NCBI GenBank assembly: GCA_021648495.1
Contig: JAKIST010000002.1
Location: 1 to 37,026, forward strand
Direction: 5' to 3'
Source: Draconibacterium sp.
GTDB lineage: Bacteria; Bacteroidota; Bacteroidia; Bacteroidales; Prolixibacteraceae
Length of the DNA: 37,026 nucleotides
Part shown: positions 1 to 37,026 of the stretch, one piece after another
Layout of the letters: the number at the start of each line of letters is the position of its first letter
Numbering within the stretch: position 1 is the stretch's first letter
Translations under genes and position numbers: made by a program
The notes under the pieces: generated by a model
Told to the model about the DNA's origin: nothing
The model's database searches: none
Seen by the model: only the letters and a program-made list of their open reading frames with translations

Positions 1-129
1 ATATGCCAAGAGACAGTAAACCAAGAAAAAGACCATGAGCGTAAACATATTGTCTTTATTTAATAAAACTAAATTCAAATCAATTAAATTCTTTAATAAA
101 TCCATCCCTTCTTTTCCCTTCCTTCCTCA

Positions 130-318
130 TCACAATATATAAATTATTATACAGATAGTACTGACTATGATGAACGCTACATAAGGAAATGACGGCATAG
201 AAGTATTTGATAAACTGCAATAATACCCTCCAACTATAAAGATGTGCGTACACAAAGCAAAATATGATGCAAGAAGTAAATAACCTCTATATTCTTTGGA
301 CTTGATTTGAAGATTCAT
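130..318 (-). CDS. Small hypothetical membrane protein (62 aa)
   Basis: This short ATG-started frame encodes two hydrophobic stretches (about residues 13-31 and 42-62) separated by a short polar loop, so it would be a two-helix membrane peptide. I do not recognise a family. It lies on the same strand as the DUF6787 gene, 263 nt downstream of that gene's stop. No Shine-Dalgarno site is visible, which is normal for this phylum. The hydrophobic pattern fits a real small membrane protein, but AT-rich non-coding DNA can also produce such frames. The first 129 bases of the window and bases 319-581 hold nothing else I can support. Confidence 0.35.
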   Translation of the reverse strand: MNLQIKSKEYRGYLLLASYFALCTHIFIVGGYYCSLSNTSMPSFPYVAFIIVSTICIIIYIL

Positions 319-581
319 AATTTAGCAATTGATAAGTGAGTCCACTCCGAAAAGTCATCAATGCCAAAAATGTTTCTTTTGGCGACATTTCCATTTTACT
401 CAATAATTTAATGGGTAAAATCAAAAAGATGCAATATTTATCGACAATCTCCTATAAAGACACGATAAGGAAGGATACAAAAATAAAGTATCATTCCTAA
501 GCTTGTTAACACACTTTGTTAAAATGAATTATTAATTCCCTTAAATACCTGTTTCATTGGGAATGGAAGTTGTTATTATAC

Positions 582-947
582 CTACGGCGGATTAGATGTA
601 GTTTTACGATTGACCAATCTAGAATTCGTTTTAATTAGGAACCATTTCACAAACTTATGTTCCCCAAAAAGAGAACCAATGGTAAAAAGCAAGACCTGGT
701 AGACTAAGTAAATGGCTACAAATTTAACAATGAATGAAATGATCGCATTATCAATCTCGATGCCCATTGTTTTGAATAAGAATTTTCTGACTACTACTGT
801 CGAGCTACCTGTTATTGCAAAAATGATAAATATCCATATCATTCTCTTGTCAGTCTGAACTCCCCACTTTTCTTTCCAAATATTCCAAATTCTTTTCAAT
901 TGTTTCGATTTTCGATATAATGTATATGACAGATTAAACTGTCTCAA
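582..947 (-). CDS. DUF6787-like integral membrane protein
   Basis: The 121-residue product resembles the Bacteroidota DUF6787 family: a basic N-terminal segment leading into KWGV, two membrane segments (about residues 37-57 and 75-97), and a conserved end with the pattern GSLFGEHKFVKWFL followed by a basic tail. The molecular function is unknown. The start in the track is a TTG only about 5 nt from the point where the cbb3 oxidase reading frame becomes recognisable, so the true start may be a later codon, or it may have been lost at a rearrangement junction near 950. The family assignment rests on remembered sequence pattern, not a search. Confidence 0.6.
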   Translation of the reverse strand: MRQFNLSYTLYRKSKQLKRIWNIWKEKWGVQTDKRMIWIFIIFAITGSSTVVVRKFLFKTMGIEIDNAIISFIVKFVAIYLVYQVLLFTIGSLFGEHKFVKWFLIKTNSRLVNRKTTSNPP

Positions 948-951
948 ATGT

Positions 952-1806
952 ACCTATAACCTTTTCAAAACCATGGCCGCTGGCTCTCTTGAAGCCAATG
1001 AATTGTCCGAAGCTCCGGCTCTTGTTTTGAAAGGCGCAAGAAACCCGCTTACAGAAACCATTCACCGTTGGATGGAAAGGAGAGCTGTACGTTTTTCAAT
1101 TTGGGTATTTATTGCCTTGGCAATTGGTGGGGCAGTAGAAATTATTCCGATGATTTTTATAAAATCGAATATCCCTACGATTGAATCGGTAAAACCTTAC
1201 ACGCCGCTTGAGTTGGAGGGGCGCGATATTTACGTTTCCGAAGGTTGTTATACTTGCCACTCGCAGATTGTCCGTCCGTTCCGTTGGGAAACAGACAGGT
1301 ACGGCGAATATTCAAAAATTGGCGAATTTGTTTACGACCATCCTTTCCAGTGGGGTTCGCGCAGGACCGGGCCAGATTTGGCGCGCGCAGGGTTTATTGG
1401 TGGCCCGATGTATAAAAATTCGGCATGGCATTACAACCATTTTATGGATCCACAGAAAATGAACGAGCAATCGATTATGCCAAAATATACCTGGTTTGCT
1501 AAAAAAGAGATAAATCTCGATATGGTTCCCAACAAAATTAGGGCGATGCAAACCTTGGGAGTTCCTTACCCGGAAGGTTACGACGAGATTGCCGTTGACG
1601 ATTTAATGAAACAGGCAAAAGAAATTGTGGCAGATCTTAAAAAGTCAAATATTGAAATTGAACCAACAAAACAGATGGTTGCAATGATTGCTTACATGCA
1701 TAAATTGGGAAGGGACATTGCCCCGCCTCCAGTTGAACTTGTTGAACCTTCGGGTGAAAAAGATACAGTTGATAAGTTACATTTTATTAATACTGAACAA
1801 AAATGA
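952..1806 (+). pseudogene. ccoO: cbb3 oxidase CcoO part of a truncated CcoN-CcoO fusion
   Basis: This encodes the membrane-anchored monohaem cytochrome c subunit (CcoO/FixO) of a cbb3-type oxygen reductase. Seen: one transmembrane anchor (about residues 40-62 counted from the ATG at 973), the haem motif CYTCH at about residues 92-96, and the CcoO signatures QIVRPFR, YGEYSKIGEF and RTGPDL. In Bacteroidota CcoN and CcoO are commonly one polypeptide. Here the N-terminus (GSLEANELSEAPAL) is the internal linker of that fusion, and the in-frame codons before the ATG read TYNLFKT, which also fits the end of CcoN. Upstream of about 950 the similarity stops and unrelated minus-strand sequence begins. 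The catalytic CcoN half is therefore absent. A 277-residue CcoO could still be made from the ATG at 973, but it has no visible promoter. An assembly chimera is the main alternative. Confidence 0.8.
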
Positions 1807-1994
1807 AAATAGTAAGTAATTTACTGGAAAATATTGAAGGGATCGAGACCTATTATATCATTGGATTACTCATTTTTTTTGTACTGTTTATTGTGATTAT
1901 TGTTCGAACAATAAGAAGGCCGAACAAAGAAATGGATGAGATTAAAAATTCAATATTAGAAGATAACGATTTAGATAAAACAGTTGCATCATAA
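1803..1994 (+). CDS. ccoQ: CcoQ-like small cbb3 oxidase subunit
   Basis: This is a 63-residue single-pass membrane protein with a hydrophobic segment at about residues 17-35, followed by the basic TIRRPNKEM and an acidic tail. Its start codon overlaps the ccoO stop (ATGA), indicating translational coupling. Size, topology and position between ccoO and ccoP match the small FixQ/CcoQ subunit that stabilises the oxidase complex. Sequence conservation in this family is very low, so the call leans on context. Confidence 0.7.
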   Translation: MKIVSNLLENIEGIETYYIIGLLIFFVLFIVIIVRTIRRPNKEMDEIKNSILEDNDLDKTVAS

Positions 1995-2011
1995 CTTTAG
2001 AAATTAGGAGT

Positions 2012-2584
2012 ATGTCAAAAGAAAATAACAGTACCGATCGCTACGACGATAAGTTAATGGATCATGATTACGATGGCATTCGGGAATTAGATAATCCACC
2101 TCCACGATGGATTATGGCAATGTTTTATATTACAATTGCTATTGCTATTATTTATGCGGCTTATTATTTTTGGTTGGGTGTTGGCGATAATCAGGATGCT
2201 GAGTACGCCAGAAAATCGAAAATGCACGAACAGGAATACCAGATCGTCAACTTGTCGTCCGAGCAATTGGTCCTGCTAACCGATGTGGGTGAAATAGAGG
2301 AGGGAAAAGCAATATTTAAAGAGATGAACTGCTTTGTCTGCCACGGAATGAATGGCGAGGGAAATGCAATTGGGCCAAACCTTACCGATGAATTTTGGAT
2401 TCATGGTTGCGGTTTTCAAAATGTTTTTAACATCATAAAAAATGGGGAACCATTAAAAGGGATGGCTGCATTTAAAGGGCAAATTAGCGACGAAAAAATT
2501 CAAAAAGTGGCAAGCTACATTATAACTTTAAAAGGAACAAACCCGGCAAATGCAAAAGCTCCGCAAGGTGAAAAATGTGAATAG
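2012..2584 (+). CDS. ccoP: cbb3 oxidase subunit CcoP, single-haem form
   Basis: This encodes a membrane-bound cytochrome c subunit that passes electrons to the oxidase. The N-terminus carries the CcoP signature DHDYDGIRELDNPPPRW, then one transmembrane helix (about residues 32-53), then one cytochrome c domain with CFVCH at about residues 107-111 and the downstream GPNLTDEFWIHG pattern. Classical proteobacterial CcoP has two haem domains and is roughly 300 residues long; this 190-residue protein has only one CxxCH. The gene starts 17 nt after the ccoQ-like stop and is part of the same transcription unit. It is followed by a 161-nt gap holding a palindromic repeat element. Confidence 0.88.
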   Translation: MSKENNSTDRYDDKLMDHDYDGIRELDNPPPRWIMAMFYITIAIAIIYAAYYFWLGVGDNQDAEYARKSKMHEQEYQIVNLSSEQLVLLTDVGEIEEGKAIFKEMNCFVCHGMNGEGNAIGPNLTDEFWIHGCGFQNVFNIIKNGEPLKGMAAFKGQISDEKIQKVASYIITLKGTNPANAKAPQGEKCE

Positions 2585-2630
2585 TAGAAAACTTTAAAGA
2601 GGATGTCCCAAAAAAACCAACAATCGTTAT

Positions 2631-2701
2631 TGTCATGTCGAGCATAGTCGAGACATCTATATTTAAATGATAGAGATTCTTCGACTACGCTCAGAATGAC
2701 A
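2631..2701. repeat. TGTCAT...ATGACA inverted-repeat element, copy 1
   Basis: This imperfect palindrome of about 71 bp fills most of the ccoP-ccoG gap. Its left arm begins TGTCATGTCGAGCATAGTCG and its right arm ends TTCGACTACGCTCAGAATGACA; the arms are largely reverse complements around an AT-rich centre. It looks like a REP- or MITE-like intergenic element with 6-bp TGTCAT ends. It could form a hairpin in the operon transcript and change relative expression of ccoP and ccoG. Confidence 0.75.
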
Positions 2702-2745
2702 GCCAAATAAATTAGGTTTTTCTCCTTTCTTTTCAAATTAAATAA

Positions 2746-4110
2746 ATGTCAGAAAAAGATATTTCATTCAGGGATCGGCCAATAAACATGGACGCAAAGG
2801 GAAGCCGCAAATGGGTTTATGCAAAAAAACCAAAAGGGGAATGGTACACCCGGCGGACCATTTTTAGTTGGTTTGTCCTGCTTTTTTTTATTGGTGCGCC
2901 TTTTATTAAAATCAATGGAAACCCTTTTATATTGCTTGATATTGCATCGCGGAAATTTATAATATTTGGTGCTATTTTTTGGGCGCAGGATACTTTCATC
3001 CTCGCTCTTTTAATGCTCTCGTTTGTACTTTTTATCTTGCTTTTTACGGTAACTTTTGGACGGCTTTGGTGCGGCTGGGCTTGTCCGCAAACTATTTTTC
3101 TGGAAATGGTTTTCCGAAAAATTGAGCATTTAATAGAAGGGGATTACAAAAAACGGTACAAACTTGATCATGGTCCGTGGACAAGCGAAAAAATTATTAA
3201 AAAAGTTATTAAACATGCCATTTTCATATTCATATCAATGGCCATGACCAATACTTTTTTGCTTTGGTTTATTGGACCGGAGAAATGGTTTAATCTAATT
3301 TCACAGCCCATCCACGAAAATCTGTCAGGATTTATTATCATGTTACTTGTTTCAGCATTTTTCTATTGGGTTTACTCTTTTTTCCGCGAGCAAATTTGTA
3401 CAATGGTTTGTCCTTACGGACGAATGCAAAGTGTTTTGCTCGATTCAAAATCGATAGTTGTAAGCTACGATTATAAAAGCGGCGAACCCCGCGGGGCAAA
3501 AAACAGCGGCGATTGTATCGACTGTGGGCAGTGTATTTCGGTGTGCCCAACCGGTATCGATATTAAAAACGGGACTCAACTGGAGTGCATTAATTGTGCG
3601 GCTTGCGTGGACCAGTGCAATAGCGTAATGAAATCTATTGGGAAAAAACCGGGCTTAATCCGGTTCGACTCGGAAAACGGAATTAAAAACGGGCATAAAC
3701 CAATTTGGAATGTGCGAAACCGGTCGTACTCCGTGGTTTTGCTCATTCTCTTTTCATTTTTTATTTACACGTTAATTTCACGCCCGGTTATCGAAACTAC
3801 CATCCTACGAACTCCCGGTTTGCTTTTTCAGGAAAATGCGGACAATACCATTTCGAATGTCTATAACATAAAAATTGTAAATAAAACACACGAAAAGATA
3901 CCCTTGCAAATTCGGTTGATTTCGCAAAAAGGTGAGATTAAAATGGCAGGCAACAAAATGGAAATCCTGGATCAGTCGATGTTTGAATCGACCTTTATTT
4001 TATTTATTCCCAAAAAACAGGTTAAAAGCGATAAAACCGAAGTTGAATTTGGAATTTACAGCAACAATGAATTAATTGAAACGTATAAAACTACCTTTGT
4101 TGGGCCATGA
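2746..4110 (+). CDS. ccoG: cbb3 oxidase assembly ferredoxin CcoG
   Basis: This is a polyferredoxin-type membrane protein of the CcoG/FixG/RdxA family, needed for maturation of cbb3 oxidase, probably through copper reduction or handling. Seen: several membrane helices in the first 220 residues, the conserved RLWCGWACPQ and QICTMVCPYGRMQ motifs, then two 4Fe-4S motifs (CIDCGQCISVCPTG at about 257 and CINCAACVDQC at about 280), another helix, and a C-terminal immunoglobulin-like domain. The 454-residue length is usual for the family. It lies between two repeat-bearing gaps but keeps the operon direction. Confidence 0.93.
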   Translation: MSEKDISFRDRPINMDAKGSRKWVYAKKPKGEWYTRRTIFSWFVLLFFIGAPFIKINGNPFILLDIASRKFIIFGAIFWAQDTFILALLMLSFVLFILLFTVTFGRLWCGWACPQTIFLEMVFRKIEHLIEGDYKKRYKLDHGPWTSEKIIKKVIKHAIFIFISMAMTNTFLLWFIGPEKWFNLISQPIHENLSGFIIMLLVSAFFYWVYSFFREQICTMVCPYGRMQSVLLDSKSIVVSYDYKSGEPRGAKNSGDCIDCGQCISVCPTGIDIKNGTQLECINCAACVDQCNSVMKSIGKKPGLIRFDSENGIKNGHKPIWNVRNRSYSVVLLILFSFFIYTLISRPVIETTILRTPGLLFQENADNTISNVYNIKIVNKTHEKIPLQIRLISQKGEIKMAGNKMEILDQSMFESTFILFIPKKQVKSDKTEVEFGIYSNNELIETYKTTFVGP

Positions 4111-4118
4111 AAATGACT

Positions 4119-4171
4119 TGTCATTTATAGAGTTCACCTAATTTTTTGTTAGGCAAAATGAGTAAATGACA
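4119..4171. repeat. TGTCAT...ATGACA inverted-repeat element, copy 2
   Basis: This is a short hairpin-forming element just after the ccoG stop. The outer arms TGTCATTTA and TAAATGACA are perfect reverse complements, and an inner CCTAA/TTAGG stem closes over a T-rich loop. The ends match the flanking repeat elements at 2631 and 4185, so it may be a shorter or decayed member of the same family. The T-rich loop makes it a poor classical terminator. Confidence 0.55.
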
Positions 4172-4184
4172 GCTACGAACAATC

Positions 4185-4261
4185 TGTCATCTCGAATGAA
4201 GCACGAATGAGAAATCTGCAAATCTGGAAGAGATTTCTCCTCATTCTTTGTCGAAATGACA
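4185..4261. repeat. TGTCAT...ATGACA inverted-repeat element, copy 3
   Basis: This 77-bp imperfect palindrome lies between ccoG and ccoH. The left arm runs TGTCATCTCGAATG...GAGAAATCT; the right arm is AGATTTCTC...TCGAAATGACA. It has the same TGTCAT ends and TCGA-containing arms as the element at 2631, but a different centre. It lies 13 nt downstream of copy 2 and 21 nt upstream of the ccoH start. Confidence 0.75.
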
Positions 4262-4282
4262 ATCAATTTATAATTTTGAATT

Positions 4283-4723
4283 ATGAAATTTAATTGGGGA
4301 ACAGGAATACTGATCTTTTTGATACTGTTTTTATTGGCGTGTACGGCTTTTATCGTTTTTGCGTTCAACCAGGATGTAAACCTTGTACATAAAAATTATT
4401 ACGAAAAGGGTGTCGATTATACCGAACAAATGAATATTGAAGCACGCTCGTTGAAGTACAAAGAAGCAATTACTTTAAAATCGGAAAACGATTTTATAAG
4501 GCTTGAAATAGAGGCAAAATTAGCAACAATAATCGATTCTGGGAATGTGCTTTTATACCGTCCTTCGAACAGTAAACAAGATATTCTTTTTCCGGTTGAA
4601 AAAGCTGTGAAAGAGGTAAAAATCCCCAAAGGAGATTTAATTCACGGAAGATACATTTTAAAGTTTTTTTGGTATTCCGAAGGACTAAAATATGAAATTG
4701 GACAAGTTGTTAACATTCAATAA
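4283..4723 (+). CDS. ccoH: cbb3 oxidase assembly protein CcoH (FixH family)
   Basis: This 146-residue protein has an N-terminal membrane anchor (about residues 6-28) after the short cytoplasmic MKFNWGTG start, then a periplasmic domain with the family pattern DVNLVHKNYYEKGVDYTEQM. FixH/CcoH proteins assist assembly of the cbb3 complex and associate with it. The length and the position directly after ccoG are as expected. The next gene begins 2 nt after its stop, so the two are cotranscribed. Confidence 0.88.
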   Translation: MKFNWGTGILIFLILFLLACTAFIVFAFNQDVNLVHKNYYEKGVDYTEQMNIEARSLKYKEAITLKSENDFIRLEIEAKLATIIDSGNVLLYRPSNSKQDILFPVEKAVKEVKIPKGDLIHGRYILKFFWYSEGLKYEIGQVVNIQ

Positions 4724-4725
4724 AT

Positions 4726-5475
4726 ATGGCAATCTTAATAACAGCTTTAATATTGGGTTTTATGGGCAGTTTCCATTGTGCCGGAATGTGCGGCCCAATT
4801 GCAATTGCATTGCCGCTCCATGGAAATACCGTTTCACAAAAAATATATGGCGGAACTTTATATAATTTGGGGAGAACCTTGACTTATGGAATAATGGGCA
4901 CTGTTTTTGGCCTGCTTGGCCAGGGAATCCAACTCATTGGTTTTCAGCAAAAGGTATCGGTAATTATGGGGGCGTTGATGATAATTTATGTAATTTTCCC
5001 CGCGCTTTTTAAAAACCAATACCGAATGGATAAAAGCTGGTTTTCGTTTGTTGGGAAATTAAAATCAACAATCGGGAAAATATTTTCCACCCGCTCGTTT
5101 TCAAGCCTCTTTTTTATTGGGCTGTTAAACGGCTTGTTGCCCTGCGGCCTGGTTTATATGGCAATTGCCGGGGCAATTGGAACCGGCAATGTTATGCTTG
5201 GAACATTTTATATGGTTTTGTTTGGCTTGGGAACTATTCCAATGATGCTCTCAATTTCGTTGGCGGGAAATGTGATGAGCCTCGCCGCCCGGGAGAAAAT
5301 AAATAAATTAATTCCGGTACTTGTAGTTGTGGTGGGGATATTTTTTATTCTTCGTGGATTAAGTTTGGGCATTCCGTATTTAAGTCCGCCAAAGCAAAAA
5401 ATTGAGCAGAAATTTGAACAGGGTCTCGAAAAGAATACAGCTGATTTGCATAAGGAATCGATAGGAATTTTTTAG
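4726..5475 (+). CDS. SafE/DsbD_2-type membrane protein of the cco cluster
   Basis: This 249-residue polytopic protein starts with GFMGSFHCAGMCGPIA, the hallmark of the TauE/SafE-like family with the DsbD_2/UreH-type transmembrane domain that regularly accompanies cbb3 oxidase genes. About six membrane helices are visible, with the paired motifs FHCAGMCGP and NGLLPCGLVYMA. The conserved cysteines suggest a role in metal (probably copper) or thiol transfer for oxidase maturation; the exact substrate is not settled. It is the last oxidase-linked gene before the restriction-modification island. Confidence 0.82.
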   Translation: MAILITALILGFMGSFHCAGMCGPIAIALPLHGNTVSQKIYGGTLYNLGRTLTYGIMGTVFGLLGQGIQLIGFQQKVSVIMGALMIIYVIFPALFKNQYRMDKSWFSFVGKLKSTIGKIFSTRSFSSLFFIGLLNGLLPCGLVYMAIAGAIGTGNVMLGTFYMVLFGLGTIPMMLSISLAGNVMSLAAREKINKLIPVLVVVVGIFFILRGLSLGIPYLSPPKQKIEQKFEQGLEKNTADLHKESIGIF

Positions 5476-5567
5476 GTCAAAAAATAAGCTATTATGAGTT
5501 TCACAATTTTTGTGCTTTTATAAAAAGTTTGACACCCGGGTGATTGTGCAACCAAAAGAATCCTCAT

Positions 5568-5599
5568 TTTGCCAAAGCACCAACTAAATGTTAACTTTG
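5568..5599 (+). promoter_or_regulatory. Bacteroidota-type promoter for the res operon
   Basis: TTTG at 5568-5571 and TAACTTTG at 5592-5599 are separated by 20 nt, an excellent match to the -33/-7 promoter consensus of this phylum. The predicted transcription start is near 5606, giving a leader of about 20 nt before the res ATG at 5625. The island therefore carries its own promoter and need not depend on oxidase operon read-through. Confidence 0.75.
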
Positions 5600-5624
5600 A
5601 GAATAGATAGATAAAAACCAATAG

Positions 5625-8288
5625 ATGAAATATTCAGACCCATTTAAAATACTGCCGCCCAACGAAAGATGGGCACCCACACAAAGCCAAATAGATGCTT
5701 TTCAAAATGCTTATGAAAAGCTTTTGCCACCATTGGTTTACAAAATTCGATTGGCTGTTACAAAATGGAGAGACGAAGATTATAAGGGTGCTTCCGAAAC
5801 ATCAAAATCTTTAATGAATTTTTGGTTCAACCAAGAACATTTAATCAGACAAACAAAATTTGCTTTTTTCTTTTCTCAAAGAGAAGCCGTTGAATCCATT
5901 ATTTATTTGTATGAAGTTGCAAAAGCAAAAGACAAATATGAATTAATGCGTTTTGATTCTTCAGGACGTGTAAGTACAGGAATGTTTGACGAAAGCTGGA
6001 CAAGATATGTTATAAAGATGGCGACTGGTGCCGGCAAAACAAAAGTTATGGGTTTAGTTTTGGTCTGGAGTTATTTTCACAATCTATATGAAGTTGACAG
6101 CCCACTTTCTAAAAATTTCCTGGTAATTGCTCCAAACATAATTGTTTTAAACCGATTACGAAAAGACTTTGACGGATTGAAAATGTTTTTTGAAGAACCG
6201 TTTTTACCAGAAAATGGCGTTGGCGATAAAGACTGGAAAAATGATTTCCAACTAACCTTACACATTCAGGACGAACTAAAACCAATTACAGAAACAGGCA
6301 ACATTTTTCTTACGAATATTCACAGGGTATTTTTTAACGAAGAAACTGAGCAAAGTTTCGAAAACACTTTTTTGGGAGTAAAACCAAAACCTGATGCAGA
6401 CACTTCAAAAGGCCTGGACTTGGGAAAAGTGTTGCGAAGTGACAAAATAAAAGATTTGCTTGTGTTAAATGATGAAGCACACCACATTCACGATAGTTCT
6501 TTGGCCTGGTTTAAAAGTATTGAAGATATTAGCAACAAACTGAAATTAAAAACCGGGTATGGAATTGGTTTGCAAACCGATTTTTCAGCAACTCCAAAAC
6601 ACAACAATGGCGCAATCTTCGTTCAAACGATTTGCGATTACCCTTTGGTTGAGGCAATTAAACAGAATGTTGTTAAGTCGCCAGTTCTGCCCGATGAAGC
6701 TTCAAGACAAAAAATTCAGGAAAAAGATTCTTCTGATTTTATTGAACGATATAAAGATTTCATTCATTTAGGTTATTTAGAATGGGAACAGCAATATAAA
6801 GAGCTAAAAAATTATAAAATACCAATCCTTTTCATTATGACAACGAGCACCAAAGAAGCAGACCAGGCGGCTGCATTTTTGGAAAGTAACTACACAAAAA
6901 TGAAAAATGCAGTTTTGACAATTCACACAAATAATTCGGGTGAAATAAAAGAAACTGCAACAACAAAAAAAGCAAAAGAAGAATTAGAGAAACTACGAAA
7001 AGCCGCTGATGATATTGACAAAGATTATTCGCCTTACAAAGCCGTTGTTTCTGTTTTAATGCTTCGTGAAGGTTGGGACGTGAGAAATGTAACAACCGTT
7101 GTTGGACTTCGCCCTTTTGGTGCCGATTCGAAAATACTACCTGAACAAACCATAGGGCGTGGTTTGCGAAAAATGTTTCCGTTGGTGAAAGAAGAAAAAT
7201 TAGTTGTTGTGGGTACTCCTGCTTTTTTAGAGTTTGTTGAAAGTTTGAAAACTGAAGGTGTTGAATTTCAATACAGCCCGATGGGAAAAGGCTCTAAAGG
7301 CAAAACACCAATTATTGTGGAAGTGGACAAAGAAAATCCAAATAAAGATTTAGACGAATTGGATATTCCAATTCCGCAAATGAGCCCAAGAATTTACCGT
7401 GAGTTTAAGAATCTTGAATTAATTGATGTAAGTAAATTCAAAAACGAAAAAGTATCATTGAAAAAATTCAATAGTAATGCGTTGAAAGAAATAGTATTCA
7501 ACGACATTGAAGGAGATTTTTCACATAAAACTGTTTTTAAAGATACTGTTCCCGATTACCGCAATGTAATTGGATTTTTCACTTCTGCAATTCTAAAAGA
7601 TAGCCGATTGGTTAGCGGGTTTGATATTTTGTATCCCAAAGTTGAGAGTTTTATTAAATACCAACTCTTTAGCAGGGAAGTGGAACTAAGCGACCCTCAA
7701 ACTTTGCGTAATCTCTCGGAACTGCATCCAAAAGAAATTTTAAAAACAACTTTCAAAAAAGCTATTGACGAATTAACCGTAACCGATAAAGGAACTGCTG
7801 AAGTAAAAAACTACATTTCTCTAAAACTAACCAAACCAAAAATAGCCGAAAACCAACCTTTCCTTGTGCCTAAAAAATCTGTATTCAATAAAATTATTGG
7901 CGATAATCCATTTGAATTGGAATTGGCTTCTTATCTGGAAAACAGATTTGATGATGTGGTTTCGTATGCAAAAAACACCATGGGCGAAGGAGGTGTAAAT
8001 TTCAAAATTGAATATCAAGCCAAAGACGGTAACATAAGAGAATATTATCCCGACTTTTTTGTAAAAACCCAACCCAATACTTTTTTCATTTTAGAAACAA
8101 AAGGGCGTGAAGATTTAGACGACCTGTTAAAAATTAAACGTCTTTCCATTTGGTGTATAGATATTAATAAGGTGCAAAGTGATTATACTTACACGCCAAT
8201 TTATGTGAAACAGGAAAAATGGGAAGATGTAAAGAACGATTTGAAATCATTCACCGATGTAATTAAAATTTTTAAGGTTGAGAGATGA
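5625..8288 (+). CDS. res: Type III-like restriction enzyme, Res subunit
   Basis: This 887-residue helicase-nuclease contains a Walker A motif (MATGAGKT, about residues 132-139), the DEAH box in LNDEAHH (about 283), the SF2 motif VI region with EQTIGRGLRKM, and a C-terminal PD-(D/E)xK nuclease signature (YPDFF near 807 and ETKG near 824). This is the architecture of the restriction and translocation subunit of type III systems. It works with the Mod protein encoded downstream. Its stop overlaps the start of the ORF6N gene by 4 nt. All motifs are intact, so activity is expected. Confidence 0.87.
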   Translation: MKYSDPFKILPPNERWAPTQSQIDAFQNAYEKLLPPLVYKIRLAVTKWRDEDYKGASETSKSLMNFWFNQEHLIRQTKFAFFFSQREAVESIIYLYEVAKAKDKYELMRFDSSGRVSTGMFDESWTRYVIKMATGAGKTKVMGLVLVWSYFHNLYEVDSPLSKNFLVIAPNIIVLNRLRKDFDGLKMFFEEPFLPENGVGDKDWKNDFQLTLHIQDELKPITETGNIFLTNIHRVFFNEETEQSFENTFLGVKPKPDADTSKGLDLGKVLRSDKIKDLLVLNDEAHHIHDSSLAWFKSIEDISNKLKLKTGYGIGLQTDFSATPKHNNGAIFVQTICDYPLVEAIKQNVVKSPVLPDEASRQKIQEKDSSDFIERYKDFIHLGYLEWEQQYKELKNYKIPILFIMTTSTKEADQAAAFLESNYTKMKNAVLTIHTNNSGEIKETATTKKAKEELEKLRKAADDIDKDYSPYKAVVSVLMLREGWDVRNVTTVVGLRPFGADSKILPEQTIGRGLRKMFPLVKEEKLVVVGTPAFLEFVESLKTEGVEFQYSPMGKGSKGKTPIIVEVDKENPNKDLDELDIPIPQMSPRIYREFKNLELIDVSKFKNEKVSLKKFNSNALKEIVFNDIEGDFSHKTVFKDTVPDYRNVIGFFTSAILKDSRLVSGFDILYPKVESFIKYQLFSREVELSDPQTLRNLSELHPKEILKTTFKKAIDELTVTDKGTAEVKNYISLKLTKPKIAENQPFLVPKKSVFNKIIGDNPFELELASYLENRFDDVVSYAKNTMGEGGVNFKIEYQAKDGNIREYYPDFFVKTQPNTFFILETKGREDLDDLLKIKRLSIWCIDINKVQSDYTYTPIYVKQEKWEDVKNDLKSFTDVIKIFKVER

Positions 8289-9199
8289 ATGAACAGCTTT
8301 TAAATATTGATACTATTCAAAACCGAATTTATACACTACGGGGTGTTCAGGTGATGCTCGATGTTGATTTAGCCGAAATCTATCAAGTTCAGACTAAGGT
8401 TTTCAATCAGGCAGTTAAAAGAAACAGCAATAGATTTCCTGAGAGTTTCCGGTTTCAGCTTAGTGAAAATGAGTGGGATCACTTGAGGTCACAAATTGTG
8501 ACCTCAAGTAAGGTTAATCCTTTAAGGTCACAAAATGTGACCTTAAATAGTTCGCACGGTGGTCGCAGGTATCTTCCTTATGCTTTTACAGAACAAGGGG
8601 TTGCCATGCTTTCGGCAGTTCTTAGAAGCGATACCGCTGTTAATGTAAGCATACAGATTATGCAGGCCTTTGTTGAAATGAAAAAGTTTATTGCTACCAA
8701 TGCCCTCTTGTTTAATCGTCTCGAAAAAGTGGAATTGAAACAAATTGAAAATGACCAAAAATTTGAACAAATTTTTAATGCCATCCAAGATAAAAGTATA
8801 AAGTCCAAACAGGGAATATTTTTTGAAGGCCAGGTTTTTGATGCGTACTCGTTTGTTGCCGATTTGATACGGTCTGCCGAAAATTCGATTGCCCTTATTG
8901 ATAATTACATTGACGATACGGTGTTGACACTTTTTACCAAACGTATGCCACAAGTTAAGGTTACTATTTTTACCAAACGAATAAATAAACAGTTGGCGCT
9001 CGACCTGAAAAAACACAACGAACAATATTCACCCATTCAAATTAAGGAGTTTACCAACTCACACGACCGCTTTTTTATTATTGATGAAAAAATGGTTTAT
9101 CATTTTGGGGCAAGTTTAAAAGATTTGGGTAAAAAATGGTTCGCCTTTTCTAAATTTGATAAAGAGGCCTTGCGTATTCTGAATAAATTAAACCAATAA
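8285..9199 (+). CDS. ORF6N (RhuM/KilA-N-like) protein with PLD-like C-terminus
   Basis: This 304-residue protein has an N-terminal ORF6N DNA-binding domain (TLRGVQVMLDVDLAEIY, RFPESFRFQL, GGRRYLPYAFTEQGVAML, about residues 15-120), a short coiled region, and a C-terminal domain with AENSIALIDNYIDDT and HDRFFIIDEK, which resembles a phospholipase D-like fold with one HxK-like half motif. It sits between res and mod with an ATGA overlap to res and 24 nt to mod, so it is part of the restriction operon. A regulator or accessory DNA-binding role is likely; function is not established. The segment LRSQIVTSS is followed by a second LRSQNVT, and both copies are encoded by palindromic DNA. Confidence 0.82.
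   Translation: MNEQLLNIDTIQNRIYTLRGVQVMLDVDLAEIYQVQTKVFNQAVKRNSNRFPESFRFQLSENEWDHLRSQIVTSSKVNPLRSQNVTLNSSHGGRRYLPYAFTEQGVAMLSAVLRSDTAVNVSIQIMQAFVEMKKFIATNALLFNRLEKVELKQIENDQKFEQIFNAIQDKSIKSKQGIFFEGQVFDAYSFVADLIRSAENSIALIDNYIDDTVLTLFTKRMPQVKVTIFTKRINKQLALDLKKHNEQYSPIQIKEFTNSHDRFFIIDEKMVYHFGASLKDLGKKWFAFSKFDKEALRILNKLNQ
8481..8547. repeat. Paired in-frame palindromes inside the ORF6N gene
   Basis: Two near-perfect palindromes lie 11 nt apart inside the reading frame. The first (8481-8509) has 14-bp arms beginning ACTTGAGGTCACAA around a single central base. The second (8521-8547) has 12-bp arms beginning TTTAAGGTCACA around AAA. They share the core GGTCACAAAnTGTGACC and encode LRSQIVT and LRSQNVT. 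They could be operators for the protein's own DNA-binding domain, or a duplicated in-frame palindromic insert. Confidence 0.85.
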
Positions 9200-9223
9200 T
9201 AAATATACACAACTGCAGATAAA

Positions 9224-11383
9224 ATGAATTTAAACGATACCGATAAAACCAAAATAATTGAACTGATAAAAGCAGGCGAAAAACTTCCCAAGGAATTTAT
9301 CTACAAACTTTTTGCCGATGAAGAAGATGTATTCCTTTTTTGGAATGGAAGAAAAGAAGAGGTAACAAATGTTGCCTTACCTTTCCATAGTATAGAGCAT
9401 ATTGATGAACCCAGAAAGGAAGCAGACAAACCACAAACAAGTATGTTTGAAACCGATTTCAGGGGCAGACAACTTAAAGGTTGGACAAACAAACTAATTT
9501 GGGGAGATAATAAATTAATTCTTTCCTCTTTGGCAAATGGTCCCATGCGCGAAGAAATTGAAAAAGAAGGTGGACTTAAACTCATTTATATCGACCCGCC
9601 TTTTGCCGTTGGTGCCGACTTTGGTTTTAATATTAAGATTGGTAGCGAAACTGCTGAGAAAAAACAAAGCATTATTGAAGAAATTGCATACCGTGATACT
9701 TGGGGAAAAGGAATTTCTTCTTACTTAACAATGATGTATGAACGGCTGAAATTGATGCACAATTTATTGGCGGAAGATGGGAGTATTTATGTGCACATAG
9801 ATTATCGAGTAAGTGCTTATTTAAAACTACTATTAGACGATATTTTTAGAGTTGACAATTATAAAAACGAAGTCATTTGGGCATATCGAGGAATGGCTGT
9901 TTCTACAAATCACTATGTCAGGAGACATGATGTAATACTTTTCTATTCTAAATCGGATAATAACAAATTTAACTGGGAACAAATTTCTGAAGAATTTACT
10001 GATACAACAATTAGAAAATACAAACATAAAGATAAAGACGGTCGCCTTTTTAGATTACACGGCAGGAATATTCAAGGCTCTCCTATTAAAAACAATACAG
10101 ATATTGATTTAATATGGTTAGAATCTAACCCAGAACTTTGCAATGTTGATTATTTGGATGAGAAAGTCGGCACAAAACCAAGAGATTGGATTGTAATGGA
10201 TTACATTAATGTTATGTCTGATGAAAAACTTGGCTATCCCACCCAAAAACCCGAAGCCTTATTAGAACGCATCATCAAAGCCAGCAGTAACGAAGGAGAT
10301 CTGATTGCCGATTTCTTTTGCGGTAGCGGAACTACGGCAGCAGTTGCCGAAAAGTTGGGCAGAAAATGGATAACAACCGATTTGGGTAGGTTTTCAGTTC
10401 ATACTACCCGCAAAAGAATGATTGGCGTTCAACGTGAATTGCAATCAAAAGGGAAAAATTTCAGGGCATTTGAAATACTTAATCTTGGTAAATATGAACG
10501 CCAGTTTTTTATGGATGATTTATCCAACGGAAAATTAAAAGCCAAAGAAGATTTGTATGTCGAATTAATACTGGAAGCATACAAAGCAAAAAGAATAGAA
10601 GGACATAAAACTTTACACGGTAGCAAGGCGGGGCGTTTTGTAAATGTTGGCCCTTTGGATGTTCCGGTAACGCAAAGCCGCTTATTAGATATTTTTGAAG
10701 AGTGCCGCCAAAAATTATATACACAGGTTGATGTTTTAGGTTTTGAATTTGAAATGGGCTTAACCCCACAATTTATTCAGGAACTCAGAGAAAAAGGCGT
10801 TGCAATTACATTAAAATACATTCCAAAAGATGTATTCGATAAACGCGCCGTTGAAAAAGGACAAGCCCGTTTTTACGATGTTGCTTACTTAAACACCAAA
10901 GAAAAAATCACAGGTAAATCCATCACAATAGAATTAACTGATTTTGTTACACATTACACACAAGACGATATTGAAGACATCCAACAATCGATGCGGGCAG
11001 GTAGCAAAGTTGTGATTGAAGATGGACAGATTATAAAAATAGAAAAGGACAAAAATGGAATAATTTTAAAAACTGTTTTAACCGAAAATTGGTTTGATTG
11101 GATTGATTATTGGGCAATTGACTTCGATTATGAATCAAAAAAAGAAATCATAAAAATCCACAATGACAAAGACGATACTTCGACAAGCTCAGTAGAAGAA
11201 AAGTGGACAGGTAATTATTTGTTTGAAAACGAGTGGCAAAGTTTCCGAACCAAGAAAAATCCAACTCTCGAATTTACATGTATCCCACACGAATATAAAG
11301 AATCAGGAAAATATAAAGTAATGGTAAAAGTGGTTGACATTTTGGGAATTGACACAAGTAAAATAATAGAGGTAATAATTTAG
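9224..11383 (+). CDS. mod: Type III-like DNA methyltransferase, Mod subunit
   Basis: This 719-residue N6-adenine methyltransferase has the motif order of Mod/beta-class enzymes: the catalytic DPPF motif first (YIDPPFAVG, about residue 124) and the AdoMet-binding FxGxG motif later (FFCGSGTTAAVAEKLGRKW, about residue 364). WGDNKLIL lies before DPPF, as in relatives. The long C-terminal region carries target-recognition and Res-interaction parts and ends in ENEWQSFRTKKN...VKVVDILGIDTS. It modifies the host site and directs Res. The frame is complete. Near 11178 a stretch reading CTTCGACAAGCTCAG resembles an arm of the intergenic repeats seen in the oxidase operon. Confidence 0.9.
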   Translation: MNLNDTDKTKIIELIKAGEKLPKEFIYKLFADEEDVFLFWNGRKEEVTNVALPFHSIEHIDEPRKEADKPQTSMFETDFRGRQLKGWTNKLIWGDNKLILSSLANGPMREEIEKEGGLKLIYIDPPFAVGADFGFNIKIGSETAEKKQSIIEEIAYRDTWGKGISSYLTMMYERLKLMHNLLAEDGSIYVHIDYRVSAYLKLLLDDIFRVDNYKNEVIWAYRGMAVSTNHYVRRHDVILFYSKSDNNKFNWEQISEEFTDTTIRKYKHKDKDGRLFRLHGRNIQGSPIKNNTDIDLIWLESNPELCNVDYLDEKVGTKPRDWIVMDYINVMSDEKLGYPTQKPEALLERIIKASSNEGDLIADFFCGSGTTAAVAEKLGRKWITTDLGRFSVHTTRKRMIGVQRELQSKGKNFRAFEILNLGKYERQFFMDDLSNGKLKAKEDLYVELILEAYKAKRIEGHKTLHGSKAGRFVNVGPLDVPVTQSRLLDIFEECRQKLYTQVDVLGFEFEMGLTPQFIQELREKGVAITLKYIPKDVFDKRAVEKGQARFYDVAYLNTKEKITGKSITIELTDFVTHYTQDDIEDIQQSMRAGSKVVIEDGQIIKIEKDKNGIILKTVLTENWFDWIDYWAIDFDYESKKEIIKIHNDKDDTSTSSVEEKWTGNYLFENEWQSFRTKKNPTLEFTCIPHEYKESGKYKVMVKVVDILGIDTSKIIEVII

Positions 11384-11400
11384 CCAACTTCTCTTTATTA

Positions 11401-11531
11401 ATGAATCAAAACAAAAACAATATTTGCATCCATTGCGGTGCCGACTGCGGAAAAACCCCGGTTATTTGGAACGACTTGCCATTTTGTTGTAACGGCTGCC
11501 TTACCGTTTATTGTTATTGAATGAACTCAAC
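11401..11531 (+). pseudogene. Remnant of a second ccoI 5' end
   Basis: This fragment starts 17 nt after mod. It encodes an ATG followed by about 35 codons matching the N-terminus of the intact CcoI at 12985 (NNICIHCGADCGK, then PFCCNGCLTVY). Over 98 aligned nucleotides I count 6 differences, so it is a diverged homologue and not a recent exact duplication. After CLTVY the frame breaks and runs into TGA at 11518; shifted by one frame it continues as LLLNELN, again similar to CcoI LLDEN, before ending. It marks a former ccoI junction next to the restriction island. The remaining gap to 11730 holds a 29-bp repeat and no gene. Confidence 0.88.
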
Positions 11532-11634
11532 CCTCAGGCTTTGTAAAATAATAAATGCTTCAAATTTAACGAAGTTTTTTTGGTTTTTAGCAACTTGATA
11601 AATTTCGTATAGCCATGTTTATACAAAGATTTAG

Positions 11635-11663
11635 CAAAGAAGATAAAAAGCAAAAGAACAAGT
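11635..11663 (+). repeat. 29-bp dispersed repeat, copy A
   Basis: A 29-base string containing AAGATAAAAAGCAAAAGAAC is repeated exactly, in inverted orientation, at 31092-31120. It lies in the non-coding gap between the ccoI remnant and the DUF1016 gene. The purine-rich composition makes some chance similarity possible, but an exact 29-base match is not expected by chance in a window this size. Confidence 0.7.
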
Positions 11664-11730
11664 TAAAAAGGAGTAGTTATTGTTTTACAATGCCTCACTA
11701 TATTTAAACAGTTTCTAAAAATTACTAAAT

Positions 11731-12849
11731 ATGAAAAATTTTAATAAACTAATTTCAACTATTGAACAAGTGCACGGGCAATTGCAGGCATCGGCTGTAA
11801 ATGCAGTTAACCAGGCCCTTACAGTTCGAAATTGGCTTATCGGTTATTATATTGTTGAATTTGAACAAAACGGCGAAGATCGTGCAATTTATGGTGACCG
11901 ATTAATTGAAAAGTTAACAGAAAAGCTGAACCATATAAAAGGTATCGATAGAAGATCCCTTTTTAAGTTTAGGCAATTCTACCTTTTTTATCCTCAAATA
12001 AGACAGGCACTTAACAACTCATTTTTAGGAGGTGACAATGTGGGGTCACTGTCCCCACTTTTATCTTACGAATCAAATATGGGGTCGGCGACCCCACAAT
12101 TGGAAAATCAAGTTTTCACTCCACCTCATAAAATAATTTCAAAACTTTCATACACTCACATTGAACAACTTTTAAGTATTGAAAATCCACTTAAACGCAC
12201 ATTCTACGAACTTGAAAGTATAAAAGGAACCTGGAGTGTACGTGAGTTGAAACGACAAATCAATAGTCTCTGTTTTGAGAGAAGCGGTCTTTCGGAAAAA
12301 CCTGAAAAATTATCTGCATTAATAAACCAAAATACTGTACCACAAGCACCAACCGATATAATAAAGAATATTTATTCCTTTGAATTTCTTGACATTAACA
12401 TAAAGCCAATCGTAGAGGAATCGGATTTAGAGACAGCTTTGCTCAATCACTTGCAGGAATTCATTCTTGAGATGGGAAATGGATTTTGTTTTGAAGCACG
12501 TCAAAAAAGAATTTTAATTGGTAATGAATACTATTTTATCGATCTGGTTTTTTACCATAGGATTCTTAAATGCCATGTACTTATTGATTTAAAAATCGGA
12601 AAATTTGAACATGGAGACATCGGTCAGCTTAATACCTATCTTAATTATTTTAAAGCAGAGATTGGGGAAAAATCGGACAATGCTCCAGTAGGGATTTTAT
12701 TGGTCGCCGAAAAAGACAATGCATTGGTAAAATATGCAACAGCGGGTATGGACGAAAATCTATTTGTTCAGCAGTACCTCATCAAATTGCCGAGTACCAA
12801 TCAACTTAAAACATACATCGAAAGAGAACTCAAAAAAACCGATTTATAA
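11731..12849 (+). CDS. DUF1016 (YhcG-like) PD-(D/E)xK nuclease
   Basis: This 372-residue protein has the DUF1016 N-terminal domain (VNQALTVRNWLIGYYIVEFEQ, GIDRRSLFKFRQFY, SYTHIEQLLSIENPLKRTFYE) and a C-terminal PDDEXK nuclease domain (FCFEARQKRILIGNEYYFIDLVFYH, then HVLIDLKIGKFEHGDIGQLNTYL). Members of this family frequently accompany restriction systems and are thought to be DNA nucleases; the role is not established. It stands alone between the ccoI remnant and the intact ccoI, in the same direction. The linker between conserved blocks (about residues 103-122) carries two G/C palindromes encoding GSLSP and GSATP. No clear promoter was found. Confidence 0.85.
   Translation: MKNFNKLISTIEQVHGQLQASAVNAVNQALTVRNWLIGYYIVEFEQNGEDRAIYGDRLIEKLTEKLNHIKGIDRRSLFKFRQFYLFYPQIRQALNNSFLGGDNVGSLSPLLSYESNMGSATPQLENQVFTPPHKIISKLSYTHIEQLLSIENPLKRTFYELESIKGTWSVRELKRQINSLCFERSGLSEKPEKLSALINQNTVPQAPTDIIKNIYSFEFLDINIKPIVEESDLETALLNHLQEFILEMGNGFCFEARQKRILIGNEYYFIDLVFYHRILKCHVLIDLKIGKFEHGDIGQLNTYLNYFKAEIGEKSDNAPVGILLVAEKDNALVKYATAGMDENLFVQQYLIKLPSTNQLKTYIERELKKTDL
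12040..12096. repeat. Paired palindromes inside the DUF1016 gene
   Basis: Two palindromes lie in frame about 20 nt apart: GTGGGG...CCCCAC at 12040-12058 and the perfect TGGGGTCGGCGACCCCA at 12080-12096. They encode the similar peptides VGSLSP and MGSATP in a variable linker. They are the most G/C-rich spots in an otherwise AT-rich gene, which suggests insertion or selection as a DNA-level element. Confidence 0.75.
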
Positions 12850-12899
12850 ATTTTATTTTGTAAATAAAACTAATTCAAAAAAAATAAAATGAAACGACC

Positions 12900-12980
12900 A
12901 TGAGAAGAAATCACACAAAGAAGCATGATCATAATTCATGGGGAGTTCCATCTGTTACCTTAAAAAATAAACAATTATAA
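12900..12980 (+). CDS. Possible 26-aa His-rich microprotein before ccoI
   Basis: This is an ATG-to-TAA frame of 26 codons reading RRNHTKKHDHN near its start, ending 4 nt before the ccoI ATG. It is basic and histidine-rich and overlaps the stop of a four-codon frame (MKRP) through ATGA. The tight spacing to ccoI would suit translational coupling, and the histidines would suit a copper-related peptide, but both points are inference. It is too short to judge coding potential by eye. Confidence 0.3.
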   Translation: MRRNHTKKHDHNSWGVPSVTLKNKQL

Positions 12981-12984
12981 ACAG

Positions 12985-15384
12985 ATGAAATCGGTTAAAA
13001 ACAATATTTGCATTCATTGCGGTGCCGACTGCGGAAAACATCCGGTTATTTGGAACGAGTTGCCATTTTGTTGCAACGGCTGCCTTACCGTTTACCAGTT
13101 GTTGGATGAAAACAAACTCTACAATTATTACAAGCTTGAAGAAACTCCGGGAATTAAAATTGAAACCACCGAATTTGGAAATAAATATGCATTCCTCGAT
13201 AACGAAGAGATAAAAGAAAAACTCATTTCATTCTCTGAAAGTGGAATTTTAAAAGTTAAATTTTATATCCCTGTAATTCACTGTGCATCGTGTATTTGGC
13301 TGCTCGAAAATTTGCATTCCATAGACAAAGGAGTAAAATATTCGTTTGTGAATTTTACAAAAAAAGAGGTTGATGTTACTTTCGATGAATCACAGATAAG
13401 TTTGCGGAAACTCGTTGAATTGCTTTCGTCAATTCATTACACTCCCGACCTTTCGTTAAGTCTTTCGGATAAAGATGAAGACGACCAATCGTATAAAAAA
13501 CTACTTTACAAAATTGGGGTTGCCGGGTTTGTTTTTATCAATGTGATGACGTACAGTTTGCCCGCCTATTTTAACGGCAAACCCTTAGACGACAAATTGC
13601 AATCGGTATTAAGTATTTTAAGTTTTATTTTGGTTGTTCCGGTGGCGTTATACAGTGGCAGCGACTATTATATTTCGGCATTTAAAAACCTTCTGAAAAA
13701 AAATGTTAGCATTGATTTACCAATCGCCCTTGGAATTATTGTGCTCTTTTTTGTTTCGGGCTACGAAATACTTTTTGCTAACGGCCCTGGTTATTGCGAC
13801 AGCCTTTCCGGGTTAATATTTTTTCTATTGCTTGGTAAATGGTACCAGGGGAAAACCTACGAAGCACTTTCGTTCGACCGAAATTACAAATCGTATTTTC
13901 CAATTGCAGTTACTAAAATCAATAAACAAATTGAAGAGAGTGTTTTGCTCGAAAAAATTGAAGTTGACGATGAATTGATAATCCGTAATAAAGAATTGAT
14001 TCCTGCCGATTCCATTTTAATTGAAGGTGAAGGTAGGATTGATTACAGTTTTGTAACCGGGGAATCGAGCCCGGTTATAAAGAAAATCGACGATTTTATT
14101 TATGCCGGTGGGCGGCAAATGGGCGAAATCATTAAAATCAGGGTGAAAAAAAAGGTGAGTCAAAGCCACCTCACCAAACTCTGGAACCAGGACAAAACCT
14201 ACCATAAACCAAGCGATTCATTAAAACCGCTTTCCGATAAAATCAGCAAATATTTTACCTTGATAATTATCGCTATTGCAATTTCAGGCTTCACTTTTTG
14301 GATGATAAAAGGAGAAACGCACACTGCTATTTTTGTTTTCACCGCGGTATTAATTGTCGCCTGCCCGTGTGCGCTGGCACTTTCAATTCCATTCACTTTT
14401 GGAAATACCATGCGTATTTTTGGCAAAGCCGGGCTTTACATTAAAAACACCAATGTAATAGAAAAACTATCGCACATAAATACAATCGTTTTCGATAAAA
14501 CCGGAACGCTTACCAAACCCAACGAAAGCAAAATAGAATATCTGGGATCGGCACTTTCCGACGATGAAAAAAATGCCATTTATTCACTGGCAAAACAATC
14601 TACTCATCCCTTAAGTACTGCAATTGTAAATTATTATGGAAATGCAAAATATCAAAAACCAGAGCATTTTGTCGAAGTTTCGGGGCGGGGTATTTTTGGC
14701 AAAGTAAATAAGCTAAAAATAAAAATTGGCTCGGAAGAGTACGTTACAAATTCGGCTGGATTAATAGAACAAAAAGCCTCGGTGGTTTATGTTTCGATAG
14801 ATAACAAATTGGCCGGGTTTTATAAAATAAGCAATCAATACCGCGATGGTTTTGAACGCGTTTTAAATAACCTGAACAATAACTTCGAACTGTATTTGGT
14901 TTCCGGCGACAACGATTCGGAGGCTGAAAACCTGAGCACTTATTTTGAAAGGAACAATCTGTTGTTCAACCAAAAACCCAGCGACAAAGCCAATTTTATT
15001 AAATTGTTACAAAAACAAGGGAACTCTATTTTAATGACCGGCGACGGCTTAAACGATGCCGGGGCTTTAATGCAAAGCGATGTGGCGTTGACAGTTGCCG
15101 ATAAAGTATATCATTTTTCGCCAGCCAGCGATGCCGTTTTAGAGTCGGACAAGTTTGAGCATCTCGCCCAATTTATTCGATTTACAAAAACTTCGTTGAA
15201 CATTGTTAAACTCAGTTTCCTCATCTCGTTTTTGTACAATATTATAGGAATTGCCTTTGCAATTACGGGAAATTTATCGCCCATTGTAGCGGCTATTTTA
15301 ATGCCCGTCAGTTCGGTTTCGGTGGTTGCATTTGCAACGTTCGCAACACGTGCAATTGGCAAATTAAAATTGCAAAAGAAGTAA
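12985..15384 (+). CDS. ccoI: Copper-exporting P1B ATPase CcoI for cbb3 oxidase maturation
   Basis: This 799-residue heavy-metal P-type ATPase of the CcoI/FixI type delivers copper to the periplasmic side for cbb3 oxidase assembly. Seen in order: an N-terminal cysteine-rich metal-binding region (CIHCGADCG, CCNGC), an HMA-like domain with CASCIW (about 99-104), membrane helices, the actuator TGESSPV, the ion-path CPC motif (ACPCALALS, about 459), the phosphorylation site DKTGTLT (about 504), the STHPLS nucleotide-binding motif and GDGLNDAGAL (about 686). All are intact. In a typical cluster this gene would adjoin the other cco genes; here it is displaced about 7.5 kb by the restriction island. 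Confidence 0.93.
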   Translation: MKSVKNNICIHCGADCGKHPVIWNELPFCCNGCLTVYQLLDENKLYNYYKLEETPGIKIETTEFGNKYAFLDNEEIKEKLISFSESGILKVKFYIPVIHCASCIWLLENLHSIDKGVKYSFVNFTKKEVDVTFDESQISLRKLVELLSSIHYTPDLSLSLSDKDEDDQSYKKLLYKIGVAGFVFINVMTYSLPAYFNGKPLDDKLQSVLSILSFILVVPVALYSGSDYYISAFKNLLKKNVSIDLPIALGIIVLFFVSGYEILFANGPGYCDSLSGLIFFLLLGKWYQGKTYEALSFDRNYKSYFPIAVTKINKQIEESVLLEKIEVDDELIIRNKELIPADSILIEGEGRIDYSFVTGESSPVIKKIDDFIYAGGRQMGEIIKIRVKKKVSQSHLTKLWNQDKTYHKPSDSLKPLSDKISKYFTLIIIAIAISGFTFWMIKGETHTAIFVFTAVLIVACPCALALSIPFTFGNTMRIFGKAGLYIKNTNVIEKLSHINTIVFDKTGTLTKPNESKIEYLGSALSDDEKNAIYSLAKQSTHPLSTAIVNYYGNAKYQKPEHFVEVSGRGIFGKVNKLKIKIGSEEYVTNSAGLIEQKASVVYVSIDNKLAGFYKISNQYRDGFERVLNNLNNNFELYLVSGDNDSEAENLSTYFERNNLLFNQKPSDKANFIKLLQKQGNSILMTGDGLNDAGALMQSDVALTVADKVYHFSPASDAVLESDKFEHLAQFIRFTKTSLNIVKLSFLISFLYNIIGIAFAITGNLSPIVAAILMPVSSVSVVAFATFATRAIGKLKLQKK

Positions 15385-15414
15385 GACAACGAGGTGTAAC
15401 AATTAATTTCTTAC

Positions 15415-15422
15415 TATTTTTG
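15415..15422 (+). promoter_or_regulatory. -7 box (TATTTTTG) of the glycosyltransferase operon
   Basis: TATTTTTG fits the phylum -7 consensus TAnnTTTG and lies 20 nt before the ATG at 15442, giving a leader of about 12 nt. The matching -33 TTTG is not clear, so this is a partial match. It separates transcription of the glycan genes from ccoI. Confidence 0.5.
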
Positions 15423-15441
15423 CACTAACAAAAAATTCAGG

Positions 15442-16188
15442 ATGATTAACGACAAAAAAATTGTAGTTGTGCTCCCGGCGTACAATGCTGCAAAAACACT
15501 GGAAATTACCTACAACGAAATAGACTTTAAAATTGTTGACGATGTTATTTTAGTTGACGATTTAAGCAAAGACGACACGGTTGAAGTGGGCAAAAAACTG
15601 GGGATAAAACACATTGTTGTTCACAAGGAAAACAAAGGTTACGGTGGCAACCAAAAATCGTGTTACAACAAAGCACTAAAAATAGGTGCCGACATCGTAA
15701 TTATGCTCCACCCCGATTATCAATACACCCCGAAATTAATTCCTGCAATGGCAAGCTTGTTGGCAAGCGAATTATATCATGTTGTGCTCGGCTCTCGTAT
15801 TTTAGGGAAAGGTGCTTTAAAAGGAGGAATGCCACTGCTGAAATATGTTGCAAACCGCGGGTTAACATTTATTCAAAATATATTAATGGGAGCCAAGCTC
15901 TCGGAGTACCACACCGGTTACCGTGCATTTACAAAGGAAATTCTCGAAACTATTGCTTTCGAAGAGAACTCCGATAATTTTGTTTTTGATAATCAAATGC
16001 TGGCGCAAATTTGGTATGCCGGTTACGGAATTGCTGAAATTACCTGCCCCACAAAATATTTCGACGATGCATCGAGCATCAACCTGAGAAACAGCAGTAT
16101 TTATGGAATTGGCGTTTTAAAAACTTCAATTCAATTCAGGTTGCAAAAGTGGGGATTAATAAAAAACAAAATCTTTCAATTAAAATAG
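15442..16188 (+). CDS. GT2 glycosyltransferase, polyprenyl-phosphate type
   Basis: This 248-residue family 2 glycosyltransferase begins VVVLPAYNAAKTL and has ILVDDLSKDDT for nucleotide-sugar binding and HPDYQYTP at the position of the usual DxD metal site, a variant found in a subgroup of this family. No C-terminal membrane segments are obvious. It probably transfers a sugar from a nucleotide donor to an acceptor such as polyprenyl phosphate, which a GT-C enzyme would then use. The GT-C gene starts 6 nt downstream, supporting such a pair. Confidence 0.85.
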   Translation: MINDKKIVVVLPAYNAAKTLEITYNEIDFKIVDDVILVDDLSKDDTVEVGKKLGIKHIVVHKENKGYGGNQKSCYNKALKIGADIVIMLHPDYQYTPKLIPAMASLLASELYHVVLGSRILGKGALKGGMPLLKYVANRGLTFIQNILMGAKLSEYHTGYRAFTKEILETIAFEENSDNFVFDNQMLAQIWYAGYGIAEITCPTKYFDDASSINLRNSSIYGIGVLKTSIQFRLQKWGLIKNKIFQLK

Positions 16189-16194
16189 TAAAAA

Positions 16195-18258
16195 TTGAAT
16201 CTCACAAAATATTTACGGTTCAGCGTTTTGCTACTCCCAATTCTATTTTTATGGATTGGATTTAGCATCCATTTGGCAAAATTTGGGAATGACCCCAATT
16301 ATGTCTATTTGGTAAACGCTACTGCACTTTGTGATGGGAAAGGTGTTGGATATATTGATCATCCGGGAACAACGGTAATACAAATTGGTGCGGTAGCCAT
16401 TACTTTAAAGCATTTGTTTTCGAATCCTGAAAATGAAACGTTGGTGAGGCACGTTTTTGATGATTCACATACTTTTATTCTGAGTATCCGGAATGTATTG
16501 ATGCTTTTAAATGCTTTAATATTATTCTTGCTCGGTTGGATAGCCTTTAAAAAAACTCGTTCGATTTGGGTAGCTTTATTATTACAAGCTTCAACATTTA
16601 TTACAGCCAATACGCTGGACCACGTTTTTACAAAAGTTTCACCCGAGCCGTTTCTGTTCTTTTTAACTGCTGTTTTTGTAATTGTAGTACTTTGGTTTTA
16701 TGCCGATAAAAACAAAAACACGTGGAAATTTGTAACTGTTTTTACACTCTTAGTTGGTGCCGGACTGGCGACAAAAGCTACATTTTTACCATTGGCAATT
16801 TTCCCATTTATTGTTCTTCCAACCCTGAAAAAGAAATTGATTTATTCTTTCGGGGTTATTCCTTCGTTTGTACTGTTTACAATCCCGATAATTCCGGAAT
16901 ACAAACAGATGTATTACTGGTTTCGCGGGTTGATGAGCCATTCGGGAACATACGGACATGGCAAAAAAGGGATAATTGATGTACACACTTACTTCCCCGA
17001 TTTATTACGCATTTTAGAAAATAACCCAATTTTTGCAGTTGTTCTCATTGTTGGGTTGATTGTGGTCGCTGTTTCAATTCTTAGGTCGTATAATAAAAAA
17101 AGTGAAAAAGAGTGGGATATAAAAATATTAACAGGATTGGTAGCTAGCGCGGGTTTTGGAGTTTTAATGGTGGCGAAACATTACCACTCAAATCATTATT
17201 TGATTCCCTGTTTATTGCTCTCGGGTGTTATTGTATTTTTTATTCATAAAATTTTAGAACGAACGAACGTTCCAGTGTTTGTTAAAAAATACGATCTGCC
17301 TTTTTTAGTTGCTGCACTTGTTTTCTTTATTTTTTTCGTACAAATTCCAAATATTAAATATTTTAACGATGGTTATAAATTAACCAACGAGGAAATGGAT
17401 TCTACCAAGGCGATGATCGATCGCGATTATTCTGATTATACACGAATTTACTATTATCCAAATTCATTAAATCCGTACTCAGCTTTAAATTTTGGCGATG
17501 TTTACACAAAACGTAGAATGTTGCCTCAAATAAAAGAGGTTTATGGAAATATTTATTTTTATCACTCTTTTGAAAAGACTATAAAAGATTGGGATACCGA
17601 AGTTTTTTTAGACGATTTGGTCAAACAAAAGGGGAATAAAATACTTTTAATTGGCGGCCCCCGTGATGAAAAGGTTGTTCAAGAAATGGGGGAACAAGGA
17701 TTCCCTTTGCAAGAAATCTATAAAGGACGACTGCAGGTAATTTACAAATTAGATACTTTAAAGTACAAACAATTAAATGTTGGAAAAGGTGGAATTCTTA
17801 CAGAGAATATTTATTGCAATGCCGAAATACTAACTCCAGACAATCAGATTTACCTGGGATCTAATGGAAAGGAATTTGGCAACGCTTACAATCGCACAAA
17901 TGAAAAAGCACGCTCAGGAAAGCACTCTGTTAAAATGGATAGCAAAACTAAATACGCGCTTGAATATAACCTCAATAATTTAAAACCCGGAGATATTATT
18001 GAAGTAGAAGTTTGGCGGTTTTCAGATAATGAGAGTGGTCTGCTGGTTGTTGCTTCAAAAGATGCTAAACAATTTTACAAGTCGAAAAAAAACGCTGAAA
18101 AGACCGATGAAAATGGATGGGATCTTATACATATAAAATTCACCGTTCCTTCTAATTTACAAAATAATTCGTTAAAAATATATCTTTGGAACAAGGATAA
18201 AATGCTTGGGTATTTTGATGATCTTTCCATTAAAAAAATAAGCCCAAAACATGATTAA
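16195..18258 (+). CDS. GT-C-type membrane glycosyltransferase with C-terminal beta-sandwich module
   Basis: This 687-residue protein has about 10-12 predicted membrane helices in its first 390 residues, an early acidic/aromatic loop (FGNDPNYVYLV...GYIDHPGTT) typical of PMT/GT39-like GT-C enzymes, and DHVFTKVSPEPFLFF. After a soluble linker, residues about 533-684 form a module with VEVWRFSDNESGLLVV, GWDLIHIKF, KIYLWN and YFDDLSIKKI. The same module is found in the CotH lipoprotein and the GT-C protein at 26611. The start is TTG, 6 nt after the GT2 stop; no ATG is available before the first helix. It likely moves a lipid-linked sugar onto an exported acceptor. It converges with the next gene, 4 nt between stops. 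Confidence 0.78.
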   Translation: MNLTKYLRFSVLLLPILFLWIGFSIHLAKFGNDPNYVYLVNATALCDGKGVGYIDHPGTTVIQIGAVAITLKHLFSNPENETLVRHVFDDSHTFILSIRNVLMLLNALILFLLGWIAFKKTRSIWVALLLQASTFITANTLDHVFTKVSPEPFLFFLTAVFVIVVLWFYADKNKNTWKFVTVFTLLVGAGLATKATFLPLAIFPFIVLPTLKKKLIYSFGVIPSFVLFTIPIIPEYKQMYYWFRGLMSHSGTYGHGKKGIIDVHTYFPDLLRILENNPIFAVVLIVGLIVVAVSILRSYNKKSEKEWDIKILTGLVASAGFGVLMVAKHYHSNHYLIPCLLLSGVIVFFIHKILERTNVPVFVKKYDLPFLVAALVFFIFFVQIPNIKYFNDGYKLTNEEMDSTKAMIDRDYSDYTRIYYYPNSLNPYSALNFGDVYTKRRMLPQIKEVYGNIYFYHSFEKTIKDWDTEVFLDDLVKQKGNKILLIGGPRDEKVVQEMGEQGFPLQEIYKGRLQVIYKLDTLKYKQLNVGKGGILTENIYCNAEILTPDNQIYLGSNGKEFGNAYNRTNEKARSGKHSVKMDSKTKYALEYNLNNLKPGDIIEVEVWRFSDNESGLLVVASKDAKQFYKSKKNAEKTDENGWDLIHIKFTVPSNLQNNSLKIYLWNKDKMLGYFDDLSIKKISPKHD

Positions 18259-18262
18259 AGTG

Positions 18263-19699
18263 CTATTTAAATTTAATTTTGAATAATGCAAACCACCACA
18301 TTTTTAAAAGAAGCAGTCCATGTTTGAATCTCGAAATATTGGTGTCACCATAAATTCTTTCCTGATATCTGATTGGCATATCAATTATTTTTAGGTTTAG
18401 TTTGAAAGCGCCAAAAAGTAAATCATAATCTCCAAAAGGATCAAAATCTCCAAAATAAGAACGATTTGCCGCCAATTTCAAATAGTCTTTCCTGAACATA
18501 ACTTTTGTGCCGCAGAGTGTGTCTTTAATTGGTTGTTCCAATAACCAGCTAAAAGCCATACTAAAAAATTTATTTCCCAACGTATTTAAAAATCGCATAG
18601 CATTCTTTTCCATCGGGTAAATCAAGCGGGTACCATTTATAAACCCACCTTTGTTTTGCGCAATAGCATTATAAAATTTTGGAAGTTGCTCGGGAGGCAC
18701 GGTTAAATCTGCGTCCAGGATCATTAGAATATCCCCGGTGGCAATGTCATATCCAGCCCGCACTGCATCACCTTTTCCTTTTCCGGGTTGTTGTAACATT
18801 TTTATATCGTGCGATGTTTTGTATTTTTCTTTTATTTCCTGAATTTTTGCCCAGGTATCATCAGTTGAATTTCCTTCAACAAAAATTATTTCAATATGGT
18901 TTCCAAATTCAGGCAATCTAAGAATTGCATTTTCAATATTTCCACTTTCATTTCTGGCAGGTATTAATACCGAAGTTGAATATTTTGTTGTTATCTCGTC
19001 CTCTTTTATGCTTACTATGGGTTGAGCAAAAGAATACTGATTAAGTGCAAAGAGGTTAAAGAAAGGAAGCCTTGAAACGAACTTATTTAGAAATCCGGAG
19101 AATAGTGGGATATAATAAGGGGAAAGCATCGATGAGTTCTGTTTGTATGTTTCAAAACCCGACAGATACAAAAGGTTTGCCAAGTCTTTTGTGGAAATCC
19201 AACTTTGTTCTGGCCCCTTTTTTTTGATTCGGATAAACTCTGCAAATTTAATAAAGGGTTCCCAAAAAATATTGTAATAAGTAACAATAATTTTGGTTTC
19301 GTTATAACAAACTTTATGCAACTCTTCAAAAACACTCTGAATGTCAACCAGGTATCCAATCAGGTTCGAAAGAATAATAACATCGTATTTTTGCTCTAAT
19401 TGAATATTTTCTGCAGGTGAGCAGACGAAATTAATTGAAGGGAATTGCTTTTTTGCTTCTTCAATCATCTTTTCGCTCACGTCAATTCCAGTCTTTTCTT
19501 TGCCTTTTATTTTTCCAAGTAATTCACCTGTGCCACAACCAATTTCAAGAACAGAAGATTCATTATGAATAAAAAAGTTGCAATAGTTTGTGATACTGTC
19601 CCAATAGTATCTTTTCCTTTTTCTGTATTTGATTCTTGAATTTGCTGCTTGGTTGAAATAATCCTTTATACTTTGTTTCTTTTCTTTATAAATGTCCAT
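18263..19699 (-). CDS. Methyltransferase-GT2 glycosyltransferase fusion
   Basis: This 478-residue two-domain protein joins an N-terminal AdoMet methyltransferase (VLEIGCGTGELLG at about residues 50-62, then GIDVSEKMI) to a GT2 glycosyltransferase from about residue 240 (SVLIPARNESGNIENAI, IIFVEGNSTDDTW, GKGDAVRAGYDIATGD, DADLTVPP). The C-terminus FKHGLLLLKMWWFALFKIKFK resembles a membrane-associated amphipathic end. It could methylate and transfer sugars on the same lipid-linked intermediate. It is the last gene downstream of the CotH-DUF4956-VTC genes, 70 nt after the VTC stop, and is probably cotranscribed. Confidence 0.85.
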   Translation of the reverse strand: MDIYKEKKQSIKDYFNQAANSRIKYRKRKRYYWDSITNYCNFFIHNESSVLEIGCGTGELLGKIKGKEKTGIDVSEKMIEEAKKQFPSINFVCSPAENIQLEQKYDVIILSNLIGYLVDIQSVFEELHKVCYNETKIIVTYYNIFWEPFIKFAEFIRIKKKGPEQSWISTKDLANLLYLSGFETYKQNSSMLSPYYIPLFSGFLNKFVSRLPFFNLFALNQYSFAQPIVSIKEDEITTKYSTSVLIPARNESGNIENAILRLPEFGNHIEIIFVEGNSTDDTWAKIQEIKEKYKTSHDIKMLQQPGKGKGDAVRAGYDIATGDILMILDADLTVPPEQLPKFYNAIAQNKGGFINGTRLIYPMEKNAMRFLNTLGNKFFSMAFSWLLEQPIKDTLCGTKVMFRKDYLKLAANRSYFGDFDPFGDYDLLFGAFKLNLKIIDMPIRYQERIYGDTNISRFKHGLLLLKMWWFALFKIKFK

Positions 19700-19769
19700 C
19701 TGTTCTCTAACTTATTTGAATAATTAAACTAACGCAAACTATGTTAATTTATATTGTTTTATTTTTTTT

Positions 19770-20480
19770 CTACTCAGGAACCCCACTTCTAAAATGGCTC
19801 ATTCCGGCAACAAATTTCGAATTTTTATCTAAACGAAAAGGAAACTGGTTAGTAATTTTTTCAGCTTCACTGTCCCATTCCAGATCGTATTTTAATTCAA
19901 CAACCGTTTTTAAAGCTTCGCGGTAAAGCTGTGGAAAATGGTTCCAGGTTGAACGCAAAGAATAATACTCCAATTCATCGTCAACAGTAACACGGAACTT
20001 TTTGTTTAACGATGAATAGTAACTGCGCATGTACGAGTTTAACAAAACAGGTTGTAAATTGCTTAACCTTTCTCTAATTTCTTTTGGCAATTCGGCTTTT
20101 CCAAAAATATTTTTTAAAATAGATGCGTCAAAATTGTCTTTATTGATTTCGAATTCCGGAAGGCGAAATGATTTTTTTGTCCCAACAAAACCCTTTTTTA
20201 TTTTGAATTCCAAAACGGGAGAAATTGCCGTTCCGAAAACTTTTCCATACCAACGGATCCTGGCTTTCCAACGGTTTCCATTTCCAAAAAGATTGTCGAA
20301 ATAACAATCCAAGCCCGGTGTGTCGAAATAAATGTTGTTCACTTTCCGGGGATGAAAAACAGATACAAAAAACGCCTGGTTTTGTTTTATCACTGACTCG
20401 GCAGCCAAACGCGAAAATTCCAGGGCAACAAATTTCCGCTCGTAACGATATGTTTTTAATTCGGTGTACCCGTTTTGCAT
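19770..20480 (-). CDS. VTC-domain protein (polyphosphate polymerase fold)
   Basis: This 236-residue protein carries the VTC catalytic-domain pattern: an early YERKFVAL, NNIYFDT, a WKARIRWYG strand, LEFKIKKG, TVDDELEY and VELKYDL. These basic and acidic residues line the tunnel of triphosphate-tunnel enzymes that make polyphosphate from ATP in yeast Vtc4. Most key positions appear present, so catalysis is plausible, but no substrate is known for bacterial members next to CotH. It is encoded 8 nt downstream of DUF4956 and belongs to the same operon. There is no signal peptide, so it is cytoplasmic. Confidence 0.85.
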   Translation of the reverse strand: MQNGYTELKTYRYERKFVALEFSRLAAESVIKQNQAFFVSVFHPRKVNNIYFDTPGLDCYFDNLFGNGNRWKARIRWYGKVFGTAISPVLEFKIKKGFVGTKKSFRLPEFEINKDNFDASILKNIFGKAELPKEIRERLSNLQPVLLNSYMRSYYSSLNKKFRVTVDDELEYYSLRSTWNHFPQLYREALKTVVELKYDLEWDSEAEKITNQFPFRLDKNSKFVAGMSHFRSGVPE

Positions 20481-20488
20481 TTCAGTTC

Positions 20489-21169
20489 CTAAAAAGAGTA
20501 ATTATCTACAAACGAAACCCGTATTTCAGGGTTTAATTCATTCAACTTATTTTTAAAATCCTGAAGGTCTCCTGTATATTTAATTTCCACCCAAAATGCA
20601 GTTTCAATTAAATCGGACGTTTCATCGTAACGGACCAGTTTCGACGCTTTAAAGTTTTCCCTGACCAATTTATCCACATTTTCGAGCGATGGTTTCTTTG
20701 GGCCGGATCCGCTAACCGTTAAATATAAATTTTGTTGCCTGCTTTTTGTCGAACTTAAATGCCTCAACCAAATAATTACCAATAAAACAAAAGCCGCCAC
20801 AACTGATATTAAACGCTGATTTGCACCCAAACCTAAACCAATTGAAATGGTGAAAAACAAATACGCCAATTCTTCGGGCTCTTTAATTGCCGAACGAAAC
20901 CGGACGATAGACAAAGCACCTACCAAACCCAACGACAGTGCCAACGAAGATTTAACGATGGAAATAATGAGCATGGTGGTAAAAGCAATTAGAAAGAAGT
21001 TGGCCGCAAAGGCTTTTCGCCCCGATAAACTTTTGGCGCAACGTGTATATGTAAATTCCAAAATGAGTGAAAGCACCAAAATTATGACCGAATTAATTAG
21101 AAAATCAGAAATAGAGATTTGTGTATTTTCGGTTATTAAAAACCGTTGAAATAGATTCCATTTATCCAT
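20489..21169 (-). CDS. DUF4956 membrane protein
   Basis: This 226-residue protein has four hydrophobic segments in the first 135 residues and the DUF4956 core GLVGALSIVRFRSAIKEPEELAYLFFTISIGLGLGA, followed by a cytoplasmic ferredoxin-like C-terminal domain. Function is unknown. In many bacteria DUF4956, VTC and CotH genes are adjacent, as here (11 nt to CotH and 8 nt to VTC), which suggests a membrane complex in which DUF4956 could link a cytoplasmic polymer-making enzyme to an external kinase-like partner. That model is inference. Confidence 0.88.
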   Translation of the reverse strand: MDKWNLFQRFLITENTQISISDFLINSVIILVLSLILEFTYTRCAKSLSGRKAFAANFFLIAFTTMLIISIVKSSLALSLGLVGALSIVRFRSAIKEPEELAYLFFTISIGLGLGANQRLISVVAAFVLLVIIWLRHLSSTKSRQQNLYLTVSGSGPKKPSLENVDKLVRENFKASKLVRYDETSDLIETAFWVEIKYTGDLQDFKNKLNELNPEIRVSFVDNYSF

Positions 21170-21180
21170 GTTATTTTTTT

Positions 21181-24150
21181 TTATTGATACAATTTTACTG
21201 CTAAATTTTTCTCTCGTCCTTCAATAATTTTCCCATCTAAAGTTAGCGTTGAACCCAATTCTATCTGGTAGAAAATTACATTATTTTTCATTTTTAAATT
21301 ATCGACAATAAGGGTTGCCGGCCCGTATTCGGGTTTTTTCACGAAAGCCACCAGTCCATAAACGGTATTGTTCATCGTTATTTTGTCCAAAATTATGTTC
21401 GATAAATCTTTTGCTGCCACACCAATATTTGCCTTGTCAATTTCACAATTCGAAACGATTAAAGTTGAATTTTCTCCCCCCGAAATTGCCTTGTCTGAGA
21501 TTTCACTCATTTTGCAACCTGAAATAGTAACGCTACTTCCTGAAAAATCAATGGCATCGTTCCCGATATTTTTGAAAGTGCAATTTACGACTTTCCCTGT
21601 ACTAAAATCGGAATCGAAAGCATCGGCAAAGGTATTTTCGAACTTGCAATTTGCAACTAAAAATTTTGAACGTACAGTATTCAATGCATCGTCGCAATTT
21701 ATATTGGAGCTAAAAGTACAATTTTCAAAAACAATATCTGCCTCGTAAAAAGCAACTGCCGCCGGAGTTTCCCAACCTGCTTTTCGTAAGCTCCCCAATC
21801 CCGAAAAAATAACATATTTCAATTCCGATTTTCCTTGGGGTTGTAGAATATTAAATCCATTCGCCGATTTGTCGCTTGAAGTAATTACAATTGGATTTTC
21901 TTCTGTTCCCAAAAATTGAATTGGAGCAAAACTGATAAAAGAAGCACCTTCGATTAAATCAATTTGAGTGCCCGGTTTTGCAATTACTACAAATGAACCG
22001 GGAATAACCACATCGGTTTTGAATTGATAATTTCCTTCAAATACTATCGATTTCCCCTCTGCATGAATATTTTCGGGCAGTTGTTTTCTAACCACAATCT
22101 GCCTCGAGGTTTCACTATCGTAAAACGGCCACTGACTTACTTCGGTTTCGAACATTTCGATTCCAATTTCAAATAAAATTTTTAACGGAACACCTTTGGT
22201 TGGAATTGAAATTTTGGGAGGGGCCACACCATTATACGATTCCAATTCTGGTTTCTCTTCAAAACTTTCAGGCAAACCTCCTTCCATAAAAGCACCTAAT
22301 ATTTTTACTTTTGCATTGTGAAAATTTAGTACATCAATTTGTTTCTTTTTTTTATTAAAATAGGCGTGAATTTGGAATGGGATCAGATTATTATTAATGT
22401 CAGATGTGTATTCTTTTTTAAATTTTTCAGGTGTAATTTTCGAAACCGCTAATCCAATTTTTTCAATGTTGCTTTCAATTTTTTCAATATTGTTTTGAAT
22501 GTATTCGGCTTGCCTTTTTATATAATTGAAATTGAATTTATAATAAGGGAATTCTTGTTTAATAAGTGTTGAAATTGAATCTGCTTGTGGCTGGAATTCC
22601 GAAATTAATTGATTTATAAATCCCGGGGTACTGTATTTTTTCAAAAAACCGATGTATTTTTTTCTGAAAAGGTTATCGGTAAAAACCTGGAAAAGCATCA
22701 ATTCTTCTTTGTTGAACGATGCAATTTTATCGGGGAGCAAAAGTCCTGTTATTTGTTCATCAATGCGTTTGTATATTCCTCCTTCAATGTAACCGTCGAA
22801 TGCAATTGGCTCCAATAAACACGTAACCGGGTTATAGTAAAACCGTTGATTGTGCCAGGTAAATCCGTGGTAAGCCTGCGTAATGTCTATTAATGCATAA
22901 TATTTCGCTAATTTGTTAATGTCGAAAATTTGAGACACCAATTTTGAGCGGTTTTTATATTGCAAAAGCAATTTTTGTGCTTCAACAAGCTGTAAGTTTA
23001 ATAGGGAATCCTTGCTTGTTCGACCCTCTTTAAAAGGGATTATCTTTGCCGCTCCAAAATAATCGATGTCCCATTCACGTTTGGTTTGATTTGTTTCTAA
23101 AACACGCTGCCAAAATAAACTTTCGTCGAAACGCACAATTGGCCCTTCTCTCCGATTTTGGTTTTCGATAAGTTGTTTCTCAAAATGTTCTTCCCATGCG
23201 TAAATCCCCAGCGATTCGTTGTTCAATTTTACCGGAACAAAGCCATAACGCGTAGTCAAAACATCTTCTTGCTTAAATACTTTATGCGCAATCCATTCGT
23301 ACAAAAAATTACGGGTTGCCGGATTTTGGATTGAGAAAGTTCGCATGTTGTTCCACGCAAAATCTTTTTTCAGTTTTATGCGGAATGACCATTTCTGACC
23401 CTGGATATGATCTACCAAATCGCCTTTTAACCGAAAACTACCGTTTAAAAAATCTTTCCCGGCATACAAAACCATATTGGCATAATCTTCATTGGAACTT
23501 ACCAAAACCGTTGTTTCAAAAGCTTGCAATCGTTTTTGTTTGAACTTATTTAAAACCAACTCATCGGTATGAATTTGCAAAGTTGGTACATTGTATTCCG
23601 GAAATACTTTCTTATTTCTGTGAATTATCTGAAGATCATCAAAATATACTGTATCTGAGTTGTTGTTCCAAACATAAATTTTTATTTTTCCAGAATAAAA
23701 ATTTGGGGGGACGTGATATTCGAGAAATATTTTCTTCCAGCCATTCGTTCCTTCTTCAACTACTTGTTTCTTTGCACTATAATATCCATTTCCACCGTCA
23801 ACCACTAATACACCGCTGTTGTTTTTACTTTTACGCCAAGCTGTAACCTGGATATAATCATCAGGTTTAACTCTTGATAGGTCAGTTGTTAATCCATAAG
23901 GGCTTCCCGGATACAATTTACTTGAGAACTTACCTGAATAAGAAAAATCACCGGACTGAGTGTTGATATTACTAAAAAAAAGATTCTTTTCTGATACCTC
24001 CTTAAATTGCTTTTTCTGATCATCAATATCTTCAACATTGCAAAGGAAAACCTCTTCATTATCTTTTTTCTCTTTTTGTCCTGTTGAAGAACAAGAAGAA
24101 ATTATAAGAATAAAATAAAATAATAATATCAGATTTTTTGATAATCTCAT
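21181..24150 (-). CDS. CotH-kinase-like lipoprotein with beta-sandwich and beta-helix domains
   Basis: This 989-residue exported lipoprotein (signal ILLFYFILIISSC, lipobox ISSC) has three parts. Residues about 35-180 form the module shared with two GT-C proteins here (VTAWRKSKNNSGVLVVDGG, GWKKIFLEY, KIYVWN, YFDDLQI). Residues about 190-520 form a CotH-type domain, with FRLKGDLVDH near the nucleotide site, IDITQAYHGFTWHNQRFYY and LEPIAFDG as the conserved Asn and Asp active-site regions. From about 690 to the end there is a parallel beta-helix with repeated short turns (FENCTFSSN, VANCKFEN, GCKMSEISDKAI). Bacillus CotH is a secreted protein kinase; the target here is unknown. It is the first gene of the CotH-DUF4956-VTC operon. 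Confidence 0.85.
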   Translation of the reverse strand: MRLSKNLILLFYFILIISSCSSTGQKEKKDNEEVFLCNVEDIDDQKKQFKEVSEKNLFFSNINTQSGDFSYSGKFSSKLYPGSPYGLTTDLSRVKPDDYIQVTAWRKSKNNSGVLVVDGGNGYYSAKKQVVEEGTNGWKKIFLEYHVPPNFYSGKIKIYVWNNNSDTVYFDDLQIIHRNKKVFPEYNVPTLQIHTDELVLNKFKQKRLQAFETTVLVSSNEDYANMVLYAGKDFLNGSFRLKGDLVDHIQGQKWSFRIKLKKDFAWNNMRTFSIQNPATRNFLYEWIAHKVFKQEDVLTTRYGFVPVKLNNESLGIYAWEEHFEKQLIENQNRREGPIVRFDESLFWQRVLETNQTKREWDIDYFGAAKIIPFKEGRTSKDSLLNLQLVEAQKLLLQYKNRSKLVSQIFDINKLAKYYALIDITQAYHGFTWHNQRFYYNPVTCLLEPIAFDGYIEGGIYKRIDEQITGLLLPDKIASFNKEELMLFQVFTDNLFRKKYIGFLKKYSTPGFINQLISEFQPQADSISTLIKQEFPYYKFNFNYIKRQAEYIQNNIEKIESNIEKIGLAVSKITPEKFKKEYTSDINNNLIPFQIHAYFNKKKKQIDVLNFHNAKVKILGAFMEGGLPESFEEKPELESYNGVAPPKISIPTKGVPLKILFEIGIEMFETEVSQWPFYDSETSRQIVVRKQLPENIHAEGKSIVFEGNYQFKTDVVIPGSFVVIAKPGTQIDLIEGASFISFAPIQFLGTEENPIVITSSDKSANGFNILQPQGKSELKYVIFSGLGSLRKAGWETPAAVAFYEADIVFENCTFSSNINCDDALNTVRSKFLVANCKFENTFADAFDSDFSTGKVVNCTFKNIGNDAIDFSGSSVTISGCKMSEISDKAISGGENSTLIVSNCEIDKANIGVAAKDLSNIILDKITMNNTVYGLVAFVKKPEYGPATLIVDNLKMKNNVIFYQIELGSTLTLDGKIIEGREKNLAVKLYQ

Positions 24151-24171
24151 TTAATAAAAAATATGAAAGAC

Positions 24172-24179
24172 CAAAAATA
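24172..24179 (-). promoter_or_regulatory. -7 box (TATTTTTG) of the CotH operon
   Basis: On the minus strand TATTTTTG matches the -7 consensus and would start transcription about 15 nt before the CotH ATG. No clear -33 TTTG is at the right distance. It forms a divergent pair with the plus-strand box at 24200. Confidence 0.45.
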
Positions 24180-24199
24180 ACAAATCAAAAACATTCTTT

Positions 24200-24207
24200 T
24201 AACTTTG
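24200..24207 (+). promoter_or_regulatory. -7 box (TAACTTTG) of the T9SS protein gene
   Basis: TAACTTTG is a full match to TAnnTTTG and places the transcription start near 24214, 12 nt before the ATG at 24226. It overlaps the TTG that the ORF track uses as start (24205), which argues that this TTG is not translated. Confidence 0.6.
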
Positions 24208-24225
24208 CAATGCCTTTCTTTGAAT

Positions 24226-25683
24226 ATGAAAAATCTTTTAACAAATAGTATTCTAATCTTGCTGGTATTCTTTAACCAACAAAGTATAATTGCTCAAAAT
24301 GCTAATTATTATGGAAGTAAAGAAGAAGACATTGCAAATTCAATTGTTCAATACGATAATAATTTTTACATACTCGGAACTACTCGTGTAACGGAAAAAA
24401 GTTCAACAGATTATTATGTAGTACAATTAAACGCAAATGGAAGTTTGAAAAAAGAATTTACTTTCGGTGAAAAGCATGGTGACGTAGGGAAACATATTTT
24501 GGTAAATAAAGGTGGGATTTTTGTTTTGGGAAAATCCTGGGATGGTGGATTTCCAAATAACGATATGGTTTTGACCAAATTAGATTTTGAGGGAAAACAA
24601 AAATGGAAAAAATTTTACGGCGGCGAAAAAAATGATTTGGGGCACAAATTTATTATCACAAAAGATAATGGATTTGCCATGGTTGGTTTTAACCGAAGCG
24701 TGGATGACTTTGGCGATGTTTATTTGGTAAAAGCAAATAATGATGGTGAAATGGTTTGGGAAAATCATTTTGGAGGACGTTATGTCGATCACGGTTTCGA
24801 TGTAATTGAAAATGAAAAAGGAGAGTTTATAGTTGTTGGAACGCTCGGTGGTTTTTATAATCCAACCAGCACAGATTATTTAAATCACGATGCCGATGTA
24901 TTCATTATAAAAACCAACTCGTTGGGAGAAGAAATTTGGTTGAAGACTTTTGGTGGAGCAAGTCACGACTGGGCAAAAGAAATTATTGCAGCACCGGGAG
25001 GTGGATATTATGTTTGTGGTTCGACACAAAGCGAAGGTGCTGGGAGTTTCGATTTCTTTTTAATGAAAATTGACGATAACGGGAATAAATTATGGTCAAA
25101 AACTTATGGAGGGACAGACTTCGATTATGGCGAAACTATGCGAATAAGCAAAGATCAAAAATTATATATTTTGGGAAGTAGCGCCAGTTATTCGGATAAC
25201 TATAAACCAGATCATTTATTAATAAAAACCGATTTGGAAGGCGAAATAATTTGGTCGAATACATTTGGTGGAAATGGTTCTGATTACAGTAGCGCAATGG
25301 TTTGCACCAATGATTCGGGGTGTGTTTTTACCGGCTGGACGGACAATGGAAATATTGGAAAAAAAGACATTGTCTTTTATAAAATATCGAAAGATGGAAT
25401 ACCAAAATTTATTTCCTCCATACCTCGTGTAAACGACAGTATCGAGCAAATAAAAGTTTTCCCAAATCCGGTTAATAATAATTTTTCAGTATTGATTAAC
25501 ACCAAGTTAATAACCGACTTTAAATTAAATCTGTACAATATAAAAGGTGTATTAATTTATAACAAGATGATTCATCCAAATGTTCTTAGCACTCACCAAC
25601 CTCAATTTCCATCAGGAATTTACCTGTTTACAATTCAAAATAATAACAACGTTGTATTTAACGGGAAATTAGTTTTCAATTAA
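24226..25683 (+). CDS. T9SS-secreted repeat protein with type A sorting domain
   Basis: I start this at the ATG at 24226 (485 residues), because the upstream TTG lies in the promoter box and the ATG begins a clean signal peptide (KNLLTNSILILLVFF...IIAQ). The body consists of about six or seven repeats of 50-60 residues of the form FGG...D.G..I....GG...GxT.S....D....K.D..G...W.K.FGG, a beta-propeller-like secreted repeat type. The last 80 residues (IKVFPNPVNNNFSV ... GIYLFTIQ) are a type A T9SS sorting domain, so the protein is exported by type IX secretion and released or anchored at the cell surface. It converges with the phosphoesterase gene, 4 nt between stops. Confidence 0.87.
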   Translation: MKNLLTNSILILLVFFNQQSIIAQNANYYGSKEEDIANSIVQYDNNFYILGTTRVTEKSSTDYYVVQLNANGSLKKEFTFGEKHGDVGKHILVNKGGIFVLGKSWDGGFPNNDMVLTKLDFEGKQKWKKFYGGEKNDLGHKFIITKDNGFAMVGFNRSVDDFGDVYLVKANNDGEMVWENHFGGRYVDHGFDVIENEKGEFIVVGTLGGFYNPTSTDYLNHDADVFIIKTNSLGEEIWLKTFGGASHDWAKEIIAAPGGGYYVCGSTQSEGAGSFDFFLMKIDDNGNKLWSKTYGGTDFDYGETMRISKDQKLYILGSSASYSDNYKPDHLLIKTDLEGEIIWSNTFGGNGSDYSSAMVCTNDSGCVFTGWTDNGNIGKKDIVFYKISKDGIPKFISSIPRVNDSIEQIKVFPNPVNNNFSVLINTKLITDFKLNLYNIKGVLIYNKMIHPNVLSTHQPQFPSGIYLFTIQNNNNVVFNGKLVFN

Positions 25684-25687
25684 AAAC

Positions 25688-26590
25688 CTATTTCGCTAAC
25701 ATTGAATCAAGGTCGTGAAATTGCCAGTTCAGCCAACCATTTTCAGGAACATGTTTAAATTCTAATATCCAATCGTGGGGGGAATTTTCACGTTCTATCG
25801 GATCCTGAAATTTACTTCGGTTAAGGCCAGTTCCCAAAAAATGGATTCCATCGTCGGAAACAGCATCAATTTTTTGAGATCCCATATCACCTAAAATAAG
25901 AATAACTTCAATTCCCCGCTCTTTAACTTTTACCAAACGGGGGTAAATTTCTTTTATAAATGTAGCGTCCGCATCATCGCAGGTAAAACTAAACCGTTTC
26001 AGGTTACTTTGTGCATAATTATATGGAGAAGGTAACCCGGGAACATTTTCCCAAATTCCATGGTGCATAATAAAAATCAGGTGAGTTGATTTTTCAATAG
26101 TATCGCACAAATTAACAATTATCCGATATTGATCATTCAATTGTTCGCAATCGTACGGAGTTAAATTTGTATTCAACACCATGTAACTAATTCCTTTATA
26201 CGTACTGGTATAATATGATTTTTTACCGCTCAACTCCTCAACCCAATTCCAATTACCGTTTCGGGCATCGTGATTTCCAAAAGCCCAATGCGTGTTTGGG
26301 TGTTTTAAATCGAAAAGTTTATCAATGTACTCCAGGGTTGTGTATTCAAGCAATGCTTCAGAACAAACATCTCCTCCCAGCCAAATCCCATCATATCCCG
26401 ACAAATCCATTTTTTCCAGACGTTCATCAAGCTTGTCGCCGGCAGTGTGCCACTGGTAGGTATGACCAACAAAAAGATATTTTAAAGTATCCGTTTGGCC
26501 GGAAACATTTAAAACCAAATACAATAAAAAGAAAAATAGAATACTCCCTTTTTTTATATCAAATGCGTTATTTCGTTTTAGTACTTGCAT
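25688..26590 (-). CDS. Exported metallophosphoesterase-like protein
   Basis: This 300-residue protein has an N-terminal signal sequence (about residues 16-31) and a calcineurin-like phosphoesterase fold: GGDVC, GNHDARNG and MHHG motifs are clear. The first metal motif, normally DxH, reads VGHTYQW, and the final GHxH reads GDMG, so the metal site is altered at two points. It may be a variant subfamily or have changed activity. The start is ATG, 20 nt after the GT-C stop, so it probably ends the ArnT-like/GT2/GT-C operon. Possible roles are removal of phosphate from lipid carriers or glycan phosphate groups; this is a guess from context. Confidence 0.75.
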   Translation of the reverse strand: MQVLKRNNAFDIKKGSILFFFLLYLVLNVSGQTDTLKYLFVGHTYQWHTAGDKLDERLEKMDLSGYDGIWLGGDVCSEALLEYTTLEYIDKLFDLKHPNTHWAFGNHDARNGNWNWVEELSGKKSYYTSTYKGISYMVLNTNLTPYDCEQLNDQYRIIVNLCDTIEKSTHLIFIMHHGIWENVPGLPSPYNYAQSNLKRFSFTCDDADATFIKEIYPRLVKVKERGIEVILILGDMGSQKIDAVSDDGIHFLGTGLNRSKFQDPIERENSPHDWILEFKHVPENGWLNWQFHDLDSMLAK

Positions 26591-26610
26591 CGTTTTATTA
26601 AACGTTGAAT

Positions 26611-28482
26611 TTAATAACTCGTTATTTTTGAATGTAGCTTTTTTATAAACATGTGCCGGTTATTCCTGTTCCAAACATACATCTTAACAATTGCCGATTT
26701 TGGGATATTTGCCGGAAACCGTGTGTGTACTGAAACCGTTTTCCATTCTTTATCATCAACATTCCACTCCAAAGGTTGAACTTCATATCTCAAGTTTTCC
26801 TTCCCGTTTTCAACAGAAATAACCAGTAAAACATCTTTGTTTTTTATTGTTTCATCGCTTTTGTATTGAATTTGTAACTCAGCTTTAAAAATCTCTTTTT
26901 GCAATAATTCGTCAACATAAACTACAATTGACGGACTATATTCACTCGAATTTTGTAGCTCAAATACATTTTCTCCATCTATGCTAATTACTTGTTTCGA
27001 CTTTGCCGGGTTAATTTCCAATTCACGTAAAAAGGTATCAGAACCAGAAATAGCTTTTCGGTTTTTAACCTTTTTATAAATGTGGATTGCATAATCGTAA
27101 CCACCCAATACTTTTATTTTTTGAACCGGGAAAAAGGACTTTATCTTTTGCAAATGACTATCGTTTTCTATAGATTCAAAACTTACCCGTCCTTCGTTGG
27201 GACCAAAATGTGCATCCCAAATTAAAATATCACCAAAATCCATTGAATTCGAAGGCTGTAATTTATCGCCAATTCCCCAGTTAGATTTTGTTTTATCGTA
27301 CGGATCGAGGTTTAAGTGAAAAATTAATTCAGGATTGAAATAATATATCTTTTCATTTTGTCCCTTTTGTTTCAAAAAATCGGCACTCTTTATTATCAGT
27401 TTGTCAATTCGCCCGGCTTTTAATGGAAGATGATTTTGATTAAAAAAAAGAAAAATCTGTGCAACTGCAATAAAGGAAAGTATTGCAAAAACTAAATTTC
27501 CTTTATTAATCCTTTCAAAAAGAAACTGAATACCTTTTACTCCTGTTAAAGCTGCCAGCGGAATAACTCCTCCCATCACCCGAATTAAACCAAGTGAGCC
27601 TCCCATTCCTTTCCACCAAACAAAACTATGTGCCGCAAAATAGGTTAACCAACTCCCGGTAATAACAATAAACAGAATAAAATTTTCATTTCTTATCTTA
27701 AATTTTTTCAATATTTCCACAGTCCAGGAAATGAGGCCGGGCACCAAAACCAATAAAAATGGTATTCCGAATATATAATTGCTTTTTTTAATAAAATGAA
27801 ATAATTCTCCACTACCGTACACACTTTCACCTTTTGGATAAGGGAATCTGTTTATTATCCACAAGAAATCGTTGAAAGCAAAATATCCAACAATGGAATA
27901 AAAAAGGGTTCCAACAGAAAGAAACAGGATTGAAAAATAAGAACGTTTTAACAAAAAAGCCAATGCGAAAACGGGCATCAAAACAATTCCCTCCATTCGA
28001 ACAAAAGGGATGAATGATAAAACAATTGCCGAAAATATAAACCTGTTTTTCATAAACAGATATACCGAAAAAATAAGTGTAAAACTGAAAAGCACTTCGG
28101 TGAGGCAGGTTATCATCAATAAAAAATAAATGGGAGCAAATGCGGTGAGAACAACCGTAAAAATCGCACCGGAAGGAAAAATTAGTTTTGAGATTTTAAA
28201 AACAAAAATCAGTGTTAAAACGGCGACTACCAAATTAAAAACCTGGGCACTTTTAAAACCAAACAAAGCAAATGACGCTGATAGAGTTGTGTAAACCGGT
28301 TTTCCCCAATGATCTAAAAATAAACGCGGATATTTAAAAGCAAATCTGGCTATTTGAAAATGTGAAATACTATCGGCTCCGCCAAAAGCTTTTTCATTAA
28401 AAATTAATAATAATAACTGTAACAGAATTAAAGTTGACAGAAAAAAGTAAAGAAGCCGTTTTTCAATTTTGTTACTTTCCAT
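26611..28482 (-). CDS. GT-C-type membrane glycosyltransferase with C-terminal beta-sandwich module
   Basis: This 623-residue polytopic protein has about 10 membrane helices in its first 370 residues and the external loop GGADSISHFQIARFAFKYP...DHWGKPVY, typical of GT-C mannosyl- or PMT-like enzymes. Residues about 495-620 form a soluble domain ending EWKTVSVHTRFP...VKMYVWNRNNRHMFIKKLH, which matches the module in the proteins at 16195 and 21181 (YxWN and following hydrophobic strand), although FDDL is degenerate. The gene begins 11 nt after the GT2 stop, so the GT2 enzyme may supply its polyprenyl-phosphate sugar. Confidence 0.76.
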   Translation of the reverse strand: MESNKIEKRLLYFFLSTLILLQLLLLIFNEKAFGGADSISHFQIARFAFKYPRLFLDHWGKPVYTTLSASFALFGFKSAQVFNLVVAVLTLIFVFKISKLIFPSGAIFTVVLTAFAPIYFLLMITCLTEVLFSFTLIFSVYLFMKNRFIFSAIVLSFIPFVRMEGIVLMPVFALAFLLKRSYFSILFLSVGTLFYSIVGYFAFNDFLWIINRFPYPKGESVYGSGELFHFIKKSNYIFGIPFLLVLVPGLISWTVEILKKFKIRNENFILFIVITGSWLTYFAAHSFVWWKGMGGSLGLIRVMGGVIPLAALTGVKGIQFLFERINKGNLVFAILSFIAVAQIFLFFNQNHLPLKAGRIDKLIIKSADFLKQKGQNEKIYYFNPELIFHLNLDPYDKTKSNWGIGDKLQPSNSMDFGDILIWDAHFGPNEGRVSFESIENDSHLQKIKSFFPVQKIKVLGGYDYAIHIYKKVKNRKAISGSDTFLRELEINPAKSKQVISIDGENVFELQNSSEYSPSIVVYVDELLQKEIFKAELQIQYKSDETIKNKDVLLVISVENGKENLRYEVQPLEWNVDDKEWKTVSVHTRFPANIPKSAIVKMYVWNRNNRHMFIKKLHSKITSY

Positions 28483-28493
28483 CCCTGAACAAT

Positions 28494-29219
28494 CTATCTT
28501 TTAAAAACATTATATTTCAAAATACACCACAAGGCACGAAACCCATCTTTGGCACTAATTTTTTTCCCTTCATCGTAGGTGCGCCCATAATACGAAATTC
28601 CAATTTCATAAATACGGATATTCGGCACCCTCGAAATTTTTGCAGTCACTTCAGGCTCAAACCCAAAGCGGGTTTCTTGCAAATTCAAATTCTTTATAAT
28701 ATCCGATTTAAATAATTTATAACATGTTTCCATATCGGTTAAATTTAGATTGGTAAACATATTGGAAGCAAAGGTGAGGAATTTATTCCCGATGGAATGC
28801 CAGAAAAATAGAATGCGGTGTGGGTTGCCCCCCATAAAACGCGAACCATAAACCACGTCTGCATTCCCTTCAGCAACAGGTTTTAACAAATCGTTGTATT
28901 CGCGTGGATCGTATTCCAAATCGGCATCCTGAATAATTATACATCCGCCTGTTGCTCTGGCAATTCCACGGTGAAGCGCGGCTCCTTTTCCCATATTTTG
29001 GGGCTGGTGAAAGAATTTTATTTCAGCCTCGGGATGCTCATTAATATAATCCTCAATCACTTCAACCGACTTGTCGGAAGAACAGTCGTTAACTAAAATT
29101 ATTTCTTTTTGGAACCCATAATTTAACTTCACTTCCAACACTCTGTCTAAAATTGGTTCAATGGTTCTCTCCTCGTTGTAAACCGGTATTATTATCGAAA
29201 GAATATTCATCTTTTCCAT
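28494..29219 (-). CDS. GT2 glycosyltransferase, DPM1-like
   Basis: This family 2 glycosyltransferase resembles dolichyl/polyprenyl-phosphate mannose synthases: [54 protein letters not shown], the DxD-type [17 protein letters not shown] and the acceptor-loop [12 protein letters not shown]. There are no C-terminal membrane helices. The track start (TTG at 29249) lies inside a TATCTTTG -7 box, so I use the ATG at 29219 (241 residues); the ATG at 29210 is also possible. It likely makes the lipid-linked sugar used by the adjoining GT-C enzyme. Confidence 0.88.
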
Positions 29220-29246
29220 GTAATACTTAATTGTTGAAAAGTTGGT

Positions 29247-29254
29247 CAAAGATA
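29247..29254 (-). promoter_or_regulatory. -7 box (TATCTTTG) of the DPM1-like gene
   Basis: TATCTTTG on the minus strand matches TAnnTTTG, with a TTTG 22 nt upstream, slightly longer than the usual 19-21. It would start transcription near 29240. This provides a promoter inside the minus-strand glycan gene run and rejects the TTG start at 29249. Confidence 0.5.
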
Positions 29255-29293
29255 AAAGTTAGTATAAAAAAACCATCAAATTAGTTAGTTATT

Positions 29294-30934
29294 TCAATTT
29301 CCTTGTTTTTGAGTTGTGACAAACAAATAATTTGTTGTTAAAGAATTTTCTCTGGTGCCGGGATTTAAAAATTGCATATTAATTCGATTCATGCCGTTTT
29401 GTCGAATTTCATAAATAGTATCAAATTTAAATTCCATATTTATTATATCGTTGTATTTTATCGAATTTGTATAAATCCATGTCTCCGGTTTTTCAAAAAC
29501 GTCGTATAATTCTTCCCAGTTATTTATTTGGTCCACAGCGTCTTTTGCATAAAAAAACATTTCATATTCTTCCAATTCAAAATTATATAGATGTTTATCT
29601 TTCCCTGCATTTTTTTCGAAAAGAGTTAAAACTTGTTTTGCCCCTTGGTATTTATATAGGTCGGGCAATATTTTTACATTCAACAATAAACTTGAGGCCC
29701 CAATAACGATTGTTGAAATAAGTACTAATTTGTTAATCCTCTCAGCAGGTGTTTTTAATGCTATAAAAATTGCGAATGTTGAAGAAACAAAAATCGTTAA
29801 CGGAATCCAAATTGCATCTAATGCGAATACAATTGTGAGGAAAATAAAAGTTGCTCCGAGCCAACTAATTAATACGATTTGAGAACGGATAAAAAATAGT
29901 TGTAATCTTTTCGAAATTGCAGAGAAGTGGCTAGCCCAACTCGCCGTTACAATTGAAATTACCGGGATAGCAATTAAAAAGTAATTGGGTGCTTTGCCTT
30001 TTGCAATGCTTAATATGAATACAAAAAGCAGGACACTGCCCAAAAGATAAACTCCCCAAATGTTGTATCCCTTTTTTGTAATCCAGCTTTTTATTTCAAA
30101 TACAATTGCGCCTGTAACAAAAACGGTCCAGGGTAAAACCGCCCACAAAAGGGTGTGGATATAAAAAAACAGGTCGGAACTGGAACCTGCATATTCTCCG
30201 GTAATTCGTCCAATATTATTGGTTATGAAATAAAACTTTAACCCTTCTATCCCAAAATTGTTATACAACTGGAATAGCGTTGGTGAAATTACAACCGACA
30301 CAATTAAAATACCGAGAATCCATTTTGGGTGAAAAAGCTGGCGGAAATCTCTCTTCCCCAGTAAATATAACAATACTGCAAAAAATGGTAATATTGCTCC
30401 AACCGGACCTTTTGAAAGCATGGCAAGCCCAACACCGAAAAAGCCCAACACAAAACTTGCTGCTTTCCTCTTTTGTAAATAAGCCGCCAATTGCCACAAC
30501 GCCAAAATAACCCCGGTTTGTAAAACTGTATCGGTATGAAAATCGAAAAAATAGAGAAAAAATATTTGTGAAGTTCCAGCTAATAAGGCTGCAAGTTTTC
30601 CAACCTCGCCAGAAAATAGTTGTTTCCCCAAGCAATACGTAAAATAAATTCCAAGCAATCCGTATAAAAAAGGGAACAATTTGAATGCAAAATTGGTATT
30701 TCCAAAAAGTTGAATCCCAAAACCTGCCAGCCAGAAAAACAGGTGCGGCTTTTGGTCGTAAGGCACACCATTGATTTTAAGGTTAAACCAATCTCCAGAC
30801 TCCACCATTTGGCGCGAAATTGCCGCGTAAAGTCCTGAATCTCCTGTCAGATCGATGAACAAGCCAAAAATATATGCCAATCCAACAAGTAGAAAGGCAT
30901 ATCCCCACAATATTTTATTTACTTGAATTTTCAA
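29294..30934 (-). CDS. ArnT/PMT-like (GT39/GT83) membrane glycosyltransferase
   Basis: This 546-residue polytopic protein has the ArnT/PMT signature: the early GLFIDLTGDSGLYAAISRQMVESGDWFNLKINGVPYDQKPHLFFWL, with the acidic residues in the first periplasmic loop, followed by FFDFHTDTVLQTGVILALW and MLSKGPVGAILPFF. About 11-12 helices precede a small C-terminal soluble domain. Such enzymes move an undecaprenyl-linked sugar onto lipid A or protein. The start is TTG; an in-frame TAA two codons upstream leaves no earlier start. It lacks the beta-sandwich module of the other two GT-C proteins here. Confidence 0.87.
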   Translation of the reverse strand: MKIQVNKILWGYAFLLVGLAYIFGLFIDLTGDSGLYAAISRQMVESGDWFNLKINGVPYDQKPHLFFWLAGFGIQLFGNTNFAFKLFPFLYGLLGIYFTYCLGKQLFSGEVGKLAALLAGTSQIFFLYFFDFHTDTVLQTGVILALWQLAAYLQKRKAASFVLGFFGVGLAMLSKGPVGAILPFFAVLLYLLGKRDFRQLFHPKWILGILIVSVVISPTLFQLYNNFGIEGLKFYFITNNIGRITGEYAGSSSDLFFYIHTLLWAVLPWTVFVTGAIVFEIKSWITKKGYNIWGVYLLGSVLLFVFILSIAKGKAPNYFLIAIPVISIVTASWASHFSAISKRLQLFFIRSQIVLISWLGATFIFLTIVFALDAIWIPLTIFVSSTFAIFIALKTPAERINKLVLISTIVIGASSLLLNVKILPDLYKYQGAKQVLTLFEKNAGKDKHLYNFELEEYEMFFYAKDAVDQINNWEELYDVFEKPETWIYTNSIKYNDIINMEFKFDTIYEIRQNGMNRINMQFLNPGTRENSLTTNYLFVTTQKQGN

Positions 30935-31437
30935 TCCAGATTAATTTTAAAACAACAAATTAAACGAAATTACCGTAAATGTTATTTCTAAATTCGATTC
31001 AATCAATAATAATGAATAAAAGATTTGATTTTTCAGAGATAAAGCTGATTTTTATGTTTTGGAGTTGTAAACAAATAACCACTCGATTTCTACTTGTTCT
31101 TTTGCTTTTTATCTTCTTTGAAAAATTCTTTTAATAGAACCACTATTTACAGATTTTTCAGCTCGTTAAAAAACAAAATATCTACGCATAAAACAAGCGT
31201 TTATTAATTTACAGCTCCTTTGGAAATCGTTTAATACATGATAATTTCGCTGGTAAATAGAAATGAAAAATTTGGTACAATACCAATTTAACCTTATTGA
31301 GTTTACATTGTTTACCTTTTAAAACATTATTTTTTTGAAAATTATCAAGATTTGTCGAATTTACTAAATGTAAATTCGAACAAGGCAAAGGCAATAAACT
31401 AATTTGCTGAACCGTTTCTGAAAGTGCTTTTTTAGCT
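30935..31437. other. Intergenic region between divergent arnT-like gene and coaD
   Basis: This stretch of about 500 AT-rich bases separates the minus-strand glycan genes from coaD. It holds copy B of the 29-bp repeat (31092-31120) and a short hydrophobic plus-strand frame (31054-31134) that I do not trust as a gene. The 61-codon minus-strand frame at 31209-31394 has no recognisable features. No terminator or RNA gene is apparent. Confidence 0.5.
31092..31120 (-). repeat. 29-bp dispersed repeat, copy B
   Basis: This is the exact reverse complement of the 29-base string at 11635-11663. The two copies are 19.4 kb apart in opposite orientation, both in non-coding DNA. Flanking bases differ apart from a short A-rich run. 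Confidence 0.7.
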
Positions 31438-31445
31438 TAATTTTG
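31438..31445 (+). promoter_or_regulatory. -7 box (TAATTTTG) of coaD
   Basis: TAATTTTG matches TAnnTTTG, and a near-consensus TTTC lies 19 nt upstream (31415-31418). The predicted start of transcription is near 31452, 9 nt before the ATG at 31461. The TTG used as start in the ORF track (31443) lies inside the box and is therefore unlikely. Confidence 0.6.
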
Positions 31446-31460
31446 ACAAAAAATTACAAA

Positions 31461-31943
31461 ATGGAGAGAATTGCCATATTTCCCGGATCCTTTGATCCTT
31501 TTACAATTGGGCACGAATCGATTGTAAAAAGAGCTTTGCCCATGTTTGATAAAATTGTAATCATGATTGGTAATAATGCCAACAAAAAATCATTTTTCCC
31601 GATAGAGAAAAAATTAAAATGGATCAAACAAGTTTTTCGGGGAGAAGACAAAATTGAAGTTCAAACATACGATGGATTAACCGTTGATTTTTGCAAAGAA
31701 GTAAATGCAAAATATATTTTGCGCGGTTTGAGAACTGCTTCCGACTTTGAATACGAACGTGCTATTGCACAGGTAAACAAAAAAATGCATCCCGAAATTG
31801 AATCGGTGTTCCTGTTAACTTTGCCGGAACACACCCCGGTAATGGCAACTATTGTGCGCGATATTATCTTTCATGGCGGCGATGCAAGTATGTTTTTGCC
31901 AAAGGCTTTAGACTTTAATGAGTTTATGGCAGACAATAAATAA
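31461..31943 (+). CDS. coaD: Phosphopantetheine adenylyltransferase
   Basis: CoaD joins 4'-phosphopantetheine to ATP-derived AMP to form dephospho-CoA, the fourth step from pantothenate to CoA. The 160-residue frame from the ATG at 31461 shows FPGSFDPFTIGHESIV (nucleotidyltransferase GxFDPxxxGH motif), YDGLTVDFC, ILRGLRTASDFEYERAIA, and the C-terminal region with TPVMATIVRDI, equivalent to the ISSTxxR motif but with MATIVR. Length is normal. A thioredoxin-fold gene starts 6 nt downstream, in the same operon. Confidence 0.93.
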   Translation: MERIAIFPGSFDPFTIGHESIVKRALPMFDKIVIMIGNNANKKSFFPIEKKLKWIKQVFRGEDKIEVQTYDGLTVDFCKEVNAKYILRGLRTASDFEYERAIAQVNKKMHPEIESVFLLTLPEHTPVMATIVRDIIFHGGDASMFLPKALDFNEFMADNK

Positions 31944-31949
31944 ATGTGA

Positions 31950-33362
31950 ATGTACAAATTATTCGTTTTGTTTTTACTGATTTCAGGCACTTACTTTTCC
32001 GAAGGTTCCACAACTATTCAATGCGAAAACTTGGAGTATGCCGATCGTAAACTGGACTTTTTCCAATATTCAGATCCAATTGCCAAAGAAAGTGAATTTG
32101 TTTTTTCGCTTGAATTTGACAAGAATGGGAAATGCACTTCGTCAACTGACAATAAAACAACAAACTTTGTTTTTTGTGATTTTGGAATTTACCGGGGCAT
32201 GCTTTTTTTGGAGCCCGGCAAGACAATCAAAATACAGTTGCCCCCTTTACGTGAAAAGTCTTTCGCCGATAAAAAAAATCCATATTTTAGTCCGGTTGCC
32301 TTTTGGTTTACAAGCGAAAACAGTAAACAACTGAATAATAAGATTTCAGCTTTTTCTCAAAAATTGAACAGCTTAACCGACAAGTACTTTAATCAACTTT
32401 ATTTTAGGCAATCGAAAGAAATTTACGATTCGCTTGTCTTTTTATTGGACAAAGAGTTTTCTGGAATTCAATCGGAGGCGTTTATTTTTCATAAAAAAAT
32501 GAAATTGAAAACAATTGAAACAGAAGTGTTCAGGCAAAAACCAGAGCAATTTTCAAGTCTGTTTTCCGATGTCGCCCAGCAATTTTGGTTGTTTCCTGCT
32601 TTTCTCGAATTATTCGATAACGCTTTTAACGGGCAATTAAGTTTTGAGGCGAAGTCGGTTAAAGGAGAGAAAATTCGGGCTGCTGTTAATCATTCCAACA
32701 TCACTTTTTTGAAGGAGTTTGTAAAAAACAAGTATAAAATTTCGGGAGAAATAGTTGATTTGGTAATTTTGAAATTGTTGCATGACGCATTTTATTCGGG
32801 ATATTTTTCGAAAAATTCGATCCTAAAAATGGTCGGTTCGGAATTATTCACCAATAACTCAAACAAATTAATTCAAAAATCAGCCTTGCTAATTACTGCC
32901 AAACTAACCTTCCTGCAAAAAGGAACGGTTGCCCCACCCATTTGCCTCAATACCGTTGAAGGAGGGCAATTTTGTACGAACCAAACTTCCGATAAGTTTA
33001 AGTATATCGTTTTTGCCGACACGGAAATGATTGTGTGCCGCGAGCAATTAAAATATCTGGTGAAAATTGAACAACGTTTTCAAAAGTACCTCGATATTTT
33101 TATTGTGTTAAGAAAAACTGACCCTGTGGAAATGAAGAAATTTCTATCTGAAAATAATATTGCCGGGATAAAATTAATAGATGAAAACAACGAATTTAGC
33201 AAGAAATATAAAGTTAAATCGTTTCCACAATGTTATCTTTTAGATGAAAATCACAAAGTGGAATTCGTTTCGGCGAAAGCTCCATTGGATGGTTTCGAAC
33301 AACAATTTGGCAATTTCCTTCAACACAAACTTTTCGAACGCCAGCGAAATCAAACACGATAA
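31950..33362 (+). CDS. Exported thioredoxin-fold protein lacking CxxC
   Basis: This 470-residue protein has a short signal sequence (KLFVLFLLISGTYFSEG), a beta-rich N-terminal domain resembling the DUF4369-type domain of Bacteroidota TlpA proteins, a helical middle, and a C-terminal thioredoxin-like domain from about residue 330. The position of the redox motif reads FADTEMIVCREQLKYL: only the second cysteine of CxxC is present. The cis-proline region is FPQCYLLDE. Classical disulfide reductase activity is therefore unlikely; a binding or single-cysteine role is possible. It follows coaD closely and overlaps the tail of the Nudix gene by 13 nt. Confidence 0.75.
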   Translation: MYKLFVLFLLISGTYFSEGSTTIQCENLEYADRKLDFFQYSDPIAKESEFVFSLEFDKNGKCTSSTDNKTTNFVFCDFGIYRGMLFLEPGKTIKIQLPPLREKSFADKKNPYFSPVAFWFTSENSKQLNNKISAFSQKLNSLTDKYFNQLYFRQSKEIYDSLVFLLDKEFSGIQSEAFIFHKKMKLKTIETEVFRQKPEQFSSLFSDVAQQFWLFPAFLELFDNAFNGQLSFEAKSVKGEKIRAAVNHSNITFLKEFVKNKYKISGEIVDLVILKLLHDAFYSGYFSKNSILKMVGSELFTNNSNKLIQKSALLITAKLTFLQKGTVAPPICLNTVEGGQFCTNQTSDKFKYIVFADTEMIVCREQLKYLVKIEQRFQKYLDIFIVLRKTDPVEMKKFLSENNIAGIKLIDENNEFSKKYKVKSFPQCYLLDENHKVEFVSAKAPLDGFEQQFGNFLQHKLFERQRNQTR

Positions 33363-33973
33363 AGTGAAATGATAGATTTTAAGTTGGCATAAGTATTTCC
33401 TACAATTTTATCCAATTCGTTTCGGTCGAACCATCTTATTTCAGTAATGTTTTCTTCTAATTGAGGATTTCCGTTTTCAATACCTGAATAATCCATTTCA
33501 AACCAAAAAGTTTGCTTTAAAATCCATTGTCCTTTTAATTTTTCGTACGGCGACTGAAAGATGTGAAAAGTTGAAGGCAATTGTTTTGTTATTTTGTGGT
33601 CCAAAATCCCACACTCCTCTTCAACCTCGCGCAGGGCAGCTTCCCGATTTGATTCTCCCACATCAATTTTCCCCTTTGGCAAGTCCCATTTTTTATTCCT
33701 GAAAATAAAAAGCAATTTGTTTTTTCGAATTACTATTCCACCGGCTGCCGGGACGGGATAAAAAGCCGACTGAAAAATATTTAAAAAGAAATGTTCCGGC
33801 ACAGGGTGCAGTAAAATTACCTCTTCAATATTATCCTTAATAAATCGAATAAACCAACTCTGAACATCATTCCTGTTCGCTAAATTATCTATTATTTGTG
33901 TTGGTTTAATTAATGTTATTTCCCTTTTAGCAGCAATCGTTATCTTCCGGTCGTTAAAAAAAACTTCGTACAT
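33350..33973 (-). CDS. Nudix hydrolase
   Basis: I use the ATG at 33973 (207 residues, MYEVFFND...), because the track start at 34018 would overlap the pyrE start on the other strand. The Nudix box is complete: GKIDVGESNREAALREVEEECGI, with the metal-binding REVEEE. The N-terminal 65 residues are a separate small domain. Substrate cannot be told; nucleotide diphosphate derivatives are typical. It is divergent from pyrE, with only about 30 nt between the starts. Confidence 0.87.
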   Translation of the reverse strand: MYEVFFNDRKITIAAKREITLIKPTQIIDNLANRNDVQSWFIRFIKDNIEEVILLHPVPEHFFLNIFQSAFYPVPAAGGIVIRKNKLLFIFRNKKWDLPKGKIDVGESNREAALREVEEECGILDHKITKQLPSTFHIFQSPYEKLKGQWILKQTFWFEMDYSGIENGNPQLEENITEIRWFDRNELDKIVGNTYANLKSIISLYRV

Positions 33974-34003
33974 TTGTTTTGAATTAATATTGTATATTTT
34001 ATT

Positions 34004-34636
34004 ATGGATTCTACTCAAATTGAAGTAACAAAAAAATTACTTAAAATTAATACCATAAAGATACAACCTTCAAATCCATTTACTTGGGCATCGGGTTGGA
34101 AATCACCTATTTATTGTGATAATAGAAAAATTCTTTCTTATCCGGCAACACGCACTTATATTCGCGACAGCTTTGTTGAAATAATAAAAGAAAAGTATCC
34201 CCAGGCGGAAGTAATTGCAGGAGTTGCAACGGGCGCAATTGCAATAGGTGCGTTGGTTGCAGATGTTTTAGGCTTGCCTTTTATTTACGTTCGGGCAAAA
34301 CCCAAAGGACATGGTTTAGAAAACCTGATTGAAGGAGACTTGGTTCCGCATCAGAAAGTAGTGGTTATTGAAGATTTGGTTTCAACCGGAATTAGTAGTT
34401 TAAAAGCTGCCGAAGCCGTGAATAATTTTGGAGGGGATGTAATTGGAATGCTTGCTATTTTTACTTATAATTTCGAACATGCGAAAGAAAATTTCAAGAA
34501 AGCAAATATTGAATTGACAGCATTGAGCCGTTACCAGATATTGATCGATACAGCCGTAGAAATAGGAGAAGTTACCCGCGATGAGGTGGATACGCTAATG
34601 AAATGGCGCGAAGACCCTACTTCTTGGGGGAGATAG
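34004..34636 (+). CDS. pyrE: Orotate phosphoribosyltransferase
   Basis: PyrE converts orotate and PRPP to orotidine 5'-monophosphate in pyrimidine synthesis. The 210-residue protein shows the OPRT features: FTWASGWKSPIYCDNRKILSYP, VIAGVATGAIAIGALVAD, YVRAKPKGHGLENLIEGDL, and the PRPP loop VVVIEDLVSTGISSLKAAE. It is followed by an intrinsic terminator 33 nt after its stop. Confidence 0.94.
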   Translation: MDSTQIEVTKKLLKINTIKIQPSNPFTWASGWKSPIYCDNRKILSYPATRTYIRDSFVEIIKEKYPQAEVIAGVATGAIAIGALVADVLGLPFIYVRAKPKGHGLENLIEGDLVPHQKVVVIEDLVSTGISSLKAAEAVNNFGGDVIGMLAIFTYNFEHAKENFKKANIELTALSRYQILIDTAVEIGEVTRDEVDTLMKWREDPTSWGR

Positions 34637-34668
34637 ATAATAAGAATCCACAAGAATCCTAATATTAC

Positions 34669-34692
34669 ATCCTGCGTTTTGCGGGATTTTTT
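34669..34692 (+). terminator. Intrinsic terminator after pyrE
   Basis: A 7-bp stem (ATCCTGC with GCGGGAT, one G-T pair) closes a GTTTT loop and is followed by six T residues. It ends the pyrE transcript before the SRPBCC gene. Confidence 0.75.
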
Positions 34693-34711
34693 CCAATACT
34701 AATTTTTCCCA

Positions 34712-35161
34712 ATGAGTTTGAACAAATATACAAGCGATATAAAACTGGTCAATCACAATCAGCAGCTTGTTTTCAATTATCTTTCAAATTTCGAAAACCT
34801 ATCTTCGTATTTAAATGCGGGGTTAATAGAAAAGATTACCGAAAAGGTACCGCAAATAAAGATAACCGATTTTCAATCAGATCAAGATTCTTGTAAATTT
34901 AATGTAACCGGATTGGGAGTGGCAGAAATTAAAATTGTTAAACGAGAACCTTTAAAATCTATTAAAGTTGAAAGTTCGGGAGGCTTACCTTTGAGCTTTA
35001 CCTTTTGGATCCAATTAATTCCGGTTGACCAATTTCAAACAAAAATGCGCTTGACATTACATGCCGAAATGAGTATGATGATTAAAATGATGGCAGGAAG
35101 CAAATTGGAAGAAGGAATTAATAAGTTGGCAGATACACTTTCAAAATTGCCTTATCAGTAG
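34712..35161 (+). CDS. SRPBCC-family (START-like) protein
   Basis: This 149-residue protein has the beta-helix-grip pattern of SRPBCC/polyketide-cyclase-like proteins: an N-terminal strand, QQLVFNYLSNFENLSSYL as the first helices, then alternating strands with FWIQLIPVDQFQTKMRLTLHAEM, and a long C-terminal helix (KLEEGINKLADTLSKLP). No signal peptide is present. Members bind small hydrophobic ligands, but this ligand is unknown. It sits between pyrE, which has its own terminator, and the cysteine attenuator. Confidence 0.72.
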   Translation: MSLNKYTSDIKLVNHNQQLVFNYLSNFENLSSYLNAGLIEKITEKVPQIKITDFQSDQDSCKFNVTGLGVAEIKIVKREPLKSIKVESSGGLPLSFTFWIQLIPVDQFQTKMRLTLHAEMSMMIKMMAGSKLEEGINKLADTLSKLPYQ

Positions 35162-35196
35162 AATTAAAGCAAAAAATATACCTACTTTAAAACAAT

Positions 35197-35228
35197 TTTG
35201 ATTTATCGCTGTTCTTTCTTTAAGTTTG
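35197..35228 (+). promoter_or_regulatory. Promoter of the cysteine leader and cysteine synthase
   Basis: TTTG at 35197-35200 and TAAGTTTG at 35221-35228 are exactly 20 nt apart, a very good match to the Bacteroidota consensus. The expected transcription start is near 35235, 12 nt before the leader-peptide ATG. Confidence 0.75.
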
Positions 35229-35246
35229 TTTAGAATTATTGAAAAT

Positions 35247-35324
35247 ATGAAAAATACAAAAGAAAATACATGCATGTGTTGTTGCTTCCCTGAAAACAGG
35301 GAAGGTATTTTTTATATTATTTAA
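35247..35324 (+). CDS. Cysteine-rich attenuation leader peptide (25 aa)
   Basis: This is an ATG-to-TAA frame of 25 codons whose middle reads TCMCCCFPENRE: four cysteine codons (TGC, TGT, TGT, TGC) within five codons, starting at 35271. The last Cys codon touches the first base of hairpin 1. It lies between a strong promoter and cysteine synthase. Cysteine is otherwise a rare residue, so this clustering is what an attenuator leader for a cysteine-synthesis gene should look like. Confidence 0.8.
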   Translation: MKNTKENTCMCCCFPENREGIFYII

Positions 35325-35364
35325 CTGAATAAAAATTCAATTATTTATAAATAAAAGCCTTCCT
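35285..35364 (+). promoter_or_regulatory. Trp-style attenuator: alternative RNA hairpins
   Basis: Region 1 (CTTCCCTG, 35285-35292) pairs with region 2 (CAGGGAAG, 35297-35304) in an 8-bp stem with an AAAA loop. Region 2 (GGGAAGGT, 35299-35306) can instead pair with region 3 (GCCTTCCT, 35357-35364), 6 Watson-Crick plus 2 G-U pairs. Region 3 is the 5' arm of the terminator before cysteine synthase. A ribosome stalled at the Cys codons would cover region 1, free region 2 to pair with region 3, and prevent termination. Hairpin 1 is itself followed by six T residues and might also terminate. Confidence 0.75.
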
Positions 35365-35386
35365 AAGAAATTAGAGAGGCTTTTTT
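35353..35386 (+). terminator. Terminator hairpin of the cysteine attenuator
   Basis: AAAAGCCT (35353-35360) pairs with AGGCTTTT (35377-35384), and an inner CTAA-GAAA-TTAG hairpin extends the stem; a run of T residues follows. It lies 31 nt before the cysteine synthase ATG, so it must be read through for the gene to be expressed. Confidence 0.78.
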
Positions 35387-35416
35387 ATTTTAACCGATTT
35401 TAAAAACAAAATTATT

Positions 35417-36328
35417 ATGAAGGCAAACAACATTTTGGAAACCATTGGCAATACGCCACATGTACGTATGAACCGTTTGTATCCGGGCGATTACGAAGTT
35501 TGGGTAAAAGTTGAAAAAACAAATCCGGGAGGAAGTATCAAAGACCGGATTGCTCTGGAGATGGTGACAGATGCCGAGGCGAAAGGATTATTGAAAAAGG
35601 GCTCGGTAATTATTGAACCAACATCAGGCAACACAGGAATTGGCCTGGCTCTCGTGGCAGCAGTAAAAGGTTACCGCTTAATATTAACCATGCCGGAATC
35701 GATGTCGGTAGAACGTCGTAAAGTTTTATTGGCATTAGGGGCCGAACTTGAACTTACCCCAAAAGAAAAAGGCATGAAAGGTTCAATTTCAAAAGCAGAA
35801 GAGTTAGCGGCGGAAATTCCAAACTCATGGATTCCTTCGCAATTTACAAACCCGGCAAATATTGATGCCCATCGTAAATATACTGCACAAGAAATTATCA
35901 ACGATTTTCCGGAAGGGTTGGATTACCTGATTACGGGTGTAGGTACCGGAGGTCATATTTCAGGGGTTGGAGAAGTGCTTAAACAAAAATTTCCTGACTT
36001 AAAAGTTTTTGCTGTTGAACCAGAAGCAAGTGCAGTTATTGGTGGAGGAGCTCCCGGGCCACATCCAATCCAGGGTATTGGTGCGGGTTGGATTCCTGCA
36101 AATTTGAATACAGAAATTTTGGATGGTACAATCTCGGTAAGTAAAGAGGAAGCTTTTGAATATACGCAGAAAGCAGCCAAATTGGAAGGTTTGTTTGTTG
36201 GCATTTCTTCCGGTGCATCGTTGGCAGCGGTAGCTAAAAAAATTAAAGAGCTGCCAAAAGGGTCGCGCATCTTAACTTTTTCTTACGACCACGGCGAACG
36301 TTATTTATCAGTTGAAGGGTTGTTTTAA
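35417..36328 (+). CDS. cysK: Cysteine synthase (O-acetylserine sulfhydrylase)
   Basis: This 303-residue PLP enzyme replaces the acetyl group of O-acetylserine with sulfide to give cysteine. Seen: [12 protein letters not shown], the PLP lysine in [12 protein letters not shown] (about residue 42), the substrate loop [24 protein letters not shown] for phosphate binding, and GISSGAS near the C-terminus. The variant could be CysK- or CysM-like; the length and EPTSGNTG fit either. Expression appears to be under cysteine attenuation through the leader upstream. Confidence 0.93.
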
Positions 36329-36534
36329 AGAGAGTAGCAGTTTCCAACTGCTGCATGGGACCGTATCAAGAGTGATAATTATAGTGTTTTCGTCATCCTG
36401 TCCATCAACTAACGGATGTTTGAAAATTGTAATTCGAGAAAAAAAAAATAACATCGTCATCTTTGAACAACTTATTTTAAACTTTTCACCTAATTTTGAT
36501 TTATTCCAATTGTATGAAGTAATAAAATAGAATT

Positions 36535-36858
36535 ATGAAAAAGTTATTTTTCCTGACAATTGTTTTGGTATTGGTTTCCTGTAATTAAGGAACAAAAAAG
36601 ACAAATACTAAAAAGAAGGAAACTGAGCCTGTTGAGATTGTTGAAGCCACTATTAACATTGGCGGAATGACTTGCGAGATGAGTGTCGCTTCAATAGAGA
36701 AAGGTGTTAATGAATTGGAAGGAATTAAATCGCTTGCAGTTAGTTTAAACGATTCAACCGCAATTGTAAAATCCGATGTGGCAAAAATGGATTTGACCAG
36801 GATTGAAAAAGTAATCGAAAAACGGGGATATTCAATTAAAAGGGACGGTTCAAATTGA
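36535..36858 (+). pseudogene. HMA-domain lipoprotein gene with in-frame stop
   Basis: The frame from the ATG at 36535 begins with a lipoprotein signal (KKLFFLTIVLVLVSCN) and is stopped by TAA at 36586-36588, two codons after the lipobox cysteine position. The same frame then continues without stop to 36858: a K/E-rich linker and a heavy-metal-associated domain (INIGGMTCEMSVASIEKGVNELEGIKSL...IEKVIEKRGYSI). The metal motif reads CEMS where CxxC is usual, so the second cysteine is lost. One nonsense change and loss of a metal ligand suggest decay. The ORF track shows only the 3' part from 36667. The upstream gap (36329-36534) holds a TAATTTTG -7-like box at 36491; the last 168 bases of the window hold nothing I can name. 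Confidence 0.8.
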
Positions 36859-37026
36859 TTCACCTCCTACTTTCGAAATGTTTTATTGAGATTTAGCTTA
36901 AATAGTGTGAATTTGGCTCAATATTTGTAAGTGCCCTAAAATATTTGAGGTACGTTTAACGTTTTTCATAAATTGTACGTTGTAAGCCAGAGGAATATAT
37001 TTTTTAGAAAACAATGAAACAGAATT

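Follow-up and report, generated by a model that had tools for sequence, protein, structure and literature searches.

A locus of a marine Draconibacterium sp. centered on a three-gene operon, which encodes an exported CotH-family lipoprotein, a DUF4956 membrane protein and a VTC-domain protein, may constitute a trans-envelope module for surface-glycan modification that is fed by exported polyphosphate. We infer these activities and hold the reading as a whole tentatively, at a little less than an even chance. Among its parts, modification of an envelope glycan or glycoprotein is probable, export of polyphosphate by DUF4956-VTC is possible but somewhat doubtful, and use of polyphosphate as the phosphate donor for CotH is improbable. 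The genes and domains listed here lie in the window, i.e., the whole stretch of 37,026 nucleotides that was analyzed (GCA_021648495.1, contig JAKIST010000002.1, positions 1 to 37,026).

15442-16188 (+), GT2, polyprenyl-phosphate-sugar-synthase-like (class by inference), paired with the following GT-C-like protein (ORF, sequence)
16195-18258 (+), GT-C-like membrane protein with a C-terminal domain of the CotH N-terminal type (about 17812-18237)
18263-19699 (-), methyltransferase-GT2 fusion (Pfam Methyltransf_25, 2.9e-14; Glycos_transf_2, 4e-26)
19770-20480 (-), VTC-domain polyphosphate-polymerase-like protein, cytosolic, 236 aa (Pfam VTC, 1.6e-24)
20489-21169 (-), DUF4956 integral membrane protein (Pfam DUF4956, 6.1e-17)
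21181-24150 (-), CotH-family lipoprotein, 989 aa, whole gene (Pfam CotH, 1.2e-8; Beta_helix, 9.5e-10)
21211-22005 (-), right-handed beta-helix of CotH, residues 716-980 (conservation, model, Foldseek)
22420-23583 (-), kinase-fold domain of CotH, residues 190-577 (Foldseek to 5jd9/5jda, E 7e-12; alignments)
23617-24054 (-), N-terminal carbohydrate-binding-like beta-sandwich of CotH, residues 33-178 (model strands, Foldseek)
24205-25683 (+), T9SS cargo with beta-propeller-like repeats, divergent from CotH (Por_Secre_tail, 7.9e-7)
25688-26590 (-), exported calcineurin-like phosphoesterase (Pfam, 2.7e-4; confirmed by relatives)
26611-28482 (-), second GT-C-like protein with a weakly related C-terminal domain (blastp, 28% over 71 aa, E 1e-4 in a database of only four sequences)
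28494-29249 (-), GT2 paired with the second GT-C-like protein (Pfam, 8e-34)
29294-30934 (-), PMT_2/ArnT-like GT-C glycosyltransferase (Pfam PMT_2, 2.6e-23)

The architecture of the operon agreed with the original prediction of three genes lying 8-11 nt apart: the ORFs are separated by 11 nt (CotH-DUF4956) and 8 nt (DUF4956-VTC), and the Pfam hits for CotH, Beta_helix, DUF4956 and VTC all exceed curated cut-offs. The methyltransferase-glycosyltransferase expected behind the trio is the fusion at 18263-19699, which starts 70 nt beyond VTC and is retained in this place in loci L023, L025, L027, L028 and L032. An NCBIfam search returned no name for any trio protein. Recurrence in bacteria, also anticipated, was borne out, as the trio is found in conserved order in Bacteroidota, KSB1, Calditrichota, Omnitrophota, Patescibacteria and an archaeon, and the association is therefore far beyond chance. 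Cultivable laboratory relatives with the operon include Maribellus sediminis and Mariniphaga anaerophila. The trio was correctly described as having no settled function, although published genetics had already tied it to the Pel polysaccharide (PMC12345266). CotH, polyphosphate-polymerase and DUF4956 genes accompany Gram-positive pel loci as accessory genes (PMC7112168; Streptococcus intermedius SIR_1592-1594, PMC12345266), and in S. intermedius deletions of the CotH and DUF4956 genes alter the amount of Pel in opposite directions, while no phenotype was reported for the VTC gene deletion (PMC12345266). The same 2025 paper did not find the trio outside Pel loci (PMC12345266). In contrast, and as a new result, we found it widely outside such loci, and a Pfam search detected no pel genes in the window.

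Sequence evidence shows the VTC protein to be soluble and to have a full polyphosphate-polymerase tunnel; polymerase activity is predicted. Its domain scored 87.2 bits in Pfam (curated cut-off, 23), and the VTC profile matches Vtc4/Vtc2 structures. The comparison with yeast Vtc4 proposed in the original prediction showed the tunnel to be intact: residues K16, R74, R76, E91, K93, R152, R163, E195, K219 and K222 were invariant or at least 93% conserved, and all but E91 correspond, in order, to K200, R264, R266, K281, R361, R373, E426, K455 and K458, which we take to be the tunnel residues of Vtc4 (alignment to Vtc4 chains placed the first six, and motifs the other three). Across 80 Bacteroidota genomes, all full-length VTC genes adjoin a DUF4956 gene (22/22), which identifies DUF4956 as the obligate membrane partner of VTC in Bacteroidota. 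The Draconibacterium genome also encodes PPK1.

DUF4956 was modeled (pLDDT 78) with five transmembrane helices and a C-terminal cytosolic ACT/ferredoxin-like domain. Foldseek yielded no whole-chain match at E<=1e-3, and many of the top hits were ACT/ferredoxin-like folds aligned over about 80-100 residues; phmmer searches of PDB sequences with DUF4956 and with CotH gave nothing useful, and no DUF4956 relatives were found in phage records. In the 80 Bacteroidota genomes, a HlyD-type periplasmic adaptor adjoins 20 of 32 DUF4956 genes, and OEP/TolC-like proteins follow some of the adaptor genes. This adjacency suggests that DUF4956 may be part of an exporter. A 416-aa gene product beside the adaptor in L111 was rejected as not OEP-like, and no adaptor or outer-membrane channel gene lies beside DUF4956 in the window. 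Ten of the 32 genes lack a nearby VTC, and seven of these ten have adaptors; DUF4956 is therefore not linked exclusively to polyphosphate. It is unlikely that the trio instead forms a regulatory module without export, in which an MgtC-like DUF4956 adjusts how much phosphate or ATP reaches glycan synthesis, VTC acts as a phosphate buffer and CotH as a signaling kinase. Such a role would fit the distant similarity of DUF4956 to MgtC (hhalign probability 86, E 5e-6 over 184 columns; no Pfam MgtC hit), which outranked all 118 control membrane proteins in the profile comparison, as well as the MgtC domain plus ACT assigned by the S. intermedius authors to the DUF4956-family protein whose loss raised Pel (PMC12345266). 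However, the adaptor and OEP-like genes would be odd companions for a regulator, and CotH is located outside the cytoplasm.

The CotH protein is shown by its sequence to be an exported lipoprotein (lipobox LIISSC, Cys19; AlphaFold model pLDDT 91.8) that combines a carbohydrate-binding-like domain, a kinase fold and the beta-helix already noted in the original prediction. The N-terminal domain matched CBM16, CBM22 and a porphyran CBM in Foldseek (E about 4e-4 to 3e-3) and is the same domain as that at the C-terminus of the GT-C-like protein (37% identity). Across 13 related genomes it is confined to trio CotHs and GT-C-like proteins of ~650-690 aa, and in trio genomes these GT-C-like carriers are the ones adjoining the trio in the same locus. 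GT-C-like proteins that an iterated CotH profile had labeled were traced to this shared domain and separated with domain-cut queries.

The central domain is a clear CotH match (Pfam, 35.3 bits versus a cut-off of 23.8; Foldseek to 5jd9, TM 0.70 on target). In Bacillus subtilis CotH, D228 is catalytic and a D228Q variant is inactive (PMC7821199). With both positions fixed by their 23-residue spacing in 5jd9, H428 aligns with D228 and is His in 37/39 members of the CotH clade, whereas D452, aligned with the metal-binding D251, is kept in 36/39. Canonical CotHs adjoining other DUF4956 genes mostly retain the Asp (the Pfam search served to identify bona fide CotH neighbors, since iterating a canonical-CotH profile pulled in T9SS tails). 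The catalytic residue has changed systematically in this one CotH clade, and because the Bacillus catalytic Asp is absent, the name "kinase" should not be assumed, contrary to what the original prediction implied. It is rather unlikely that the kinase fold serves as a binding scaffold or is a pseudo-enzyme, leaving the beta-helix as the working part of an epimerase-, lyase- or transferase-like surface enzyme that modifies polysaccharides. The His substitution is consistent with this, and the beta-helix is the most conserved part of CotH (invariant columns, 21/265 versus 16/388 in the kinase domain), with an invariant Asp/Lys/Glu stack (D821, D843, D846, D848, D865, D868, D886, K887, E893, K914 and D915), a fold resembling those of AlgG alginate epimerase and GH87, and AlgX and MBOAT genes in the neighborhood of related trios. 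Nonetheless, these fold matches, which include tailspikes, are weak and generic, and R240, K242, G243, D247, H248, E320, E321, E329 and R334 are near-invariant in the kinase domain, as is D452, contrary to decay.

Together with the domains, the neighboring genes suggest envelope glycan modification and phosphate-polymer export. A C-terminal sorting domain (TIGR04183, 8.8e-8, 32 bits versus a cut-off of 23) bears out the predicted T9SS cargo, which likely starts at ATG 24226 and has a homolog in the same place in 14/27 trio loci. The exported metallophosphoesterase recurs as a fourth partner, present in 17/27 Bacteroidota trio loci and within the operon in L082, L089 and L100, and MBOAT and AlgX O-acetylation genes lie near 11/27 trio loci. 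DUF2490, considered as a general partner, is limited to close relatives. The GT-C genes that had been predicted to surround the trio are confirmed for 29294-30934, the only one with a Pfam GT-C match (PMT_2; its NCBIfam ArnT match, 2.2e-28, is under the ArnT cut-off), while 16195-18258 and 26611-28482 gave no GT-C hit in Pfam and carry the weaker label GT-C-like, based on their hydrophobic layout and on the polyprenyl-phosphate-sugar-synthase-like GT2 next to each (the 15442-16188/16195-18258 pairing is conserved). Likewise, glycosyltransferases accompany the trio within its family, but many trio or DUF4956-VTC loci outside Prolixibacteraceae adjoin housekeeping genes (MurF-Alr, PdxA, Obg), and the glycan-locus setting is thus just one of several. 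These neighbors, together with the minority share of glycan families among 127 genes near distant trios, would suit a self-contained phosphate-storage or stress module whose glycosyltransferase setting is lineage synteny without functional meaning. We regard this as very unlikely in light of the domain common to CotH and the GT-C-like proteins but absent elsewhere in the genomes tested, and of the independent pel linkage in Gram-positives (PMC7112168, PMC12345266).

Under the glycan-modification reading, VTC would synthesize polyphosphate at the cytosolic face and DUF4956 may carry it over the inner membrane, by analogy with yeast VTC and with the adaptors and TolC-like proteins found elsewhere in Bacteroidota. 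On the outer side, the N-terminal domain of CotH would bind a glycan or glycoprotein built by the neighboring GT-C-like enzymes, and CotH would place or transfer phosphate, possibly from exported polyphosphate, since ATP is absent outside the cytoplasm; the phosphoesterase may trim or reverse the product. We count in favor the intact VTC tunnel, VTC-DUF4956 adjacency, the adaptors, the lipobox and domains of CotH, the domain shared with GT-C-like proteins, the recurrent phosphoesterase, the MBOAT and AlgX genes and the Pel effects in S. intermedius (PMC12345266). Counted against it are the lost catalytic Asp, the opposite Pel effects and lack of a reported VTC-deletion phenotype (PMC12345266), DUF4956 genes without VTC, the adaptor-free window, genomic PPK1 and distant trio loci that often lie outside glycan clusters. 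The predicted phosphorylation or polyphosphate-linked envelope modification is partly supported: it gains from the intact VTC residues, the conserved operon, the glycosyltransferase setting in its family, the shared domain and the polysaccharide effect, and is weakened by the CotH residue, the housekeeping settings outside Prolixibacteraceae and the lack of a reported VTC-deletion phenotype. A broader version is distinctly unlikely. In it, DUF4956-VTC would both make polyphosphate and export it across the bacterial envelope, together with outer components of HlyD/TolC or another type; exported CotH-fold proteins would use or attach the polymer outside the ATP-containing cytoplasm, and this CBM-CotH(His)-beta-helix lipoprotein would be the glycan-specialized form.

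These results touch on the phosphate source of extracytoplasmic kinase-fold proteins without ATP, the role of bacterial VTC alongside PPK, and the role of DUF4956. Genome evidence leads us to propose a VTC-DUF4956 polymerase-membrane pair, often with periplasmic adaptors, that would supply an exported enzyme sharing a glycan-binding-like domain with adjoining glycosyltransferases.

In the yeast VTC complex (Vtc4/Vtc1), polyphosphate synthesis is coupled to transit. The Draconibacterium pair resembles it in the catalytic tunnel and in linking a soluble polymerase domain with a membrane protein, but has no SPX domain, pairs with DUF4956 (possibly MgtC-like) rather than DUF202/Vtc1, and has synthesis and transit only as predictions. 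Adaptors and OEP-like genes beside other Bacteroidota DUF4956 genes recall type I/tripartite export (inner-membrane component, HlyD adaptor and TolC), although no ABC or RND pump was seen and the window contains no adaptor. The Bacillus CotH spore-coat kinase (5jd9, 5jda) shares the kinase fold and the D251 equivalent, whereas the trio CotH has His at the D228 equivalent, is a lipoprotein and carries extra CBM-like and beta-helix domains. Alginate modification (AlgG, AlgX, AlgI) offers an AlgG-resembling beta-helix and AlgX and MBOAT genes near related trios; here, alginate synthase is absent and the beta-helix shares its chain with a kinase fold. Finally, the three families of the pel accessory trio likewise share an operon adjacent to polysaccharide genes, with an extracytoplasmic CotH and a membrane protein assigned an MgtC-like plus ACT layout. 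The Draconibacterium trio stands without pel genes among phosphoesterase, T9SS cargo and GT-C-like neighbors; its CotH, a lipoprotein, carries CBM-like and beta-helix domains and has His in place of the catalytic Asp.

The CotH, DUF4956 and VTC genes lie where the original prediction placed them, each matching its Pfam family over the curated cut-off, and form one operon with intergenic gaps of 11 nt (CotH/DUF4956) and 8 nt (DUF4956/VTC). These genes and their confirmed neighbors are as follows:

21181-24150, reverse strand: CotH family protein (Pfam)
20489-21169, reverse strand: DUF4956 protein (Pfam)
19770-20480, reverse strand: VTC protein (Pfam)
18263-19699: methyltransferase-GT2 fusion (confirmed by Pfam)
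24205-25683: T9SS cargo (confirmed)
29294-30934: PMT_2 GT-C (confirmed)

Predicted GT-C surroundings were borne out for the PMT_2 gene, while for the proteins at 16195-18258 and 26611-28482, neither of which matched a Pfam family, the GT-C-like label comes solely from their architecture and the GT2 genes paired with them. The source genome (Prolixibacteraceae group) is incomplete (3.0 Mb, 74% complete), and the closest named loci by DUF4956 identity were in a Prolixibacteraceae MAG (85%) and Maribellus (79-81%). Elsewhere in the window, cytochrome cbb3 oxidase genes (973-5475; FixO, FixP, FixG, FixH, DsbD-like) and a CcoI-like copper ATPase (12985-15384) flank ResIII helicase, ORF6N, N6/N4 DNA methylase and YhcG nuclease genes (5625-12849), apparently a restriction-type island inserted into the cco/fix operon.

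The best evidence in the analysis that CotH and the glycosyltransferases may act on the same substrate is a common domain. The N-terminal domain of CotH is 37% identical over 131 aa to the C-terminus of the GT-C-like protein at 16195-18258, and across 13 genomes it occurred only in trio CotHs and 650-690-aa GT-C-like proteins. Domain-bearing GT-C-like proteins shared a locus with the trio in three trio genomes, and two genomes without a trio each encoded one.

The trio had been predicted to phosphorylate, or to modify in a polyphosphate-linked way, an envelope glycan or surface protein, and loss of catalytic residues in both candidate enzymes was to count against this; VTC withstood that check, and CotH fell to it in part. 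The VTC protein has kept its tunnel residues: R12, E14, R15, K16, R70, K72, R74, R76, E91, K93, K102, R152, R163, E195, K197, K219 and K222 are near-invariant among 70 relatives. A profile from 33 of these relatives matched the Vtc2, Vtc3 and Vtc4 structures, with K16, R74, R76, K93, R152 and R163 aligning to the Vtc4 tunnel lysines and arginines, which are among its catalytic residues. By sequence, VTC is not a dead enzyme.

In CotH, a catalytic residue has been lost, but not at random. The confident predicted structure (pLDDT 91.8) comprises a lipoprotein signal, beta-sandwich (33-178), CotH fold (190-577), linker and right-handed beta-helix (716-980). The top Foldseek match was the B. cereus CotH kinase 5jd9 (E 7e-12), followed by weak matches of the beta-helix to AlgG, GH87 and tailspike beta-helices, and of the N-terminus to CBM16, CBM22 and porphyran-CBM folds. 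Substitution D228Q inactivates B. subtilis CotH (PMC7821199); profile alignment to 5jd9 places D228 at H428 and D251 at D452, a mapping supported by the 23-residue Asp-Asp spacing of 5jd9, which equals 251-228. Among 39 relatives, position 428 is His in 37 and position 452 Asp in 36, whereas the catalytic Asp is kept in canonical CotHs adjoining other DUF4956 genes (loci L107, L109, L124, L094 and L099; Glu in L110) and in the genome's own other two CotHs (L139, L140). The site in this clade is therefore changed yet conserved, and H428 is the main weakness in regarding the trio CotH as a putative kinase. The beta-helix is better conserved than the kinase domain (35 of 265 columns at least 95% conserved and 21 invariant, versus 30 of 388 and 16) and carries a conserved Asp/Lys/Glu stack (D821, D843, D846, D848, D865, D868, D886, K887, E893, K914, D915). 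In locus L077, DUF4956-VTC adjoins another CotH type, whose catalytic Asp region is replaced by Asn-Gly-Ser; it too is joined to a beta-helix that bears a comparable Asp-rich motif.

The DUF4956 model (pLDDT 78) shows five TM helices, with an ACT-like beta-alpha-beta domain at the C-terminus. A strongly conserved loop, VRFRxAIKEPEELAY, separates TM3 from TM4 and would be cytosolic by the positive-inside rule. Profile comparison pointed to similarity with MgtC (probability 86, E 5e-6, 184 columns), and single MgtC sequences outranked all 118 control membrane proteins. The S. intermedius homolog has likewise been described as MgtC plus ACT (PMC12345266).

Across 80 Bacteroidota genomes (32 DUF4956 and 23 VTC matches), all 22 full-length VTC genes adjoined DUF4956, the 23rd match being an 87-aa fragment; 10 of the 32 DUF4956 genes lacked VTC, and 7 of the 32 had a CotH within about 8 kb. 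Reading all 32 surroundings revealed an HlyD-type adaptor adjoining DUF4956 or VTC in 20. One adaptor family was Pfam-confirmed (L107, L111, L113, L137); the second (11 members) had only sub-threshold Pfam hits, and profile comparison linked it to the Pfam-confirmed family (probability 97, E 4e-10). An OEP/TolC gene was present in L107 (4e-17), and a 410-aa protein with OEP-like similarity in five loci (probability 73, E 3e-5). Seven adaptor loci lacked VTC, and the adaptor is therefore tied to DUF4956 rather than VTC; we infer that DUF4956 is a transport component whose cargo VTC mostly provides. A VTC-free cluster, DUF6580-DUF4956-HlyD-OEP-like (L113, L133, L134, L136, L138), is a possible exporter. 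VTC and DUF4956 are paired once more in the window's own genome, with DUF2490 behind them (L114, C5:17000-23500), and the same order is found several times within the genus (L006, L010, L011-L014, L017-L019). Of the named controls (14 genomes), all three families are present in C. glutamicum and M. acetivorans, and DUF4956 with VTC in Bacteroides ihuae.

Nearby genes were counted in 27 loci of Bacteroidota in which CotH directly precedes DUF4956; given their common ancestry, the counts are not independent: exported phosphoesterase (17/27), GT2 or GT-C genes no more than six genes away (16/27), divergent T9SS beta-propeller cargo (14/27) and O-acetylation genes MBOAT and/or AlgX (11/27). The L025 phosphoesterase carries its own T9SS tail. 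The phosphoesterase is also an internal or terminal gene of the operon in MAGs of Calditrichota (L082) and Curtissbacteria (L089) and in Methanogenium (L100), and a more distant metallophosphoesterase separates DUF4956 from VTC in a KSB1 MAG (L081); Pfam Metallophos was confirmed in L081, L082 and L089, and not in the L100 protein. Between CotH and DUF4956, L054 and L055 hold MBOAT, AlgX and an unknown 181-aa protein, and L084 AlgX alone with the 181-aa protein. The gene order in the archaeon Methanogenium marinum (L100) is DUF4956-CotH-phosphoesterase-like-VTC, and this archaeal copy suggests that the module moved horizontally.

Sequence comparison establishes the operon, its conservation, the domain layout, the intact VTC site, the altered CotH site, the shared domain and the adaptor linkage. 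Under the proposed mechanism, polyphosphate would be exported and phosphoryl transfer would take place onto a substrate that is probably a glycan or glycoprotein. The trio kind itself is already known: it has been described next to streptococcal, clostridial and bifidobacterial pel genes (PMC7112168), and a C. perfringens locus combines VTC, a membrane protein and CotH with a glycosyltransferase (PMC2879425). We found no description of the CotH clade, its partners or the adaptor linkage in the literature searched. S. intermedius mutants lacking the CotH gene made less Pel and those lacking the DUF4956-like gene made more, both aggregating less, and VTC deletion had no reported phenotype (PMC12345266), the last being the main weakness of the proposal that polyphosphate is the donor. 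The authors of that study found no trio outside Pel loci, whereas the window and dozens of other loci carry it outside such loci.
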